64,000 nt of DNA from Lewinella sp. W8 (GTDB lineage Bacteria; Bacteroidota; Bacteroidia; Chitinophagales; Saprospiraceae). Under the pieces are notes generated by a model, which saw only the letters and a list, made by a program, of their open reading frames with translations, did not search any database and was not told where the DNA came from. The stretch spans positions 62,001 through 126,000 of the forward strand of contig NZ_SNAQ03000019.1 of the NCBI RefSeq assembly GCF_004375085.3. Direction: 5' to 3'. Both the position numbers and the translations under genes were made by a program. Positions 1-64,000 of this stretch are shown here, piece after piece; positions within the stretch are counted from its first letter, which is position 1; the number at the start of each line of letters is the position of its first letter.

Positions 1-1014
1 CAGGACGAATTGATCGTTGAGCTGTCCACAGACCTTCACCCGAGGGAAACTGCGTGGATAGTCCGCAATGAAGCCGAAGAGGTAATCCTCCAGGGCGGGC
101 CCTTTGACAAATCAGAATGGCTTACCGACTTCCGCAGTCCGGTTTGTCTTGATCCAGGTTGCTACACCTTCACCATTTTCGACGAAGAGGGGGACGGGAT
201 TAGTTCTCAGGACTTCGGGCCGGGAGCCTACCGCTTAATTCTGAACGGCGACACCATTGCGTCAGGCGGGGATTTTGGTTTTCAAGAAGAGGTCTCTTTC
301 TGCGTTTCGATTGATCCGGAGGAGTGCGAACCGCTCGACCTTTCAGAAATCGCCAGCTACGGGACCAATCAGGACGCGGGCGTCGTCTTCGTGGATTACG
401 GCGGGCAAGAAATTACGATCCGGGGCAATGGCTGGAAGTCAATACCCCTCGAATACACCGTCACCGAAAGAACGGTCCTGAAGCTCTCTTTCAGGGCGGG
501 CCCCATTGGGGAAATCCATGGCATCGGATTCGACAATAACGACGTGATCGGGTCCAATCAAACGTTCAGGCTTGCCGGCACTCAGTCCTGGGGCATCCCT
601 TCTTATTCTGGCTACCAGCCGGCGGACGGTTGGGTAGACTACGAAATCCCCGTAGGCAACTTTTACCGGGGAGACTTTGATCGATTGTTCTTTGTCAACG
701 ATAAAGACCTCGGGACAGCAAATAACGAAAGCAGCTTCCGCAATGTCAGGGTTTGCGAAGACGGGACGGGCGTTACCTCAGAACTCCCTGCCCCCGCCGA
801 AGGAGAGTTTGACCTCCCGGTAATTCCCGAGCCCTACCCCAACCCTACTTCCGGATTGATCTTGCTTCCTGAGCCTGGGGAGTGGACTGTATTCAACCTG
901 ACCGGACAATCCCTTTCGTCCGGATCGGGAAGTCAAATTGATTTGTCAGAATACCCGCAAGGCGTCTACCTCGTAAGGCGTGGCGGGAAGACCTCGAAAA
1001 TCGTAAAGCGATAA
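1..1014 (+). CDS. T9SS type A sorting domain protein, 5' partial
   Basis: The reading frame is open from the first base, so this is the C-terminal 337 residues of a longer protein. An early segment (CYTFTIFDEEGDGI) is a beta-sandwich motif common in secreted Bacteroidota proteins. A second domain with IHGIGFDNN and RLFFVNDKD resembles modules found in Lewinella extracellular enzymes. The last 65 or so residues are a type A T9SS sorting domain: YPNPTSG, then YPQGVYLVR, then a basic KIVKR end. The product should be exported through the Sec and T9SS systems and attached to or released from the cell surface. It lies just upstream of holin-like genes on the same strand, so it may be a phage-carried cargo gene, but the left border of the element is unseen. 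Confidence 0.8.
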   Translation, partial: QDELIVELSTDLHPRETAWIVRNEAEEVILQGGPFDKSEWLTDFRSPVCLDPGCYTFTIFDEEGDGISSQDFGPGAYRLILNGDTIASGGDFGFQEEVSFCVSIDPEECEPLDLSEIASYGTNQDAGVVFVDYGGQEITIRGNGWKSIPLEYTVTERTVLKLSFRAGPIGEIHGIGFDNNDVIGSNQTFRLAGTQSWGIPSYSGYQPADGWVDYEIPVGNFYRGDFDRLFFVNDKDLGTANNESSFRNVRVCEDGTGVTSELPAPAEGEFDLPVIPEPYPNPTSGLILLPEPGEWTVFNLTGQSLSSGSGSQIDLSEYPQGVYLVRRGGKTSKIVKR

Positions 1015-1058
1015 AAATAAATGCTATGAAACCGAAATAATCAAAATGTCAGAAAGAA

Positions 1059-1448
1059 ATGAATTCGACCATATTACTGGACATCTTGGCTTGGCTCGAA
1101 ATGGAGCCGCTGGGAGTAGTTACGGGAACGATAGGATCAATGTTGTCCCTCTTCGTGGTAAACGGAAACACCTTTACCTGGAGGCGGACGGTATTGATCC
1201 TAATGGCAGGAGTGGGGCTTTGTGGCTACACCTTAGCCATAACCGGAGTTTGGGCCGACAGGCTCTTTGACAAGCCCGAGGCAATACGGGCTACCTCCCT
1301 TGTCCTGAATATCGGAATCGGATTTATTGCTTCTGACGCGCTCTCCTCCATCAAAAGTGCCGCTCCAACATTCACCAACGCCGTTGTAAATCATTTCACA
1401 GAATTATTCAAGCTACTGACTAAGCCCTCAACCAAGAAAGATGAATAG
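1059..1448 (+). CDS. Small membrane protein, holin-like
   Basis: This 129-residue protein has three hydrophobic segments (roughly residues 18-36, 42-66 and 79-97) and a charged C-terminus ending KKDE. Size, topology and clustering with two other small membrane proteins resemble phage holins, which permeabilise the inner membrane for lysis. I recognise no specific family, and no endolysin is visible nearby. Its last bases overlap the next gene by 8 nt, suggesting translational coupling. It could instead be a membrane protein unrelated to lysis. Confidence 0.6.
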   Translation: MNSTILLDILAWLEMEPLGVVTGTIGSMLSLFVVNGNTFTWRRTVLILMAGVGLCGYTLAITGVWADRLFDKPEAIRATSLVLNIGIGFIASDALSSIKSAAPTFTNAVVNHFTELFKLLTKPSTKKDE

Positions 1449-2109
1449 CTACATCTACTCAATAACCTTTCAAATAATTGGCTACGTCACGCTTGGCCTG
1501 ACCTTCTATTTATTGGCCGTTGCGCTGAAGAATGATCGGTTAAAAATGGATCATCCGGTTCTGAGCCGTAGAACAACCAAGCTCGCCTTGGTGGGGGTTT
1601 TTGTCAGTCTGTTCGGTTACTTGGCCGTCCCCGGAGAAAATCAAATTTGGTGGGCTCTCTTCAACGCCTCAATCATGGGGGCTCTCGGGACTTTTGCCTA
1701 CTACTACAAAGAGCAATACGAAAGGATAAAAATTGCCTATGTGGATCATTCCGCATACCTCACGATTCCCACGGAAAACTACATCGAGGCAGAGCCAGGG
1801 GTTTGGCTTAGAGTGCTTACCCCAAAATCTAAAATCCTGACTCCAGAAGAAGTTGACCTACTGAAAATCATGGAGGATTACCCCGCTGATAATTGGCTCG
1901 GAATAGCTTTTGAAATAAGTGACGGATCAAATTTCCCGCCACACATCCACCCGAAGTGGGAACACACCTACCTGACGAAAGGGGAAGCCGAAGTCTTTGA
2001 CAACTACCGAAAGCTGGAACCAGGAAAACACATCGAAGTCCCACCCATCACAAAGCATCATTTCAAAGCCTTGGCGAAGTGCCGGGGCATCAGCTTCATT
2101 CAAAAATAA
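1441..2109 (+). CDS. Three-TM membrane protein with C-terminal cupin domain
   Basis: This 222-residue protein has three predicted membrane segments in the first 90 residues. A soluble part follows, whose end (about 150-222) looks like a small cupin barrel: FPPHIHPKWEH supplies His-x-His and a downstream Glu/His, then TKGEAEV and a later HH. Cupins often bind a metal or small ligand. Joining a holin-sized membrane domain to a cupin is unusual. The gene overlaps the preceding one by 8 nt and belongs to the same late-type cluster. Function unknown. Confidence 0.6.
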   Translation: MNSYIYSITFQIIGYVTLGLTFYLLAVALKNDRLKMDHPVLSRRTTKLALVGVFVSLFGYLAVPGENQIWWALFNASIMGALGTFAYYYKEQYERIKIAYVDHSAYLTIPTENYIEAEPGVWLRVLTPKSKILTPEEVDLLKIMEDYPADNWLGIAFEISDGSNFPPHIHPKWEHTYLTKGEAEVFDNYRKLEPGKHIEVPPITKHHFKALAKCRGISFIQK

Positions 2110-2149
2110 CCGACCGGGCGGTTTCCCCGGACACCAAACATACTGTACC

Positions 2150-2596
2150 ATGACTACTACATCACCACCCGTAAGTCGGACGATTATCAAATCGACGAAC
2201 TTTAACGTTCAGGCTCTCATTCCGCTGCTTGTGGCAATCGGGGCCCTCTTCGGGATTGATCCAGACGTAACCCTCACCGCTACTGATTACGCCGCCAACA
2301 TTGGCGTTACCGTTGTCGGTGCGTGGTATTTCCTTCGGGAGCAATTCAAGGACGGACTTTCCCTGACGTGGAACTCAAACGTGCTGTTCTACATTATCGC
2401 GTTCCTGGCAAACTTCGTTCCCTGGATCGTGGACTACCCGATTCAAGAAACGGCCTCGGGACTGATTGAAGCACTCGCCTCCGGGGACTTCTCCCTGATT
2501 CTTACCTCCCTTTTTGCCGTTGGGAACATCGTCTACAAGATCATTCAGGACCGGAGAAACGCCAGTTCAGGCGGACAGCCCGCTCCCGCTCGGTAA
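2150..2596 (+). CDS. Small membrane protein, holin-like
   Basis: I chose the ATG at 2150 (MTTTSPPVSRT). An upstream in-frame ATG at 1997 lies inside the preceding gene and gives a non-hydrophobic, unlikely extension. The 148-residue product has about four hydrophobic stretches (ALIPLLVAIGALFG, NIGVTVVGAWYFL, VLFYIIAFLANFVPW, LILTSLFAVGNIV) and a polar C-terminus. Last of the three-gene membrane cluster, it is a candidate holin or other lysis membrane protein. No family recognised. Confidence 0.6.
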   Translation: MTTTSPPVSRTIIKSTNFNVQALIPLLVAIGALFGIDPDVTLTATDYAANIGVTVVGAWYFLREQFKDGLSLTWNSNVLFYIIAFLANFVPWIVDYPIQETASGLIEALASGDFSLILTSLFAVGNIVYKIIQDRRNASSGGQPAPAR

Positions 2597-2635
2597 AGCG
2601 GAAAGAATACTATGGTGTTTGGTCCCTCCTTCCCG

Positions 2636-2651
2636 CCCTGATCCTTCAGGG
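2636..2651. terminator. Hairpin between convergent blocks
   Basis: A 6-bp perfect stem (CCCTGA/TCAGGG) with a 4-base loop lies between the convergent genes ending at 2596 and 2721. There is no clear T-tract on either side, so termination is only a guess. Confidence 0.3.
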
Positions 2652-2720
2652 TTGGGGAGTTGGGGCTTGCAATGCTTGTTTGTGTACGTGTAAGTCCGTA
2701 GGAGCCCTTGGAGCTATGCT

Positions 2721-3050
2721 TCAGGGGTTCTTTGTTGGTGGCTTGGGTAAGGGCATCCAATGGGTGATGTAATTATTTTCAAACTGGAAATCATTACCAA
2801 CGAAAACCTTAGCATCAGCATGATATTTAGCTATCCCCCAATACCTATCTTTAGTTACCATAACAACAAATTCCAGGTCGCAAGGGAACGCGTCCTCCAC
2901 GCTTACCCAGGGGGCGCAATCGTTTAACTTATCCTCAATCGCCGCTAAAGCTAATCTCAAATCAGCATCACTAGGGAAAGGCCGATCGTTGGTTGCCGTA
3001 TTACGATCGTGACGTATTTCGGTTATGATTTTCAAAAGCAGGTCTCTCAT
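2721..3050 (-). CDS. DUF551 domain protein
   Basis: This 109-residue protein ends with PWVSVEDAFPCDLEFVVMV, YWGIAKYH and ITHWMPLPKPP. That is the recognisable DUF551 pattern (W-x-x-V-E-D-x-x-P ... T-H-W-M-P-L-P-x-P-P) common in phages and prophages, whose biochemical role is unknown. The N-terminal 50 residues are helical and not part of that domain. It is the last gene of the leftward block, and its ATG overlaps the stop of the upstream gene (ATGA). Confidence 0.75.
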   Translation of the reverse strand: MRDLLLKIITEIRHDRNTATNDRPFPSDADLRLALAAIEDKLNDCAPWVSVEDAFPCDLEFVVMVTKDRYWGIAKYHADAKVFVGNDFQFENNYITHWMPLPKPPTKNP

Positions 3051-3364
3051 TCCTCCAGGCTTTTGAGAACTTCTTCTATTCGGCGAGCCTCTTCACTTTT
3101 GGTCTTTAATTTTTCTTCCATCCTGAGCCTTAAAATCGCCTTCACAGAAGAGAGGATTTCAGCCCATTTACTTTCGGCGACTTCCTGTATTATCAGGCCA
3201 GCAATTCGTTGATCCACTTCTCTCCCTTTTTGTAAGGGTTGAGAATTAATTGTGTCGAGAACCTTGCTGACGTCAACATCCAAGCCTTGAAACCTTGAAG
3301 GGTTTGGGTTTAGGTTAAGCGGCCCACGTATTTTGCGCTCTGGATAGTCGTCCATAAATGCCAT
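3047..3364 (-). CDS. Hypothetical phage protein
   Basis: A 105-residue protein with a basic, proline-rich start and a strongly helical, charged C-terminal half (RLRMEEKLKTKSEEARRIEEVLKSLEE), probably a short coiled coil. No family recognised. It is coupled by ATGA overlap to the DUF551 gene. Confidence 0.6.
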   Translation of the reverse strand: MAFMDDYPERKIRGPLNLNPNPSRFQGLDVDVSKVLDTINSQPLQKGREVDQRIAGLIIQEVAESKWAEILSSVKAILRLRMEEKLKTKSEEARRIEEVLKSLEE

Positions 3365-3412
3365 AACGATTTGTTCTAATGATTTGAATTATTCGAGGAG
3401 GAAGGAATTTGA

Positions 3413-3538
3413 TTATCCCTTTCCTCCCCCAAAGAGGCTTTTAAAAATGGTTGCTATTACATAAGCAACACCTACGGTGTAAGAGACTCTTACCGCAACC
3501 TCGGGCCATGTAATTGCCTCGCAGATACATTCATTCAT
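3413..3538 (-). CDS. Small membrane peptide
   Basis: A 41-residue product begins MNECICEAITWPEV and contains one hydrophobic segment (VSYTVGVAYVIATIFKSLF) followed by a glycine/lysine tail. I started at 3538; a longer in-frame extension to 3607 overlaps the upstream gene. Probably a single-pass inner-membrane peptide. Function unknown. Confidence 0.5.
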   Translation of the reverse strand: MNECICEAITWPEVAVRVSYTVGVAYVIATIFKSLFGGGKG

Positions 3539-3554
3539 AGTAGATGTGTTTTGG

Positions 3555-3863
3555 TTATTCTTCCTCTTCTTTTCCGGGGAGGTCAGGAATCCGCATATAG
3601 AGATCAACCTCGCTTACTGCATAATGCTTCCCATCAGGGAGAGTCCGGAAATCTTCCAACGGGCCGTAGGTAGCTACGGCAAATCGTTGGTTCACGCATT
3701 CGTAATCCATGTAAATAATTACGAGGTCTCCCTTTTCGGGAGGGGAAGCCTCGGGATTAACCCATGTCTTCAGTTTTGAAAGGGCAGCAGCAGCAACTCC
3801 AATTCCGTTTCCGAAACCTTCTCCGTAACTCTTTAAAGCGATAATTGTCTCTCTCTTGGTCAT
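3555..3863 (-). CDS. Hypothetical phage protein
   Basis: A 102-residue product starts at MTKRETI. A longer frame to 3899 would enter the structured region upstream, so I reject that start. The middle (EKGDLVIIYMDYECVNQRFAVATYGP) resembles a small beta-barrel, and the end is acidic. No family recognised. Confidence 0.6.
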   Translation of the reverse strand: MTKRETIIALKSYGEGFGNGIGVAAAALSKLKTWVNPEASPPEKGDLVIIYMDYECVNQRFAVATYGPLEDFRTLPDGKHYAVSEVDLYMRIPDLPGKEEEE

Positions 3864-3888
3864 TATTGATCTTGATTTTTGAAAAAAT

Positions 3889-4053
3889 CCCAAGCACACC
3901 CGATGCGTTTACTCCCGTTAGGCTTTCTCGCGTCCCTCCCTCATGGAAGACGCCTACTTGCGGCACCGGGAATGATACATCGACGTTTCGTTGATCGGCA
4001 CCAACTCTATCCGCCAGCCGGTTCACTTGGCTAAAGTGTGGGGTGCTTGGGGG
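3889..4053. ncRNA. Candidate structured RNA domain closed by a long stem
   Basis: This gap between two leftward genes is bounded by complementary sequences. CCCAAGCAC (3889-3897) pairs perfectly with GTGCTTGGG (4043-4051), and CCC/GGG extends the stem after a one-base bulge. Inside are further helices: GCGTC/GACGC, a seven-pair ATCGACG/CGTTGAT hairpin with a TTT loop (one G-T pair if read on the + strand), and AGCC/GGCT. An overlapping frame has no protein-like features. Strand is undecided; it lies inside the leftward transcript. It resembles no RNA family I can name. Confidence 0.45.
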
Positions 4054-4057
4054 TTCT

Positions 4058-4348
4058 TTATTTGGACAAGGGGGTGTCTTTGATTGAAACCTCCGGGAAA
4101 TCGTAAACTGTAATGTCTTTTTTGGCAATCTCGTCTACCAATTTCGACACCACATAACGACCTCTTGCCGTGGTAACAGTTCCCTCTTCCGTTTCTACGG
4201 CAAGACCGGCCTTTATCAGTCTTCTCGTAGCGTCGTTATTCAGGTTGCGCCCTGTACGAACCGGCTCGTGGTGTCGGAGGTGGAAAAGTTCGCGAACATC
4301 GACTTTATGCCCGTGAATAATCTGAGGATTGCTTTCTTGGCTGCTCAT
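4058..4348 (-). CDS. Hypothetical protein with possible winged-helix fold
   Basis: This 96-residue protein has a helical segment NDATRRLIKAGLAVETEEGTV followed by TTARGRYVV. The pattern of helix, turn and beta hairpin is common to small winged-helix DNA-binding proteins (a recognition helix, then a beta wing ending in GRYVV). It is inferred only from this pattern. Its stop codon borders the structured region at 3889-4053. Confidence 0.5.
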   Translation of the reverse strand: MSSQESNPQIIHGHKVDVRELFHLRHHEPVRTGRNLNNDATRRLIKAGLAVETEEGTVTTARGRYVVSKLVDEIAKKDITVYDFPEVSIKDTPLSK

Positions 4349-4360
4349 GGCTGTTCTGTT

Positions 4361-4651
4361 TTATGAAGAGTAAAGCGTGTTGTCGATTTGCCCCTCGAAT
4401 CGCTCAAGAGACATAATGCAATACCCCTCTTTCAATCCAAAGGCACTACCTTCTTTGTCTGTCAGGATAGATGTCACCCGAGAAGCAACCTTGCCCCCGA
4501 AATAGGCGTCTAACTCCGGGTCATATCCTTCGCAGACCAAAACGTCACCGACCTCATAAGGACGGTCGTTCTTCCGCAGTTCGAACTTCTTGTTTCGGCT
4601 TTTCAACTGGGAGAAAAACGGTTCAACGGTTTTCAAATAATGTACTTTCAT
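4361..4651 (-). CDS. DUF3850 (ASCH-like) protein
   Basis: A 96-residue protein from MKVHYLKTVEPFF. The motifs KKFELRKNDRPYEVGDVLV and FGLKEGYCIMSLE are typical of DUF3850, a small domain of the ASCH superfamily found in phages. ASCH/PUA-like folds usually bind RNA or modified bases. I chose the start at 4651 because the conserved domain begins there; a longer frame to 4726 overlaps the upstream gene. Confidence 0.75.
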   Translation of the reverse strand: MKVHYLKTVEPFFSQLKSRNKKFELRKNDRPYEVGDVLVCEGYDPELDAYFGGKVASRVTSILTDKEGSAFGLKEGYCIMSLERFEGQIDNTLYSS

Positions 4652-4670
4652 AACTCTAGTTTTGGAATGG

Positions 4671-5006
4671 TTACGCGTTTTGATAATATTGCCAAGCGGC
4701 TTCGACTGCCTTACTCCATCGGCCACAGATCGCGGCCAATTCCTTTACGCAATCGTAATCATCTAGCTCCGCGTCAATTATTGAAATAATGTTGTCGTAT
4801 TGGTAGGACAATGCCCCCGCGTGCTCCGATGGGTTGATGTCAATACCCTCGCTCCATTCTTCGAGTAAGTCAATAGTGAACTGTTCGAGGTTTCTATCTA
4901 ACCACTTGCTTGCCGCCTTTTCCATTTCTTCAATGAAGGGCGCGCTTACTGCTTTAGCTATCTGGCTAAATTCGGTTCCTGCCCTTTCTTTGTTTACAAC
5001 TTCCAT
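4671..5006 (-). CDS. Hypothetical phage protein
   Basis: A 111-residue acidic, mostly helical protein from MEVVNKERAG. It has features like LLEEWSEGID and a C-terminus rich in aromatic residues (AWQYYQNA). An upstream in-frame start (5081) would overlap the next gene. No family recognised. Confidence 0.55.
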   Translation of the reverse strand: MEVVNKERAGTEFSQIAKAVSAPFIEEMEKAASKWLDRNLEQFTIDLLEEWSEGIDINPSEHAGALSYQYDNIISIIDAELDDYDCVKELAAICGRWSKAVEAAWQYYQNA

Positions 5007-5040
5007 TTTCTTGCTGAATTTATTGCCCTTGCTGGGCGGG

Positions 5041-5556
5041 TTAATTAGATTCAACCGGACAAACGCAGTCGAAAATGTCATACATCAAGTCTATTGCCCA
5101 TTGCGGTAAATCGATCTTGTCCTTGTTGTTCTCGTAGTATTGTCGCGGAGTGTCGCCAAACTCATACCCCATCGCCATCCAATCAACAACCATTTCAACC
5201 ACGAAGGCGTCCGCATAAGGGTGGTTCTCGTACTTCTTTGTCCAGGTTTGCCAATGATGATCGTTATTAGCCTTGTGGTGCTCCCAGGCAGAATCAAAAG
5301 CGGCCTTATCCTTTTCTTCTCCCTCCGAAGGGAAGAACCATTGGCGGTACTGCGTAAACTCCTGCGCGGACAGCTTGCTAAGGTCGTGAGCCTTTACCCC
5401 GGCGGCTATGCTATGGTAAACGAAATCATCGTCTAGGAATCGAAACCCCTTCCCATTACATTGTAGCTTTATTTCTAGCCACGCCTTTTGGACGTTCAAG
5501 TAATGCCGTTCAACGTAGTCTAAATACTCTCTAAATTTTTGGATTCTCTCTAGCAT
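5041..5556 (-). CDS. DUF5662 family protein
   Basis: This 171-residue protein has the DUF5662 pattern: HDLSKLSAQEFTQYRQWFF, then FDSAWEHHKANNDHHW, then EMVVDWMAMGYEFGDTPRQYY. The conserved His and Asp residues (HD, HH, HHW, D) suggest a metal-binding all-helical fold, possibly related to HD hydrolases; that link is inference. The family is common in phages and mobile elements, with no established reaction. Confidence 0.75.
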   Translation of the reverse strand: MLERIQKFREYLDYVERHYLNVQKAWLEIKLQCNGKGFRFLDDDFVYHSIAAGVKAHDLSKLSAQEFTQYRQWFFPSEGEEKDKAAFDSAWEHHKANNDHHWQTWTKKYENHPYADAFVVEMVVDWMAMGYEFGDTPRQYYENNKDKIDLPQWAIDLMYDIFDCVCPVESN

Positions 5557-5575
5557 AATTTCGTTTTTGGGTTGG

Positions 5576-5797
5576 TTAGTTATTCTTTTCCTGGTAGGCT
5601 AGCTCCTCCTCCTTAATGCGGTCAACGATGTACCGTGCAATTGTCCTACCCCATGTGTGTTTACCATGCTCCGGGTCGGTAGACTGCCAGTAGTGGTCCA
5701 AAGCCCAAAAGATTACGTCCTCCACCTTTTCGGGGTGTACGTTTTCTTCCAGTTCGTCAAGAATGACCGCTTTGGCTATTTTCCGTATTCCTTCCAT
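5576..5797 (-). CDS. Hypothetical phage protein
   Basis: A 73-residue protein, helical, rich in Glu and Trp/His (FWALDHYWQSTDPEHGKHTWGR). No family recognised. It sits 19 nt upstream of the DUF5662 gene in the leftward block. Confidence 0.55.
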   Translation of the reverse strand: MEGIRKIAKAVILDELEENVHPEKVEDVIFWALDHYWQSTDPEHGKHTWGRTIARYIVDRIKEEELAYQEKNN

Positions 5798-5809
5798 TTC
5801 TCTTTGACC

Positions 5810-6097
5810 TTATCCGGCGTTAAACGAGGAAAGTATTAAGCCTCGGCCCCTTTTAGATTCGCCTATGTATTGCACTTTAACTTGGTCTAAATTTGAGGCA
5901 CTAACCCAATTTCTTGAAGTGTATTCATATTCTCCCCCTTTGGTGAATGTGCCCATCCACATCCCATCTTTAATGTGGGTTACACATTCAGACGGATGAA
6001 TATTCTTAGCATCTTCCTCGGATTCTGCGGATACTACCGCAGAATCATAAGTGTCATATCCATGTACTAAATCTTGAGTGATTAGGTAGATTTTCAT
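5810..6097 (-). CDS. Hypothetical phage protein
   Basis: A 95-residue protein starting MKIYLITQD. It alternates beta-strand patterns (AVVSAESEEDAKNIHPS is typical of small DUF proteins with a phage 'SAESEEDA' helix) and ends FNAG. A frame extension to 6160 adds an unlikely basic and proline-rich leader. Function unknown. Confidence 0.55.
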   Translation of the reverse strand: MKIYLITQDLVHGYDTYDSAVVSAESEEDAKNIHPSECVTHIKDGMWMGTFTKGGEYEYTSRNWVSASNLDQVKVQYIGESKRGRGLILSSFNAG

Positions 6098-6107
6098 CGT
6101 CTTTATA

Positions 6108-6278
6108 TTATTCCCCGGTTGGGGAGGGGGTACAAATTTGAAAGCAAATCGAAGAGCCAAATAGTCCGAAGGCCCATGTTTTAGTAGTCCCGATTTGGTG
6201 GAACCGGAAGCCCTTGAGCCCGCAACTTTTGATCTTGAGGTAGAGTTTGTTTCCGGATAACGGGTTTAAAAGGCTCAC
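6108..6278 (-). CDS. Candidate 56-aa small gene with GTG start
   Basis: A GTG at 6278 overlaps the upstream gene's stop codon as GTGA. It opens a 56-residue frame (VSLLNPLSGNKLYLKIKS ... SPTGE) ending 10 nt before the next gene. The tight spacing matches the neighbouring genes and would explain a gap that otherwise holds nothing. The peptide is basic and aromatic-rich with no recognised domain. Not confirmed as coding. Confidence 0.35.
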   Translation of the reverse strand: MSLLNPLSGNKLYLKIKSCGLKGFRFHQIGTTKTWAFGLFGSSICFQICTPSPTGE

Positions 6279-6601
6279 TTCACTTTCGCTTTTGCAGCAG
6301 CCGGCGGCGGCGACAGCGTGACAAACTTCGGGCCTCCATACAGGCGGTTGAAACGATCCGGATCATTGTTTTTCATTTCAATTATCCTACGGACTTCCCG
6401 CTTCACGTAGGCGTAATTACTGACCTTGCCTTTCATACGAAGGACAGAGGGGGTTTTCTTCAGGGTTCTTCCGTTGGATTTCAAAGCCCATTGGAACATA
6501 CCTACCGAAAACGTCCCCCACATACCGAGGGCTTTTTCATCAGGAATATCCGCGTCGAATTTTCCCGCGTGTTGAATTTCTTTAAAACTGTAATTGGTCA
6601 T
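6275..6601 (-). CDS. Hypothetical phage protein
   Basis: A 108-residue basic protein. The centre (MWGTFSVGMFQWALKSNGRTLKK) and a helix-rich segment (YVKREVRRIIEMKNNDPDRF) precede a proline/alanine/lysine tail, which suggests nucleic-acid contact. No family recognised. Confidence 0.6.
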   Translation of the reverse strand: MTNYSFKEIQHAGKFDADIPDEKALGMWGTFSVGMFQWALKSNGRTLKKTPSVLRMKGKVSNYAYVKREVRRIIEMKNNDPDRFNRLYGGPKFVTLSPPPAAAKAKVK

Positions 6602-6611
6602 TTTGCCTGTT

Positions 6612-6899
6612 TTATTCTTTCATGTCTTCAAAATAGAAGACGATTTCATCTTCTGAGCACTCTTCCGGATCGGCCTGAATCGTCCCCGTTTCTAGGGGGT
6701 GGGAGTAGGTGATTTGATACCAGCCGGAATTTGTGCGGGTCGGGGTGAATGTTTTTTGGTTGTCCATCCCGGCCCTTCGGATTTTTACTTTTTCGTGGTC
6801 ATGGGAGACGGCGACTTGTCCTTTCATCAGGTCGGAACCTTTCACCATCAGGTTTCTACGCCAGGGCTTCTTCCGCTCGACAATTGTTAGCCGGATCAT
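6612..6899 (-). CDS. Hypothetical phage protein
   Basis: A 95-residue protein starting MIRLTIVERKKPWRR. The chosen ATG overlaps the stop of the upstream metallopeptidase gene (ATGA), the usual coupling here. A longer frame to 7034 lies inside that gene. The product is basic at the start and acidic at the end (CSEDEIVFYFEDMKE). Function unknown. Confidence 0.6.
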   Translation of the reverse strand: MIRLTIVERKKPWRRNLMVKGSDLMKGQVAVSHDHEKVKIRRAGMDNQKTFTPTRTNSGWYQITYSHPLETGTIQADPEECSEDEIVFYFEDMKE

Positions 6900-7396
6900 T
6901 GACCTGGAGAATGTAGGAGGCGAAGCATTTCGTCCGCGAAGAGGTTTGCCTCCGGCTCGGTTTGTTCTCGGTAGTTCTCTTGGCTTTGGATAGGCTTGCC
7001 GCAATGAAATAGAACGTGTCCGACTTCGTGCCAAAAAGTGCGCTCCGCCCCTTCGTCAGATAGTGGTCGACACATGGTTATGACTCCAATATTTGACCAG
7101 CCCCAAAGCTCCCTTCCTGAAACATGGCAAGTAGTGTCTTGCCATTGAAGTTTCACTCCCAATTGCTTGGCAACGGCCATGTAACCGCCATACCCGCTTT
7201 CGCAATCAAAGGACAGACGGCCGTAGAGATTCGCCCGGTATTCTGCCTCCTTGATGATCTGAGCGGACCGGGTATAAACTTCGTCTCCGTCATAGACTGA
7301 TTCCGCATAGCCGTCCGGGTACACCCCTCCCCCATCAGGGGAGAAGGCATAGAAACCGAAGGTGGCCAGCAGGAGGACCAATGCAAAAGTTTTCAT
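6896..7396 (-). CDS. Exported ImmA/IrrE-like zinc metallopeptidase
   Basis: This 166-residue protein has an N-terminal signal peptide (MKTFALVLLLATFGFYAFS). A zincin core follows: HEVGH at residues 123-127 and a downstream EANLFADEML helix supplying the third metal ligand (Glu149). That layout is the ImmA/IrrE (COG2856) pattern, whose usual members are cytoplasmic and cleave repressors. This one appears to work outside the inner membrane. Four cysteines (about 74, 90, 109 and 132) fit disulfides in the periplasm. A paralogue lies at 21149-21589. A structured, pseudoknot-forming region lies 15 nt upstream of the ATG. Confidence 0.75.
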   Translation of the reverse strand: MKTFALVLLLATFGFYAFSPDGGGVYPDGYAESVYDGDEVYTRSAQIIKEAEYRANLYGRLSFDCESGYGGYMAVAKQLGVKLQWQDTTCHVSGRELWGWSNIGVITMCRPLSDEGAERTFWHEVGHVLFHCGKPIQSQENYREQTEPEANLFADEMLRLLHSPGQ

Positions 7397-7410
7397 TTGG
7401 TATCAGTTGA

Positions 7411-7583
7411 AATAGTGTTTTGGGAGGCCCTTCGCCCTTTTCGGCTATCTGGTTTTAATGGGCTGACGACTGCAAACCAGCAAAGTGTCGTCCCGTCCAC
7501 CGGCGGAAGCTATCCCCGGCACAATCATCGTTCACCTAATCAGGATTGCACTAGCGTCCTAGCGGCCTCCCCTCTTCACTATT
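7411..7583. ncRNA. Candidate structured RNA with pseudoknot upstream of metallopeptidase
   Basis: Two perfect long-range helices close this region: AATAGTG (7411-7417) with CACTATT (7577-7583), and GGGAGGCC (7422-7429) with GGCCTCCC (7564-7571). Inside, CTGGTTT (7449-7455) pairs with AAACCAG (7474-7480), while GACGAC (7465-7470) pairs with GTCGTC (7487-7492), an interleaved H-type pseudoknot. A hairpin CAATC/GATTG (7522-7526, 7544-7548) and a CTAG/CTAG hairpin follow. No protein frame of note. If transcribed leftward it would be the 5' leader of the exported metallopeptidase. Strand and family unknown. Confidence 0.5.
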
Positions 7584-7591
7584 GATGTTGG

Positions 7592-7683
7592 GAGCAGGGA
7601 AGGTTTCGAACCTTCTGACAGCGACCTCATGGTGAAGGCCAGTGAAACATATGCTGCCCGCCGCTTCCGATGCGGCCCTGCTC
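7592..7683 (-). ncRNA. tRNA-like structure
   Basis: Read on the minus strand, GAGCAGG and CCTGCTC form a perfect 7-bp acceptor-like stem. A canonical T-arm (GAAGG, loop TTCGAAA, CCTTC) directly abuts the 3' acceptor strand as in a true tRNA. A 5-bp D-arm-like hairpin (GCCGC, loop ATCGGAA, GCGGC) abuts the 5' strand. The middle 45 bases do not give a regular 7-base anticodon loop, and the 2-base linker after the acceptor is missing. It is therefore not a normal tRNA. It may be a decayed tRNA, a mimic, or an unrelated cloverleaf. Confidence 0.4.
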
Positions 7684-7686
7684 ATG

Positions 7687-7730
7687 TTGACCGTCTCTCC
7701 GGTCTGTCAAGCCTCTACCCACGTCGGCTT
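7687..7730. ncRNA. Two further hairpins of the structured cluster
   Basis: TTGAC (7687-7691) pairs with GTCAA (7706-7710), with ACCG/CGGT pairing inside. AAGCC (7709-7713) pairs with GGCTT (7726-7730). These helices directly follow the tRNA-like element and may belong to the same RNA. The two hairpins share two bases, so they may alternate. Confidence 0.3.
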
Positions 7731-7756
7731 TCACTCCTCATTGTTATTGTGCGCGT

Positions 7757-7861
7757 CTAGCTGCTCTCCCCGCACGTAATGGCTTCAAACAGGATTTCCG
7801 GATAGTAGTCCTCCTGAGTTTGGGGATGCAAGAAGTACGGAACACATCCCCTCCAGAGCAT
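7757..7861 (-). CDS. Candidate 34-aa small ORF
   Basis: Starting ATG at 7861, the frame reads MLWRGCVPYFLHPQ ... PEILFEAITCGESS. Residue composition after position 8 (HPQTQEDYYPEILFEAI) looks like coding sequence. It lies in the otherwise gene-free stretch between 7397 and 8033. It could be the tail of a decayed gene, since an in-frame stop lies just upstream. Bases 7862-8033 hold nothing else I can support. Confidence 0.3.
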   Translation of the reverse strand: MLWRGCVPYFLHPQTQEDYYPEILFEAITCGESS

Positions 7862-8033
7862 GGCGCAGACCTAGCGAATAGCGCACCTCCCTTGCTATGT
7901 CTTCGCTTGGAAAAAGGGCAGAGAAACCGAACCGTAACTCCGCCCCAACAAATCATAATCCCAAGCATAATTTCTTTAAAGGCTTTAGGCAACCGGAAGG
8001 AAGAAGGCTATCCCCTCCGGCGTAGAAAAACAC

Positions 8034-8489
8034 CTAAAACCCATATTCAATACCGTTTTCAACCCTGGAAATCAGGGTCACAACTCCGGCTGAGGTATCA
8101 GTAAGCCGGCTAAATTCTTTATGCGCTTCCGTCAGGCAATTGGCGTAAACGTGTTGCTTTCGCGGGCGGCGGATAATCGATTCGGGCTCCATATACTCGT
8201 AGGTGAATCGGTAGCAAACGCCCAATTGGTAGTACAGGTCGGAGTAGTTCAGATTTTCGAACGCCTGTTCCGGCGTCATTTCGACCACCTTCTCTTCGTG
8301 GTCGTCGTAGACAAAAAATACTCCGTTCTCTTCGTCGTAGTTCTCCAGGTCTCCAGGAAGGAGCTTTGCGGGAAACGGTTGGCGGATTTGCCCCGCTTCG
8401 GTCTCGATCACTACGTCCAGACCTTCGAAGTGGGTGTCTACTATCTTCGGGAGTATCGGAAGGTTTGCGGGAGAAATTTGAATACCCAT
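8034..8489 (-). CDS. Hypothetical phage protein, first gene of leftward block
   Basis: A 151-residue acidic protein (DNYDEENGVFFVYDDHEEKVVEM-type central part; YRFTYEYMEPESIIRRP). No family recognised. It is the first gene downstream of the operator-type promoter at 8524-8555 and therefore heads the 8489-to-2721 transcript. Confidence 0.6.
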   Translation of the reverse strand: MGIQISPANLPILPKIVDTHFEGLDVVIETEAGQIRQPFPAKLLPGDLENYDEENGVFFVYDDHEEKVVEMTPEQAFENLNYSDLYYQLGVCYRFTYEYMEPESIIRRPRKQHVYANCLTEAHKEFSRLTDTSAGVVTLISRVENGIEYGF

Positions 8490-8523
8490 TGCTAAGGATT
8501 TTGATTGCTTATTTTGTTCTCCA

Positions 8524-8555
8524 CAAATCTAATCCAAAAAGAAATAAATTCCAAA
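8524..8555 (-). promoter_or_regulatory. Leftward promoter with operator-like -33 region
   Basis: On the minus strand: TTTG (8555-8552), a 20-base spacer, then TAGATTTG (8531-8524), matching the Bacteroidota TTTG/TAnnTTTG pattern. The TTTG is inside AATTTTTGGAATT, the motif shared with three other promoters of this element; AATTCTG lies just upstream. It should drive the 8489-to-2721 block. Confidence 0.7.
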
Positions 8556-8573
8556 AATTTCAGAATTAAAAAA

Positions 8574-8599
8574 CCTCCAGAATTGTAAAATTCCAGAGG
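8574..8599 (-). terminator. Rho-independent terminator of recombination block
   Basis: Minus-strand stem of 11 pairs (CCTCTGGAATT with AATTCTGGAGG, two G-T pairs) and a 4-base loop, followed by six T (8573-8568). It lies 31 nt beyond the stop at 8630 and separates the recombination block from the next promoter. Confidence 0.7.
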
Positions 8600-8629
8600 C
8601 TCAGTTCAAAAGCAATCAAATAAAGTTCT

Positions 8630-9253
8630 TTAGCCGATGTCCTGGACTTGGCTTTCGTGGTGGTATTCGTTCTTGATGGCGGAGCGGACCCCGGCCATGG
8701 TGTTGACCGTCTGCTTGTAAGCGGTGAACGCTGCTTGAAGCTCCCGTCTCAGCCGGATAATATCGGTTAGGTAGTCGTACTCTTCCTTACACTCCTCCTT
8801 CGCCTTTAAGTCTGCGGCCTTTGCGGACTCATTGTTCTGCCGGTAGTATTGCTGAAGGCGGGCCTCTTTGGTTTCTCTCCGGTATCGGGCGTTCCGCTCT
8901 TCAGTCTCCAGCCTTGCGACCTGGACGCCGAAGGCTTTCAGCCCTCGGGCCATTCTTGCGTTAGCCTTCATCAGCTTGGGGAAGTCCTCGATTGGGCTGC
9001 CGCGTTCCACAAACTCCGCAAACCAGCAGTCAAGTTTCGCCATTTCCTCTTCCGCGTTTTCCAGGTCGAAGGCGGAAAGGGGAACGCATGGATGGATTGT
9101 GTACCCAGGCTCCGCGTCTTCGTGCTCAAAAACCTCGTAGGGGAAGCAGCAGGGGAAAGAAATGTCTACGGCATGATCCGGAACCGGCTCTCCGATTTCT
9201 ACCAGCCAATCAGCCAAACCCGAAGGGGAGGCAATCATCTTGTATTGGATCAC
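8630..9253 (-). CDS. Hypothetical coiled-coil protein of recombination block
   Basis: A 207-residue protein. The N-terminal part has cysteines and an acidic DLENAEEEMAKLDCWFAEF segment. The C-terminal half is long and helical (EERNARYRRETKEARLQQYY and onward), probably coiled coil. It overlaps the exonuclease gene by 4 nt and is last in the RecT/exonuclease operon. It may assist recombination or replication, judged only from position. Confidence 0.6.
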   Translation of the reverse strand: MIQYKMIASPSGLADWLVEIGEPVPDHAVDISFPCCFPYEVFEHEDAEPGYTIHPCVPLSAFDLENAEEEMAKLDCWFAEFVERGSPIEDFPKLMKANARMARGLKAFGVQVARLETEERNARYRRETKEARLQQYYRQNNESAKAADLKAKEECKEEYDYLTDIIRLRRELQAAFTAYKQTVNTMAGVRSAIKNEYHHESQVQDIG

Positions 9254-10152
9254 AGCATTATCATTTTTGCGACTTCCTCCTCCACGTTCATAAGCACAGG
9301 CGAAAGTTGTTGGTTAAGGTATTCCCGGGTGCGTTCTACCTGAAGATGTACGTCTTCAATCAATTCCCTGTCCAGGTCAAAGGTCCACGTCCGGATTCTC
9401 AGGGCCATGGGCAGATGTGAGAAGGTGTACCGCTTCTTAATCTTGGTCCAAATCTCTTCGTCCACGGAAACGCCTTTCATCCGGGCATACTTCCGGGCCT
9501 CGAATTCGATTATTTCGTCTGGAGCGTCGACTAGGCAGTACGCAAGCCCCAATTTCTCTCGGCCGTACAGATCGCCGTAGCCGTTGAGTTGGTACATATA
9601 GTCCTTGTTGAACTCTTCGTCAGAGAAAAGGGGAAAGGTGAATTCGTCGTAAGGGGTTTTAACATCCCAAACCCATGTCTTTGGGAGTAGGACGTCACAG
9701 GTGCCCCGCTTGTAATCATCCACCCGCTCCGGCCCTTGGTACTTGTCGAGGAAAGGGTCGTTAAGGTAGGACCGAAGCAGGTCGATTGATTGGTCTTCGC
9801 TGATTGTCCCGCGGATGGTGTGCTTGGTGCTAAACTCTTTCCGATTGCCGTAAATCTGGCTCTTTCCCCAGGTCTGTGCAATGGTCTTCGTAGTCGCTCC
9901 AATTTCTACCGGCGCGTTGGCTTTCTCCAGTAGGGCGGCGTGGTCCTTCTTGAGTTTGTCCGTGTATTTGCCGAGGCTACCGCCTGGAGTCCGGAAAACT
10001 CCCGCCTTACGCTGCTCTAGCTCTTCGAGCGTTTCCTTTTCCTTCTCGGTCAGAGCTTCGCGGCGGAAGGCAGACATAAAGGAACCGATTGACGAACAAC
10101 GGATTTTGAAGTCGTTTGGACTGATTGCCGGGGTGATGATCTTCTTTGTCAT
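9250..10152 (-). CDS. YqaJ-type phage exonuclease
   Basis: This 300-residue protein is a PD-(D/E)XK nuclease. Acidic and lysine residues appear in RGTCDVLLPKTWVWDVKT (D, then D-x-K), followed by YMYQLNGYGDLYG, the Tyr-x-x-Gln motif typical of the YqaJ/lambda exonuclease group. A conserved basic N-terminal helix is also present. It should resect double-stranded DNA 5' to 3', giving single strands for the RecT protein encoded directly upstream (TAATG overlap). Together they form a two-component recombination system used in phage replication or repair. Confidence 0.85.
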   Translation of the reverse strand: MTKKIITPAISPNDFKIRCSSIGSFMSAFRREALTEKEKETLEELEQRKAGVFRTPGGSLGKYTDKLKKDHAALLEKANAPVEIGATTKTIAQTWGKSQIYGNRKEFSTKHTIRGTISEDQSIDLLRSYLNDPFLDKYQGPERVDDYKRGTCDVLLPKTWVWDVKTPYDEFTFPLFSDEEFNKDYMYQLNGYGDLYGREKLGLAYCLVDAPDEIIEFEARKYARMKGVSVDEEIWTKIKKRYTFSHLPMALRIRTWTFDLDRELIEDVHLQVERTREYLNQQLSPVLMNVEEEVAKMIML

Positions 10153-11063
10153 TACTCAGCAGTTTCCGGTTGCGCTGTCTGCTCCAGGTCTTTGCGGAGA
10201 TTGTACTCAACCGCTTCCTTGTCGATCAACTTCATCTGTTCCTTCGTGACGTCGAAAAATTCTTTGACTCGGTCCCATGTGTGGCCGGCAGCAATGCCCC
10301 GGACGCATTTATTCCACTCTTCTGAGCCCTGGATGATTTTTGAGGGCTCAGGTGGTGCCTCAGTTGCTTGGGCGGCAAGCTCCATGTCTTTATTTTGGTC
10401 GTGGAACTTGTTGTCGAAGGAAATTGCCCGGGCGAGAAGGCTATCGTTAGCCCCCCAGGAGGTCCGCTTAATCATCCGTTTGAACGCCGTCTTGCGACGG
10501 AATTCATCAGGGTAGATTTTAGCCGCGGGGGAAGTAGACGAAGCGAGAATCCTGTCGCTCTCCTCCTTGGTGATAAGCTCCGCAATGCAATTCCCGTCGG
10601 GAAGGTGTCCAATGGAGTAGACACCAACGACTTTCCCCCGGGAGAATCCCTTCACTTCATGGGTGATCGGCTTCTTTGGGTTGCCTAAGTCCGCGTGGAA
10701 AACATCGGCAGCGTAGACTACCTGAGAATTGGAGGACGTGATCGCCCCTTCTTTTATCGCCAGGAAGTTAAGCCCCCGGGAAGTTACTTGAAGAACGGCC
10801 TTGGTCGTTCCGCTCCCTTTGAACCAACGGGCCTCCAGGTATGCGTACTGGTGTGCCGGGTTCAGCGTCAGGCCCAAAGAAACAACGTCCAAGACGGCGT
10901 TGCCAATGCTTTCGCGGGTAGCTTGTCCGATCTTCGGGTTCTCTTGAATAAGGCGGAGGGCGAAGTTTGCCTCCTTTTCTACGTCCTTCAGGTTCAGGCC
11001 CATTACCTTGATCCTGCCCTTTACCGGGTCGACGACTCTTAGACTGTTGTTTTGATTGCTCAT
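10152..11063 (-). CDS. recT: RecT family single-strand annealing protein
   Basis: This 303-residue protein matches RecT: IGNAVLDVVSLGLTLNPAHQYAYLE, a VLQVTSRGLNFLAIKEG segment, and the late FRRKTAFKRMIKRTSWGA helix. It binds single-stranded DNA and anneals complementary strands. Its start follows the small Zn-protein gene by 7 nt, and its stop overlaps the exonuclease start. The C-terminal 80 residues are charged and variable, as usual for protein-interaction tails. Confidence 0.9.
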   Translation of the reverse strand: MSNQNNSLRVVDPVKGRIKVMGLNLKDVEKEANFALRLIQENPKIGQATRESIGNAVLDVVSLGLTLNPAHQYAYLEARWFKGSGTTKAVLQVTSRGLNFLAIKEGAITSSNSQVVYAADVFHADLGNPKKPITHEVKGFSRGKVVGVYSIGHLPDGNCIAELITKEESDRILASSTSPAAKIYPDEFRRKTAFKRMIKRTSWGANDSLLARAISFDNKFHDQNKDMELAAQATEAPPEPSKIIQGSEEWNKCVRGIAAGHTWDRVKEFFDVTKEQMKLIDKEAVEYNLRKDLEQTAQPETAE

Positions 11064-11070
11064 TTCGGGT

Positions 11071-11352
11071 TTATTTGTTTTGATTGCTTACTATTTTTTT
11101 TACGATTCTTTGGGCGTCACTTGTGCGGATTTCAGGCATGACCGTAGCGAAGAAAATCTTCAGCCCTGTTTCGCTTTTGTAGTGGTTTTGGGTACCTACT
11201 CGCATCAATCCCCGCCCCGCCCTTGCTAGGCGCATCCGGTAGTTGTGATCGTAGATTCTACGGTTAAATTCATCGAAACAGCGGTCGCACATATCGACGC
11301 ACTCTTCACGAATCGTATTTACCGGGCCGCTGCACTCAGTACATTTATCCAT
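11071..11352 (-). CDS. Small zinc-binding protein
   Basis: A 93-residue protein starting MDKCTECSGPV. CTEC and MCDRC (two CxxC pairs about 17 residues apart) form a probable zinc ribbon, followed by a basic helix (RMRLARAGRGLMRVG). The start at 11352 gives the complete ribbon and overlaps the upstream gene by 8 nt. Probably binds nucleic acid or protein in the recombination block. Confidence 0.65.
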   Translation of the reverse strand: MDKCTECSGPVNTIREECVDMCDRCFDEFNRRIYDHNYRMRLARAGRGLMRVGTQNHYKSETGLKIFFATVMPEIRTSDAQRIVKKIVSNQNK

Positions 11353-11722
11353 TGTCTTCAGCCTTTTCGGGTTCTTTGAGGTTCGGGATTCCGAAGCCGC
11401 CGTCAACAACTTCGATTGCGTCCTCTTCTACGCCGTAGACGTGATAATCCCAATTGCTCAGGTCGTCGTTTTTCAGGATTCGGAAAAGCCTTTGGACGGT
11501 CATTGGCTGTCCCTTAAAATCGTTTGCGATTTTATCACGCTCCAATAGAAATGCGTCGGGGTTCGGGTAGTAGTTCATCCCAACTCCAGGAAGGAGCCGG
11601 AAGAGCCATGCGTCATTGACGTCCGGACAGATGAAGAGACGGGAGTATTCCCGGTACTGCTCAGGGAATTTTTCCTTTGCGAAGTCGGTGACTTCAGTTG
11701 ATCTTGCGAATTCGAATTTCAT
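11345..11722 (-). CDS. Hypothetical phage protein
   Basis: A 125-residue acidic protein with aromatic clusters (DAWLFRLLPGVGMNYYPNPDAF). No family recognised. It starts 18 nt after a strong terminator hairpin, so its expression probably depends on read-through. Confidence 0.55.
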   Translation of the reverse strand: MKFEFARSTEVTDFAKEKFPEQYREYSRLFICPDVNDAWLFRLLPGVGMNYYPNPDAFLLERDKIANDFKGQPMTVQRLFRILKNDDLSNWDYHVYGVEEDAIEVVDGGFGIPNLKEPEKAEDNG

Positions 11723-11739
11723 TTGATTGCTTGAAAAAC

Positions 11740-11767
11740 CCCGGGAGCCTTTGGTCGGGCTCCCGGG
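11740..11767 (-). terminator. Terminator or attenuator inside recombination block
   Basis: A perfect 9-bp stem, CCCGGGAGC with GCTCCCGGG, and a 10-base loop, followed on the minus strand by GTTTTTC (11738-11734). It sits between the first gene (11792-12079) and the second gene (11345-11722) of the block, so it would reduce read-through into recT. Confidence 0.75.
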
Positions 11768-11791
11768 AGGCTCGATGTGCGGCCTATGGTG

Positions 11792-12079
11792 TTAAGAAAA
11801 AGTGTTGTTGATAGCACCGGCTACGGCGTCCAGCGCGAGGCTTTCGACCTCCCGGCTCTTTTTGATCGCGTCCTTTGCGGACGGATCATTTACGGTTTCG
11901 AGGGATTCGGTCAGGTCGTTAACGGTTCCGAAGAACTGGAGCGGCTGTTTTGCGGCGTCCATGATCTTTGTCCCTCCTTGGTTGAGGTAGGAGCACGAAA
12001 CGTCTCCTTTCTTGATTCCGACGACCAGACGCTTCCCGGTAAAGGTGGTTCGTCTGGTGACGGGGGTAATTCTTTCCAT
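11792..12079 (-). CDS. Hypothetical protein heading recombination block
   Basis: A 95-residue protein with a basic N-terminus (MERITPVTRRTTFTGKRLVVGIKKGDVSCSYL) and an alanine-rich helical end. The only gene between the operator-type promoter at 12106-12137 and the hairpin at 11740-11767, it should be made at a higher level than downstream genes. No family recognised. Confidence 0.6.
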   Translation of the reverse strand: MERITPVTRRTTFTGKRLVVGIKKGDVSCSYLNQGGTKIMDAAKQPLQFFGTVNDLTESLETVNDPSAKDAIKKSREVESLALDAVAGAINNTFS

Positions 12080-12105
12080 TGCTAAGGAAGTTTTTGATTG
12101 CAGGA

Positions 12106-12137
12106 CAAAAATAGCTTTGCCAAATCAAAATTCCAAA
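12106..12137 (-). promoter_or_regulatory. Leftward promoter with operator-like -33 region
   Basis: Minus strand: TTTG (12137-12134), a 20-base spacer, then TATTTTTG (12113-12106). The TTTG lies inside TTCTGGAATTTTTGGAATT, nearly the same as at 8547-8567. It drives the recombination block. Confidence 0.75.
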
Positions 12138-12169
12138 AATTCCAGAATTTATTTCTTTCCAAATAAAAA

Positions 12170-12196
12170 GCCCCTGCCTCGATTTGAGACAGGGGC
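12170..12196 (-). terminator. Rho-independent terminator of membrane-protein block
   Basis: Minus-strand stem GCCCCTGTCTC with GAGGCAGGGGC (one mismatch), followed by TTTTTATTT (12169-12161). It is 20 nt past the stop of the 602-residue membrane protein gene. Confidence 0.75.
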
Positions 12197-12215
12197 CTTA
12201 GCAACTAACTGAGAA

Positions 12216-14024
12216 TTACTCTATGTGGAGCTTGTCGAAGGTGTAGGTCTTCACCTTGCCTTTTCGGTTCTTCGTGACTCTCCTTTTTCCGGGGCCCAGC
12301 TTAACGCTTATCCCTACGCGGCGGAGCGTTTTCGCCCTGCTTAAAAACTTCTTCCTTGCTGACGCCCTTCCCGTATCGGTAGCGTTTGTTTCGCTCCGCT
12401 CGTATGACCGCCGGCAAGCCTTCTTCAACTTCTCAAGGTCGTGGCTGGAGATTTCTTCTTCGTCACCCGAGGAGACGAGAAGATCACCGTCCAAATCAAA
12501 ATCCGTGTCTGTGTCCGTGTTTTGCTGAAAACCGCGTGGCACAACACTTTCAGGGGTTGCCGCTCTTCCAGAAACACGACTTTTTACCTCTTCCGTGTTT
12601 CGCGTTTCTTGCTCAGGCTTCGATTTCGTGTCCGTGTTTTTGGCGGTGCCGGAATTCGTGTTTGGCGTGTGTCCGGATCGTGTTTTCGTGTCTTTGCCGT
12701 TTCTGTACTTTCTGACGGAGTCGAAAAGGTAGATCATAGCCACGGCCAGGAAGCCAAAATTCCAGGGGTAGGGGAAAATGTCCCCGGCCTTCCGGAAGTT
12801 GTTTACCTCGGGGATAACAGTCTGAGTGATTCCAAACAGGAAGGCGGCAAAGGCAAAAGCGAGATTGACAGTCCGAAGCCGGGGGATAGACCAGGGCTTC
12901 GCCTCTCCACGGTCTGCGACCTTCGCCCGGGTCGCTTCAGCCCCTTGGACCAAATGCTCCAGCTTGTCATGAAAAATCCCGCCAATGTTGCCCAGGAGCT
13001 TCCCGAGTAGGGCTTCGTCATTCCAGGCGATGCCTTCGTACTCGCGCCCGCTCATCCATTTGTAGAACTCCCTGAGAAAGATTCCAAACACAATAAGCCA
13101 CACCGCGAAGTTGGTGCCGCCGGTCCAATCCTGGACCCGCTTTTCCGTTGCGGCTTTCGCTTCTGCTTCTTCCTGGTCAAATTTGTTCTCCCGCTTTTGG
13201 GCATTGCCGTTGTACGACGCTCGGGCCTCAGACAATTCCCGGGCCGCTTCGCTCTCGACCTTCGCAAGCTCGACCTTCATTGCCGCCTCAACAGTCCGGA
13301 TTTTAGCCCGCATCTCTTGTTCTAAAATGTCAGCCTTCAACCTCCGGGCCTTCGCATCGCCCGGGGCCCAGGGGTGGACCTTTGAATCCAGGTCCGCGTT
13401 TCTGTCTGCGGTCTTTCGCTCCTTCTCGATTCGGGGCGTGTAAATGCTTGCGATACTGTCCGCCTTGCCTCCGAAGGAAAGCTCAATCGCCTTTGACGAT
13501 GCCGCGTGAACCTTACGGATGTTCAGGGTATCCGCCTGGAAGTCTTCCTTCAGATCGGAAAGGTCTACCTCTTCCGGTGCATCGTGCATAGCCAAGGCCT
13601 GAGCCTCCGCGCCTCCTGCGCTTGTCTTACGGCTCAACAGGGTAATTCCTACCAGCATGGCGGCTAAGAAGACGAACAGGACCGCCCGGGGAAAGCTCCG
13701 AAACGTCTTCTTGTACATGAAGGCCAGCCAAAAAGTAATTGGGGGAATTACGTGGTGCATCAGTTCAATAACAGAGGAAATGGTAAGGGCTATAACCCCC
13801 CCAAAGATCATTGCAATTTCCTCGCCAAAGTAGGCAACGATCCCCCACGTTTCGCTTTTGTCATTCGCCCAAGCCAGTCCCCAATTGCAGCCCGTCAGGA
13901 AACTAACGACGTGGGCTAATCCGATGAAGAAGTTTAGCCACTTGACTGTCCGGCCGAACAGGATTTCGTTTTCAATCTGCTCTACCGTCCGGTTTTCTTC
14001 TTGTGTTAGTGTGTTGTCCTCCAT
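12216..14024 (-). CDS. Large membrane and coiled-coil protein, unknown function
   Basis: A 602-residue protein. It has about four hydrophobic segments before residue 140, then a long charged coiled coil (about 170-300, rich in AEAKAATEKR-type heptads) and further membrane segments near 310, 390 and 425. A low-complexity Ser/Thr/Asp linker and a strongly basic tail (SVKLGPGKRRVTKNRKGKVK) follow. I recognise no family. The membrane-plus-basic-tail layout could tether DNA or ribosomes to the membrane, but that is only a suggestion. It is downstream of a second membrane gene behind the leftward promoter at 14432-14464. Confidence 0.65.
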   Translation of the reverse strand: MEDNTLTQEENRTVEQIENEILFGRTVKWLNFFIGLAHVVSFLTGCNWGLAWANDKSETWGIVAYFGEEIAMIFGGVIALTISSVIELMHHVIPPITFWLAFMYKKTFRSFPRAVLFVFLAAMLVGITLLSRKTSAGGAEAQALAMHDAPEEVDLSDLKEDFQADTLNIRKVHAASSKAIELSFGGKADSIASIYTPRIEKERKTADRNADLDSKVHPWAPGDAKARRLKADILEQEMRAKIRTVEAAMKVELAKVESEAARELSEARASYNGNAQKRENKFDQEEAEAKAATEKRVQDWTGGTNFAVWLIVFGIFLREFYKWMSGREYEGIAWNDEALLGKLLGNIGGIFHDKLEHLVQGAEATRAKVADRGEAKPWSIPRLRTVNLAFAFAAFLFGITQTVIPEVNNFRKAGDIFPYPWNFGFLAVAMIYLFDSVRKYRNGKDTKTRSGHTPNTNSGTAKNTDTKSKPEQETRNTEEVKSRVSGRAATPESVVPRGFQQNTDTDTDFDLDGDLLVSSGDEEEISSHDLEKLKKACRRSYERSETNATDTGRASARKKFLSRAKTLRRVGISVKLGPGKRRVTKNRKGKVKTYTFDKLHIE

Positions 14025-14026
14025 GA

Positions 14027-14398
14027 TTATTGATTTACAGTAAGATTGTGTCTTCCGGCGTTTTCGGTCTTCCGACGAATGTTCGCCCGGAGCCGTTCGA
14101 CTCTCTCAGGCGTCACCAGTTCAAAGTCTACATCGATGGTTTCCCCCAGTACTTCGTGATTGACCAGGATAGGCTCAGGGTTTTCTTCACAGGCATAGGG
14201 AGCCGGGGGAAGCTCTTCGTCGTCTTCCCATACAGGCATATTTTCCGGATTGTCAACCGGCTCGAATGGATCAAAAATATTGGTGTACCGCCACAGGAAC
14301 TCCCGGATTCCTCGCTCGATCCCGGGAATGAGGAACAACCTCACGAATTGGATCAAGAGGTAAGAAATGAAGCAGCAGCAAAGGAAAAACAGAATCAT
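14027..14398 (-). CDS. Single-pass membrane protein
   Basis: A 123-residue protein with one N-terminal membrane helix (ILFFLCCCFISYLLIQFVRLFLI, four cysteines/phenylalanines) and an acidic cytoplasmic or periplasmic tail. It ends 2 nt before the large membrane protein gene, so the two are probably co-translated and may form a complex. First gene of the leftward membrane block. Confidence 0.6.
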   Translation of the reverse strand: MILFFLCCCFISYLLIQFVRLFLIPGIERGIREFLWRYTNIFDPFEPVDNPENMPVWEDDEELPPAPYACEENPEPILVNHEVLGETIDVDFELVTPERVERLRANIRRKTENAGRHNLTVNQ

Positions 14399-14431
14399 AC
14401 CGCACTAAAAAGGCGGCTCACACATCGGATG

Positions 14432-14464
14432 CAAAAATAATTAAAACGTAGTGTTTATTCCAAA
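14432..14464 (-). promoter_or_regulatory. Leftward promoter of membrane block with operator
   Basis: Minus strand: TTTG (14464-14461), a 21-base spacer, then TATTTTTG (14439-14432). The TTTG is embedded in TGGAATTTTTGGAAT (operator-like core near 14458-14480). A divergent -7-like TATTTTTG (14483-14490, + strand) for the 14508 gene lies just beyond, so one operator can serve both directions. Confidence 0.7.
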
Positions 14465-14507
14465 AATTCCAATTTGGAAACATATTTTTGCAGTAAAATG
14501 TGATTTC

Positions 14508-15248
14508 ATGGCTTTGGATTTTACGCGCTACGACGAATATGACACCCAGCAAGTGACGATTTGGATTTATCACTTCGTCGAAAAATTGAAGAAAGATTTT
14601 GAGGCTCAAAAACGCTCTTTCAAACTGGAGCCCGAGACTCAGCGAGTGGCCGATAAGGTTTCACTAAGCAACAAATGGGCCATGAAACGTGGCTTTCTAG
14701 TTGGCCGAAAGATCATCCAGAAAAAAGAACTCAAAATAGGAGATTCCTTTGTCCGCGGAATAGATTTTGCTAAGACCGCGCATTTCTACTTAACCCAGCC
14801 GGGGCAATGGAAGAATATAGAAGAGTATCTAAGATCGATTGATGATAAGTTTTCAGAATTAGTAGAATTATCCAAAACCGAGAAAGAGAATAACAACTCC
14901 GTGCTTTTTCAAGCACAAAAAAAACTGGAGACCGCCTCCAGACAAGACGCAAATGCTATTCTAAGGGCCGTCCAGGAAGTTCAATCCATGGTGTTACCCT
15001 TAGTTGAAGAAAACCATTCCCTCAGAGAACAAAACACTACACAGCAAATGACAATTCTCCGATTAACTAAAGACGTGACGCGAAGAGTCGATCAAAACGA
15101 AAAACTGAAAGCCTCCGTTTCACGATTCAAGAAGTCCATGGATAAGCTCCTGGAGAGAATCGGCAAAGAAAAAGACCAAAGTAAAATTGAAGAAATGCGA
15201 AAAAAATACAACAAAATGTTGGAAGAGTTTGAAAAGTTGATGGAATGA
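14508..15248 (+). CDS. Coiled-coil protein at the divergent control region, candidate regulator
   Basis: A 246-residue protein. The N-terminal 110 residues are mixed (WIYHFVEKLKKDF, KLEPETQRVADKVSLSNKW) with no motif I can name. The rest is a long, Glu/Lys/Gln-rich coiled coil (residues about 125-246). I chose ATG 14508 (MALDFTRYDEY), just downstream of a TATTTTTG -7 element. Its position between divergent operator-bearing promoters is where phage repressors usually sit, but I cannot see a clear helix-turn-helix. It may be the regulator or a structural protein. Confidence 0.6.
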   Translation: MALDFTRYDEYDTQQVTIWIYHFVEKLKKDFEAQKRSFKLEPETQRVADKVSLSNKWAMKRGFLVGRKIIQKKELKIGDSFVRGIDFAKTAHFYLTQPGQWKNIEEYLRSIDDKFSELVELSKTEKENNNSVLFQAQKKLETASRQDANAILRAVQEVQSMVLPLVEENHSLREQNTTQQMTILRLTKDVTRRVDQNEKLKASVSRFKKSMDKLLERIGKEKDQSKIEEMRKKYNKMLEEFEKLME

Positions 15249-15322
15249 TTTGAGGAATAAATTTTGCCGTGCTAACTTTACACAGCAATAATCTCAGTCA
15301 TCCGATTCTAAACGTACCCTAA

Positions 15323-15472
15323 ATGCTTGCTCAAGATAGCTTTAACTACACGCCTCCCGAAACCAATGAAAATCAGGAAGTAGACGTTCAAACATCCAAA
15401 AAGGAAGATGAAATCTCCGCCAAACTTGATCTTATGTCCGACGACATAGACAAGTTCCTGGACGAGCTTTAG
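15323..15472 (+). CDS. Small acidic 49-aa protein
   Basis: An ATG at 15323 opens a 49-residue frame ending KLDLMSDDIDKFLDEL, an acidic amphipathic helix with regular hydrophobic spacing. The composition is strongly coding-like. It follows the coiled-coil gene by 74 nt. It could be a partner or inhibitor peptide. Function unknown. Confidence 0.5.
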   Translation: MLAQDSFNYTPPETNENQEVDVQTSKKEDEISAKLDLMSDDIDKFLDEL

Positions 15473-15503
15473 GCTGTAACTCAAGAACAGAAAATAGAAT
15501 TTA

Positions 15504-15520
15504 TTCCAAAAATTTTGGAA
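15504..15520. promoter_or_regulatory. Palindromic operator-like site
   Basis: The near-palindrome TTCCAAAAATTTTGGAA lies on top of the -33 TTTG of the small-RNA promoter. It shares the TTTTGGAAT core with the sites at 8547-8567, 12129-12149 and 14458-14480. Confidence 0.6.
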
Positions 15521-15544
15521 TTATAAAATACTTGCTTAGTTTTG
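15514..15544 (+). promoter_or_regulatory. Rightward promoter of small RNA and replication block
   Basis: TTTG (15514-15517), a 19-base spacer, then TAGTTTTG (15537-15544), a full match to the Bacteroidota promoter. Transcription should begin near 15550. Confidence 0.75.
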
Positions 15545-15546
15545 CT

Positions 15547-15707
15547 AACGCACAGCAAAGGGTGGTTCCTTTGACGACGGTGCGTTAAGTACGAACTAGG
15601 CCCGCCGAAAGGCGGAGCGCAACGAAAACCATTGCTGGGGTATGCCCTAGCACAAACGCGCCGTCAATTGGAAAGGGGCCGCTCTCGTTTTACGAGGCGG
15701 TCTTTTT
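15547..15707 (+). ncRNA. Candidate structured small RNA with own promoter and terminator
   Basis: About 160 nt runs from a consensus promoter to a terminator. Helices: AACGCA (15547-15552) with TGCGTT (15581-15586), enclosing AAAGG/CCTTT; CCGCC-GAAA-GGCGG (15602-15615), a 5-bp stem capped by a GNRA tetraloop; TTGCTGGGG-type hairpin (15632-15655; TGCT/AGCA and GGG/CCC around TATG); then the terminator stem. No coding frame. It could act as an antisense regulator of the replication arm, a protein-binding decoy, or a leader with an attenuator. It matches no RNA family I can name. Confidence 0.6.
15679..15707 (+). terminator. Rho-independent terminator of small RNA
   Basis: Eight stem pairs (CCGC and CTCG with CGAG and GCGG, one bulged T), a 5-base T-rich loop, and a TCTTTTTC tail. 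It lies 80 nt upstream of the first replication-block gene, so part of that transcription may need read-through or a second promoter. Confidence 0.75.
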
Positions 15708-15786
15708 CATTTTACCCCAATGCTGCCGGTCGATTTTGACCAAATGACTGATCCTGCCACGCGGCGGGCTGGAAAAGCTATGTCTT

Positions 15787-15921
15787 ATGAATTATAAACC
15801 AAAGACTACCAGGATTAGCCCCGGGCTGAGGGTGAAGCGTTGCCTCCCCTTCAAGCTCACTAAAGAACAGAAGGACAGGCGGCAAGAAATCATCCAAAGG
15901 ATCAAATCAAATGGAAAATGA
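15787..15921 (+). CDS. Small basic 44-aa protein
   Basis: ATG 15787 gives a 44-residue, lysine/arginine-rich peptide (RISPGLRVKRCLPFKL, then KEQKDRRQEIIQRIK). Its stop overlaps the next gene's start by 11 nt. It could bind DNA at the replication origin or the small RNA. No family recognised. Confidence 0.5.
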   Translation: MNYKPKTTRISPGLRVKRCLPFKLTKEQKDRRQEIIQRIKSNGK

Positions 15922-16147
15922 GAGTAGTCGAACTGATAGTCCTTTAGACTTCACGCCGGAAGAAATCCGCTTCCTGGTCGAAGGTCTCAACAACATTATC
16001 AATATCCGACAGCGGCTAATTGCCTATTGCCTCAAGAACGGTAGGCATACCCGGGCAAGCCGGTTGACTGCTCAACAGAACGCGGATGAAAACTCAAGAA
16101 AATGGCTAAGGGAAAAGCTAGTGGAAAAAATGTCGTCCGGCTTGTAG
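15911..16147 (+). CDS. Hypothetical protein of replication block
   Basis: A 78-residue helical protein (FTPEEIRFLVEGLNNIINIRQRLIAYCLKN). Its 3' end overlaps the next gene by 46 nt. No family recognised. Confidence 0.55.
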   Translation: MENESSRTDSPLDFTPEEIRFLVEGLNNIINIRQRLIAYCLKNGRHTRASRLTAQQNADENSRKWLREKLVEKMSSGL

Positions 16148-16407
16148 ATCGGATGCTCCGCCAAATGGACGCGGCAAAAGATTTGATCCAATTGGACATT
16201 GCCTTTGGGAATCTTGAGACCGCACTTCAGGCCGCGAAGATTAAAGGGCTTGAGGAAATAGCAAACGCCGTCATTGCCAAAGATTTGGTCTCCTCCAGAG
16301 AGGGACGGGATATGATAATGACGCTACCGATAGACGACCCCATGGGGGTAGTAGACAGAATGAAACAAAGCGTGAAGACTTATGAAAATGAATTGGCCGA
16401 CCTATGA
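16102..16407 (+). CDS. Hypothetical helical protein of replication block
   Basis: A 101-residue protein with a basic first dozen residues (MAKGKASGKNVVRLVDRM) and long helices. The start lies inside the previous gene, unusual but compatible with the ATGA-coupled layout here; an internal start could be used. It overlaps the initiator gene by 4 nt. Role unknown. Confidence 0.55.
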   Translation: MAKGKASGKNVVRLVDRMLRQMDAAKDLIQLDIAFGNLETALQAAKIKGLEEIANAVIAKDLVSSREGRDMIMTLPIDDPMGVVDRMKQSVKTYENELADL

Positions 16408-17270
16408 GTAAGATTGTCAGAAAAAAAAGGGACAAGCCCTTCGTTATGATCGGTAGGGACGCTTCTCAAGACGTGGAACTGTCTTGGAAGGCCCGGGGAA
16501 TTCTCCAATATCTTCTTGGCCTACCCGACGGTTGGGAAATCAACATGGAAGACCTTGTCAAGCGGTCGAAGAAAGACGGAAAGGCGTCGCTACGGTCTGG
16601 AATCCATGAACTGATTATCGCCGGTTATATGACCCGGAAACTGAAGCGGAAAGACCAGGGCGGGCAACTGGCTGGATATGACTACGAAGTCGACGACGTT
16701 CCCGTACCTCCTGAGAAAAGATCAACGGACACCATTGTCCGAAAATCGAATAACGGTTCCACCGTTGTGCGGTTTTCCGATAACGGGAAAACCGATAACG
16801 GGAAACCGAACACTAATAAAGAAACAGAGAAAGAAGAGAAACATAGTAATAAAGAAGAGAGAGGAACGCGCTCTATTTCTGATGTTCCTAGGGGTGATTA
16901 TGACAATGAAATTTCATTGGAGGATGAAGTCTTCTCGAACTGCGTGGAGGAAATCCGTAAACAGCCAAGACTACCTCAAATCATTTGCACCCGGGCGCGG
17001 CTTGAACTGACAAAGAAAGAATTCTACCACGAAATGAAGAAATGGATCAATCACAGAATCCAGGATCATGCTTTCGTGGAAAAAGCACATACCCGTCTAC
17101 TCAGTGGCCGGGGCTCCTTCTTTTCGTGGGTGAATACTGACAAGACCCGGACGAAGTACGCTGCTCTTCGTGAACAAGGCGAAGTCAAAGAAGGCGTCCT
17201 CCAGGGAGAAAGCCCGCTGGCAAAACATCGCCAACTGATTGAGGAAATGAAAAAAGAAGACGCCCTATGA
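16404..17270 (+). CDS. Phage replication initiator (winged-helix)
   Basis: A 288-residue protein. The first 95 residues contain a winged-helix domain of the phage replisome-organiser type: LSWKARGILQYLLGLPDGWEINMEDLVKRSKKDGKASLRSGIHELIIAGYM, in which helix, helix and recognition helix are clear. A low-complexity Asn/Lys/Glu linker and a C-terminal helical domain follow. It likely binds the element's origin and recruits the DnaB helicase encoded next (ATGA overlap). The origin itself is not identified. Confidence 0.75.
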   Translation: MSKIVRKKRDKPFVMIGRDASQDVELSWKARGILQYLLGLPDGWEINMEDLVKRSKKDGKASLRSGIHELIIAGYMTRKLKRKDQGGQLAGYDYEVDDVPVPPEKRSTDTIVRKSNNGSTVVRFSDNGKTDNGKPNTNKETEKEEKHSNKEERGTRSISDVPRGDYDNEISLEDEVFSNCVEEIRKQPRLPQIICTRARLELTKKEFYHEMKKWINHRIQDHAFVEKAHTRLLSGRGSFFSWVNTDKTRTKYAALREQGEVKEGVLQGESPLAKHRQLIEEMKKEDAL

Positions 17271-18832
17271 CCAAAGCAATAGAAAGTCCGCTCCTGAAGG
17301 AGCTTACAGGTCTCGATAGTCTCAAGCCGTCAGCCGTCAGCATTGAAAAGCAACTAATTTCAGCTTGTCTTTTCTTTCAAGATGGATTCCCGAAAGCCAT
17401 TGATCTAGTTAAGGCCGATCACTTTTTCGACCCGCGAAACCGGTTGATCTTCGAGGCAATGACCAGTATTTTCAATTCCCAAAGGGAGGTTGAGCTTTAC
17501 TTGGTTGCTGAAGAAATGACGAAGCGGGGAACGCTCCAGGAAGCCGGCGGGATGCCCTACTTCCAGGAACTCCGGGGAAGAGTCTCTTCTTCCTTCTACG
17601 TTGAGGATCATTCTTTGGTGGTTGCTGAGAAGTATATCGCCCGCACAGGCATCGAGGTAGCGAACAACTTCTCCGACGCTCTTCTCCGCAACGAAGACGT
17701 TTTCGAGCAAATCGACGGACTGGAAAACTGGATTGGGGGCGTGAACGGAATTGGTCCGGACTCAAAACCTGAGCTTGCCGGTGACATTGGGGATCGGTAC
17801 TTACAAAAGTTGGAGGAGTTTGCCGCGGATGAAAATGCGGAGGCCCCGGGCCTGAGTAGCGGTTACAAATCGCTTGACCGCGTTACCACCGGATTTCATC
17901 CTGGCGATCTCATTCTGGTCGCTGCCCGCCCTGCAATGGGTAAAACCGCTTTCGCAATGGGCCTCGGGCGCAACGTTGCCCGGAGGAAAGACAAAGGCGT
18001 CCTCATTTTCAACCTGGAAATGTCAAAGGATCAATGCCATGGCCGCAATCTGAGTGCTGAGTCCGGAGTCCCTGGAAACCGCTTGCGGGATTGGTCAAGG
18101 CTCAGAAAAGACAAAGTTGCTCGGGATTTAATGCACGAAGCGAACGCGAAGATCAAAACCTGGAGTCTTTTCATTGACGACACCCCGGGAATCACATTGT
18201 CCAAGGTCCGAGCAAAAGCCCGGGAAACGGCGCGGAAAATGGCAAAGAAAGGGACTCCGCTTTCCATGATAATCATTGATTATCTGCAATTGATGGGGAC
18301 CAACGCCAAAAAGGGACAGAACAGGGAGCAGGAAGTCGCAGGAATCAGCCGTGGGCTCAAGGCTCTTGCCAAAGAACTGGAAGTCCCGGTCATTGCCCTT
18401 TCCCAGCTATCTCGGGCGGTTGAGGCCAGGGGAGGGGATAAGCGGCCTCAACTGTCGGACTTGAGAGAGTCGGGATCGCAGGAACAGGACGCCGACATGG
18501 TGATGTTCCTCTACCGCCCGGAATACTACAAAATCACCGAAGACGAACAGGGCAATTCGCTCCTTGGAATGGCTGAAGTAATTGTCGGGAAGAACCGGCA
18601 CGGCGGAGCCCGAGACGTCATTCTCCAGTTCAAAAGCGAAACAGGGGTTTTCGAAGAACTTGACAATCCAGACTTTTCGCTAACGGGCAATCACCCGTCG
18701 GCCCCGAAGACGCCCGCTGCTGCTGACTATAACGATACAGATTCATGGCTTGAGGACTTGCCCTATGGCAGTTCCCAGCACTTTCCTGAAGGGAGTCCCG
18801 TAGACCTGGACGAAAACATCCCCTTCGATTAA
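17267..18832 (+). CDS. dnaB: Replicative DNA helicase DnaB
   Basis: This 521-residue protein has the DnaB N-terminal domain (SIEKQLISACLFF, DHFFDPRNRLIFEAM). A RecA-like ATPase follows: Walker A ARPAMGKT near residue 223 and Walker B MIIIDYLQLM near 340, with the SQLSRAVEARGGDKRPQLSDLRESGSQEQDAD signature. It unwinds DNA at the fork. It is longer than typical DnaB because of an acidic tail. It starts within the stop of the initiator gene, as is normal for phage initiator-helicase pairs. Confidence 0.93.
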   Translation: MTKAIESPLLKELTGLDSLKPSAVSIEKQLISACLFFQDGFPKAIDLVKADHFFDPRNRLIFEAMTSIFNSQREVELYLVAEEMTKRGTLQEAGGMPYFQELRGRVSSSFYVEDHSLVVAEKYIARTGIEVANNFSDALLRNEDVFEQIDGLENWIGGVNGIGPDSKPELAGDIGDRYLQKLEEFAADENAEAPGLSSGYKSLDRVTTGFHPGDLILVAARPAMGKTAFAMGLGRNVARRKDKGVLIFNLEMSKDQCHGRNLSAESGVPGNRLRDWSRLRKDKVARDLMHEANAKIKTWSLFIDDTPGITLSKVRAKARETARKMAKKGTPLSMIIIDYLQLMGTNAKKGQNREQEVAGISRGLKALAKELEVPVIALSQLSRAVEARGGDKRPQLSDLRESGSQEQDADMVMFLYRPEYYKITEDEQGNSLLGMAEVIVGKNRHGGARDVILQFKSETGVFEELDNPDFSLTGNHPSAPKTPAAADYNDTDSWLEDLPYGSSQHFPEGSPVDLDENIPFD

Positions 18833-18863
18833 CCCGCCAATACTGGCACAATATCCAATTACC

Positions 18864-19349
18864 ATGCCGAATACTATTCCACATCAGGTTGATCCGGATT
18901 ACCTGGAAGAAGCTCACACCAAGCGACATTTCGAAGACATTGACTTCGAGCTTTCCGAAGAAGACACCGACGAAAAGAAGAAGCGGGTTGCAGACCTGGG
19001 CCTTTACATCTTCAACCGGGAGGAACTGGCGAAGAAGTACAAGGAAATCATCATCAACACCCCTGACCCATTGGAGGCCCTGGACAGAGCTTATGAAGAG
19101 CTTGACGGCCTCCCCCGTAGCCGATACGGAGAACTGACGGTCAGCGAAGCCAAGTCAGAGCAAAAACTCCTGAACAAAGTCCTTTCCGCTGGCAAGGAAG
19201 TTCAACGGACCGAGCTTTTCGCTCTCCCTTACTACGACCTCAACCGGATGGGCCTTTACACCAAGGAGGGCAGATACATCTACGACCGGTCTCTCCAGGA
19301 CAATGAACGTCAGAGTTCCATCCTGAACATCAGCGCGAAGTCCGCATAA
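18864..19349 (+). CDS. Hypothetical phage protein
   Basis: A 161-residue acidic protein (HFEDIDFELSEEDTDEKKK) with helices and a variable C-terminus. No family recognised. Downstream of dnaB by 31 nt, it is probably co-transcribed. Confidence 0.6.
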   Translation: MPNTIPHQVDPDYLEEAHTKRHFEDIDFELSEEDTDEKKKRVADLGLYIFNREELAKKYKEIIINTPDPLEALDRAYEELDGLPRSRYGELTVSEAKSEQKLLNKVLSAGKEVQRTELFALPYYDLNRMGLYTKEGRYIYDRSLQDNERQSSILNISAKSA

Positions 19350-19378
19350 TTCATTCACCAAAATCAAACACAACACCA

Positions 19379-20104
19379 ATGGAAAAAATTCAAATCAGCG
19401 TCAATAACGACGAAGGAAACGAAGTGGTAATCCGTACCGGACAAGCCCAAGAACTTCCTGTCCAGCAGCGCGAAACGCTCAGGGGAGTAATTACCACCCC
19501 TGCCGATTGGCTGGAACAGCGTACCGAAGCAGAGGACGAATACCTCAAATTCTCCGAAATGTCTACCATCGTAGACAAAGAAGACGGAACCATTACTCTT
19601 CGGACCAACGACCGGAATCTTCGCCACGGCGGTTTCACCATCATCGGTAGCCTCCTCATGGACCCGAAACTCCAGGAGTTGAACATCAATCAGGAGCACA
19701 AGGTCGCCCCGAAGAGTCTTCACCAAAAGCTGAAATTCCTGCGCCACCTTTTCGCAGACCCCGAAGAGCATCAATCCACCCTGGAAAAAATCCTGAAATT
19801 CAAAGGGGCCGTTACTCAGGTTCTCGAAAAGGAAGATAATCTCAAGGGGAGCAAATTGCACCACTTTGAGCAGAAGCTCGAATCCGAATTTGATTGCCGT
19901 TTCACCCTGAAGGCCCCGGTTTTCAAAGGATTCAACTCAGAGCAATTCGAAGTGGAGGTCTGTTTCCAGATTGACGGAATGTCCGTTCTCTTCTGGCTGG
20001 AAAGCATTGCCATGGAGAACCTGATCCAAGAAAAGAAGTCCGCGATCATTGATAGCGTTACGGAACGCCTCCGGGAACTCGGCGTCACCGTGATCGAGGC
20101 CTAA
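19379..20104 (+). CDS. Hypothetical phage protein
   Basis: A 241-residue acidic protein with several beta-rich segments (GTITLRTNDRNLRHGGFTIIGSLL) and helices (LKFLRHLFADPEEHQSTLEKILKFK). Its size and composition recall phage DUF2303-type proteins, but I cannot confirm that. It ends just before the hairpin at 20137-20162. Confidence 0.55.
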   Translation: MEKIQISVNNDEGNEVVIRTGQAQELPVQQRETLRGVITTPADWLEQRTEAEDEYLKFSEMSTIVDKEDGTITLRTNDRNLRHGGFTIIGSLLMDPKLQELNINQEHKVAPKSLHQKLKFLRHLFADPEEHQSTLEKILKFKGAVTQVLEKEDNLKGSKLHHFEQKLESEFDCRFTLKAPVFKGFNSEQFEVEVCFQIDGMSVLFWLESIAMENLIQEKKSAIIDSVTERLRELGVTVIEA

Positions 20105-20136
20105 GAATTGAATAGTTATCGCATGATCGACATTTT

Positions 20137-20162
20137 GCTCCCCGGCAGTTGAGCCGGGGAGC
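20137..20162 (+). terminator. Probable terminator after replication genes
   Basis: A perfect 10-bp stem (GCTCCCCGGC with GCCGGGGAGC) and a 6-base loop, followed by CTTTC, a weak T-tail. It separates the replication genes from the regulatory and integration genes. Confidence 0.5.
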
Positions 20163-20183
20163 CTTTCAAAAAAAACATCCCTT

Positions 20184-20381
20184 ATGGAACTGACGAAATT
20201 ACGCGCTGGCCGCGCCGGAGTGATTCAACTCATGTCCGACAACAAAGAACGAAGCCTCAAGGAAATTGTAACCGTAGCAAAGCGGACGCAGAAGGAGACT
20301 AACGTAATCCTATCCCGCCTACTCGATGAACGCCTTATCGCTAAAACTCCCGCTGGCGGGTTCAAAAAGTCCTACCAATGA
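20184..20381 (+). CDS. Small helix-turn-helix-type protein
   Basis: A 65-residue basic protein: IVTVAKRTQKETNVILSRLLDERLIAKT looks like a winged-helix reader with SRLLDERLI as the recognition helix. Possibly a transcription regulator of the element. It overlaps the next gene by 4 nt. Confidence 0.55.
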   Translation: MELTKLRAGRAGVIQLMSDNKERSLKEIVTVAKRTQKETNVILSRLLDERLIAKTPAGGFKKSYQ

Positions 20382-20803
20382 GAAGCGGAACATCTGCCTA
20401 CGAAACGGCGCAACTCGCCGCGCTCCGACGCCTGGACCTCCCCCGGGAGGCCAGGACTTGCGCCCGTTTCTTCAGGGACTACTACTTCAACCATCCCGAC
20501 GCTCCTTATGCGAACCGGGATCAACTCCAGGAAGTAGTAAAAATTCCCACGACCAACGCTTCCCGGGCCATGAGCAACCTGAAGGAAGAAGGGGTGATCT
20601 TCGACACCGACAAACGCCGGGGGCGTCAAGATTGCTGCCAGTACGAACCGGACCCCGAAAAATGGGCAACCCACCGGCAAAACTACCTGAACCGGAGAAA
20701 GCACCGCAGAGCGGAAGGCATCCTAAATGACTTCGGGCACACCATGGACCCAAAGCTCCGCGAAATGTTCCAGGCCTGGGGCCGTCAATCGGTGATTGTA
20801 TGA
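20378..20803 (+). CDS. Winged-helix DNA-binding protein
   Basis: A 141-residue protein with a central NRDQLQEVVKIPTTNASRAMSNLKEEGVI segment, a helix-turn-helix plus wing typical of phage regulators, and a basic end (NYLNRRKHRRAEG). It overlaps the next gene (ATGA). Likely a regulator of the element. Confidence 0.6.
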   Translation: MRSGTSAYETAQLAALRRLDLPREARTCARFFRDYYFNHPDAPYANRDQLQEVVKIPTTNASRAMSNLKEEGVIFDTDKRRGRQDCCQYEPDPEKWATHRQNYLNRRKHRRAEGILNDFGHTMDPKLREMFQAWGRQSVIV

Positions 20804-20955
20804 CCCGTCCCGCCCAAATCTACTTTATCAGCATGGCCCTGTTTGCGGTCTTTTACGCCCTGGCCGTGCCCGTCCTTGATCTGCTTTGCGGCATGGTCGC
20901 ACTTGGGGCGGCTGGCGTCATGCTTTACAAGGCAAAAAATCGGTATCGGATATGA
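20800..20955 (+). CDS. Small two-TM membrane protein
   Basis: A 51-residue protein: two hydrophobic segments (IYFISMALFAVFYALAVPVL and LLCGMVALGAAGVMLY) and a basic end (KAKNRYRI). It overlaps both neighbours by ATGA. Function unknown. Confidence 0.5.
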   Translation: MTRPAQIYFISMALFAVFYALAVPVLDLLCGMVALGAAGVMLYKAKNRYRI

Positions 20956-21152
20956 TGTGGAGAGCCTTAGAACGAAACCCCAAGCTCGGGCCCATCCTGG
21001 CCATCTTGTTTACGGTCGCTGGCGACTTGGCCGCAACCGCACTCAACGGGCCCAGCCTGATGCGTCAAGCAATTACCGTAACCATGATGATCCTACACGG
21101 TGCCGTGTTTACTTGGTGCTGGATGAGGGAGAGTAAAGTTGTTGAGAAATGA
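20952..21152 (+). CDS. Small two-TM membrane protein
   Basis: A 66-residue protein beginning MMWRALERNPKLG, two membrane segments (PILAILFTVAGDLAATAL, AITVTMMILHGAVFTWCW). I selected the ATG overlapping the previous stop. Together with the previous gene it forms a coupled membrane pair. Confidence 0.5.
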   Translation: MMWRALERNPKLGPILAILFTVAGDLAATALNGPSLMRQAITVTMMILHGAVFTWCWMRESKVVEK

Positions 21153-21589
21153 GGGAGACGCTAAAATACCTGATCCTGATTGCCCCGACCCTACTTATGG
21201 GCATGGCCTACTATCAAATCAATAAGCCCACGCCACCGACTAGAGGTGCAGAACTGCAAAAGGCGGTCATTGAGACGGCTGAACTGTTCCGGTCAACCGA
21301 TATGAGTTATGACGGCATGGCCCAGGCACTTGGGGTAAAGGTCGTTTACAAAGATGTATTGCAAAATGCACTGGGCCAAACCGATTGCAATGCTACAATA
21401 TGGATGAAAAACGGATTGAATGTGCCTACAAAAAGGTTTGTGTTTTACCACGAGGTAGGCCACATCGTATTAAACCATTGCCCGGATTGGCCCAGCAACG
21501 AGGAAACAGCACAGACCGAGGCAGACTATTTCGGTAAATACTTGGCTGAGGAGTTGGGGCAGTCAATCAATTTTTACACACAACGATGA
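21149..21589 (+). CDS. Membrane-anchored ImmA/IrrE-like zinc metallopeptidase
   Basis: A 146-residue protein with an N-terminal membrane or signal segment (LKYLILIAPTLLMGMAYY). The zincin motif is HEVGHIVLNHC (His101, Glu102, His105), with a downstream EADYFGKYLAE helix giving the third ligand (Glu124). It is a relative of 6896-7396; both place the protease domain outside the cytoplasm and share the H-E-V-G-H core. It overlaps its neighbours at both ends. The substrate is unknown. Confidence 0.7.
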   Translation: MRETLKYLILIAPTLLMGMAYYQINKPTPPTRGAELQKAVIETAELFRSTDMSYDGMAQALGVKVVYKDVLQNALGQTDCNATIWMKNGLNVPTKRFVFYHEVGHIVLNHCPDWPSNEETAQTEADYFGKYLAEELGQSINFYTQR

Positions 21590-21837
21590 CCCGCAACAAA
21601 TTCACCGACGTGCTCCACGAAAACGCACCCAAGTATTTACCCGAGGGCGTGACGCTTGCCGAGTTGGTGGAGAAGCCCTACACGTCTGAAAAATGGAAAA
21701 TGCTTGCTCACTTGAGCTTGCTAGGTGGCTATTGTTTCTCCCCCATGCTTTTATGCGACTGCTTCGGTCTTCCTGAGTATGCTTTTAAGAAAATCGAATG
21801 TCAACGCCATTTAATCACAAACAGAAAAAGAGGTTAG
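21586..21837 (+). CDS. Hypothetical protein downstream of metallopeptidase
   Basis: An 83-residue protein with several cysteines (YCFSPMLLCDCFG). Overlaps the metallopeptidase gene by 4 nt, so may be its partner or inhibitor. No family recognised. Confidence 0.5.
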   Translation: MTRNKFTDVLHENAPKYLPEGVTLAELVEKPYTSEKWKMLAHLSLLGGYCFSPMLLCDCFGLPEYAFKKIECQRHLITNRKRG

Positions 21838-21838
21838 C

Positions 21839-21997
21839 ATGAGTGCCACGATCAAAGAAATTCTTTCCGAACCCAATGCCCTGGATAACCTGATTTTGGA
21901 TTATCTTTTCGACAGGGCGGAGGAGCAAGTCCTTTACCAAGAGGACGAGCCCAAAACCAAGCCGGACAAAGAAAAAGACACAGACAATCCCGAGTAG
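21839..21997 (+). CDS. Small acidic 52-aa protein
   Basis: An ATG at 21839 gives a 52-residue peptide (MSATIKEILSEPNALDNLIL ... KDTDNPE), a helix followed by an acidic low-complexity tail. The stop and the recombinase GTG share one base (TAGTG), indicating coupling to the recombinase. It could be a recombination directionality factor, which are typically small and encoded beside the integrase, but they are usually basic, so this is weak. Confidence 0.5.
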   Translation: MSATIKEILSEPNALDNLILDYLFDRAEEQVLYQEDEPKTKPDKEKDTDNPE

Positions 21998-23529
21998 TGA
22001 AAATCACCGACCATATTTATTTTGCCGTTGGTTCCCGCGTAAGCACCAAGAAGCAGGACGCCGGAATATCCATTGAGTCCCAAGACAAGGGAGTCGAAGG
22101 GCATATCCTGAAGAGCAACCCGAAGGCGCAAATCCTTTTCAATTTCGCAGCAGCGGAAAGCGGATGGAAGGCGAACCGGGCCAACATTCAAAAAGCGTAC
22201 GACGAGCTCAGGAGACACAATCAGAGCAACCCCTCGAAGGCGGTGACGTGCTTTGTGTTCCTGCAAGCGGACCGCTACATCCGTAACCTCCTCAACGGTG
22301 CTTCCTGGATAGAGAAATTCCAGCAAATAGGGGTTTACATCAACATTGTGGAACGTTGGGTCGATTGGGACGATACAATGTCCGTTTCCATGTTCATGCT
22401 TGACCTCGCCCGGGCGGAGGAGTATTCAAAGAAGAACTCTCAGAACATCAAACGGTGCTACACCCAACGGGTAGAAGTAGGCATCCTTCCCGTCCCCAAG
22501 CTCCCCCGGATTTACGTTCGGGAATGGATCACCAGGACGCCAAAGAACTACCGCATCCTGAAGGGCCCCGCTTGGGAGCCGTTCGTCAAGTTCAAAGACT
22601 ACGTCCTTGCCGGGATCAACATGAAAGCAGCTTGGCGACGTGCCGGCGGCAAAGAAGCACTCGGGAGCTACGACTCAGCAATCCAACTGATTGAAAACCC
22701 AATGGCCTGGGGAATGTACCGGGGCTACCCCTTCGACGCTCCGGCCCCCATGACTCCGGAGGAGGGGAGGAAGATTGCCCGAATGAGGTCAGCAAAGCAA
22801 GCCAAGACAGCCAAAAGCAGAAAGAAGCAAGACGCTTTCATGGCCCCGGTATGCGCCTGTCCGCATTGCTCCTCCAGGCTTACCCTATCCGTTCCCAACG
22901 AGAACACCCGCCGCAAGCCGAAGAAGTATTTGATCTGTGGCAAGTTCACTCCGCGGCACTACCGGATAGACGCCGATAAGCTCAACAAGGACGCCCTTGA
23001 GTTGATCCAACAGCTAACATTGTCCGGAAGAGCCTCGCAGCGGCTCGGGAAGAAAGCAGAGGAGCGGAGCCGGATTCTCCGGGCCAATACTGAAATAGAG
23101 GTGAAAAACCTTCGGGCGGAAGCTAAGAAGGCCAACGAAGCCCGCCAGAACATTGCTTGGTTGCTGGCGACGGGTGCCGTCTCCGTCGAGGACCGGGACG
23201 CCGTTATCGCCCGGTGCGACGAAATCAGCGACAGATTGGCCGACGCGGAAGCACGGCTCAAAAATCACGGCAAGATACTGGAGTCCGTTCTTCAAGGCCT
23301 CAACAACCTGGGGGCGATCTTCCGGGAGGAGCCCCGCAGGGATATGCTCACCGATTTTCTGCTTATGGCCTTCCCCGACGGCTTGATTTACGACCAAAAA
23401 TTAGGTATCTTTCGAACAACTACACTTAACTCGGCATTGACCGTAACTACCGATCTATCAAGCAGTTGCACCAAACTAAAAACCCGGCTACCCACTATTA
23501 AAGCGAGTAACCGGGTAATGAGCGGATGA
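21997..23529 (+). CDS. Large serine recombinase (integrase)
   Basis: A 510-residue protein with GTG start. The resolvase domain opens with GSRVSTKKQD, where Ser16 is the catalytic nucleophile and Arg14 its partner, and DRYIRN corresponds to the later active-site arginines. A recombinase domain follows. Next comes a zinc ribbon (CPHC near 290, with later C and H), then a coiled coil near 350-430, as in large serine integrases. It should cut at att sites. The last codons lie in the tRNA-Gly 3' end, and the stop TGA is within tRNA sequence. The tRNA terminator also lies inside its 3' end. Confidence 0.9.
   Translation: MKITDHIYFAVGSRVSTKKQDAGISIESQDKGVEGHILKSNPKAQILFNFAAAESGWKANRANIQKAYDELRRHNQSNPSKAVTCFVFLQADRYIRNLLNGASWIEKFQQIGVYINIVERWVDWDDTMSVSMFMLDLARAEEYSKKNSQNIKRCYTQRVEVGILPVPKLPRIYVREWITRTPKNYRILKGPAWEPFVKFKDYVLAGINMKAAWRRAGGKEALGSYDSAIQLIENPMAWGMYRGYPFDAPAPMTPEEGRKIARMRSAKQAKTAKSRKKQDAFMAPVCACPHCSSRLTLSVPNENTRRKPKKYLICGKFTPRHYRIDADKLNKDALELIQQLTLSGRASQRLGKKAEERSRILRANTEIEVKNLRAEAKKANEARQNIAWLLATGAVSVEDRDAVIARCDEISDRLADAEARLKNHGKILESVLQGLNNLGAIFREEPRRDMLTDFLLMAFPDGLIYDQKLGIFRTTTLNSALTVTTDLSSSCTKLKTRLPTIKASNRVMSG
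23483..23515 (-). terminator. Terminator of tRNA-Gly inside the recombinase gene
   Basis: Minus-strand stem CCCGG-TTAC-type with GTAG-CCGGG (8 pairs, one bulge each side), then TTTTTAG (23482-23476). It lies just beyond the 3' end of the tRNA and antisense within the recombinase coding region. Confidence 0.65.
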
Positions 23530-23593
23530 CCAGGTTCGAACCGGCGACCTCAACCTTGGCAAGGTTGCGCTCTACCAACTGAGCTACATCCGC
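23521..23593 (-). tRNA. tRNA-Gly (anticodon GCC)
   Basis: The minus strand gives a canonical cloverleaf: acceptor GCGGATG/CATCCGC (7 bp), D-arm AGCTCAGTTGGTAGAGC, anticodon arm CAACC-TTGCCAA-GGTTG with GCC, T-arm with TTCGAAC, discriminator T, no encoded CCA. It is the insertion target of the element: its 3' end is shared with the recombinase stop codon. Confidence 0.95.
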
Positions 23594-23634
23594 GTCTGCT
23601 GGCTGCTCAGCCATACTTCCTTCCGAAAGCGGTG

Positions 23635-23642
23635 CAAATATA
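23635..23642 (-). promoter_or_regulatory. -7 element of tRNA-Gly
   Basis: Minus-strand TATATTTG, a full match to TAnnTTTG, lies 42 nt upstream of the mature 5' end. No clear -33 TTTG at 19-21 nt. Confidence 0.45.
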
Positions 23643-23819
23643 GGGGTGTCAAAAAGACCCTTGCAAGTAAAACGCGTTGAAAACGGAAAAAAGTTGCCTT
23701 CGTCCCCAGCAAATTCCTGATTTTCAGGAACATGTCCCCGAAAAAAAAATTTGCGCTAAAAGCAAGTATTTCGCTCCCGATTGTGGCGTGCCCCTTAGGT
23801 ACGGATTTGCCCGCTGGTG

Positions 23820-23827
23820 TAGTTTTG
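23820..23827 (+). promoter_or_regulatory. -7 element four bases before the GT39-like gene
   Basis: TAGTTTTG, full match, ends 4 nt before ATG 23832. With the usual spacing to the start site, transcription would begin at about the ATG, giving a leaderless mRNA. Confidence 0.45.
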
Positions 23828-23831
23828 TGCC

Positions 23832-25232
23832 ATGACGGGCAAACAGTGGAAACCTTGGTCTTTATGGATACTCCTCTTCCTCGGGGGCAGTTTGTGGGTC
23901 CTGGCCTGGTGGTCTTCCCCTGCCCTGTTCATTGACGAGGCCAACGTGGCCCGCAACGTTTTTGACCGGTCCTTCGGCGGCCTGTTTTCCCCCCAGGATT
24001 ACGGCACCTACGCTCCCCCACTCTACCTCGTCCTGACCAAGCTCTGCGGAGAAATTTTCGGCTACGGGGAACGGGCCCTCCGCCTCCCGGCACTGCTGGG
24101 CGGAATGCTCGCCGTAATCGGATTGCTGAGCGCTGGTCGTCATCTGCGGCTAGGATGGTGGCGCCTCCTGCTGCTGGCCTTCCTCTTCGTCAACCCCACC
24201 ACCCTGCGCTACGTCAACGAAATCAAGCCCTACGCCCTGGACCTGGGCATCTCCGCCCTGCTGCTCGCCAGAGCCCTACGGAGTTTACGCCCCGGCTGGT
24301 CCTGGGCCCTGTGGGGCTGTTTGGCCATCTGGACTTCACTGCCCGCCATCTTTCTGCTGGCGGCCATCGGCCTGACGGGATTACTCTGCACCCGCGGTAA
24401 CGCCCGCCTCAAATGGTTCCCCGTAGGCTTCCTCTGGCTCCTGGCCTTTGCGCTGCTCTATTTTCTGGTCCTCCAGCCCTCGGTGGGTGACCCGGAGCTC
24501 AACAAATACCATCAGGCGTATTTCTTTAACGTTTCCCCCGGCAGTATTGAGGAATTCATCCGGACGCTGGTGCAGCTAAACAGCCCGATCAAGCTGGCTT
24601 TCGGGTTTACCGCACTGGCCATGTTCGGAGGGTGGGCCCTCTACCTCAGTGGCCTACTGCAAGATTTTGACGACCGCAAGTTGCTGTTTGCGCTGCCACT
24701 CCTGATCGTTCTGGCGGCCTCCTCGGTAAAGCTCTATAGCCTCATTCCGCGGCTGCTCCTGTTCCTGCTGCCCCCACTCTGGTTGGCCGCCACCATCGGG
24801 GCCAGAAGCATCACCGACAACCTGCCGGGCAAATACTGGCGGTACGCAATGATCGCGGGGCTCCTCCTGATACTGGGCAGCACCAACGTGGTGCGACACT
24901 ATCTCCACCCCCTGAAGTTTTCTGAATCCCGGATCATTTCCACCGATCTGCAGCCCGGTTTCCAGCCACTGTTGCACTACAGCACCCTACCTACCTACGA
25001 CTATTACCGGCGCATCCACCCCCGCAGCCGTGACCGGGAGGAACGGCCGGTCATCCAGAGCATCCGCGAGGCCGAACGGCCGGGGAAATACGTGCTCCTC
25101 TTTGATGTGCTGACCCAGCAAAACGTTCGGGAAAGTATGCGCCGGGACACGCTTTGGGCGACGGAGCGCGGGTGCAAAGTCGATTCCCGGATGCTGTTCC
25201 GCGGGGCCCAGATTTACCTCGACTGCCCCTAG
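23832..25232 (+). CDS. GT39-like membrane glycosyltransferase
   Basis: A 466-residue protein with many membrane segments. The first luminal loop has FIDEANVARNVFDRSF and YAPPLYLVLTKLCGEIFG, the D-E and P-P-L-Y pattern of ArnT/PMT-type (GT39, GT-C fold) lipid-linked sugar transferases. It should move a sugar from a polyprenyl carrier to an acceptor on the outer face of the inner membrane. The acceptor is unknown. It is convergent with pfkB-like (4-bp overlap). Confidence 0.75.
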   Translation: MTGKQWKPWSLWILLFLGGSLWVLAWWSSPALFIDEANVARNVFDRSFGGLFSPQDYGTYAPPLYLVLTKLCGEIFGYGERALRLPALLGGMLAVIGLLSAGRHLRLGWWRLLLLAFLFVNPTTLRYVNEIKPYALDLGISALLLARALRSLRPGWSWALWGCLAIWTSLPAIFLLAAIGLTGLLCTRGNARLKWFPVGFLWLLAFALLYFLVLQPSVGDPELNKYHQAYFFNVSPGSIEEFIRTLVQLNSPIKLAFGFTALAMFGGWALYLSGLLQDFDDRKLLFALPLLIVLAASSVKLYSLIPRLLLFLLPPLWLAATIGARSITDNLPGKYWRYAMIAGLLLILGSTNVVRHYLHPLKFSESRIISTDLQPGFQPLLHYSTLPTYDYYRRIHPRSRDREERPVIQSIREAERPGKYVLLFDVLTQQNVRESMRRDTLWATERGCKVDSRMLFRGAQIYLDCP

Positions 25233-26155
25233 TCCTCCATCAACTCGGTCAGATTCACGGTCCCCCGTACCGGTCCGAGGACGGTGAGCTTACGCTCCGC
25301 CATCCCCCGGCCCGCCTTCGCGCAGGATTCCCAGTCGTGCCCCGCCAGGTGAGCGGCCAGGAAGCCCGACCAAAAGGCATCTCCGGCGCCGGTCGTGTCG
25401 CGGACCTCCACCGGACGGACGGGCAGGTGAAACTGTCCGTCGTCGTGCACCACGTAGCTCCCGCCTTCCCCCATCGTCAGACAGACCACGTCCGCGCCTT
25501 GCTCCCTGATCCGTTGGGCGGCCACGAAGGGATCTTTGACTTCCTCCGCAAACAGGCGGGCGTAATCCACGTCGCTGAACTTGGCCAAACTGCCCGCCGG
25601 CGCCAGGTACCGCCGAAGGATTTCAAGGGCTTCCCGTCGATCCGGCCAAATTTTTCCGGCGTAGTTGAAGTCTATACTGACGCGCGCGCCGGCGGCGGCG
25701 GCCAAATCGGCCGCCCGCAGGATGGCGGAGCGGGCCGGCTCCCGGCTCAGCGCAAAGGCCGTCGTGTGGAAGACCCAGCACTGTTGGAAGTAGGCCGGGG
25801 GGAATTGGTCGTCGGTAATCATCCGGTCCGCAAGCCGGTAGGCTTCGAAATTGGATACCTCCCGGGATTTGGTAACCAGGATCAGTGTCGTCGGTTCCTC
25901 CGATCGCCCCAAATGGGTCACGTCCACGCCAAGGGAGGCTACTCCTTCCCGGAGCATTGCGCCGGCGTCGTCCTGCCCTACCGTAGCCACCAGACCCACC
26001 TTCCGTCCCAAACGGGCCAAGTTCATGGCCAGATTGGCCGGGCTTCCTCCGGCCAGCCGCTGGTAGCGATCCGCCGATCGAAAATCTTCAGCGTATTCCG
26101 TGCTGATCAGGTCCATTAGAAGTTCTCCGGCACAAATGATCTCGGGGGTAACCAT
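25229..26155 (-). CDS. PfkB family carbohydrate kinase
   Basis: A 308-residue protein. GGSPANLAMNLARLG is the ribokinase-family N-terminal signature and DTTGAGDAFWSGFLAA the C-terminal ATP/catalytic signature with the catalytic Asp. It phosphorylates a sugar; similarity and length suggest fructokinase or KDG kinase, but the sugar cannot be decided from sequence. Confidence 0.88.
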   Translation of the reverse strand: MVTPEIICAGELLMDLISTEYAEDFRSADRYQRLAGGSPANLAMNLARLGRKVGLVATVGQDDAGAMLREGVASLGVDVTHLGRSEEPTTLILVTKSREVSNFEAYRLADRMITDDQFPPAYFQQCWVFHTTAFALSREPARSAILRAADLAAAAGARVSIDFNYAGKIWPDRREALEILRRYLAPAGSLAKFSDVDYARLFAEEVKDPFVAAQRIREQGADVVCLTMGEGGSYVVHDDGQFHLPVRPVEVRDTTGAGDAFWSGFLAAHLAGHDWESCAKAGRGMAERKLTVLGPVRGTVNLTELMED

Positions 26156-26382
26156 ATAATTTTGACGTTTAGCGCAAGGGGGAAGATACTATCCAGGAGA
26201 AAACAAACGATTTCCCGGGCGAAATTTCAATTCAACTTGCGAGTGCCCGATCCTTAGGGCCCATATTTTGTTGGTACTTATTGACCGGAAACTCAACCAC
26301 CACCTTAATTTCCAGTTAACTGGCTGGAGCTACTTTTACGATCAGGAGTATTCCCCACCCGAAAAAACATAACTCGACACCC

Positions 26383-28056
26383 ATGCAAGCATCCCCGCAG
26401 CGACAGGCAAAAATCGACAGACTCCGCAACCACACCTTCGAACTGGTCATCATTGGAGGTGGCATCACCGGAGCCGGAGTTGCCCTGGATGCCGCCAGTC
26501 GCGGACTCGACGTACTGCTCATCGAGCGAAATGACTTTGCGTCGGGGACGAGTTCTAAATCCACCAAACTGATTCACGGTGGTCTCCGGTACCTGAAGAA
26601 TCTGGAGATCGGTCTCGTGCGGGAGGTCGGACAGGAAAGGGCCATCGTCCACGACCTTGCCCCCCACTTGGTTCGGCCGGAAAAAATGCTGCTCCCCCTC
26701 GTGGAGGGCGGCTCGCTGGGCAAAATGTCCACCAGCATGGCGCTGTGGGTCTATGACTTCCTGGCCGACGTGGAGGGAGACGACAAGCGCGTCATGCTCA
26801 GCAAGGAGGAAACCAAAGAAAGGGAACCCCTTTTGCGGGACGATATCCTGAAGGGAGGAGGGTTTTATGCGGAATATCGAACGGACGATGCCCGACTGAC
26901 CATCGAGAACGTGAAAACGGCCGAAAAACACGGCGCCACGGCCCTCAACTACGTGGAGGCCGTAGACTTCGGCTATAACGCCGAGGAGAAGATTGATGCC
27001 GTCGTCTGTCGCGATCGCTTTTCCGGAGAAGAAATTACCGTCCGGACCGAGCACGTCATCAGTTCGGCCGGCCCCTGGGTGGACGATCTGCGCAAAATCG
27101 ACAAGAGCATGAACGCCAAGCGGCTCTTCCTGTCCAAGGGCGTCCACATCGTCGTTGCTCGCGAACGCCTGCCCCTGAAGAACGCCGTGTACTTCGACGT
27201 ACCGGACGGCCGCATGCTCTTCGCCATTCCCCGTCTGCGGTCCACCTACATCGGCACTACCGACACCCCTTACGAGGGTGATCCCAACAAAATTCCTACC
27301 TACCTGGAAGACGTACAGTATCTGCTGGAGGGCGTCAATGGCATCTTCCCCACGGTCAACCTCACCGTCGCGGACGTAGAATCCAGTTGGGCCGGCGTAC
27401 GCCCCCTCATCTTTGAGGAGGGCAAATCAGCCGGGGAGATGTCGCGGAAGGACGAAATTTTCGAGTCCGATTCCGGCTTGCTGTCCATCGCCGGCGGTAA
27501 GCTTACTGGCTACCGTAAAATGGCGGAACGGGTCGTTGACCGCTTGGGCAAACAGCTGCGGGCCGGAGGCGAAGACCTGGCCAAAAACACCACCAAGGAC
27601 ATTACGCTCTCGGGAGGACCATTTAAAAATTACGCGGACGTACTGGCCTACGAAAAAGAGATTGCCCAACAGCTGGAGGAAGCCAGTCTCAGTCCGGATC
27701 GCGCCGCCTATTTGGTGGCCAACTACGGCAAGCAGACGCCAGAAATCATCGAGGCCGCCACAAAAAGAAGCGAAGGAACGGACGTTGGCCGCCTGGCCGC
27801 CGCGGAAGCCGCCTGGTGCATCGAGCGCGAGTTGGCCCTTTATCCCATCGACTGGGTGGAACGGCGTTCCGGCAGACTCTACTTTGATATGCCGAGTATC
27901 GCTCCCATTCTCGACGACGTACTGGCCGTCTTCGCCGAAGCCTACCAGTACGATGAGGAGGACCTGAACCGGGAGCGGGAACGGGTACTGGAAGCCATCC
28001 GCTGGGTGAGTGAGTTTGAGCCGGCACCCTCCTCCGTGGCCACCCCCGAACAGTAG
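26383..28056 (+). CDS. glpD: Glycerol-3-phosphate dehydrogenase
   Basis: A 557-residue FAD-dependent protein. The N-terminal VIIGGGITGAGVALDAASRG is the dinucleotide-binding fold, followed by SSKSTKLIHGGLRYLK. The long C-terminal domain is that of aerobic GlpD, oxidising glycerol-3-phosphate to dihydroxyacetone phosphate and feeding electrons to the quinone pool at the inner membrane. Neighbouring glycerol genes (glpK, glpF) are absent. Confidence 0.93.
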   Translation: MQASPQRQAKIDRLRNHTFELVIIGGGITGAGVALDAASRGLDVLLIERNDFASGTSSKSTKLIHGGLRYLKNLEIGLVREVGQERAIVHDLAPHLVRPEKMLLPLVEGGSLGKMSTSMALWVYDFLADVEGDDKRVMLSKEETKEREPLLRDDILKGGGFYAEYRTDDARLTIENVKTAEKHGATALNYVEAVDFGYNAEEKIDAVVCRDRFSGEEITVRTEHVISSAGPWVDDLRKIDKSMNAKRLFLSKGVHIVVARERLPLKNAVYFDVPDGRMLFAIPRLRSTYIGTTDTPYEGDPNKIPTYLEDVQYLLEGVNGIFPTVNLTVADVESSWAGVRPLIFEEGKSAGEMSRKDEIFESDSGLLSIAGGKLTGYRKMAERVVDRLGKQLRAGGEDLAKNTTKDITLSGGPFKNYADVLAYEKEIAQQLEEASLSPDRAAYLVANYGKQTPEIIEAATKRSEGTDVGRLAAAEAAWCIERELALYPIDWVERRSGRLYFDMPSIAPILDDVLAVFAEAYQYDEEDLNRERERVLEAIRWVSEFEPAPSSVATPEQ

Positions 28057-28355
28057 CCCTCCTTGCTGAGGCCCGACCCGAGGAATTATTTTTCCTTTCC
28101 CGGCGTAGTTCGGCACAAAGACGATGGTTTTTCCCGCCTATAATCACCTACCAATCAGGGGCTTCTCCCTATTTATGGGCCATTCCTCGCGGGGGTAAAT
28201 CCTATGCGTGGATACCCGCCAATGGCAAGTCCGGGTCCTTTCATCAAACCAATGTTCTGCCGGGCACGTTACAGAGCCGTACTTTTGCGGCCAATACCAC
28301 GCTCACTCTAACCCAGCCAGCAAAAGGTAACCTTTGCCATTCAGCAACCCCAAGT
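28057..28355. other. Intergenic, promoter of MCE gene only
   Basis: No gene. A -7-type TACTTTTG (28280-28287) lies 69 nt before the MCE start, and a second related TAACCTTTG is nearer. Nothing else seen. Confidence 0.5.
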
Positions 28356-29402
28356 ATGCGTTACGAAGTTAAAATTGGCATCCTCGCCATCGTTGCCATC
28401 GCCCTCTCTTTCTGGGGCTACAAATACATCGAAGGAAGCAACCTGCTTTCCCGTTCCCATATCTACTACGCCAACTACGACAACGTTGCGGGGCTGACCA
28501 TCGGCACTCCCGTACAGATCAGCGGAGTGACGGTAGGTGCCGTAAACGACATTCAACTGGACCAACAAAGCCGTTTGGTCAAGGTGTCCATGGACGTCAA
28601 CCGAAGCGTCAACGTTCCCAAGGGAACCGTGGCCTCGCTGGCGACCATCAGCCTGCTGGGCGAAAAGGCCATTGAACTGGAATACGAAAACCCCTGCTTC
28701 GGCAACGGAGATTGCGCCGAACCCGGCAGCCTGCTGATCGGGAACTCCAAAAGTATTCTGGCCTCCTTCACCGGCGGCGACGATGGAGAGAACCCCCTGG
28801 ATGGCCTGAAGGCCGAGATCGGCAGCACCCTCGACAGTCTGGAATACATGCTGTTCAGTAAGGAAAGTGACAACCCGATTGCCCGGTCCAGCCAGGACCT
28901 GGCCGCTACGATGGAAAACCTGAAATTCTCCACGGCCCGCCTCCAGCGCATTATGGACGCCAACGCCGGAGAGATCAACGCCACCATGGAAAACCTGGAA
29001 GCACTCACCGGAACCCTGGCCAGTAAACAGGAATCCATCGCCGGCATCATCGATAATGCCGAAGAACTCACCGGCTCCCTGAGTGAGGTAGACCTGGATA
29101 AAACCATGGCCGAGGTAAACGCCAGCATCACCCAACTCCGGGGTACCCTTCAGGAAGCGGATCAGGCCCTCAGCGGCGTGAGTGGCATCATGTCGGACGT
29201 ACAGTCCGGCAAAGGCACGCTCGGTAAATTACTTCAGGACGACGCCATCTACGACCGCCTCAACCGCGCCAGCATGGCCGCCGATACTCTCCTGACCGAT
29301 CTTCAGGAACGTCCCTACCGCTACATCCCCTTCAAAAGTCGGAAACGGGTGCTGAAATTCGACCGGAAAGACGCCGAGTTGGAAGAAGAACAGCAGCAGT
29401 AA
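28356..29402 (+). CDS. MlaD-family (MCE) lipid transport protein
   Basis: A 348-residue protein with one N-terminal membrane anchor and an MCE domain (YDNVAGLTIGTPVQISGVTVG, residues about 40-115). A long helical segment follows, typical of MCE proteins that bridge the periplasm. It should bind phospholipid between inner and outer membrane. The permease (MlaE) and ATPase (MlaF) genes are not next to it here. Overlaps no gene; the next begins 11 nt away. Confidence 0.85.
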   Translation: MRYEVKIGILAIVAIALSFWGYKYIEGSNLLSRSHIYYANYDNVAGLTIGTPVQISGVTVGAVNDIQLDQQSRLVKVSMDVNRSVNVPKGTVASLATISLLGEKAIELEYENPCFGNGDCAEPGSLLIGNSKSILASFTGGDDGENPLDGLKAEIGSTLDSLEYMLFSKESDNPIARSSQDLAATMENLKFSTARLQRIMDANAGEINATMENLEALTGTLASKQESIAGIIDNAEELTGSLSEVDLDKTMAEVNASITQLRGTLQEADQALSGVSGIMSDVQSGKGTLGKLLQDDAIYDRLNRASMAADTLLTDLQERPYRYIPFKSRKRVLKFDRKDAELEEEQQQ

Positions 29403-29412
29403 AGCACCATCT

Positions 29413-30945
29413 ATGTACATCCTCACCGCCCAGCAGCACCGCTCGCTTGACCAGGCGACCATCAGCAGGCATGGTATCAGCAGTGAGGACTTGATGGAAC
29501 GCGCCGCCACGGCATTTACGGAAGCCTTTATCCAGAGTTTGTCCGGGCGCCAGCCCACCATCATCATCGTCGCCGGATCGGGCAACAACGGTGGTGACGG
29601 TCTGGTCGCCGCCCGCCTTCTCCACCAACGGGGATATACCGTAAAAATCTATCTGGCGGAGATTTCTGCCCCCAGTCAGGACAATCTCGCCAACCAGGAA
29701 AAGGCTACCCGGGCGGGCTTGATCCTTCACCCCATCGAGGAAAACGGCCCCTTACCCAATTTCCCGAAGGATGCCATTCTCGTTGATGCACTCTTTGGCA
29801 CCGGCCTTTCGCGGCCCATCACGGGATACTGGGCCGAGCTTATCCACCACCTCAATCAGCTTCCCCTCCGACGGGTAGCGATTGATTTACCCAGCGGCCT
29901 GATGGCCGATGGCCCGAGCCAGGAGCCCATCTTCCGGGCGCACCACACCTTTACCCTCGGCTACCCCAAGCTTTGCCTGTACGCCCCCGCCAACACGGAC
30001 TACCTGGGCGACTGGAGCAGGGTTTCCTTCCAACTGGCGGACGATGCCGTGCCGGAAATCGTGGGGGAGGCCAACCAACCTACTCCCCGTCAAAGCACGG
30101 CGGCGGAGCTGGCTCCACTCCTGCGTCCCCGCCGGGCCAATGACCATAAGGGTACTTTCGGTCACGTCCTTCTGTACGCGGGCAGTTTCGGCAGCATGGG
30201 CGCGGCGGTCCTTACGGGCAGAGCCATCCTCAGAACCGGTGCGGGCCTCCTTACCTGCCACGTTCCCCGAAGTGGATACGAAATCATGCAGATCAGCTTC
30301 CCCGAAGCCATGTGTGAGGTGGACGCTCACCGCTACCACGCCACCGAGGTAGGCCCCCTGGATCGCTATACTACCCTCGCCATTGGTCCCGGTCTCGGTA
30401 CGGAAGCCCTGACGGAAGCAGCCTTCGGCAAACTCCTTACCCGCTACGACCGCCCAATTGTCGTGGATGCCGACGGATTAAACCTGCTGGCCAGGAACCC
30501 TTCCCTGATGGAACACCTTCCCGCTAACAGCATCCTGACGCCCCACCCCAAGGAGTTTGAACGGCTGTTCGGCCAAACGGACGATGACTTTGCCCGCTGG
30601 GAGCTTCAACGGGAAATGGCCCGGACGCATCAGGTCATTCTGCTGCTCAAGACGGGCTATACCAGCATTGCCCTCCCCGACGGGCGCCTCTATTTCAATC
30701 CCACCGGCAATCCGGGCATGGGAACGGCGGGCATGGGTGATGCCCTCACCGGAGTACTGGCGGGCCTGCTGGCCCAGGGGTATTCCCCCGAACAGGCGGC
30801 CCTCCTCGGGGTCTATTTGCACGGTCTGGCCGGCGACCTGGCCGCTAGCGAACTCGGACAGGAAAGCCTGCTGGCCGAAGACCTGATTAACTATCTTGGT
30901 CAGGCGTTCCGCGGCTTGCGGTCCGCCGATCCGACTACCCCATAA
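29413..30945 (+). CDS. nnr: Bifunctional NAD(P)HX epimerase/dehydratase
   Basis: A 510-residue protein. The N-terminal YjeF epimerase domain includes VVAGSGNNGGDGLVAARLL and DALFGTGLSRPI. The C-terminal ADP-dependent dehydratase (carbohydrate-kinase-like) has VLLYAGSFGSMGAAVLTGRAILRTGAGL and NPGMGTAGMGDALTGVLAGLLAQG. It repairs damaged NAD(P)H hydrates. Fused form is standard in bacteria. Convergent with the TRAP genes (11-bp overlap). Confidence 0.92.
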   Translation: MYILTAQQHRSLDQATISRHGISSEDLMERAATAFTEAFIQSLSGRQPTIIIVAGSGNNGGDGLVAARLLHQRGYTVKIYLAEISAPSQDNLANQEKATRAGLILHPIEENGPLPNFPKDAILVDALFGTGLSRPITGYWAELIHHLNQLPLRRVAIDLPSGLMADGPSQEPIFRAHHTFTLGYPKLCLYAPANTDYLGDWSRVSFQLADDAVPEIVGEANQPTPRQSTAAELAPLLRPRRANDHKGTFGHVLLYAGSFGSMGAAVLTGRAILRTGAGLLTCHVPRSGYEIMQISFPEAMCEVDAHRYHATEVGPLDRYTTLAIGPGLGTEALTEAAFGKLLTRYDRPIVVDADGLNLLARNPSLMEHLPANSILTPHPKEFERLFGQTDDDFARWELQREMARTHQVILLLKTGYTSIALPDGRLYFNPTGNPGMGTAGMGDALTGVLAGLLAQGYSPEQAALLGVYLHGLAGDLAASELGQESLLAEDLINYLGQAFRGLRSADPTTP

Positions 30946-32236
30946 TTCCGAGGTATTCCGGAAAGGCCAGCACGGCCACCATCAGCAGTACCTGAATGAT
31001 CAGAAAGGGAATGATGCCCCGGTAAAGGTGGCCGGTGGTTACTCCGGGCGGAGCCACTCCCTTGAGGTAAAAAAGGGCAAAACCGAAGGGCGGTGAGAGG
31101 AAACTCGTCTGCAGGTTGATCCCCAGCAAAATACCTAGCCAGATCAGGTCAGTGCCGTAGGCCACGAACAGGGGCGTCACGACGGGGACGATGATGAAGA
31201 CGATCTCGATGAAGTCGATAAAGAAGCCCGCGATGAAGACCACCAACATGACCAGCGCCAGAAACTGATATTCGGGCAGGTCACTACGCTCAATCAATTG
31301 CACCAGAAACTGATCGCCCCCCAACTCCCGGAAAACGAGGGAAAAGGTCGTCGCCCCCAGCAAGATCATGAACACCATGGAGGTCAGGTGGGTAGTATCC
31401 TCACAAACTTCCCGCAGCACGGTGCCCGACAATTTCCGTTGGCTCCAGGTGAGTAAGATGGCGCCCCCGGCGCCAACGGCGGCGGCTTCCGTGGGGGAAG
31501 CCCAGCCCATCAGAATGGAGCCCAAAACGGCCAGAATCAGCAGCAACGGCAGGAACAGGCTGGCCAACAGCTGTTTGACGAATCCCGCATCCCAAACCCT
31601 ATTTTCGGTTTGGCCCTGCGGGAAAAGTTTGGGCTTCACCAGGCCCAGCACCAGAATGTAGACCACGTAGGCCGCCACCAGCACCAGGCTCGGGTACAGG
31701 GCGGCCCGAAACAGTTTGCCCACCGAAACCCCGAGCACGCTGCCCAGGAGCACGAGCACCACCGAGGGAGGGATTATTTGCCCCAGGGTCCCGGAAGCCG
31801 CAATCACTCCTGTGGAGACCGTAGCGGGATACCCCTTTTTCAGCATGGGCGGCAGGCTGATGAGGCCCATGGTGATCACCGTAGCCCCAACGATACCCGT
31901 GGAGGCCGCCAGCAGGGCCCCGACCACAATGACCGACACCGCCATCCCTCCCCGGACCCTACCAAAGAGGTCGGACATCGTCCGCAACATGCGTTCGGCC
32001 AGGCCGCTCTTCTCCAGCATGATGCCCATGAAGACGAAGAGCGGAACGGCCAGCAGTACTGAGTTTTCCATTACCCCCATCACCCGGTTGGGGAGCAGGC
32101 TGAGCACCGCGGGATCGAGAAAACAGAAGGCATAGATCAGCGACAGGCCTCCCAGTGTAAAGGCCACCGGATAGCCGTAGAGCACCAGCAGGAAAATACT
32201 CACGAAGAGAATGATGGCCAGCACCGCGAGACTCAT
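30935..32236 (-). CDS. dctM: TRAP transporter large permease (DctM)
   Basis: A 433-residue, 12-plus membrane-segment protein; P-x-x-x-G-x-x-x-E-like and ASGTLGQIIPPSVVLVLLG signatures match TRAP DctM. It forms the main channel for import of organic acids. It overlaps the small permease by 4 nt. Confidence 0.88.
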   Translation of the reverse strand: MSLAVLAIILFVSIFLLVLYGYPVAFTLGGLSLIYAFCFLDPAVLSLLPNRVMGVMENSVLLAVPLFVFMGIMLEKSGLAERMLRTMSDLFGRVRGGMAVSVIVVGALLAASTGIVGATVITMGLISLPPMLKKGYPATVSTGVIAASGTLGQIIPPSVVLVLLGSVLGVSVGKLFRAALYPSLVLVAAYVVYILVLGLVKPKLFPQGQTENRVWDAGFVKQLLASLFLPLLLILAVLGSILMGWASPTEAAAVGAGGAILLTWSQRKLSGTVLREVCEDTTHLTSMVFMILLGATTFSLVFRELGGDQFLVQLIERSDLPEYQFLALVMLVVFIAGFFIDFIEIVFIIVPVVTPLFVAYGTDLIWLGILLGINLQTSFLSPPFGFALFYLKGVAPPGVTTGHLYRGIIPFLIIQVLLMVAVLAFPEYLGIMG

Positions 32237-32775
32237 GCTCCTTCATTTTGGGGTTCCTGATCGGTGGCCTCCCCGGTGGCGTACGCCGCGTAGGCGCGCA
32301 GGGTACTCACCAGCCCCTGCAGGAACAGCAGGGCGGCCGCCAGGGGAATAATGGCCTTGATCGGAAAAAAGGTGGGAATACCGTTGGGGTTCGGGCTACC
32401 CTCCCCGCTCGTCCAGGCCTCGGCGGCAAATTGCCAACCGGTGTACAGCAACACCAGGGACCAGGGCAGCAGCAGAATCAGGCCGCCCACCAGATTGACC
32501 AGGGCACGGTTGCGGGGGGAAAATCGCTCAAAAAAGAGGTCCACCCGCACGTGGCGGTCTTTTTGCAGCGCGTAGGGAATGCCCAGCAAGAAAATAATGG
32601 CAAAAAGGTGCCACTCCAGCTCGATGACCCAGACGCTGGTGAGGGAAAAGGTTGCCCGCAGGAAAACGTCCACGATGATGATCACGATCAACAGCACGTT
32701 GAGGTAGCTCGCGCCCCGCCCGATGCGGGCAACGATCCGCTCGATGCCATCCGCTAAGGTAGTTTTTCCCTTCAC
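32233..32775 (-). CDS. dctQ: TRAP transporter small permease (DctQ)
   Basis: A 180-residue protein with four membrane helices and ELEWHLFAIIFLLGIPYALQKDRHVRVDLFFERFSP, the DctQ signature. GTG 32775 chosen (VKGKTTLADGIERI), because a longer frame to 32877 has a proline/arginine-rich leader unlike DctQ. No DctP binding-protein gene is adjacent. Confidence 0.85.
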   Translation of the reverse strand: MKGKTTLADGIERIVARIGRGASYLNVLLIVIIIVDVFLRATFSLTSVWVIELEWHLFAIIFLLGIPYALQKDRHVRVDLFFERFSPRNRALVNLVGGLILLLPWSLVLLYTGWQFAAEAWTSGEGSPNPNGIPTFFPIKAIIPLAAALLFLQGLVSTLRAYAAYATGEATDQEPQNEGA

Positions 32776-33000
32776 GGGGGTTAAGATAGTGAAGCAGCGC
32801 AAAGTAGTTTTTGTGGCTGACCCCGGCTGAGCACGAGGGCGCGAGCGCGCAGGTGCCGGGTGATCACCGAGGAGCAAGGTCGTGACACCTCAGTAGATCC
32901 TGGCCGAAACGGGTAGCCTTCCACCGTAAATTTCCGGGCGCAAATCGTACCTTCACCCGGGGCCGGAACGGACCACCGGCAGCTTCAACTACCCCGCCAT

Positions 33001-33591
33001 ATGCCTAAATTATTTTGCGTGACCGGCAACATCGGGTCGGGAAAATCCACCGTTTGTGCGGAGTTTTCCCGGCTGGGGATTCCCGTTTATTACGCGGATG
33101 CCGCCGCCAAGCGGCTGATGCAGGAAGATCCCACGCTGCGGGACGAGCTGGTGGCGGCCTTCGGGCCGCGCACCTACACGGCGGAAGGCTCCCTGGACCG
33201 TAAATGGCTGGCGGCGGAGGTGTTCAATAATCCTCCAGCCCTGGAGCGACTCAACGGCCTGGTCCACCCGGCCGTCGGGCGGGATACCGTGGCCTGGCTG
33301 AAGCAGCAGCCGGAGGTTCCCTATGCGCTCTACGAGGCGGCCATCACCCTGGAAATTGGTCAGCGCGACCGCTTTGACGGCATCATTGTGGTCGCGGCGC
33401 CTTACCCGGTTCGTTGCACCCGCGTCCTCGCCCGAGACGGAATGACGGAAGCCGACTTCCGGGCCCGGGCCGACCGTCAGTGGACCGACGAACGGAAAGA
33501 AGCCGCCGCGGACTGGGTGATCAATAATGACGGCCGGCAGTTACTTTTGCCGCAAATCCTTCGTCTCCACCAGGCACTAAAAAACGCATAG
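33001..33591 (+). CDS. coaE: Dephospho-CoA kinase
   Basis: A 196-residue P-loop kinase: VTGNIGSGKSTVCAEFSRLGIPVYYADAAAKRLM and later DWVINNDG. It completes CoA synthesis by phosphorylating dephospho-CoA. A GTACCTT element (32947-32953) lies 47 nt upstream. Confidence 0.93.
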   Translation: MPKLFCVTGNIGSGKSTVCAEFSRLGIPVYYADAAAKRLMQEDPTLRDELVAAFGPRTYTAEGSLDRKWLAAEVFNNPPALERLNGLVHPAVGRDTVAWLKQQPEVPYALYEAAITLEIGQRDRFDGIIVVAAPYPVRCTRVLARDGMTEADFRARADRQWTDERKEAAADWVINNDGRQLLLPQILRLHQALKNA

Positions 33592-33612
33592 CGCTTAACT
33601 CCCCCATCGATC

Positions 33613-34755
33613 ATGTCTACTAAATTTGGCGGCCCTACCTGTACCATCCTCCGGACCCTCGATCATGAGTGGCTCCTGACCGGAAACCACGACCTCAGCA
33701 ACACGACCCTCATTCACATCGACCTGCGGGAGGTAACCGTTGACTGGAACACCTACCATATCGATGACACCACCCTGTTCATTGGCTGTATTCTTCCCCT
33801 GGAACTGGAAATTGATCTCAGACGGAGGGGCGCCAACTTCCTCTACGCTCCGCAGAACATGCCCTACAACCCCCTGCGCCGAAACCTGTACACCTGGCAG
33901 GAGCTCATGGAGGGGTACTCGGTCCGGGAAGACAAGAGCACGGATTTGCACATTTACCGGTGGTTCGAATCTTCCCGCCACAAACCGGGCATCAACGAGG
34001 CCCTCTGGCAGCGCCTCCACGACTTCAGCATGGACGAAGGCCTGCGGCGGCTGCTGGACTTCAGCGACGATGGTCTGCCACGGCGCAAAACCGTCGGATT
34101 TATGGGCGGGCACGGCACGCGGCGGGATGATCCCGACTATCGCCAGAGCCTGATTACGGCAAAGTTGCTGACGGAGTCGGGGTATTTCGTCGTTTCCGGG
34201 GGAGGCCCCGGCATCATGGAGGCGGCCAATCTGGGGGCGTACCTGGCCGGAGTGGATAACCAGGAGCTGGAAGAGGTATTCCGCTGGCTCGCGGCTGCGC
34301 CGCGCTACGATGACCCCGGCTACCAGGAAGCCGCCTACCGGGTGCTGGATAAGTACCCCCGGGGCAAGGAGAGCCTGGCCATCCCCACCTGGTTCTACGG
34401 CCATGAGCCCAGTAACCTGTTTGCCACCTACATCGCCAAATACTTCAGCAACAGCATTCGGGAAGACACCCTGCTGGCCATCGCTTACCACGGCATTGTC
34501 TATGCACCGGGCAGTGCGGGCACCACCCAGGAGATTTTCATGGACGCCACGCAGAATCACTACGTCACCTTCGGGTACATCAGTCCCATGGTTTTCCTCG
34601 GCCGAAAACGGTATACGGAGGAAACGCAGTTGTTCCCGCTGCTGCAGGATCTGGCCAAAGGAAAAGCTTACGCTGACTACCTGTTTTTAACGGATGATCC
34701 TCAGGAAGTCATTACATTTATTGACAAACATCCACCGCTCCGGCAAACTGATTGA
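33613..34755 (+). CDS. LOG/TIGR00730-like nucleotide-binding protein
   Basis: A 380-residue protein. About 130 N-terminal residues are unfamiliar. The rest holds VGFMGGHGTRR, VVSGGGPGIMEAANLGAYLAG and APGSAGTTQEIF, the Rossmann and PGGxGTxxE pattern of LOG-family (lysine decarboxylase-like) proteins. LOG members release cytokinin bases from nucleotides; the role here is not clear. Longer than typical LOG proteins because of the N-terminal half. Confidence 0.75.
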   Translation: MSTKFGGPTCTILRTLDHEWLLTGNHDLSNTTLIHIDLREVTVDWNTYHIDDTTLFIGCILPLELEIDLRRRGANFLYAPQNMPYNPLRRNLYTWQELMEGYSVREDKSTDLHIYRWFESSRHKPGINEALWQRLHDFSMDEGLRRLLDFSDDGLPRRKTVGFMGGHGTRRDDPDYRQSLITAKLLTESGYFVVSGGGPGIMEAANLGAYLAGVDNQELEEVFRWLAAAPRYDDPGYQEAAYRVLDKYPRGKESLAIPTWFYGHEPSNLFATYIAKYFSNSIREDTLLAIAYHGIVYAPGSAGTTQEIFMDATQNHYVTFGYISPMVFLGRKRYTEETQLFPLLQDLAKGKAYADYLFLTDDPQEVITFIDKHPPLRQTD

Positions 34756-34802
34756 CGGTTTTTTACTGTTATTAGGGTGAGCTTCCCCGACAAATTGATC
34801 CC

Positions 34803-35408
34803 ATGAGAACTTTATTTCTGGCCCTTTTCTCGATCTCCGTGATCGCCTGTAGTGGCACCAAACAGGCCGCTCCGGTAGCCAATACTCCCCCCGCCGGACT
34901 CAGCAGCCCGGAGTATGATCCCGCCAACAGTCCGACCCCCATGTCGGCGAATACCCCGCTCCCCGCCCCCGCTCCCGCCGAACCATCGGCGTATAGTTAC
35001 CCCTCAGCCAGCCAGGTAGCCACCAAGGGCGTGGAGGAAAGCGCTGCTCCCGCCACCTATGGGTCCAGCGTTGCCCTGGGAGCCGACGCCGCCGTCTACA
35101 CTGCCGTAGCCCTCGACCTGGAAGGCTTGTGGGTCAACACTACTGATGACCGGGAAGAGGTCGAATTTGCCCTGGATCACTACACGACCTTCTTTGAGGG
35201 CGAACAAATCATTCGGGAACCGATGACCTTTCACCTGCAGTGTCCGGGAGAATGTTCCGGCGGCGTTCCCTCAGAATTTTCGTGTTTTACCGTGAAGGGG
35301 CCCGCCGGACAGGATTGCTACGGCATCATTCGCCTGACGGACGATATTCTGGAGTTGAGCATGCTTGGGGTGAGCACCGAAACGGTCGTTTATCGAAAAA
35401 AGAGATAG
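34803..35408 (+). CDS. Predicted lipoprotein
   Basis: A 201-residue protein with lipobox SVIAC at residues 13-17 and a proline/alanine/serine-rich stretch to about 75. Its C-terminal beta-rich domain contains several cysteines. It should be lipidated and sent to the envelope. No family recognised. Confidence 0.65.
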   Translation: MRTLFLALFSISVIACSGTKQAAPVANTPPAGLSSPEYDPANSPTPMSANTPLPAPAPAEPSAYSYPSASQVATKGVEESAAPATYGSSVALGADAAVYTAVALDLEGLWVNTTDDREEVEFALDHYTTFFEGEQIIREPMTFHLQCPGECSGGVPSEFSCFTVKGPAGQDCYGIIRLTDDILELSMLGVSTETVVYRKKR

Positions 35409-35492
35409 AAATTTTCTGAATTTATGCGGGACCCCGTAAAAATTATGGGTTCCTTAAGTCACAAAAGCCCCCATTCTTCCGTTCTGAGGGGC

Positions 35493-36107
35493 ATGAATCG
35501 CACGCTTCTTTTTCTTTTTGTCCTTTCCGCCTCTTGTCTGGGGGCCCAATCCTACGATGCCGCCCTCGGTCTGCGTCTGGGGACCGAGTGGGGCGCCACC
35601 GCCCAAATCCGCCTACCCTTAGTCCAGAAAAACTTCGTGGCCGAAACGATTCTTCAGTCCAGCCTGCAACGCGACGAGGGGCTGTTCACGATTCTCGGCA
35701 AACAACATCGTCCGCTGCTCAGCCGCAGACTCAACCTCTTTTACGGAGCGGGGCTGCACACCGGCTGGAACAACGAGATCGACCCCGAGACCAACGAAAA
35801 ATCAGCCGGCCCCTTCGGGGTTACCGGAGTCGTGGGGGCGGAAATGACCATCGGAAAAGTAAACCTCTCCTACGACTTCAAACCGGCCGTGAACATCAGC
35901 GGAGGAAACTCGGTGCTGTACACGCAAACGGCCGTTAGCGTGCGTTACGTCATTGCCAAGCGCCACGACATCTGGGACAAAGCCAAAGAACGCGACCAAA
36001 GAAGGGCCCGTAAGCAACGGCAGCGGGACAAGCGCAAGGCCCAGCGGCAACAGGATCGGGAAGCCCGGGGGAAACAGTGGTTTGAATTCTGGAAGAAGGG
36101 GAATTAA
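35493..36107 (+). CDS. Outer-membrane beta-barrel protein with basic tail
   Basis: A 204-residue protein with signal peptide (MNRTLLFLFVLSASCLGAQ) and alternating barrel strands. It ends in an unusual basic helix of KERDQRRARKQRQRDKRK-type repeats. I chose ATG 35493 as it opens the signal peptide; upstream ATGs give a hydrophilic leader. The basic tail, inside the periplasm, could contact peptidoglycan or LPS; this is speculation. Confidence 0.65.
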   Translation: MNRTLLFLFVLSASCLGAQSYDAALGLRLGTEWGATAQIRLPLVQKNFVAETILQSSLQRDEGLFTILGKQHRPLLSRRLNLFYGAGLHTGWNNEIDPETNEKSAGPFGVTGVVGAEMTIGKVNLSYDFKPAVNISGGNSVLYTQTAVSVRYVIAKRHDIWDKAKERDQRRARKQRQRDKRKAQRQQDREARGKQWFEFWKKGN

Positions 36108-36171
36108 AAAGCCGGGTAGATCCCCAATTATCACCGGCCCCGTACCTTGAGCGCCACAAAGTCCGAACAAG

Positions 36172-36906
36172 ATGCATCTAGCCGTGATCCCCGCCCGCTA
36201 CGCCAGTAGCCGATTGCCCGGAAAACCCCTGGCCATGATCGGCAGCAAGAGCCTGATTCAGCGGGTCTACGAGCGGGTGAGCTCCTGCGCGGTTATCGAT
36301 CAGGTGGTGGTTGCCACGGACGATGCCCGGATACTGGATCACGTCCATGGCTTCGGGGGCAACGCACAGATGACGAGTGCATCGCATAAGAGTGGTACCG
36401 ACCGGGTAGCCGAGGTCGCCCGGCAATTCCCGGAAGCCACCGTGGTGGTCAATGTCCAGGGGGATGAGCCCTTTATTGATCCCGAGCAGGTAAACGCCGT
36501 CATCGCTCCCTTTCAGGATCCAGCCGTGGACATCACGACCCTGGCCCACCGCATCAGTGACGAACAGGCCCTGCTGTCCCCCAACGTGGTCAAGGTCGTT
36601 CGCGATAATCGGGGCCGGGCGTTGTATTTCAGCCGCCACGGCATTCCTTTTTTACGGGACGTCCCCGTAGGACAGTGGTTATCCCGGGGCAAACACCTGC
36701 AACATTTGGGAATTTATGCCTTCCGAGCTACGGTGTTAGAGAAGATCACCGCACTTAGTCCCGGAGCATTGGAAGTAGCAGAATCGCTCGAACAACTGCG
36801 GTGGTTGCAGGCCGGCTATTCCATTCGGGTGGAACTGACAGACCTGCCGGCCTTCGGGGTGGATACCCCGGCCGATCTGGCGGAAGCCATCCGCAGAATA
36901 TCCTGA
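36172..36906 (+). CDS. kdsB: 3-deoxy-manno-octulosonate cytidylyltransferase
   Basis: A 244-residue protein; IPARYASSRLPGKPL is the pyrophosphorylase-type nucleotide-binding signature, with VVVNVQGDEPFI and VDTPADLAEA. It makes CMP-KDO for LPS inner core. A GTACCTT element (36142-36148) lies 23 nt upstream. Confidence 0.93.
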   Translation: MHLAVIPARYASSRLPGKPLAMIGSKSLIQRVYERVSSCAVIDQVVVATDDARILDHVHGFGGNAQMTSASHKSGTDRVAEVARQFPEATVVVNVQGDEPFIDPEQVNAVIAPFQDPAVDITTLAHRISDEQALLSPNVVKVVRDNRGRALYFSRHGIPFLRDVPVGQWLSRGKHLQHLGIYAFRATVLEKITALSPGALEVAESLEQLRWLQAGYSIRVELTDLPAFGVDTPADLAEAIRRIS

Positions 36907-37014
36907 CAAAAGAGTCGGGAGAAAACGAACATTCGCGAGACACGACGGGTAAGGGGAAAGGAAGATGGGGACATCATCCCCTGAGCTTTTTGAACCAATC
37001 CAAAACCAACTCCC

Positions 37015-37638
37015 ATGAAACGATTCTTGTTCGTTGCCGTACTGTCGGCGCTCCTCGCTTCTTCGCTTTCCGCCCAGTACTTTGGCCTAAGAATTGGGGT
37101 GAATTCCACCAACGCTAAATTTGAGTCCAGCGCCTTTGACATTGAAACCGACGGAGAAACCAACCTGATGATGGGCCTCTTTTTCGACGTCCCGCTGGGT
37201 ACCGACCTGATCAGCATCCAACCTGAGCTCAACTACCTCAACCGTGGATTCTCCACCGAAACCAACGTCGGCAACTTTATTTCCTACGAGCAGACCGTAG
37301 CCTACGTAGACGTGGGTGCCCTGCTGAAACTCAATTTCGGCCGTGAGGAAGGCCTCGGCTTCTACGTTGGTGCCGGTCCCTACTTCAGCTACGCCCTGAA
37401 CGGAACGGTCACCGAAGTAGGAGAAGAAAGAGACATTGATTTTGACGCCGACCGGCTTAATCGCGGGGAGCTTCAGCTGTCCGGCGTAGCCGGACTTACC
37501 TTCGACCTGGGGCTACTGTTCTTTGTGGAAGGACGCTACAATACCAGCCTCTCCAATCTCTCCGATGACGATGCCGTGGACATCACCCAACGGTCCTTCG
37601 GCATCAATGGTGGGATCATGGTGCCCATCGGCAACTAA
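37015..37638 (+). CDS. Outer-membrane beta-barrel (porin-family) protein
   Basis: A 207-residue protein with signal peptide (MKRFLFVAVLSALLASSLSAQ) and beta strands typical of the Bacteroidota porin-family domain (VGAGPYFSYALNG, GVAGLTFDLGLLFFVEGRYN). Convergent with the NUDIX gene; a long inverted repeat separates them. Confidence 0.78.
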   Translation: MKRFLFVAVLSALLASSLSAQYFGLRIGVNSTNAKFESSAFDIETDGETNLMMGLFFDVPLGTDLISIQPELNYLNRGFSTETNVGNFISYEQTVAYVDVGALLKLNFGREEGLGFYVGAGPYFSYALNGTVTEVGEERDIDFDADRLNRGELQLSGVAGLTFDLGLLFFVEGRYNTSLSNLSDDDAVDITQRSFGINGGIMVPIGN

Positions 37639-37648
37639 ACATCCCCCT

Positions 37649-37681
37649 ACCCGTAAGTTTCCCGTGGGGAAGCTTACGGGT
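37649..37681. terminator. Bidirectional hairpin between convergent genes
   Basis: A 15-pair stem: ACCCGTAAG/CTTACGGGT (9 bp) extended by TTTCCC/GGGAAG, with a GTG loop. No T-tract. Confidence 0.5.
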
Positions 37682-37692
37682 ACCCTCCGGGG

Positions 37693-38232
37693 TTAATCCA
37701 CCGCAGGATAGGACGCCAGATGCAGCTTTTGCTCTCCTGACCGGCGATTGGCAAAAAAGCGCCGTAGGGTAAAGACCGAAGAAGTGAAGGCGATATCGTC
37801 CCAGGGAATTTCCGCTTCGGTGAACAGCGCACACTCCAGACTTTCCTCCCCCACCCCAAAGGCTCCGTCCAGGAGTTCACCCACAAATTGCAAATAGACT
37901 TGATTGATTCGCTCGATATTGTACAAGCTGATCAGGTAGTGCAGTTCCACTTTCGCCGCAGCCTCTTCCCAAACCTCCCGCCGGGCTCCCTCACTGACCG
38001 ATTCTCCGTTCTCCAGGTATCCGCTGGGCACGTTCCACAGGCCGTATCCGGGTTCGATGGCCCGACGGCAAAGCAACACCTTGTCCTCCCATACGGGTAA
38101 ACAACCCGCCACAACCTTGGGGTTTTCGTAATGAATGACCCCACAATTCCCGCATACCTTCCGGAGGCGATTATCGCCCGCAGGAATCTTCTGCTCGAGC
38201 GCACCCGAACCGCAGTTTGAACAAAACTTCAT
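37693..38232 (-). CDS. NUDIX hydrolase with zinc ribbon
   Basis: A 179-residue protein. The N-terminal ribbon has CSNCGS and VCGNCGV (four cysteines). The NUDIX box GYLENGESVSEGARREVWEEA includes the conserved G-x5-E-x7-R-E-x2-E-E. This architecture resembles NADH pyrophosphatase-type NUDIX enzymes but is shorter than NudC. It hydrolyses nucleoside diphosphate-linked substrates. Confidence 0.88.
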   Translation of the reverse strand: MKFCSNCGSGALEQKIPAGDNRLRKVCGNCGVIHYENPKVVAGCLPVWEDKVLLCRRAIEPGYGLWNVPSGYLENGESVSEGARREVWEEAAAKVELHYLISLYNIERINQVYLQFVGELLDGAFGVGEESLECALFTEAEIPWDDIAFTSSVFTLRRFFANRRSGEQKLHLASYPAVD

Positions 38233-38338
38233 GTTGGGTGAAGATAGTAGTTTACCCTTGAGGATTCCCAGCCCGATCCTTTTGGGATGAAAAAGAAAAA
38301 GCGCGGGAAAAAACTGCCAATCTGTCAGCCAAATGTCC

Positions 38339-38346
38339 TACCTTTG
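38339..38346 (+). promoter_or_regulatory. -7 element of miaB
   Basis: TACCTTTG, followed by GCGGCC, lies 22 nt upstream of ATG 38368. It argues against a start at 38287, upstream of this promoter. Confidence 0.5.
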
Positions 38347-38367
38347 CGGCCCCTAAGGGTGCAAATT

Positions 38368-39810
38368 ATGTACAACGATAATCCTACCATTCAGGACCTG
38401 AACGCCAAGCAGATCGACGAAAAGAAGCAGGGCGAAGTATTTGGAGCGGAATTCGCCCCGAAACAAGCCGGTGAAAAGCGCTTTTACATCGAGAGCTATG
38501 GTTGTCAGATGAATTTCTCTGATTCCGAGATCGTCGCTTCCATTCTGGGAGAGGCCGGCTACGGTCCTACCCGGGACATGGAAACTGCGGACCTTATCCT
38601 CATCAACACCTGCTCCATCCGGGAAAAAGCGGAGGAGACCGTGCGGAAGCGCCTGCGGGTTTTTGATAAGGTCAAGGAGCGTCAGCCCGGCACGATGGTG
38701 GGCGTCCTCGGCTGCATGGCCGAACGCCTGAAGTCCAAATTCCTCGAGGAAGAGAAGCTCGTGGATATTGTCGTTGGTCCGGATGCCTACCGGGATCTGC
38801 CCGCCCTCGTAGCCGGAGCGGAAGAAGGCGAGAAGGGAGTGAACGTGTTTCTGAGTCGGGAGGAAACCTACGCCGACATCAACCCCGTGCGCCTGCAGAG
38901 CAATGGCGTGACGGCCTTCATTTCCATCATGCGCGGCTGTGACAATATGTGTTCCTTCTGTGTGGTCCCCTTCACGCGGGGCCGGGAGCGTAGTCGGAAT
39001 GCCTTCAGCATCGTGGCGGAAGCAACCGACCTGTTTGATCGTGGCTTCCGGGAGGTGACCTTGCTGGGACAAAACGTTGACAGCTACAAGTGGGAAAACC
39101 CCGAAACGGGAGCTACGGTATCCTTCGCCGAACTACTGACCATGGTAGCGGCCGTCGACCCGGACCTCCGCATCCGTTTCAGTACCAGCCACCCCAAAGA
39201 CATTACCGACGATGTGCTCTACGCCATGCGGGACCACGAAAACATCTGTAAATACATTCACCTGCCGGTACAGTCCGGCAACTCCAGAATCCTGGACCTT
39301 ATGAACCGGACCTACACCCGGGAGTGGTACAAGGACAAGGTGGACCGTATTTACGAGATCATGCCGGACTGTGCCATCAGCTCGGACATCATCGCCGGTT
39401 TCTGCACGGAAACCGAGGCCGAGCATCAGGAAACCCTGAGTATGATCGAGTACAGCAATTACTCGATGTCCTACATGTTCTTCTACAGCGAACGCCCCGG
39501 GACGCCCGCGGCCCGCAAGCTGGAGGACGACGTCCCCCTGGAGATCAAAAAGCGTCGACTGCAGGAGATCATCAATCTGCAGACGGAGATCAGCCGGAAG
39601 CATAACCTGGCGGACGTCGGCAAAACCTTCAAGGTGCTGATTGAGGGTGACTCCAAGAAGTCCGACCAGGACTGGAAGGCCCGCAACAGCCAGAATAAGA
39701 TGGTGATCTTCCCCAAAGCAGCCGGAAAGCACCGCCCGGGAGATTACGTTACCGTTACCATTCACGACGCCACCAGCGCCACGCTCTTCGGCAAGCTGGT
39801 GGAGGCCTGA
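38368..39810 (+). CDS. miaB: tRNA-2-methylthio-N6-isopentenyladenosine synthase MiaB
   Basis: A 480-residue protein. [15 protein letters not shown] and GCMAE hold the first iron-sulfur cluster cysteines. [18 protein letters not shown] carries the radical SAM CxxxCxxC, and the end is the TRAM domain. It adds a methylthio group at A37 of tRNAs. I chose [10 protein letters not shown] (38368), because the promoter lies at 38339-38346. Confidence 0.95.
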
Positions 39811-39856
39811 TCCTGCCCGCCCCTAACCCATACTTCACTTCTGCTCACCACCCACC

Positions 39857-41224
39857 ATGTCCACAAACATCACTTCCATTAAGCGCCGCTACGGCATCGT
39901 GGGCCGTTCCCCGGCCCTGGAGAATGCCCTCAACACGGCGATGCGGGTAGCCGGAACGGACCTTTCCGTGCTGATCACCGGTGAAAGTGGCGTGGGTAAG
40001 GAAGTAGTCAGCAGAATCATTCACGACAACAGTTCACGCAAGCACGAAGGCTTCATCGCCATCAACTGCGGGGCCATTCCCGAAGGCACCATCAACTCCG
40101 AGCTTTTCGGCCACGTGAAGGGGGCCTTTACCAACGCCATCAACGACCGGAAGGGCTACTTCGAGAACTACGACGGGGGAACCATTTTTCTGGATGAGAT
40201 CGGGGAAATGCCCCTGGAAACCCAGGCCTACCTCCTCCGGGTTCTTGAGAACGGAGAATTTATCCGGATGGGCTCCAACAAGGTGCAGCGGACCAACGTC
40301 CGGGTGGTGGCGGCGACCAACCGCAAGCTGATGGAGCGCGTGGAAAGCGGCAAATTCCGGGAGGACCTCTACTACCGGCTGGCGACCGTGCCCATTGAGA
40401 TGCCCGCCCTGCGGGAGCGGCCCGAAGATATTTACCTCCTCTTCCGGTACTTCGCCAACAACTTCGCCGAGAAGCAGAGTATTGAGCCCATTCAACTGGA
40501 CGAAGAAGCCCGCTGGCTGCTGGAGAACTACACCTGGCCGGGAAACATCCGGGAACTGAAGAACGTCGCGGAGCAGCTGAGTATCCTCTCCGAGAAACGG
40601 GAGATGACGGCCGTAGACCTCGCCGAAATGATGCCCAAGCTTCTCAAGCGCAACCTGCCGGCCATCCGGCAGGAAGACCAGGACGAAGGAGGCTCCGGCT
40701 CCACGATGCAGGAACGGGAAATCCTGTACAAGGTCCTCTTTGACATGAAGGCCGACCTGAACGATCTGAAGGGGTTGATTTTTGAGCTCATCCGCAGTAA
40801 TGATCTGCGGGTTCCCGACATGGGCCGCATTCAGGCCCTGCAGCTCCCCGGCAACTATCCGGCCGCTGCGGCCGAAATTGATCGGTTCGCCAACAATAAT
40901 CTGGGGAATTTCGATGCCCCGCGCGCCGCGCCTCCGGGCAACGCTGCGCCCCCGAATTATCCCCCGGCACCCGCGCACCGTCGCCCGGCTGCTGACGATA
41001 ACTCTTCCGTTAATGACCCCATCATCGTGGATCAGGATATGCAACGGGCCTACGACGAGAGCGAGGTGGTGGAGGAAGATTTGAGCCTGGCCAACGCGGA
41101 AAAGGAATTGATCATCAAGGCGCTGCGAAAACACAACGGACGGCGAAAGGAAGCCGCCGCGGAGCTGGGCATCAGTGAACGGACGCTTTACCGTAAGATC
41201 AAGGAATACGAGATTACGGAGTAA
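39857..41224 (+). CDS. Sigma-54-dependent transcriptional activator, no receiver domain
   Basis: A 455-residue protein. AAA+ ATPase with Walker A GESGVGKE and Walker B GTIFLDEIGEMP, a proline/alanine-rich linker, and a C-terminal Fis-type helix-turn-helix (KEAAAELGISERTLYRKIKEYEI). The sigma-54 contact loop usually reads GAFTGA; here it is GAFTNA. No receiver or sensory domain precedes the ATPase, so it is probably constitutive or controlled by other means. It follows miaB by 46 nt. Confidence 0.88.
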   Translation: MSTNITSIKRRYGIVGRSPALENALNTAMRVAGTDLSVLITGESGVGKEVVSRIIHDNSSRKHEGFIAINCGAIPEGTINSELFGHVKGAFTNAINDRKGYFENYDGGTIFLDEIGEMPLETQAYLLRVLENGEFIRMGSNKVQRTNVRVVAATNRKLMERVESGKFREDLYYRLATVPIEMPALRERPEDIYLLFRYFANNFAEKQSIEPIQLDEEARWLLENYTWPGNIRELKNVAEQLSILSEKREMTAVDLAEMMPKLLKRNLPAIRQEDQDEGGSGSTMQEREILYKVLFDMKADLNDLKGLIFELIRSNDLRVPDMGRIQALQLPGNYPAAAAEIDRFANNNLGNFDAPRAAPPGNAAPPNYPPAPAHRRPAADDNSSVNDPIIVDQDMQRAYDESEVVEEDLSLANAEKELIIKALRKHNGRRKEAAAELGISERTLYRKIKEYEITE

Positions 41225-41280
41225 GCGCTTGGTTTCCCGACGAAGCTAGCCTCCAAACAAGCTCCCGGCCCAAAAACAAA

Positions 41281-41318
41281 CGGCCCGGCCTTCACGCAGA
41301 AGACCGGGCCGGTTTTTT
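41281..41318. terminator. Bidirectional terminator
   Basis: CGGCCCGG (41281-41288) pairs with CCGGGCCG (41304-41311), with an inner CTTC/GAAG. TTTTTT follows on + and TTTGTTTTT on - strand. It serves the two convergent genes. Confidence 0.85.
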
Positions 41319-41340
41319 GGGAGATTTTTTCTCCGTCGTA

Positions 41341-41817
41341 CTACAGGTCGAACAGCACGCCGACGCCGGCGACCAGTCCGTCAAAGTCACTGATCACGTA
41401 CCGTACTTCCCCGAACAGGGAAGCCGATCCACCCAGGCCGAACTTGGCCCCGGCACCTACGTTAAGGCCGGTTTCGGTGGTGGAGGCGCTACCAAACTGC
41501 CCCAGGTCAACACCTACGGTGGTGAAGTTCAGTCCCGCCAGTGCGTAGACTTTCGTGCCCGCACCGCTGTCCACGAAAACGTAGTTTCCGTTCAGGTTAA
41601 TTTCGTTGAGGGTCAGGCCATCCTCCACGAGGTAGTAGATAAAGCCGGCCTGGGCCGCGATGGTTTCGTTGAAGGCGTAAACACCCCGGACGTTAATGCC
41701 GATTTCTTCGGCCTCGAATCCGTAGGCGATTCCCCCGCCCACGCTGAGCTGGGCAGCCGCCGTGCTGCTGAAGCCGGCGAAGAGGAGTAAGAAAAACAGG
41801 TTTCTCAATGTGTACAT
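41341..41817 (-). CDS. Outer-membrane beta-barrel (porin-family) protein
   Basis: A 158-residue protein with signal peptide (NLFFLLLFAGFSSTAAAQ) and eight or so glycine-rich beta strands ending in VGVLFDL, a typical outer-membrane barrel. Small-barrel OmpW or porin-type; substrate unknown. Confidence 0.75.
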   Translation of the reverse strand: MYTLRNLFFLLLFAGFSSTAAAQLSVGGGIAYGFEAEEIGINVRGVYAFNETIAAQAGFIYYLVEDGLTLNEINLNGNYVFVDSGAGTKVYALAGLNFTTVGVDLGQFGSASTTETGLNVGAGAKFGLGGSASLFGEVRYVISDFDGLVAGVGVLFDL

Positions 41818-41948
41818 AGGAAAGGGTTTAGAATTAATGAGTATGTGGTGTACGCTGCTAAAGTAGACAGCATTCTCGAAACCGAAGCATTTCGGGAGCG
41901 GTTTCTACCGATTCCTCCACAATTCCTTCCGGTTCCTCCCCCCGCCAA

Positions 41949-42674
41949 TTATCGCTCGTGACCATATTTGCGGAAGGTGATGTTTACCCGCTGATCCCTC
42001 ACCTCCGGCTCGTTGGGCACGGCGTGTTCGTAGCGCTCCTGACAGTGGCGGCCCATCAGGAACAGGCTTCCGTGAGCCAGGGTAAAGGCGTGCTCCCTTC
42101 CGGTAGCTTTTTCCCGCAGCAGAAATTTCCTTTCTGCGCCCAGACTCAGGGAAGCAATGTAGGTCGTATCACCGAAGGCCGAAGGATCGTGATGGTAGGC
42201 CACCCCGGTGTTCCCGTCGGGATACCGAATGCATACGCCGGTGTGAAAATGGTGGCCCGTAACGGCCCTGACGCGATCACGGATTTCCCTGGTCTGGGCG
42301 GTCCATGGGCGGGTGCGGCCCCATCGCTCCGGGGCCAGTTCTCCGGAGGCATGAATCTCCCGGTCCATCAGAAATAACTTGCCCGTCTCCATGGTAAAGG
42401 TTCCCTGCCCGGCCACCTCAATGGTGTTCAGGGGAATTTCAACGTCGTCAACGAGATGATGGTACAATCGCCAGGCCGCCGCCGCGGACAAAAAATCGGG
42501 CCAGTAGTGGGCTTCGCAGTTCAGGTTCGGGACAGCAAAAGAATTCAATTCGACCACGGATTTTTCCGCAAAATAGGGTAAGCCAGCCATAAGCTTCGCC
42601 GGAGAGTGTCGTAATCCCAACCAACCCTTAATGGAGCGTGAGGATACCAAAACAGCATCGTAATTTTGGGGCAA
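41949..42674 (-). CDS. AlkB-like 2-oxoglutarate/Fe(II) dioxygenase
   Basis: A 241-residue protein with the catalytic HHD metal-binding pattern in AYHHDPSAFGDTTYIASLSLG, a later EHAVP histidine, and RVNITFR binding 2-oxoglutarate. It probably removes methyl groups from DNA or RNA bases, as AlkB does; ALKBH-like enzymes vary in substrate. Confidence 0.85.
   Translation of the reverse strand: MPQNYDAVLVSSRSIKGWLGLRHSPAKLMAGLPYFAEKSVVELNSFAVPNLNCEAHYWPDFLSAAAAWRLYHHLVDDVEIPLNTIEVAGQGTFTMETGKLFLMDREIHASGELAPERWGRTRPWTAQTREIRDRVRAVTGHHFHTGVCIRYPDGNTGVAYHHDPSAFGDTTYIASLSLGAERKFLLREKATGREHAFTLAHGSLFLMGRHCQERYEHAVPNEPEVRDQRVNITFRKYGHER
42661..42668 (+). promoter_or_regulatory. -7 element of lipoprotein gene
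   Basis: TAATTTTG lies 16 nt upstream of ATG 42685 and supports the ATG rather than the GTG at 42682. Confidence 0.45.
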
Positions 42675-42684
42675 AGATCACGTG

Positions 42685-43374
42685 ATGTTTCGAGTTCTCC
42701 TTTTTCTGTTGTTGACCGCACTGTTCACCGCCTGCATTGGAGATGACGTCGTAGATGATTACGTCCAACCCGAACTTCGCCTGTTGGGCTTAGTGGACAC
42801 CCTCGAGGTAGGAACGACCCATCAACTGGCCGTTAACTTTTTCAACAACGTGGGCCAGATGGAAAATATCCGTCCGACGTGGACGTCCTCCGACGATCAG
42901 GTACTGTCCGTGGATGGCGCCGGCCTGGTCACCGCCCATGAGGTGGGCAGCGCCATGGTCACGGCCAGCTACGAAGATGAATTCGGGGAACAAAGCACCG
43001 CCGAACACTACTTATCCGTGGGCGAAAGCACCGTGGTGACCGAAACCTCGGAGCGCCGGCACGGCCAGGTAGAAACCACCAGCAGTTACCCCCTGACCGG
43101 GGCCTTTACCCTGGAGGTGGTGGACGAAACCGATCTGGTGCTCGCCTTCGGCGAGGATTACCTGGCCGACACCTCCCTGCCCGGACTCTACGTCTACCTC
43201 AGCAACAACCCCCGGAGCACCGAGGGCGCGCTCGAAATCGGAGCGGTACAAGTATTCAACGGCGCCCACGAATACCGCATTCAGGCTACCGGGATCGACG
43301 ACTACGCCTACGTCCTGTACTTCTGTAAGCCCTTCAACATCAAGGTGGGCGACGGAGAAATCCTGGAGGAGTAA
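42685..43374 (+). CDS. Lipoprotein with bacterial Ig-like domain
   Basis: A 229-residue protein. Lipobox LFTAC (residues 12-16), then a Big2-like Ig domain (VDTLEVGTTHQLAVNFFNNVG, WTSSDDQVLSVDGAGLVTAHEVGSAMVTA) and a C-terminal beta-domain. A surface or periplasmic protein; function unknown. Confidence 0.75.
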   Translation: MFRVLLFLLLTALFTACIGDDVVDDYVQPELRLLGLVDTLEVGTTHQLAVNFFNNVGQMENIRPTWTSSDDQVLSVDGAGLVTAHEVGSAMVTASYEDEFGEQSTAEHYLSVGESTVVTETSERRHGQVETTSSYPLTGAFTLEVVDETDLVLAFGEDYLADTSLPGLYVYLSNNPRSTEGALEIGAVQVFNGAHEYRIQATGIDDYAYVLYFCKPFNIKVGDGEILEE

Positions 43375-43493
43375 GGGAGGTTGTAATTCAGCCACCGGTC
43401 GGCGGACGAACCAACTCGTACCTCGCGTTTCGGCCGACGACCTCTCCATCTTGATCCTACAGCCTAAATCCTCAATCCTTTCCCTCCCCCTAC

Positions 43494-44024
43494 CTACTTC
43501 TTCTGTCCCCGGAAGTGGTCGTCCTTGTGCTTGAAGAGGGCATTGAAGCTGGTCAGGGAACCGTAAATACGGGTGATGTACTGCTGCAGATTCACTTTTT
43601 CTTCGTCGGTCAGATTACTGGCGTTGATGCGCTGTTCCATCACCCGCAGGCGATCACGGACCATCACGATCTTGTGAAAAAAGGTATCGATGGGCATTTC
43701 CTTATTGGCCAGTCCTTCTTCTCCGGGCTGCAGGATGAGCTGTCCGTCGATCCACTTGTCGCCCAGAGCGGTGGTCTCGTCGATACCGTTGTAAGTGCGC
43801 AGAATCCTGATCAGTGATTGCTCCGCTTCGTTGAAGGAGGCAACCGCTTCGGGCTCGATGGCCTCCAGCACCTCCCACTTGTCGTAGTCCTTGCCCACGG
43901 ATTTGATGCCGTGGATCATGAAGGTCACGTCATAGGCGGCTTTATAGCGTTTGATGATGACACCGTCGCCGAAGGCCGGGTGGCGCACGCGGGAGCCAAC
44001 GCCCAAATCTTGTTTTTCGTTCAT
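43494..44024 (-). CDS. Conserved hypothetical protein with UvrD-C-like Tudor motif
   Basis: A 176-residue protein. The N-terminal GSRVRHPAFGDGVIIKRY resembles the small beta-barrel found at UvrD/PcrA C-termini, an RNA polymerase contact domain. The rest is helical. Possible DNA repair or transcription link; inference only. Confidence 0.6.
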   Translation of the reverse strand: MNEKQDLGVGSRVRHPAFGDGVIIKRYKAAYDVTFMIHGIKSVGKDYDKWEVLEAIEPEAVASFNEAEQSLIRILRTYNGIDETTALGDKWIDGQLILQPGEEGLANKEMPIDTFFHKIVMVRDRLRVMEQRINASNLTDEEKVNLQQYITRIYGSLTSFNALFKHKDDHFRGQKK

Positions 44025-44064
44025 GGTAAAAATTTAGGCGCTCAAAGTACTAATTGATGATGGT

Positions 44065-45330
44065 TTATTGTGCGCGTCGGACAAGCTTTGTAATCCGGGC
44101 AACTTTTAGTGAGCGGTTGCTCCGATTCAGGCCAAGGGTTCGAAGAATATCATCCGTATCCGGAAGGGTAATGAACTGCCTTTCGGCGGTAAAACCTCCG
44201 GCGACGGTGTAGTTAAGGCGGTAGTTGATCCTTGCGACTCTTCGATTAACCTTGGTGATGGCAGAAGCATTTTGAGCAGGATACCTCCTCTTCCGGTTTA
44301 CCCTCACTAGTTCTGGTATCATGAGTTCGTACTTTAAGATCCACGAAGGCTCGCCCCCGATACTACCTGAATGGGGCTCGATGGCCAGCGACTGGTGGTC
44401 AGCGTAGAGGTCTATCGACAGGTCCTGTGAAATTGCTCTCAAATTAAGTTCCTTTTCCAGTGGCCCCTCGTACTGGCACACCACGGGAATTTTATCCGCA
44501 GAAACCCAGTGGCCCAGCACCAACACTTCGTTAATAAAGGGGGAGGAAAAGTATTTGATTTCAACGTCCTGCCTCCCCGAACTGCTGGTTACTTTTAAGT
44601 ACTCTTCATCGATGGCCTTGAAAAAGACCTCCGAAGAGAGTGATTCATCCGGAAACTGAATATGCATTCCGTGTACGTCTTCCGCGGGGTGAAGGTCAAT
44701 CTCCCGGTGGATGCTCTCTTCCGGGAGCAACAGCTCATCTAGCGTCAGGAATACATCTCCGATGATGTAGGGTTCCTTGTTCTCAAGCAGCAAATAGTAA
44801 CCATGGTTGCTCAGGGGGATTTCATAGGCCAGATAAGGTTGATTGATGACGCCAGATTTCGCCGCCGAAAGGTTGTTGATCAGGTACCCACTCCTCCGTG
44901 GCACGTTGGTGATAAAGACCTCCTTACGGTTTTTGGTCCCAAAGGACCTCAATTGATTCAGGGTAGCGAAATTCCGAAAATCACTTCCGGTGATGGTTGA
45001 TGAGGAGAGTCCGCAAATGGAGCGCCCTTCCACTCTGTAGGTTCCCGTATTCAATAATTCTGTTACGGAAAAAGCCGTCAGGATTAATGCTTCGGGTGAA
45101 TGAGATTTTTTATCCAAAAAAACCGCATCGGTGGTGAGCTCATCGGAGACGTATATACCTTCATCAATGATTTCTCCGGCAAAATCAGTAAGTAGCAAAT
45201 ACACGGTAGCTTCTGGTGGGAATAGATACCGACTTACGGAGAGGCTATCTAATTGAGCGTTCAGCGGTGCTCCTAAAGTCGCAACGAAAAACCATAGAAA
45301 AATCGATGTGCGGTAATGGGGAATGAGCAT
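44065..45330 (-). CDS. Secreted protein of unknown function
   Basis: A 421-residue protein starting MLIPHYRTSIFLWFFVATL with signal peptide ending near NAQ. It is beta-rich throughout. A start at 45330 is chosen since the longer frame to 45396 gives a less regular leader. The content recalls Bacteroidota surface-layer proteins of unknown function. No sorting domain is visible at the C-terminus. Confidence 0.55.
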   Translation of the reverse strand: MLIPHYRTSIFLWFFVATLGAPLNAQLDSLSVSRYLFPPEATVYLLLTDFAGEIIDEGIYVSDELTTDAVFLDKKSHSPEALILTAFSVTELLNTGTYRVEGRSICGLSSSTITGSDFRNFATLNQLRSFGTKNRKEVFITNVPRRSGYLINNLSAAKSGVINQPYLAYEIPLSNHGYYLLLENKEPYIIGDVFLTLDELLLPEESIHREIDLHPAEDVHGMHIQFPDESLSSEVFFKAIDEEYLKVTSSSGRQDVEIKYFSSPFINEVLVLGHWVSADKIPVVCQYEGPLEKELNLRAISQDLSIDLYADHQSLAIEPHSGSIGGEPSWILKYELMIPELVRVNRKRRYPAQNASAITKVNRRVARINYRLNYTVAGGFTAERQFITLPDTDDILRTLGLNRSNRSLKVARITKLVRRAQ

Positions 45331-45558
45331 CGTAGAGAATAGGTGAATTAGGTGTGATCCCGAAAGGGTTATTTCGAATAAGGTTGAAAACTTCAAGGTA
45401 AGGCCAAAACTTGAAGTAGATCGGTTGTCAAGGTCAGGTTTTCAAAACTACCTATGCCCCGGCGGGCGGGTGCCGGGTAGATCCGTCCGGCCGGGCGATT
45501 GGGTAAAACGGCCGGGGCAAAACCGATCCACTTCGTACCTTAGCCGCAAACCTTCCGT

Positions 45559-46440
45559 ATGCACTTGCGCCCCCTGACCTTCCTGATTTTATTCATCGTT
45601 TCCAATACGCTGCTTATGTCCCAGGCCGACCCTCAGGCATACCGGCTCTTCGACCAGAAGGGTAAGAAAGTGAAGTACAAAAAGATGGTCAGGGCCCTCC
45701 AGGAGGCGGACGTTATTCTCTTCGGGGAAAGCCACAACGACCCCATTGCTCACTGGCTGCAGCACGAGGTCGCCCGGAGTCTGCGGGCCGCAGGCCCGCT
45801 GGTGCTGGGCATGGAAATGTTTGAATCCGATCAGCAGGCCGCCCTGAACGCCTACCTGGCCGGGGAAACGGAGGTGGACGCCATCGACAGTGTGGGGTCG
45901 GGCCTCTGGCCCAACTTCCAGACGGACTACCGTCCGGTGGTGGACTTCTTCAAATCCAACGGCGATCCCGTGATCGCCACCAACGTCCCCCGGCAGTACG
46001 CCCGGCAGTACGCCCGTCAGGTTTACCGGGAGGGCTTCGGGGCCCTGGATAAGCTCTCCGCGGCCGAAAAAGCCCTGCTCCCTCCCCTCCCCGTCCCCTA
46101 CGACGCCGAACTCCCCGGCTATCAGCGGATGCTGGAAATGATGCCCGCCGGCCACGGCGGAGAAACCTTCCCAATGGCCCAGGCCATCAAGGATGCGACC
46201 ATGGCCCACTTCATCGTTGCCTATGCCGGTGGGCGTAAGCGCTTCCTGCACCTCAACGGCAGCTACCACTCCGATGACTTTGAGGGCATCGGCTGGTACC
46301 TCCAGCAGTACGCCCCCGAACTGAAGGTGGTGACCATCACCACCGTAGAGCAGGAAAGCATTGATGAACTGGCCGAAGAAAATACCGGCAAGGCTCACTT
46401 CACCCTGGCCGTACCGGCCCGAATGACGAAGACGTATTAA
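45559..46440 (+). CDS. ChaN-like haem-binding lipoprotein family
   Basis: A 293-residue protein with signal peptide (PLTFLILFIVSNTLLMSQA). FGESHNDPIAHWLQHEVARSLRA, VLGMEMFESDQQAALN and DPVIATNVPRQYARQ are typical ChaN (DUF399) signatures; family members bind haem and are linked to iron uptake. A GTACCTT element (45535-45541) lies 17 nt upstream. Confidence 0.85.
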   Translation: MHLRPLTFLILFIVSNTLLMSQADPQAYRLFDQKGKKVKYKKMVRALQEADVILFGESHNDPIAHWLQHEVARSLRAAGPLVLGMEMFESDQQAALNAYLAGETEVDAIDSVGSGLWPNFQTDYRPVVDFFKSNGDPVIATNVPRQYARQYARQVYREGFGALDKLSAAEKALLPPLPVPYDAELPGYQRMLEMMPAGHGGETFPMAQAIKDATMAHFIVAYAGGRKRFLHLNGSYHSDDFEGIGWYLQQYAPELKVVTITTVEQESIDELAEENTGKAHFTLAVPARMTKTY

Positions 46441-46452
46441 GGTCAAGGGCGG

Positions 46453-47376
46453 TTAACACATGACCGCCCAGTACTCGGCCTCGATCAGAAATTGGCGAAA
46501 GGATTTGGTCCCGGAAGCGGCGGGCACCCTTTTCTTGACAAAGAATCGGGATTGCTGCCGGTCCCAACCAAGCACGATTTTCTGGTACTTGACTCTGAAA
46601 TACAGTTCATACTTATCCCGTAGTCGTTGGAGGGTTTCGCGCAACGATTCCTCCGTAGCAAACTGTCCGTAGCTATCGCCGATTAGACGGGAAAAAGCCC
46701 GTTTATCCACTTCGGCAAGCTCCGCAAAATCACCGTTGAGGATCGAAGTCAGGGCCTCGTCGTCCGAAAGGGAACGGGCAAAGGTTGCGATCTCGGATAT
46801 GGGTTGATGCTGACTGATGTTTCCTCCCTCACCGTATTCCGTAACAATTGGCCCGGCTGCCTCCAACTCCAGGCCAAGCGGAATGAGTTTCAGCGAAACT
46901 TCCGTATCGGTTCCCTTCCGGGGAATCTCGACGCTAAGAAAAAATGTGGGATCGTCAAGGTCCAGCGCCAGCTCTCTGCCCACAAAGTCCTTTAGCCCGA
47001 ACTCCTCGGGTAAAACACTCCAAATGTCCCGGTTGGAAGAGAGTTTACGGTCCCAGGAACAGTTGGCTTCGTCCATTTGCAGCAGCGTATACTCCCCCCG
47101 ATCGTTTCGGTAGGCGCCAACCGTAGAGGCGCAGGAACACCCACAGGTGGGCCAACCGCCACTAACGTGCAGGTAGCCATTTCGTGCATCATCAATTTGG
47201 TCGAAATCGGGCTTTCCGTCATCGTCCATATCCTCGAAGTTGGAGAAGCAAGGGTTGACCCTTTCCCACAGTTGGTCCCGGAGGGACTGCTTTTGTCCCA
47301 TCAAATGAACGCTCAGGCTCAGGCAGGCGATCAACATTATTCCCCGGACGCATCCGGACGTGCGATACAACATCAT
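46453..47376 (-). CDS. Secreted protein of unknown function
   Basis: A 307-residue protein with N-terminal signal peptide (CVRGIMLIACLSLSVHLMG) and a cysteine-rich part (WPTCGCSCASTV), then a beta/helical C-terminus. Possibly an envelope protein with metal or disulfide bonding. No family recognised. Confidence 0.55.
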   Translation of the reverse strand: MMLYRTSGCVRGIMLIACLSLSVHLMGQKQSLRDQLWERVNPCFSNFEDMDDDGKPDFDQIDDARNGYLHVSGGWPTCGCSCASTVGAYRNDRGEYTLLQMDEANCSWDRKLSSNRDIWSVLPEEFGLKDFVGRELALDLDDPTFFLSVEIPRKGTDTEVSLKLIPLGLELEAAGPIVTEYGEGGNISQHQPISEIATFARSLSDDEALTSILNGDFAELAEVDKRAFSRLIGDSYGQFATEESLRETLQRLRDKYELYFRVKYQKIVLGWDRQQSRFFVKKRVPAASGTKSFRQFLIEAEYWAVMC

Positions 47377-47448
47377 CGGCGTTTTAGCTTTAGGTAGCCG
47401 TAAAATATTTCTCTACGGGCAATACCACCAAACGAACCGCTGCGGTAT

Positions 47449-47820
47449 TTATCCAAAAAAACTATCCCACACCAATAGCGCCGCAATGATGGCCGAAAAG
47501 CAGGCCGTAAACAACACGGCCGCTGCGGCCACGTCCTTGGCCTTACCCGCCAGCTCGTGGTATTCGGGGTGCACCAGGTCGACGACATACTCCACGGCGG
47601 TATTGAGGGCTTCTGCGGCCAGCACCATGGCGGAGCAGAGAAAGACGATGATCCATTTCCATAGGGCAAAATCGAGGAACCAGCAAAGGCCCATCATCCC
47701 GAAGAAGGCCACGAGGTGAATCCGTGAAGGTGCCTGGTTACGCAATAGGTCCCAGGCCCCGCGAAAGGCGTATCCGAAAGCTTTCCACCGACCCGTGAAG
47801 TAATTAGTAAGATTATTCAT
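47449..47820 (-). CDS. dgkA: Diacylglycerol/undecaprenol kinase
   Basis: A 123-residue protein with three membrane helices and AEALNTAVEYVVDLV, the DgkA active-site motif (E-A-x-N-T-A-V-E-x-x-x-D). It phosphorylates diacylglycerol or undecaprenol at the inner membrane. ATG 47820 chosen because it overlaps the upstream stop (ATGA). Confidence 0.9.
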   Translation of the reverse strand: MNNLTNYFTGRWKAFGYAFRGAWDLLRNQAPSRIHLVAFFGMMGLCWFLDFALWKWIIVFLCSAMVLAAEALNTAVEYVVDLVHPEYHELAGKAKDVAAAAVLFTACFSAIIAALLVWDSFFG

Positions 47821-48080
47821 GACATCCAGCCAATCCCTCCGCGCAGGAGTATGAATAAGGCCAGCGCCAACGCTGGTCCAACCCACCCGGAGAGCATGTA
47901 CTGATAATAATCCCGTTTTACGCGGCTGGGTTCGATCCACTCCACGATGTGGCTGATGGCCCAGACGGCCAAACTGATGGCGCCCACAATCATGGCCAGT
48001 AGTTGGCCAAAGTATTCATCGAACAACATGAGCAGCAGATACACAATCAGCTGCCCGATAATCATCAGAATTAAATTCAC
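47817..48080 (-). CDS. Small membrane protein
   Basis: An 87-residue, three-helix membrane protein (LILMIIGQLIVYLLLMLF; LAMIVGAISLAVWAI; VGPALALALFILL). GTG start sharing TAGTG with the upstream stop. Coupled to dgkA; function unknown. Confidence 0.65.
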   Translation of the reverse strand: MNLILMIIGQLIVYLLLMLFDEYFGQLLAMIVGAISLAVWAISHIVEWIEPSRVKRDYYQYMLSGWVGPALALALFILLRGGIGWMS

Positions 48081-49435
48081 TACTTATTCTGGGATATGAG
48101 CGTCCGGGGTTCGATGCGCTCCAGGACGTGTTGCCCCACGGCGGCTCCCTGGGTCACCCCGTAGTCAATGGCCGGGCGGTAGTGAATCCCACCGTAGAGG
48201 CGGCTAAGCGCCGCCTCGTCACTGGCGTGCAGGAAGCTGGTGAAGCTCCGCGCGGGAAGGTCGTATTCCACCTCCGAGTCATCCACGAAGGCAAAATTGT
48301 CGCCGTAAAGATCGGTCAGTACCGTGGCGCAGGCGCGGCTTACGACCGAATGCCCGCTGGTGTGCTCGGGGAAGGGCGGCGTCTGCAGCAGAGGGCGCCA
48401 CTCTTCGTCCAGGTGCCGGTTGATGAAGGTCTCCGGGCGAACCAGCTTGGAGCGGTACTTTTCGTCCCAGCAGCTGATGAAGGCATCGTTCATGGCCATG
48501 TTCATCATGGCGTAGGTCTCTACCGTCTTGGCGAAGTCGGCCTTCGCCTTGCGGGCGGCAATACCCGCAATGTTGACCCAGTGTCCACCGGGCGTAATTT
48601 TCTTGGTGGCAAACATCACGTGTCCGTGGTGGTGGCTGACGTAGGGGTTGCAGTCCCAGAACTGGGCGATGGCCTTCCGTTCTTCGCTTTCGGCGGGGTC
48701 ATCGGCCTCCAGGGCGGTGTACACTTCTTCCACCCCTTTCCACCACTCACTGTTGCGGTCCTCGCTGTATTCGGTGGGGGGCAGGGGCACAAACTGATTT
48801 GCACTGTCGAGGACAAAGGGACGAATCTTGTTCCAGCTCGGCTCGATGCCGTCCATGTAGTCCGGAGGGGTCGGTTGCCACTTGCTGGGGTCGTCGGTGA
48901 TGGAGTACTTCGGGAAGGTCCGCGTCTGCTTGTACATATCTCCGTCATACCACTTGATGACGTGGTCGGCTACGGCTTCGCCGTAAGCAATCGAATTGAA
49001 GAGGACCTCATCGGGCACCCCGATGGCATCAATTTCGGCCATCAGTTCGTTGGTGAAGGCCTCGATTTTATCTTCGGAAAAAATCAGGCTCTTACCCACC
49101 TTGAGTTGAGCGGCTACCGCCGCAATGGCGTGGGAGATTTCTTGATCCGCTGCGGGCTGGGGCACGGGGTCGAGGTGATTAACCTGTCCGGCCAAGGTCT
49201 GCAGGTTGGGGTCTCCGGCGGCGTAGGCCTCGTATCCGGCAATTCCCGAGTAAGCGTAAATCCTGGCGGCTACCGGAGGGGAGAAAATGTCGTGGACGAT
49301 CACGTCCGTGACCTTCTTCACCGCACGGTGGTAGTACTCAGGGTTATCAACTTCTTCCTGAAAGTTGGGGTTGATCTCCTCCCCACAGGAAGTAAAGAGG
49401 ACCAGGAAAAGGGCAAAAACGAAAAAACGATTCAT
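48080..49435 (-). CDS. Vanadium-dependent haloperoxidase/PAP2-like lipoprotein
   Basis: A 451-residue protein starting MNRFFVFALFLVLFTSCGEE with lipobox. The catalytic pattern is SKLVRPETF, FPEHTSGHSVVS and SRLYGGIHYRPAIDYG, i.e. K-x6-RP, PSGH-type, SRxxxGxHxxxD of the PAP2/haloperoxidase fold. It either oxidises halides or removes phosphate; a lipoprotein of this type suggests the envelope. I chose 49435 for the lipobox; a longer frame to 49651 gives no signal. Confidence 0.78.
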   Translation of the reverse strand: MNRFFVFALFLVLFTSCGEEINPNFQEEVDNPEYYHRAVKKVTDVIVHDIFSPPVAARIYAYSGIAGYEAYAAGDPNLQTLAGQVNHLDPVPQPAADQEISHAIAAVAAQLKVGKSLIFSEDKIEAFTNELMAEIDAIGVPDEVLFNSIAYGEAVADHVIKWYDGDMYKQTRTFPKYSITDDPSKWQPTPPDYMDGIEPSWNKIRPFVLDSANQFVPLPPTEYSEDRNSEWWKGVEEVYTALEADDPAESEERKAIAQFWDCNPYVSHHHGHVMFATKKITPGGHWVNIAGIAARKAKADFAKTVETYAMMNMAMNDAFISCWDEKYRSKLVRPETFINRHLDEEWRPLLQTPPFPEHTSGHSVVSRACATVLTDLYGDNFAFVDDSEVEYDLPARSFTSFLHASDEAALSRLYGGIHYRPAIDYGVTQGAAVGQHVLERIEPRTLISQNK

Positions 49436-49845
49436 ACGCGAAACGGTCTTGGTGCTGCCAACCCGAAGGTCAGCGCATCTTTTGGCGAACAGCAAAGGTA
49501 ACAAACCGCTTCCGATCAGGATTATTGCCCAGCTGACCAAAGTATGAAAATGACGAATATCAGTCCCTTGGGCTGCCATTACGGACAGAAGATCAGAAAT
49601 ACGAATCCCATTGAACCCCACGGTCATTGCTCTACGAGATTCACCCGGCACCTGCGCGCTAGCGCCCTCGTGCTCAGCCGGGGTCCGCTACAAAAGGTCA
49701 GGACCCTCGTTCTCGGCCGGGACTTGCGCGCCCATTTTCTGCTGATTCGATTCCCACTAGACGCCCGACCGACCGAAATCCACCGGCGGATGGACACCTT
49801 CCCTTCCCCAAGCCGTAACTTGCCGCCAATCGGAAACCACCACCC
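49436..49845. other. Intergenic without supported gene
   Basis: 410 bp. A short frame (49544-49849) has arginine/proline-rich, non-coding-like content. Only a GTAACTTG promoter-like box at 49815-49822, 24 nt before the recQ TTG, is supported. Confidence 0.5.
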
Positions 49846-51747
49846 TTGACTCCCGAAGAAATTCTGCAGAAGTACTGGGGCTACCCTTCCTTTCGGCCCG
49901 GGCAGAAGGAAATCATTCAGTCCGTCCTGGAGGGAAAAGATACGCTGGCGCTCCTGCCCACGGGCGGGGGTAAAAGCCTGTGTTTTCAGGTGCCGGCCCT
50001 GGCCCGGGAAGGCGTCACCATCGTGGTTTCTCCCCTGATTGCGTTGATGAAGGACCAGGTCCGGCAACTGCGCGACCGCGGCATCATTGCCGAAGCCATC
50101 TACAGCGGCATGCGGCCAGCGGACATTGACCGGGTGCTGGACAATGCCGTGTACGGAAATACCAAGTTGCTCTACCTGAGTCCGGAACGGCTCACCACGG
50201 ACCTGGCCCGGGTGCGGATTCAAAAAATGAAGGTCGCGCTGCTCGCCGTGGACGAAGCCCACTGCATCAGTCAGTGGGGCTACGATTTCCGCCCTCCCTA
50301 CCTGCGCATCGCCGAGATCCGGGAGTTGCTCCCCGGCGTGCCCACCATCGCCGTGACGGCCACCGCCACGCCGGAGGTCGTCCGCGACATTCAGGAAAAA
50401 CTTGCCTTTACGGCCAATCGGTTGGTGTATCAGCAGAGCTTCGGTCGGGAAAACCTCGCCTACGTGGTGCGCCGCCCCGAAGCCAAGGAGACCCAACTCC
50501 TCAGGGTACTTTCCGGAGTATCCGGCTCCAGTATTGTGTACGTCCGCAGCCGGGGTATGACCAAACAACTGGCGCTGCAACTGCGCCGCCGCGGCATCGC
50601 CGCGGCCAGCTACCACGCCGGGCTGGACCCCCCGGAGAAAGATCGCCGACAGGAAGCCTGGATCCGGGGAGACCTGCGGGTCATCGTCGCCACCAATGCC
50701 TTTGGCATGGGCATCGACAAGGCCAACGTACGGAGCGTCATCCACTACGGTCCGCCGGACAGTCCCGAAGCCTACTTTCAGGAAGCCGGCCGGGGCGGCC
50801 GGGACGGCCAACTGAGCTACGCCGTGATGCTCTATCACCCCACGGACGGCGAGCGGCTAAAGAAACAGTTCGAGCTCTCCTTCCCCGAAGTATCCGACAT
50901 CAAACGCGTCTACCGGGCCCTGGGCAGCCACTTCCAGCTGGCCGTCGGCGGAGGTAAAGGAACCGCCTACGACTTCGACATTGCGGCCTTCTCGGCCACC
51001 TTTGGCTTCGACGTCCGGCAGGCCTACAGCGCCCTGAAAGCTCTGGAACGGGCCGGCTTCCTGCTACTGACGGATGCCGTTTACCAGCCCGCCAGCCTGC
51101 AGTTTATCGTCACTAAGGAGCGACTGTACGACTACCAGATCAAGCACCGCACCACGGATAAACTGATCAAGTCGATCCTCCGCACCTCCCAGGGCGCCTT
51201 CCTCAATCCCGTGCAGCTCCGGGAGGGCGCCCTGGCCAACTTTCTGGAAATCTCGTTGGAAGAATTGCAGCGGACCTTTCAGAAGATGAAGGCCGAGGGT
51301 ATCATTGACTACTTCCCCACCAAGGAAAGCCCCCAGCTGGTGTTCATGGAAGAACGTATTGACGCCGATAATCTGCGCTTCGACGTTAAGCAGTATCATT
51401 TTTTGCGGGACCGCGCCCGGCAACGAATCGAGACGATGATCACCTACGCCGAAATGCATTCGGGATGCCGATCCCAACGCTTACTGCAGTTCTTCGGGGA
51501 AACGGACGCTCCCGTCTGTGGACTTTGCGACCTCTGCCGAAGCCAGCGCGAATCCGCCTCAACCCCATCCCCCGCGGAGGTCTTACGGATGCTCCGGGAG
51601 CGGCTGACGAACGAGACCGGCGTCGATCAGGAACACTTGCTGCGGGAGTTTCGGGAGCGGGGCGTCCGCGACATTGGCGAGCACCTCCAACGGATGTTGC
51701 AAGAAGGTGTGTTGCTGCAGGAAAACGGTACGATCAGGCTGCCATGA
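49846..51747 (+). CDS. recQ: ATP-dependent DNA helicase RecQ
   Basis: A 633-residue protein; TTG start, MTPEEILQKYWGYPSFRPGQKEII. Walker A LPTGGGKS, DEAH box DEAHCISQWGYDFRP, motif VI RAGRGGRDG-type. A C-terminal zinc-binding RQC domain (CRSQRLLQFFGE ... CGLCDLC) is present. It unwinds DNA in recombinational repair. No ATG fits before the conserved N-terminus. Confidence 0.93.
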   Translation: MTPEEILQKYWGYPSFRPGQKEIIQSVLEGKDTLALLPTGGGKSLCFQVPALAREGVTIVVSPLIALMKDQVRQLRDRGIIAEAIYSGMRPADIDRVLDNAVYGNTKLLYLSPERLTTDLARVRIQKMKVALLAVDEAHCISQWGYDFRPPYLRIAEIRELLPGVPTIAVTATATPEVVRDIQEKLAFTANRLVYQQSFGRENLAYVVRRPEAKETQLLRVLSGVSGSSIVYVRSRGMTKQLALQLRRRGIAAASYHAGLDPPEKDRRQEAWIRGDLRVIVATNAFGMGIDKANVRSVIHYGPPDSPEAYFQEAGRGGRDGQLSYAVMLYHPTDGERLKKQFELSFPEVSDIKRVYRALGSHFQLAVGGGKGTAYDFDIAAFSATFGFDVRQAYSALKALERAGFLLLTDAVYQPASLQFIVTKERLYDYQIKHRTTDKLIKSILRTSQGAFLNPVQLREGALANFLEISLEELQRTFQKMKAEGIIDYFPTKESPQLVFMEERIDADNLRFDVKQYHFLRDRARQRIETMITYAEMHSGCRSQRLLQFFGETDAPVCGLCDLCRSQRESASTPSPAEVLRMLRERLTNETGVDQEHLLREFRERGVRDIGEHLQRMLQEGVLLQENGTIRLP

Positions 51748-52826
51748 AAATACTCTGCACCGTCACCAACGATTTGCGCCACGATCAGCGCATGGACCGC
51801 ATCTGTACGGCCCTGGTGGCCGCGGGCCACGAGGTAACGCTGGTGGGGCGATTACGCCCGGACAGTCGGCCGCTCCCCGATCGTCCGTACCGGCAATACC
51901 GGATTCGGTGCCGCCGGGAGTACGGGAAGTTGTTCTATCTCGAATACAATTATCGCCTGTGGCGCACGCTGCGGCGGTGGCCCTTTGACGCAATCTGCGC
52001 CGTTGACCTGGATACGCTGCTGGCGGGCTATCTCCTCACGCGGGGTGATGGCCAGCGACTGGTGTACGACGCCCACGAGTGGTTCAGTGAGACGCCGGAG
52101 GTCGTTGATCGTCCTCTGGTGCGGGCCATCTGGCGTAGCCTCGGCCGGTGGTTGGTGCCCAAAACGGACGCACGCTACACCGTGGCGCCCCAGTTGGCCG
52201 GGGAGTTAGCGCGGGATTACGGGGTGGCCTTTGGCACGGTGCGTAACCTTCCCCTGGCGCAGGATAAGGGCCCGGCTTCCGGCGCTCCGGGCATCATCCT
52301 TTACCAGGGAATGTTCAATCCCGGACGGGGCCTGGAGGCGGCCATCGAAGCCATGCGGTGGATTCCCGAGGGGGAGTTGTGGCTGGTGGGAGAAGGACCA
52401 TTATTGGGCGCGTTGCGCAGGTGCAGTGAACGGCATGGGGTAGCCGAGCGGGTGAAGTTTCTGGGCTTCCGCCCTCCGGCGGAGCTTCCGGCCCTCACGC
52501 AGCAAGCGTGGCTCGGACTTAACCTGCTGGAAAACAGCAGTCCGTCCTACTACTACAGCCTGGCCAACAAGGCGCTGGACTACGTCCAGGCGGGCCTACC
52601 CTCCATCCAGATGGACTTCCCCGAATACCGCCACCTGAACGATCAGTACGCCTGTTTCCGGTTGGTCTCTACCCTGTCCCCCAGAGAGCTTGCCTCACAA
52701 ATTAATGCCCTGCTCCGGGACGAGGACGCCTACCGGGCCCTGCAAGAAAACTGTCGGCGGGCGGGCCGGGAACTGCACTGGGAGCGGGAAATTCCGCGCT
52801 TATTGGAGATTTGGGGGAGACTTTAG
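51744..52826 (+). CDS. GT4-like glycosyltransferase
   Basis: A 360-residue GT-B protein: MKILCTVTNDLRHDQRMDRICTALVAAGHEVTLVG (Rossmann N-term), then LYQGMFNPGRGLEAAIEAMR and LVGEGPLLGALR. Overlaps recQ by ATGA, so co-transcribed. Donor and acceptor sugars unknown. Confidence 0.85.
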   Translation: MKILCTVTNDLRHDQRMDRICTALVAAGHEVTLVGRLRPDSRPLPDRPYRQYRIRCRREYGKLFYLEYNYRLWRTLRRWPFDAICAVDLDTLLAGYLLTRGDGQRLVYDAHEWFSETPEVVDRPLVRAIWRSLGRWLVPKTDARYTVAPQLAGELARDYGVAFGTVRNLPLAQDKGPASGAPGIILYQGMFNPGRGLEAAIEAMRWIPEGELWLVGEGPLLGALRRCSERHGVAERVKFLGFRPPAELPALTQQAWLGLNLLENSSPSYYYSLANKALDYVQAGLPSIQMDFPEYRHLNDQYACFRLVSTLSPRELASQINALLRDEDAYRALQENCRRAGRELHWEREIPRLLEIWGRL

Positions 52827-52920
52827 CGATTTTTTTGAAGCGCTGAAATTCGGAACAACATAATTAGGTGGTTGAAGACTATACCTTCTCCTAAAGGTCC
52901 ACAGAATCCATTAGGCTGAA

Positions 52921-53520
52921 CTATTCTAAAAATTCTTGGATAGCTTGCGCTAAACGATATACTTGGGTCACGTTACGCGGAGGAAGTAAATGATCTTTTC
53001 GGGTATCGAGGGAAGCAGCGCGTTCAATTGCCAGGTGCAGATTCTTTACCGCCTCTTCAGGTCGATACCCATTATTTGCCGCACAGACTTCCTTCAAAGC
53101 GGTTTTCATCTCTTTACTCCCTCCATCAAAGTCTTCCGGCAAATCAGCAAAGTGCAGATATAGCCATAACTCAAAGCAGGGATTGCTGATGGTAAGTCCC
53201 CACCCCTTATCGTCACAAGCGCGACGAACCTCCATTAATTGCTTCTCACTCCAGCGGTCGGTGTCTAACACAATCCATAATTGATCATCTCGTTCAAGTT
53301 GCCCCTGAGTAACGAAATCAATTGCACGGCGGAGAGCGTGGACGGGAGCAGAACTCGTTCGATCGGGTGGCGGCAGAGGAAGCACCCTCACTCTTCTTTG
53401 CTTGGCCGCAAGCTTAGTAAAATAATCTACTTCGGTTACGGCACCTTCAGGAACAATAACAAAAGTTCTTCGGTCCCTGAAAGCACCATCTACCCTTTTA
53501 TATCCGCGCCGCTTACTCAT
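52921..53520 (-). CDS. rloB: RloB family TOPRIM-like protein (AbiLii-like)
   Basis: A 199-residue protein. VPEGAVTEVDYF (Glu) and VLDTDRW (DxD) match the TOPRIM-like catalytic core of RloB, often paired with RloA in restriction and abortive infection loci. Start MSKRRGYKRV is preferred: it lies just inside the 3' end of the upstream ATPase gene. Confidence 0.75.
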   Translation of the reverse strand: MSKRRGYKRVDGAFRDRRTFVIVPEGAVTEVDYFTKLAAKQRRVRVLPLPPPDRTSSAPVHALRRAIDFVTQGQLERDDQLWIVLDTDRWSEKQLMEVRRACDDKGWGLTISNPCFELWLYLHFADLPEDFDGGSKEMKTALKEVCAANNGYRPEEAVKNLHLAIERAASLDTRKDHLLPPRNVTQVYRLAQAIQEFLE

Positions 53521-54862
53521 ATTCGGCAGCTCTCCTTTCCAGTGAGAAGTAGGGGGATAATTGTGGGGTTCCACCAAAACGTCCAAATAGATAATTCTTC
53601 CTTAAATCGGTATCGTTACGTGATTTGTAGTCGCTTAAGGGATAGATTTCGCTATTCCCTTGAGCTGTTTTATTCATTAAATGAATTTCATCTCTACGAA
53701 ATATCTCTTGACTAAGTAAGTTGTCCTCGTGGGTTGTAAAGATGAGCTGCCCCTTAGTATCACTACTCATAAATACTCGAATTAGGTGATCAAGCAGGCT
53801 GGGATGAAGAGACCTGCCTATCTCGTCAATTACTATTACCGCCGGCATGTCCTTCAAACTTCTCCAAAGTGGAAGGAAATCCAGGACACGTCGTGTACCA
53901 TCTGACTCTTCACGAATTGAGAATTTAATTGGAGTTCCATCTGCCGTTTCGTGGAAAAGGACTGCCCGATAAACAATTACCTCGTCACCTTCTAGCCGTA
54001 AAAGCAGTTCTTCACCGTAGACATTCATCTTTACATAATCAAGCCCTTGGTGAAGTGCTTGAAGAACTTCTTGCTTTTTCTGCTCGTCATCTAATCCGAA
54101 AAATGTTTCAAAGGGCATCCGATCTAGAGACATATCGGTAACCCCGGTATCCATAGTCTTTAGCAGGTTCTGCCCAAAGTCTCTGAATCCTTTATCCTTG
54201 TAAAGGAGCTCAGCAATATTTATGAAGTTGTCATTGGGCTGAATTACCACGAAATAATCCTTAAACCAATTGTAAGCTTGCCGTAACTCCGGGAAGGCAT
54301 CATTATGAGCTAGAATTTTAAGTAAAGAGCCTGTCGGAGTGAGTACCTCTTTAAAATAAATATTGATACGCGCCTTGTCTTCATCGGTTTGCTGATACCG
54401 AGGATCAATAAAGATTTTCGGTTCCTCCCCAATGGTTGAAAGACTAAAAAGAACTTCCCGATGATTATCCTCAGGATGAAGGATGGATAATTTCTCTTTA
54501 GTTACCCGAGTTCGCGTTGCCGACATCTCGTAAGAGAAATAAGTTCCTTCGTGGAAAAACTCAATTTCAAAGTTGGATGGCTGCTTAATTCGATCAGAGT
54601 CAAGTCGGAAGGGGCTGACCATAGTCAAGCCACTATGTAAATCACCTTTGACCGCAAAATCTCGGATTAAAGCCATTGCCTTAACGAGATTTGACTTTCC
54701 CGATCCATTGGCCCCGTAAATCGCAGCAGTTTTTAGCAGGTCGACCTGAGGGGTATGGTATATGTGATCTTTTTTCTCCCTGAGACGCGTATAAGGGAAA
54801 GGAGTAAAGTCGATCTCACTAGAGAAAGAGAGAAAATTTTCAACTACGAAGCGCAACAGCAT
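53513..54862 (-). CDS. rloA: RloA family AAA ATPase (AbiLi-like)
   Basis: A 449-residue protein starting MLLRFVVENFLSFSSEIDF. Walker A GANGSGKSNLVKA near residue 51-63, Walker B VIVIDEIGRSLHPSLLDHL and FTTHEDNLL (SMC/ABC-like AAA_15/21). With RloB it forms an AbiL-like pair known or suspected to act in phage defence. Its base composition is much less GC-rich than neighbours, so it was probably acquired. Confidence 0.8.
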   Translation of the reverse strand: MLLRFVVENFLSFSSEIDFTPFPYTRLREKKDHIYHTPQVDLLKTAAIYGANGSGKSNLVKAMALIRDFAVKGDLHSGLTMVSPFRLDSDRIKQPSNFEIEFFHEGTYFSYEMSATRTRVTKEKLSILHPEDNHREVLFSLSTIGEEPKIFIDPRYQQTDEDKARINIYFKEVLTPTGSLLKILAHNDAFPELRQAYNWFKDYFVVIQPNDNFINIAELLYKDKGFRDFGQNLLKTMDTGVTDMSLDRMPFETFFGLDDEQKKQEVLQALHQGLDYVKMNVYGEELLLRLEGDEVIVYRAVLFHETADGTPIKFSIREESDGTRRVLDFLPLWRSLKDMPAVIVIDEIGRSLHPSLLDHLIRVFMSSDTKGQLIFTTHEDNLLSQEIFRRDEIHLMNKTAQGNSEIYPLSDYKSRNDTDLRKNYLFGRFGGTPQLSPYFSLERRAAEYE

Positions 54863-55072
54863 AAAAAGATATTATCACGTTAACAACGCTACTTTACGTC
54901 TAAATATACACTAAAGCGCCCATTTTTGATCAAAAACGTGAAATAATCTCATTTACACACTAGACAAGTTCTTCCTTTACATGCGTCCACGGAAAGGAGC
55001 TAGATTCTTTGGCGAAGGAACAGATAAATGAGCGCCAACTTGTAATTCTCTTGGACAGACAGTGTAGGTGCC

Positions 55073-55696
55073 CTAAGCCTCCACCCCCTTCTCCAGTCGC
55101 TTCAGCACCTCCACCACTTCGGCCTGGGTGGTGGCCGTCTTGTCCCGGGCGTACCAGGTGTGCAGCGCCACGTTGAAGGCATCGTAGTCCTTATCGGGAG
55201 AAGGATCCTTTTTGTAGTCCATCACCATCTGCTGGGCCGGCGCGGGGCGCGGACCCCAGTGGGTGATGACTTCCAGGGTTTCCGGATGCAGAAAAATGAT
55301 GATGGGGATGCCCCGGGCACCGTTGGTCAGGAAGAGGTCCATGAGTTCCTGGTTTTCGTCCCGCAGCACGAGTTTAAGGTCCAGGTGACGGGAAAGTTCG
55401 GCCAGGTGATTGAAGAGGGGCAAGAGCTGGGCGGCATCTCCGCACCAACCCTCCGTAATGGCCAGCATGAGGTAGTTGCCCGACAGCCCTTCCATGGCTT
55501 CCTCCAGGGCTTCGGTGAAGCGCGACCGGCGATCCAGCCGGTTCATCCGGGACTGATTCTGCACCGCGGCGTCCAGGTAGGTCTTGGTCTGGTTCGGTCC
55601 GGTGGTCTTGCCCTCCGCCAGTAGGTCGGTCAGCAGCTTCCGGTACTCGGCGTAGGTCATGGCCCCGGCCAGGGCCGCTTCAATGATGTGCTTCAT
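55073..55696 (-). CDS. Thioredoxin-fold family protein
   Basis: A 207-residue protein. EGWCGDAAQLLPLFN is the single-cysteine WCGDA active site of the Thioredoxin_9 group (PF14595-like). It may act as a reductase or monothiol exchanger. The intergenic region 54863-55072 holds nothing else. Confidence 0.78.
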   Translation of the reverse strand: MKHIIEAALAGAMTYAEYRKLLTDLLAEGKTTGPNQTKTYLDAAVQNQSRMNRLDRRSRFTEALEEAMEGLSGNYLMLAITEGWCGDAAQLLPLFNHLAELSRHLDLKLVLRDENQELMDLFLTNGARGIPIIIFLHPETLEVITHWGPRPAPAQQMVMDYKKDPSPDKDYDAFNVALHTWYARDKTATTQAEVVEVLKRLEKGVEA

Positions 55697-55765
55697 GCGG
55701 GGGAAACATCACTGGGCGCCAATCGGTTCCCGGCGGGTGCAGTGGCTACTGTCCGGAACCGACAG

Positions 55766-56941
55766 TTAAAAGACGAGAGCAATTTTTCCGCCCTCAATTT
55801 TCATACTGAGGGAATCAAAGTGCTCGACCCAGTGGACGTAATCGTCGCCCAACAGTTTTCTTCGCCAACCACTACCCAGGATGCTTTCGCGTACCTCCGG
55901 ATCCTTCTTCATGCGCTTGATGGCGTTGCGGGGCATGATGAGGGCGTGGCTGATGTCCGCCTCGCTGGCCCGGTACTTCATGATCAGGTACAGGAGTTCG
56001 ATCAGCATATCGTCTTCCTCTTCTTCCCGGGAAGACCGCTGGATGCTGTTGATGATGGCCTTCTCCTCGTCCGTTGCGGGCCGGTTGTACATCTCGATGA
56101 AGTCATCCCCGAAGCGCTTGATAGTCTTCTGGGGTAAACGGCGATTTTCCAGCATGGCGTCCTTACCGCCCTTCACGCCCCGGGTCAGTTGGGAGATGAC
56201 GCGGCTCTGCAGAATCATTTCCTTGCTGTAATCCTTGCGCTCGGCCATGGCCCGGCGCCACTCATAGAGCCGCAGCAGGAAGAGCCGCTCGGCGGTGCGC
56301 GCCGAGCGCGCCAGGTTACTGTTGAGGAACTCGTGGTTCGGGTCGCGGTGGTAGTAACTGGACTGAGCCATGAGTCCGCATTCCTCCAGCGCCCAGTCAA
56401 GTCTTCCGTTTTCGGTCAGCTTCTCGGTGATCTTATCGTACAACTCCTTCAGGAAGAGGACGTCGTCGAGGGCGTAGCGAATTTGCTTGGCGCTCATGGG
56501 GCGTTGCGACCAGTCGGTGACCGCGTACCCCTTACCGAGTCGGGTGCCCGTTTCGGCCTCCACCAGCTTGGCAAAGCTCATCGGATACCGGTGGCCGATG
56601 AAGCCGGCCGCCACCTGGGTGTCGAACACGTTTTTGGGGACAATCCCGAATTGTTGGTTCAGCAGGCGGTAGTCGTTGTCTCCCGCATGGGTGATCTTGA
56701 CGACCTCGGGGTCCGTGAGAAAGTCCAGGAAGGGAGTGAGGTCTTTAATTGCGATGGGGTCAATGAGGTAGATCCCCCGATCGCAACTGACCTGAATGAG
56801 GCACAGGAGCGTGAAGTATCGCTTCTCGCCAATAAACTCCGTATCAAACCCAAGCCAGGTAATTCCCCGTAGGGATGAGGCGAACTCTTCCAGGGCCTCA
56901 AAGGTGTCGATGAAAGTATATTGTCGGGCCGGAGCGCTCAT
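55766..56941 (-). CDS. rnd: Ribonuclease D
   Basis: A 391-residue DEDDy exonuclease: GFDTEFIGEKRYF, HAGDNDYRLL and YALDDVLFLKELY supply the four acidic residues and Tyr; HRDC domains follow. It trims RNA 3' ends, including tRNA. Start MSAPARQYTFIDT chosen; a longer frame to 57283 gives a basic, non-coding leader. Confidence 0.88.
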   Translation of the reverse strand: MSAPARQYTFIDTFEALEEFASSLRGITWLGFDTEFIGEKRYFTLLCLIQVSCDRGIYLIDPIAIKDLTPFLDFLTDPEVVKITHAGDNDYRLLNQQFGIVPKNVFDTQVAAGFIGHRYPMSFAKLVEAETGTRLGKGYAVTDWSQRPMSAKQIRYALDDVLFLKELYDKITEKLTENGRLDWALEECGLMAQSSYYHRDPNHEFLNSNLARSARTAERLFLLRLYEWRRAMAERKDYSKEMILQSRVISQLTRGVKGGKDAMLENRRLPQKTIKRFGDDFIEMYNRPATDEEKAIINSIQRSSREEEEDDMLIELLYLIMKYRASEADISHALIMPRNAIKRMKKDPEVRESILGSGWRRKLLGDDYVHWVEHFDSLSMKIEGGKIALVF

Positions 56942-57053
56942 ATATCTAATTTGAACGGCCGAAGGTAAGGGATTTGCACACCAGCAGCAAACACCAGGTC
57001 GTTGTATGTGTTTATTATTCATCTGAATTGACCATCTTATCCAGCTACTGACC

Positions 57054-60000
57054 ATGAAAATTCTCAAACGACTGCTCCTCGGTATTTTTATTTTTCTATC
57101 GCTTGCGGTCGTATTCCTCCTCGTGGCTCCCGTCATCTTTAAGGATGAGATCATCGCCAACGTCCAGCGTAGCATCAACGGCTCCATCAACGCCGAAGTC
57201 AGTGCCGGCGATGTTAACCTCAGCTTTTTCCGCAGCTTCCCCAAGGTCAGTCTGCTCATTGAAGACTTTGCGGTCGTGGGCACCGATACCTTCGCGGGCT
57301 ACACCCTGGCGGAGGGGAAAAGTGCCCAGGTTGATCTGGGACTGTTTTCGGTGCTGCAGGGCGACGGCAACTACCTCATTGACGCCGTTTATTTTGATCA
57401 GCCGACGGTCAATCTGCTGGTGCTTGGTCCGGACCTGGCCAACTACCTCATCGTTCCCGAAACCGATCAGTCGGCACCACCCGAAGACGTGGCACCTGCG
57501 TCAGCCAAAATTGAACTGGACCACTTTGAAATTAACCAGGGCACCTTCGTCTACGACGACCGCACCACCGAAACCTACGTGGAAATTCACGGACTGGAAA
57601 CCACCGGCGACGGCGATTTCGCCGCCACCGTTTTCGATCTGGACACCCAGTCGGAAGCCGAAAGCCTGACGGTGCGCCAGGGTGGCATTACCTACCTGAA
57701 TGAAGTACACACCGTGGCGGACGCCATCGTGGGGGTCGACCTGGACCAGCAGCGCTATACCTTCAAGGAAAACGAAGTCTTACTCAACGCCCTGCCCCTG
57801 GAGTTTTCCGGGAGTATGGACCTGGAAGACAACGACGACATCGTTTTTGACCTCAGTTACCGCGCCCCGCTCAACGAATTCCGGCAGATCTGGAGCATGA
57901 TTCCCTCGGCCTACACCGAGGGCTACGAGCGGATTCAGACCAGTGGCACCTTTAGTCTGGAAGGCACCGTGACGGGCCCCTACAACGGCACCACCAATAC
58001 CTACCCGGCCTTCACCGTGCAGAGTACCATCAACGACGGAGCGGTACAGTACCCCGGTCGGCCGGTGGGCCTGAAGGACATCAACGCTCAGCTGCAGATC
58101 AACAGCCCCAGTAGCGATCTCGACCAAATGGTGATCGACATCCCCCGACTGAGCCTGAACCTCGGCGGGGACGTATTCCGCGGCAATTTACGCCTGGCGA
58201 CCCTCAACAGTGACCCCAATGTAAACGCCCGGATCGACGGCAAGATCGACCTCAACAAATGGTCCCAGGCCATTCCCCTCGAAGGGGTACGGGAGCTTGC
58301 GGGCCTCATCGTGGCCAACGTCACGCTGAACAACGTCCGGCAGAGCGTCCTCAATGCCGGCCGCTACGATGACGTCGGCGTTTCCGGCACGCTGGACGTC
58401 AGTGATTTTGCCTACGTTACCGACGAATTACCCCCCGTCAAGATTGACCGGGCTTCGGCGGAGTTTCGGCCCCAAAATCTCGCCATCAACAACTTCACCG
58501 CCCAGCTGGGACGAAGCGACCTAAGTGGTAGCGGAGAAATCACGAATTACCTGGCCTACTTCAGTCCGGAACAAACCATGCGCGGCAACCTCAAGCTGCA
58601 GTCTACCTTCTTTGACGCCAACGAATGGATGCCGGCGGAGGAAACGGAAGCCCAGGACCGGAGCCCGGCGGAAATGACCGCCGCCAGCGCCGACGATGCC
58701 GTGCCCTTCTCCCGCTTTGACTTTGACCTGGACGCCAGCGTTGACCAGCTCGTCTACGACATTTACCGACCGGAGAACATTCGCGCAATTGGAAACCTCA
58801 AACCCAACAACCTGGAAATCGCCACCGCGGAGGCCCGCCTGGGGAACAGTTCCTTCGCCGGCTCCGGCGTGATCCGGAACTTATTCGACTACACCTTTGG
58901 GGAGGGGGTACTGGGCGGCTATCTCTCCATCCGCTCCCCGATGCTTGACCTGGCGGACCTGATGGACGAGGAAGTAGCCGCACCCGCAGGGGAAGCCCCC
59001 GCCGCCGCGGCCGAGAGTGCCGTCATTCCCGTCCCGCAAGACATCAACCTCACGCTGGACGTAGTGGCCGACAAGCTCAAGTACGCCGACGTCAATCTCG
59101 TCGATATGCGCGGACAGCTGCTCGTGCAGGAGGGCCAGGCCATCATTGACCAGGCCAGCGCCAAGTTGCTTGGTGGTCGAATGAATTTTGCCGGAGCCTA
59201 CGACACCTCCGACCCCGGAGACCCGGGCTTCCGCTTCCACTATGATCTACTGTCGCTGGACTTTGCCGAAGCCTTTCGGAGCCTTAATTCCTTCGCGGCA
59301 CTGGCCCCCATTGCCAAGTTCCTCGAGGGTAAGTTCAGCACGGACCTAATCGTGGAGGGTAAACTCGGACAGGACCTCTTCCCCCGGCTGGAAACGCTGG
59401 ACGCGAAGGGGCTCTTCGAAACCGCCGAGACCAGCATTGCGGGTTACAAACCGCTGCGGGTAATCGGTCAGGCCCTCAACATCCAGGAATTCCAGGCCGG
59501 TAATACCCTGAGGGACATCATTGCCACCTTCCAGGTAGAGGACGGGCAGGTGCGCATTGAACCTTTCGACTTCCGGGTGGCCGGCATCGCCATGAACGTC
59601 CAGGGCGTCCACGGCCTCAACCGGCAAATGGATTACCAGATCAAGGCGGATATTCCCCGGGAAATGATCAAGGGTAACATCGTTACCGGAACCGCTCTGG
59701 CCGGGCTGGATCAACTCGCCAACCAGGCCTCCCGCCTGGGGATCAACATCGATCCGGGAGACGTCATCGAGTTGGGCATCAACCTGACGGGAAGCCTCGC
59801 GGACCCCAAGCCCACCTTCAAGCTACTGGGCACCAACGGCTCGGCCGGGAACCTGGGGGATGTCGTAGCCGGTGCGGTGGAAGACCGCGTCCGCGGCGAA
59901 ATCGACACCCTCCGATCAACCGTCGAACGGGAAGTCAATGACCGGGTAGCCGCCGTGCAGAACCAGGCACAACAGAGAATTGACAGCCTGCGCAACGTCG

Positions 60001-60236
60001 CCGGCAACCGCGCTCAGGCCATTCAGGACAGTATTCGTCGGGCCGCCGCGGCGGAAGCCGAGCGCCTCCGCCAGGAAGCCGCGGCCAGACTACGCAACGC
60101 CGTCGGGCTGCGTCGGGACACCACCAAAAAGGACTCCCTCCAGCTGCCTACCCAGGTGGGGACCACCGTGGACAGCCTGAAGCGTGAACTGGAAAAATTC
60201 AATCCGTTCCGGAAGAAAAAGAGTGGCGGGGAATAA
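57054..60236 (+). CDS. AsmA-like outer-membrane biogenesis protein
   Basis: A 1060-residue protein with one N-terminal membrane helix (LLGIFIFLSLAVVFLLVAPVIF) and a long repetitive beta-rich part matching the AsmA-like family, thought to carry lipid between membranes. The C-terminal 90 residues are a charged coiled coil rich in Arg/Ala. It shares an envelope role with the MCE protein. Confidence 0.8.
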   Translation: MKILKRLLLGIFIFLSLAVVFLLVAPVIFKDEIIANVQRSINGSINAEVSAGDVNLSFFRSFPKVSLLIEDFAVVGTDTFAGYTLAEGKSAQVDLGLFSVLQGDGNYLIDAVYFDQPTVNLLVLGPDLANYLIVPETDQSAPPEDVAPASAKIELDHFEINQGTFVYDDRTTETYVEIHGLETTGDGDFAATVFDLDTQSEAESLTVRQGGITYLNEVHTVADAIVGVDLDQQRYTFKENEVLLNALPLEFSGSMDLEDNDDIVFDLSYRAPLNEFRQIWSMIPSAYTEGYERIQTSGTFSLEGTVTGPYNGTTNTYPAFTVQSTINDGAVQYPGRPVGLKDINAQLQINSPSSDLDQMVIDIPRLSLNLGGDVFRGNLRLATLNSDPNVNARIDGKIDLNKWSQAIPLEGVRELAGLIVANVTLNNVRQSVLNAGRYDDVGVSGTLDVSDFAYVTDELPPVKIDRASAEFRPQNLAINNFTAQLGRSDLSGSGEITNYLAYFSPEQTMRGNLKLQSTFFDANEWMPAEETEAQDRSPAEMTAASADDAVPFSRFDFDLDASVDQLVYDIYRPENIRAIGNLKPNNLEIATAEARLGNSSFAGSGVIRNLFDYTFGEGVLGGYLSIRSPMLDLADLMDEEVAAPAGEAPAAAAESAVIPVPQDINLTLDVVADKLKYADVNLVDMRGQLLVQEGQAIIDQASAKLLGGRMNFAGAYDTSDPGDPGFRFHYDLLSLDFAEAFRSLNSFAALAPIAKFLEGKFSTDLIVEGKLGQDLFPRLETLDAKGLFETAETSIAGYKPLRVIGQALNIQEFQAGNTLRDIIATFQVEDGQVRIEPFDFRVAGIAMNVQGVHGLNRQMDYQIKADIPREMIKGNIVTGTALAGLDQLANQASRLGINIDPGDVIELGINLTGSLADPKPTFKLLGTNGSAGNLGDVVAGAVEDRVRGEIDTLRSTVEREVNDRVAAVQNQAQQRIDSLRNVAGNRAQAIQDSIRRAAAAEAERLRQEAAARLRNAVGLRRDTTKKDSLQLPTQVGTTVDSLKRELEKFNPFRKKKSGGE

Positions 60237-60249
60237 GCGCCCGCTTGCG

Positions 60250-60801
60250 CTAGCCCTTGGCCTTGACCGACCAGGTCACCGCTACCCTACCCACTTCGAC
60301 GCCGTTTGGCATCGTGCCGACGCTGACGAGGGGGATTTCCACGGGTTCTCCCGAAGCCAGCGCGCGGTCCACCGCCGCGAAGACTTCCTCTCCCTGGGTG
60401 CACCGGTAGGTGACCAGGTCCGTCGCCTTCTTGGTAAACTGCGCGCGAAAATCGGTGACGAGCGTAGAGAAGCGGCGCCCGTGTCCCTGGGTGGCGGCCA
60501 TCACCAGCAGTCCCGTCGTTAACTCCGCCGTGCCGCTCTGGGCGGCAAAGTAGGTGCTGCTGAAGGGATTCTGGGTGCGCCAGTTGTAAGGAATCGTGGC
60601 CTCTACGCCCTGGGGATCCGAAGCCGTCACCCGCACCCCCCACCAGCTGAGCGAGGGGATTTTCTGAAGGAAAAAGAGTCGCATTTTCCACGAACTGCGG
60701 GTATTGGCAAAGTATTCCTCCTGTTTGGGGTTCAGCTTACGCAGTTGTTGGGTCACGACTTTAGATTTGGACGAGCCGAAGTTAGCGAAATTTCGCTTCA
60801 C
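60250..60801 (-). CDS. DUF4442 hotdog-fold protein
   Basis: A 183-residue protein; [32 protein letters not shown] and [17 protein letters not shown] match DUF4442, a thioesterase-like hotdog fold. GTG 60801 gives the longest frame; GTG 60756 would avoid the 20-bp overlap with bioA. Function unknown. Confidence 0.7.
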
Positions 60802-62074
60802 CGAGAAAAAACTCTTCCCGCGCGCAGGCCGTCACGATGGTATCCGCGAGCTTTTTCAGGTCTTCGTCGGGCATGACGAAGGGTGGCATCACGTAAATTA
60901 ACCGACCGAAGGGACGAACCCACACGCCCTGATCGACAAAAAAGGCCTGGATTTTTCCCACGTCCACGGCCCGATGGGTTTCCACCACTCCGATGGCGCC
61001 GAAGGTTCTCACGTTTTTGACGGTGGCCAGTTGGGCGGCGGGGCGCAGGTGCCGCGTAAGTCCCCGGTGCAGGCGGTCCACGGCCGCTTGCCAGTCGCTG
61101 GAAAGCAGAAGGTCAATGCTCGCCACGGCCACCGCACAGGCCAGGGGATTCCCCATGAAAGTGGGACCGTGCATCAGCACCTTGACGTCACTCTCGCCGA
61201 TGGTCCGGGCTACTCTGTCGGTACACAAAGTGGCCGCCAGCGTCAGGTAGCCACCGGTGAGGGCCTTGCCCAGGCACATGATGTCGGGGCAAACGTCGGC
61301 GTGCTCGGCGGCAAACAACTTCCCCGTCCGTCCGAAACCGGTGGCGATTTCGTCGAAGATGAGCAGGACGTCATGCTCGTCGCAGAGGGCACGGAGGTCC
61401 CGGAGAAATTCCGGGTGGTAAAAATGCATCCCCCCCGCTCCCTGCACGACGGGTTCACAGATGAAGGCCGCCGCCCGGTCGGCGTGCTGGCGGAAGAAGA
61501 CTTCCATTTCCCGGCGGTAGTCCGCGTCGGGTGTTCCCCCCACGCCGGCCGGGGGCCGGCGGAGGAAGTAATGCTCCGGCAGAAAGCCCGCGAAGAGTTG
61601 GTGCATACCCGTAACCGGATCACAAACCGACATCGGTGCGGTGGTATCGCCGTGGTAGCCGCCACGAAAAGTGAGAAACTTTGTTCTCCCCCGCTCACCG
61701 CGGGCGTACTGGTACTGGACAGCCATCTTCATGGCCACCTCCACGCTGACCGACCCGCTGTCCGCCAAAAATACGCGCTGCAGGCCGTCCGGCGTCAGCC
61801 GGACCAGGCGCTCGCCCAGGGCCACCGCCGGTTGATGGGTGAGCCCCCCGAACATCACGTGGGACATGTCGTCCAGTTGCGCCCGGGCCGCCGCGTTCAG
61901 TTCCGGCACGTTGTACCCGTGTACCGCGCACCACCAACTGGCCATCCCGTCGATGAGCTCACGTCCGTCCGACAGGGTCAGGCGTACGCCGCTGGCGGAA
62001 GCCACCGGATAGGTCGGCAGGGGATCCACCAGGGAGGTGTAGGGGTGCCAAAGGTGCTCGCGGTCAAATTGCAG
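60782..62074 (-). CDS. bioA: Adenosylmethionine-8-amino-7-oxononanoate aminotransferase
   Basis: A 430-residue PLP enzyme of biotin synthesis: [20 protein letters not shown], and [18 protein letters not shown], then CLGKALTGG with the PLP lysine. The conserved N-terminal [13 protein letters not shown], which carries an active-site Tyr in the family, is in frame from a CTG at 62074, while the first ATG/GTG/TTG in frame is GTG 62029, inside the enzyme. The upstream stop is at about 62098. Start therefore non-canonical. Confidence 0.9.
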
Positions 62075-62193
62075 TTGGGAAGGATGGATAGAACGTTACT
62101 TTGGGGTGGGCAAAAATACGGTGCGTCCCCTTTTTACCGCATCCGTGGAACGGGTATGACAAAAATCTTATCCGGCATCAATTCAGTCCGTTC

Positions 62194-62201
62194 TATCTTT
62201 G
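62194..62201 (+). promoter_or_regulatory. -7 element of CtpA-like protease
   Basis: TATCTTTG, full match, 53 nt before ATG 62255. It supports that start rather than the upstream in-frame M at 62156 or the ORF opening near 60974. Confidence 0.45.
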
Positions 62202-62254
62202 TTTCCTCTTCGCGGGGTCAACAAATTTTGATTTCCGTCCTTTCCTTGAGTAAT

Positions 62255-63898
62255 ATGAGTAAGCAGTCTAGCAACATTTGGTTACCCGCGTTATTTGCGC
62301 TCACCCTGGCGGCGGGACTATTCATTGGTTTCCGGCTTCAGAGCAAGGCACCGCTGGTGATCAGCTCCGGAGGCCAGGAAGGTGCTCCGGGTCACGGACG
62401 GGTGGACGAATTGTTGCGCTACATTGACGCCAAGTACGTGGATGACGCCAATCAGGAGCGCCTGCACGAAGCGGCCATTCACGCCGTGCTGGACGAGCTT
62501 GACCCCCACAGCAGTTACATCCCCGCCGACGAGCTCCAGGCCCTTACCGAGCAAATGGAAGGTAACTTCGAGGGGATCGGGATTGAATTCCTGGTCATCG
62601 AAGACACCATCACCGTGGTTAGTGCCCTGCCCGGCGGCCCCTCGGAAGCCGCCGGACTGCGGGCCGGAGACCAAATCATCATGGTGGAAGACAGTGTGGT
62701 GACCGGCGTCAATGAATTCGGTATCGACCCCGCCAGCCTGATGCGGGGCATCAGCGGAACGGACGTCAGCATTACCGTCCGTCGTCCGGGAGAGGCCGAA
62801 CTCCAGGGATATACCCTGACGCGGGCGCCCATCCCCGTGTATTCCGTGGACGCCGCCTACCAGCTGGACGACCAGACGGCCTACGTTAAGATCAATCGCT
62901 TCAGCGCCACCACCTACGATGAGTTCGTCATGGCGCTGGAAGAACAAATGGAAAAGGGAGGGGCCACCCGCCTGGTCATTGACCTGCGCGATAACCCCGG
63001 CGGCTACCTCCAGCAGGCCACCAAAATGCTCAGCCAGCTCTTTTTGGAAAAGGGAAAGCTGTTGGTGTACACCCAGGGTAGAAACTCCCGTCGGGTCGAT
63101 TACACCACCAATGGTCGTGCCTTCTACCGCATTCAGGAAGTTGCCGTGCTGGTCAACGAAAGTTCCGCCAGCGCCAGCGAAATCGTTGCCGGCGCCGTGC
63201 AGGATCACGACCGCGGCATCGTGGTGGGACGTCGCACCTTCGGCAAGGGACTGGTTCAGGAGCAGTACCCCCTCTCCGATGGGTCCGCATTGCGCCTGAC
63301 GGTGGCCCGCTACTACACCCCCAGCGGCCGGAGCATCCAGCGTTCCTACGAAGACGGGGAGGATGAATACCGCAGCGACATCGGTCGCCGCTACGATTCC
63401 GGTGAGCTGACCGGCCAAAGCGAAGCCGCCGTGGACAGCAGCCTGACGTACTTCACCGACAACGGCTACCCCGTTTACGGTGGCGGAGGCATCACGCCGG
63501 ACTTCTTCGTCCCCCTGGACACCACCCTCAACAACACCAGTTTCCTGCGGCTGCGGCAGCAGATTTCCCCCTACGTGTTCAAGTACCAGCGCAAACACCC
63601 CGAGCTGGCCAACTACGAAAACCTGGCCGCCTTTATGGCCGGCTTCCGCCCGAACCTGGAGGAAATCATTCCCGACCTGACGGCCATGGCCCTGGCTACC
63701 TACGACGAGCCCCTGGAGGACATTCCCGCCAAGCTTCGTCCGGAACTGTCGCGGTACTTCTCCGCCAGACTGGCCCGCATCCTCTTCGGCGCCTCTGCCT
63801 TTTACGAGGTACTGAACCAGGATGACGAAATGATTCTGGAAACCCTCCGTCTCCTGAACCGGCCCGACCCCCTGGCCGCGGCGCGGGAGGAGGATTAG
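62255..63898 (+). CDS. ctpA: S41 C-terminal processing peptidase
   Basis: A 547-residue protein starting MSKQSSNIWLPALFALTLAAG (signal anchor). LDPHSSYIP, a PDZ domain (GIGIEFLVIEDTITVVSALPGGPSEAAGLRAGDQI), and VLVNESSASASEIVAGAVQDHDRGIVVGRRTFGKG with the Ser/Lys dyad. It cuts periplasmic proteins at their C-terminus. An in-frame extension far upstream (to 60974) is in antisense to bioA and not real. Confidence 0.92.
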   Translation: MSKQSSNIWLPALFALTLAAGLFIGFRLQSKAPLVISSGGQEGAPGHGRVDELLRYIDAKYVDDANQERLHEAAIHAVLDELDPHSSYIPADELQALTEQMEGNFEGIGIEFLVIEDTITVVSALPGGPSEAAGLRAGDQIIMVEDSVVTGVNEFGIDPASLMRGISGTDVSITVRRPGEAELQGYTLTRAPIPVYSVDAAYQLDDQTAYVKINRFSATTYDEFVMALEEQMEKGGATRLVIDLRDNPGGYLQQATKMLSQLFLEKGKLLVYTQGRNSRRVDYTTNGRAFYRIQEVAVLVNESSASASEIVAGAVQDHDRGIVVGRRTFGKGLVQEQYPLSDGSALRLTVARYYTPSGRSIQRSYEDGEDEYRSDIGRRYDSGELTGQSEAAVDSSLTYFTDNGYPVYGGGGITPDFFVPLDTTLNNTSFLRLRQQISPYVFKYQRKHPELANYENLAAFMAGFRPNLEEIIPDLTAMALATYDEPLEDIPAKLRPELSRYFSARLARILFGASAFYEVLNQDDEMILETLRLLNRPDPLAAAREED

Positions 63899-63978
63899 GA
63901 TACCGACCTTGAATGATTCTTTTTTCGGTTACTATTCTTTGTCTAGTATCCCTGACTTCGTCACTCTTTTCGTCCTGT

Positions 63979-64000
63979 ATGACTCCTTTAATTTCAGATC
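63979..64000 (+). CDS. Possible 5' end of next gene
   Basis: ATG 63979 starts MTPLISD, running off the window. Only 7 codons visible, no identification possible. Confidence 0.25.

What the first reader, a model, noticed from the sequence alone, without database searches (positions are those of the whole stretch)
8524..15544. Shared operator motif over -33 boxes of four prophage promoters
At 8524-8555, 12106-12137, 14432-14464 and 15514-15544 there is a Bacteroidota promoter (TTTG, 19-21 base spacer, TAnnTTTG), and in each the -33 TTTG lies within an AATTTT(T)GGAAT motif. Two neighbours share AATTC(T)GGAATTTTTGGAATT almost exactly. This predicts one DNA-binding protein blocking all early blocks at once (recombination, membrane pair, small-gene operon, small RNA/replication). 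Most phages use a few operators at a single control region; this one is dispersed. The regulator is unknown; 14508-15248 is the positional candidate but has no visible helix-turn-helix.
Basis: partly seen in the sequence, partly recalled or inferred. Interest (0 to 1): 0.72.

Follow-up and report, generated by a model that had tools for sequence, protein, structure and literature searches.

The report
Prophage early promoters share one operator
A prophage in a Lewinella-group bacterium carries the same short DNA sign over the start sites of four early gene blocks, and related prophages carry a similar layout with a different sign around the same kind of unknown gene, which suggests that this gene makes a new type of phage master switch.

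Summary
The window has exactly four strict TTTG-N18-22-TAnnTTTG promoters, and all four carry a 21-bp pseudo-palindrome over the -33 box (consensus AATTCYRRAATTTTTGGAATT; perfect dyad ATTCCAAAA-A-TTTTGGAAT at 15503; site 3 poor). The motif is almost absent from the rest of the 6.18-Mb genome. The motif does not recur in the relatives found; the layout does. The 14508-15248 protein, with no known domain, has three homologues in the genomes searched, all in the same genus. In the G214 prophage four strict promoters share a different motif over -33, and a fifth (TTCG at -33) carries the same dyad. In Lewinella sp. JB7 two exact copies of a third motif lie on either side of the regulator, with off-consensus -7 boxes. 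This protein is the only one that BLASTP (1e-4) finds in all three elements. In all three, regulator, small ORF and operator-promoter follow in that order. Best reading: a temperate-phage master repressor of an undescribed family, acting at dispersed operators that occlude the -33 box, with operators that diverged together with it. Binding is not shown and structure prediction failed. Dispersed operators are known (P1, cluster A mycobacteriophages), so this is a new variant of a known kind.

The parts
8547..8567 (-). Operator site 1 (AATTCTGAAATTTTTGGAATT) over the -33 box of promoter 8555-8524, reading left into the small-gene operon that starts at 8489
12129..12149 (-). Operator site 2 (AATTCTGGAATTTTTGGAATT) over the -33 box of promoter 12137-12106, reading left into the block 12079 ... 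RecT-like 11063-10152, then 10152-9250
   Evidence: RecT match below the curated cut-offs
14456..14479 (.). Operator site 3 between the divergent genes 14398(-) and 14508(+): intact right half GGAATTTTTGGAAT plus small dyad TTCCA-ATT-TGGAA; covers the -33 of the leftward promoter 14464-14432 and the stretch upstream of the regulator's own -7 box
14483..14490 (+). Probable -7 box (TATTTTTG) of the regulator gene; no good -33 seen, so site 3 would lie at about -39 to -16 of it (inferred)
   Evidence: read by eye
15502..15522 (.). Operator site 4, perfect dyad ATTCCAAAA-A-TTTTGGAAT over the -33 box of promoter 15514-15544(+)
14508..15248 (+). Candidate regulator P0001, 246 aa: better conserved N-terminal part (about 130 aa, 31 percent against 26 percent overall) and a long predicted-helical C-terminal part; no known domain
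15323..15472 (+). Small ORF (49 aa) between regulator and site 4; ORFs of 53 and 43 aa lie at the same place in the two relatives, sequence similarity not convincing (shuffle fractions 0.17, 0.08, 0.016)
15549..15712 (+). Structured RNA ending in an intrinsic terminator, behind the site 4 promoter (start inferred); no Rfam family at gathering score
16404..18832 (+). Replication genes downstream of site 4: RepO-like 16404-17270, DnaB helicase 17267-18832
12216..14398 (-). Two genes behind the site 3 leftward promoter (14398-14027, 14024-12216); function not determined here

Best explanation
The four sites are operators of one prophage-encoded repressor, most likely the 14508-15248 protein. In the lysogen it would bind, as a dimer or higher oligomer, to the 21-bp pseudo-palindrome and cover the -33 TTTG that the host primary sigma factor needs, so that four near-consensus early promoters (small-gene operon, recombination block, two-gene block, RNA plus replication) stay off together. 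Site 3 also lies upstream of the regulator's own -7 box and would make it autoregulated. Loss of repressor activity would switch all early blocks on together. In related prophages the regulator and its operator sequence have diverged together, which would give each phage its own immunity specificity. Shown by computation: sites, phasing, near-confinement to the element, conserved regulator and layout, different motifs. Inferred: DNA binding by this protein, repression rather than activation, oligomeric state, autoregulation, the induction signal.
For: Four of four strict promoters in the window carry the motif over -33, and the motif is nearly confined to this element genome-wide. In the 126 kb of contig read, a matrix from three sites ranks the fourth 2nd (site 1), 2nd (site 2), 14th (site 3) and 7th (site 4; 4th on its other strand). 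In the G214 prophage four strict promoters share TTTGCA-N6-[AG]ACT (4 of 4, against 0 of the other 46 strict matches in that genome); each is ranked 4th to 6th in its 67.9-kb contig by a matrix from the other three, and a fifth promoter with TTCG at -33 carries the same dyad in the same phase (opposite strand 5th or 6th in most scans). In Lewinella sp. JB7 two exact copies of AATTATATCGTTTTATTTG lie on either side of the regulator and point outward; the next match in that genome has three mismatches. P0001 is the only protein that BLASTP at 1e-4 finds in all three elements, at 25 to 29 percent identity. The order regulator, small ORF, operator-promoter is the same in all three. The dyads cover the -33 box, as expected for occlusion.
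Against: P0001 has no recognisable DNA-binding domain in Pfam, PHROGs or NCBIfam, nor by profile against the PDB. Two AlphaFold runs were of low confidence (mean pLDDT 57 and 42). Site 3, nearest the regulator, is the worst dyad and falls to rank 14 when left out. In JB7 the -7 boxes at the two copies differ from the consensus by one and two bases, a 237-aa ORF lies between the left copy and the regulator, and the three promoter-like places of L135 found by the relaxed scan (3836, 9980, 15341) lack the motif. In G214 a sixth promoter (CTTG, L017 9830) looks related by eye but ranks only 14th. The fourth homologue (G244) has no recognisable operators. Two one-mismatch copies of the 12-mer lie elsewhere in the window. 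No binding or expression data exist here.
Confidence: 0.7

Rival explanations
1. The operators are real but are bound by another phage protein, for example one of the small winged-helix proteins at 20184 or 20378, while the 14508 protein does something else.
For: The 20184 and 20378 proteins have weak winged-helix matches, below the Pfam cut-offs, and the other two elements also carry small HTH proteins near their replication genes (L017 1976-2218, weak; L135 14725-15078).
Against: BLAST finds no homologues of them between the elements (two pairs compared directly). The two window genes lie at the far end of the gene block behind the site 4 promoter, so they would probably be off in the lysogen; that suits a Cro-like role more than a master repressor. 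In the three elements it is the P0001 gene that lies between copies of the motif.
Confidence: 0.15
2. The motif is an activator or sigma-appropriation site: a phage factor binds at -33 and recruits polymerase to a defined set of promoters, as MotA does at T4 middle promoters (recalled).
For: The motif sits where sigma region 4 would bind, and it coincides with all strict promoters of the window.
Against: The promoters already have consensus -33 and -7 boxes and spacing, which an activator-dependent promoter would not need; the sites are dyads; the regulator's own start also lies beside a site.
Confidence: 0.1
3. Copying: the early promoters are recent duplicates of one another, so the shared stretch is ancestry and not an operator.
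For: In G214 the similarity runs on through spacer and -7 box (GTGTAnnTTTG).
Against: In the window the spacers beyond GAAT are unlike each other (by eye), and what is kept is the dyad.
Confidence: 0.04
4. A host regulator such as the Bacteroidota LexA-like SOS repressor controls the prophage through these sites.
For: Bacteroidota have LexA-like repressors related to phage repressors, and in several phages host LexA takes part in control (PMC8565304, passages).
Against: [quoted passage not shown]
Confidence: 0.02

Closest known systems
Phage P1 C1 repressor with its 22 dispersed operators
   Same: One repressor, many copies of one short operator spread over the genome, controlling replication and other lytic genes at once (PMC8546580, passages seen).
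   Different: P1 operators are an asymmetric 17-mer and there are about five times as many. C1 and the 14508 protein were not compared directly; the 14508 protein matches no repressor family in the libraries searched.
Cluster A mycobacteriophage repressor and its operators/stoperators (L5, Bxb1, Trixie)
   Same: 20 to 30 dispersed sites with one consensus per phage; site consensus and repressor diverge together among related phages and bear on immune specificity (PMC6550527, passages seen).
   Different: Most of those sites are outside promoters and block elongation; here all four strong sites are at promoters. Those repressors have a helix-turn-helix.
phiC31 repressor and its conserved inverted repeats
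   Same: Palindromic operators scattered over the early region, at early promoters (recalled; the paper search listed nothing).
   Different: Actinobacterial phage, more sites, other repressor; the comparison rests on memory.
Bacteroidota LexA-like SOS repressors
   Same: Same phylum, phage-repressor-like origin, palindromic sites at promoters (PMC8565304, abstract and passages seen).
   Different: Different motifs; S24 peptidase domain and HTH, neither of which is found in the 14508 protein.

Membership tests
Phage immunity systems with dispersed operators (P1 C1, cluster A mycobacteriophages) | Several copies of one operator, spread over kilobases, at different transcription units of one phage | tested here: met
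   Four sites over 7 kb in the window; five over about 14 kb in G214 (four strict promoters, one TTCG); two copies 1.9 kb apart in JB7
Phage immunity systems with dispersed operators (P1 C1, cluster A mycobacteriophages) | Operator consensus differs between related phages in step with the repressor | tested here: met
   Three elements, three motifs, regulator identities 25 to 29 percent; only three cases, so a pattern and not a statistic
Phage immunity systems with dispersed operators (P1 C1, cluster A mycobacteriophages) | A phage-encoded repressor shown to bind the sites | not testable with these tools
   Needs gel shift, DAP-seq or reporter assays
Cluster A stoperator system | Most sites outside promoters, oriented with transcription, blocking elongation | tested here: not met
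   The four window sites are at promoters; in 126 kb of the contig the next best place scores 21.2 against 27.7 for the weakest of the four
CI/ImmR-type HTH repressors | Recognisable N-terminal HTH domain | tested here: not met
   No HTH match for P0001 in Pfam, PHROGs or NCBIfam; a divergent HTH is not excluded
Bacteroidota LexA-like SOS repressors | S24 peptidase domain and sites GGA-N5-TCC or CTAA-N5-TTAG | tested here: not met
   No S24 match for P0001; the operator dyad differs

The most novel reading that the evidence does not exclude
The 14508 family is a new family of temperate-phage master repressors, with no known DNA-binding fold and a long helical C-terminal part, that controls dispersed early promoters by sitting on the Bacteroidota -33 box and changes operator sequence together with its own sequence, giving new immunity groups; the RNA and the small ORF beside it may belong to the same switch.
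Probability: 0.5. Interest if true: 0.65.

Novelty: new variant of a known kind. Interest (0 to 1): 0.5.

Why it matters
To my knowledge lysogeny control in Bacteroidota phages is poorly known. Here a computed operator set, a candidate repressor without known domains and three naturally diverged regulator-motif pairs give a directly testable model: one gel shift per pair, with the other pairs as controls. If right, it adds a repressor family that domain searches miss, shows how a phage can silence a -33/-7 type promoter set, and offers a repressor-operator pair matched to Bacteroidota promoters.

Tried and rejected
Motif conserved in relatives: rejected. A scan of viral contigs for AATTTTTGGAAT-N14-18-TAnnTTTG gave 105 stretches; 104 of 105 have a single match in the DNA held (median GC of the set 0.34; one of them, L044, has a second copy of the 12-mer) and the only one with several (three) is the IMG/VR copy of this same prophage.

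Wider P0001 family (order, family and class tallies count G000 itself): order search 4 of 396 genomes, of which G365 was rejected (match inside a very long ORF that looks like a Clp ATPase by eye); family search 4 of 398, adding G244; class search 9 of 395, of which the 8 non-self rows match only from profile position 103 on and were rejected as similarity of helical C-terminal parts. Genome-contig scan with A1: 156 stretches, 1 relative, Lewinella sp. JB7. Viral contigs with P0001 and with A1: only the same prophage. Phage records: no match.

Structure: two AlphaFold runs gave mean pLDDT 57 and 42; no fold search was run on them. The PDB profile search listed 20 sequences up to E 1; the best (0.0005 to 0.1) are designed or natural coiled-coil or helical proteins matched on the C-terminal part, and the weaker rest are mixed.

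Small ORF as a conserved partner: pairwise shuffle fractions 0.17, 0.08 and 0.016, not convincing. Structured RNA: no Rfam match near a gathering score; best E 0.013 for the JB7 stretch, on the other strand. Attachment site: only one repeat of 13 bases or more was found between the tRNA-Gly region and the upstream contig (14 bases, 23618 and C10:51005), not at a plausible left end, so the prophage's left end was not fixed.

G214 count mended on checking: I had counted the CTTG promoter (L017 9830) as a full member. In one search its row was typed out of register and its apparent rank came from itself; it ranks 14th, so it is now called doubtful. The same check showed another place, C7:43514, scoring like the TTCG promoter: an AGTTGG/CCAACT dyad in a gap beside an ORF, followed 17 bases on by TAAATTTG on the minus strand; it may be a further operator, with its dyad nine bases further upstream than the others. 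JB7: a dyad TTAATAC-N9-GTATTAA lies upstream of the regulator and TTAATACAA recurs beside both motif copies; not followed further.
Full report
WHERE IT IS. The window is G000:C10:62001-126000 of a 6.18-Mb genome. One homologous protein comes from G192, a genome of the same genus; its contig has the length and gene of contig NZ_JANCTD010000008.1 of Lewinella sp. JB7, so I take G192 as JB7 and the host as one of the Lewinella group (Saprospiria). The region is a prophage: RecT-like protein 11063-10152 (below the curated cut-offs), RepO-like and DnaB proteins, a large serine-recombinase-like protein 21997-23529 overlapping a tRNA-Gly at 23520-23593. The same element is in IMG/VR as a 56.9-kb record.

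CHECK OF THE OBSERVATION. The strict Bacteroidota promoter pattern occurs exactly four times in the window, at the four stated places (0.59 expected, 1 of 100 shuffles reached four). All four carry ATTCCAAAAATT over the -33 box. In promoter orientation the sites are AATTCTGAAATTTTTGGAATT, AATTCTGGAATTTTTGGAATT, CAAATTGGAATTTTTGGAATA and TATTCCAAAAATTTTGGAATT: a 21-bp pseudo-palindrome, perfect in its inner 19 bases at site 4, poorest at site 3. Taking the -7 box as -12 to -5 (PMC9723704, passages seen), the dyad centres fall at about -37 to -39 (inferred).

SPECIFICITY. The exact 12-mer occurs 7 times in the genome: the four sites and three copies inside one interspersed repeat on C32 and C55. 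With one mismatch it also occurs at 5534 and 52923 of the window, away from these promoters. The 21-mer with up to three mismatches hits sites 1, 2 and 4 and one other place; the reversed control has one. Of 83 strict promoter matches in the genome, TTTGGAAT follows at 4 of 4 in the element and 2 of 79 elsewhere. The reversed control pattern has 48 matches, so the 79 are not all promoters. Leave-one-out scans of 126 kb rank the four sites 2nd, 2nd, 14th and 7th; the 14th is site 3, and site 4 is 4th on its other strand.

RELATIVES. The 14508-15248 protein (P0001, 246 aa) has no known domain. Homologues were found in three genomes of the same genus: G192 (JB7), G214 and, weaker, G244. Open reading frames of the prophage part of the window and of stretches around the G192 and G214 genes were compared by BLASTP at 1e-4: the P0001 family is the only one shared by all three; the recombinase and DnaB are shared by window and G214, two other proteins by window and G192, and others by G192 and G214.

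In G214 a different motif, TAAAGTTTGCAGGNGCNAACTATGGAGTGTA, covers -33 of four strict promoters. TTTGCA-N6-[AG]ACT occurs in 4 of 4 of these and in 0 of the other 46 strict matches of that genome (motif again chosen after seeing it; 50 strict matches against 10 for the reversed control). A matrix from three of them ranks the remaining one 4th to 6th in the 67.9-kb contig. A fifth promoter, with TTCG at -33 (L017 5950, minus strand), carries an AGTT-N10-AACT dyad in the same phase; it was found by the matrix scan. A CTTG promoter at L017 9830 looks similar by eye but ranks 14th. One more dyad at C7:43514 stands before TAAATTTG in another phase. The 28-bp pattern with up to three mismatches occurs three times in G214 and not in G000, G192 or G244.

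In JB7 two exact copies of AATTATATCGTTTTATTTG lie on either side of the regulator and point outward, the left one beyond a 237-aa ORF; the next match in that genome has three mismatches. Their TTTG is followed at 20 to 21 bases by TATCTTAG and TACCTTGC, one and two bases off the consensus -7, and the promoter-like places of L135 found by the relaxed scan lack the motif, so JB7 is the weakest of the three. In G244 the homologue stands near a contig end beside an ORF that looks like a transposase by eye, with no repeated site found.

LAYOUT. In the window, G214 and JB7 the regulator is followed by a small ORF of 43 to 53 aa and then by an operator-promoter leading towards replication genes (the JB7 replication protein is named by its 62 percent identity to that of G214 over 153 residues). 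The transcript from that promoter would soon meet a strong hairpin followed by a U-rich stretch in all three. In the window the 162-nt RNA folds far better than shuffles (z -7.04); JB7 z -3.45, G214 leader z -4.85. Whether the RNAs are related was not tested.

MECHANISM. The most economical reading is a repressor that occludes -33. The promoters are close to consensus and should fire unaided; the dyads cover the -33 box (centred near -38 in the window, near -30 in G214); the regulator gene has a site beside its own start. An activator or a phage sigma system would not need such promoters. That P0001 is the repressor rests on comparison: sole protein shared by the three elements, always between copies of the motif, and divergence of protein and motif together. 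That it binds DNA is not shown. The winged-helix proteins at 20184 and 20378 remain the main rivals.

COMPARISON. Dispersed operators are known: 22 C1 operators in P1 (PMC8546580, passages seen) and 20 to 30 repressor sites in cluster A mycobacteriophages, where site consensus and repressor diverge together (PMC6550527, passages seen). The Bacteroidota SOS repressors bind other motifs (PMC8565304, abstract and passages seen). Paper searches for Lewinella with prophage, for Bacteroidetes with phage repressor, operator and promoter terms, and for Bacteroides lysogeny with repressor and operator showed no title on such a system (listings only), which is a limited search. So the kind is known; the repressor family, the host phylum and the -33 geometry are what seems new.

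Noticed in passing
window 15549-15712: Very stable structured RNA with intrinsic terminator (z -7.04) directly behind the site 4 promoter; JB7 and G214 also have hairpin leaders at the same place. Possible regulatory or immunity RNA, or a readthrough control.
   Followed up: partly
window 21149-21589 (+) and 6896-7396 (-): Two ImmA/IrrE-like (M78) metallopeptidases in one prophage, the first above and the second just below the Pfam cut-off, each with an N-terminal hydrophobic stretch by eye; such peptidases inactivate repressors in other elements (recalled).
   Followed up: no
G000 C55 around 1730 and 4378, C32 around 2797 (L136, L137): A repeat of roughly 180 bases, nearly identical in three copies by eye, beside small genes and, on C55, an integrase-like ORF (L136 4717-5970); it looks like integron-type cassette sites. 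It carries the 12-mer.
   Followed up: no
window 8570-8605: Intrinsic-terminator-like hairpin on the minus strand whose arms hold GGAATT and AATTCTGG, resembling the operator beside it; a place overlapping it scored 18.1 in the matrix scan.
   Followed up: partly
window 23520-23593: tRNA-Gly (GCC) overlapping the end of the serine-recombinase gene, probably the right attachment site; a tRNA (L012 4875-4946) also lies near the replication side of the JB7 element.
   Followed up: partly
L139 13514-13531 (G214 C7:43514): Isolated AGTTGG/CCAACT dyad before an AGTGTAAATTTG stretch, about 24 kb from the other G214 operators; may be a further operator.
   Followed up: partly
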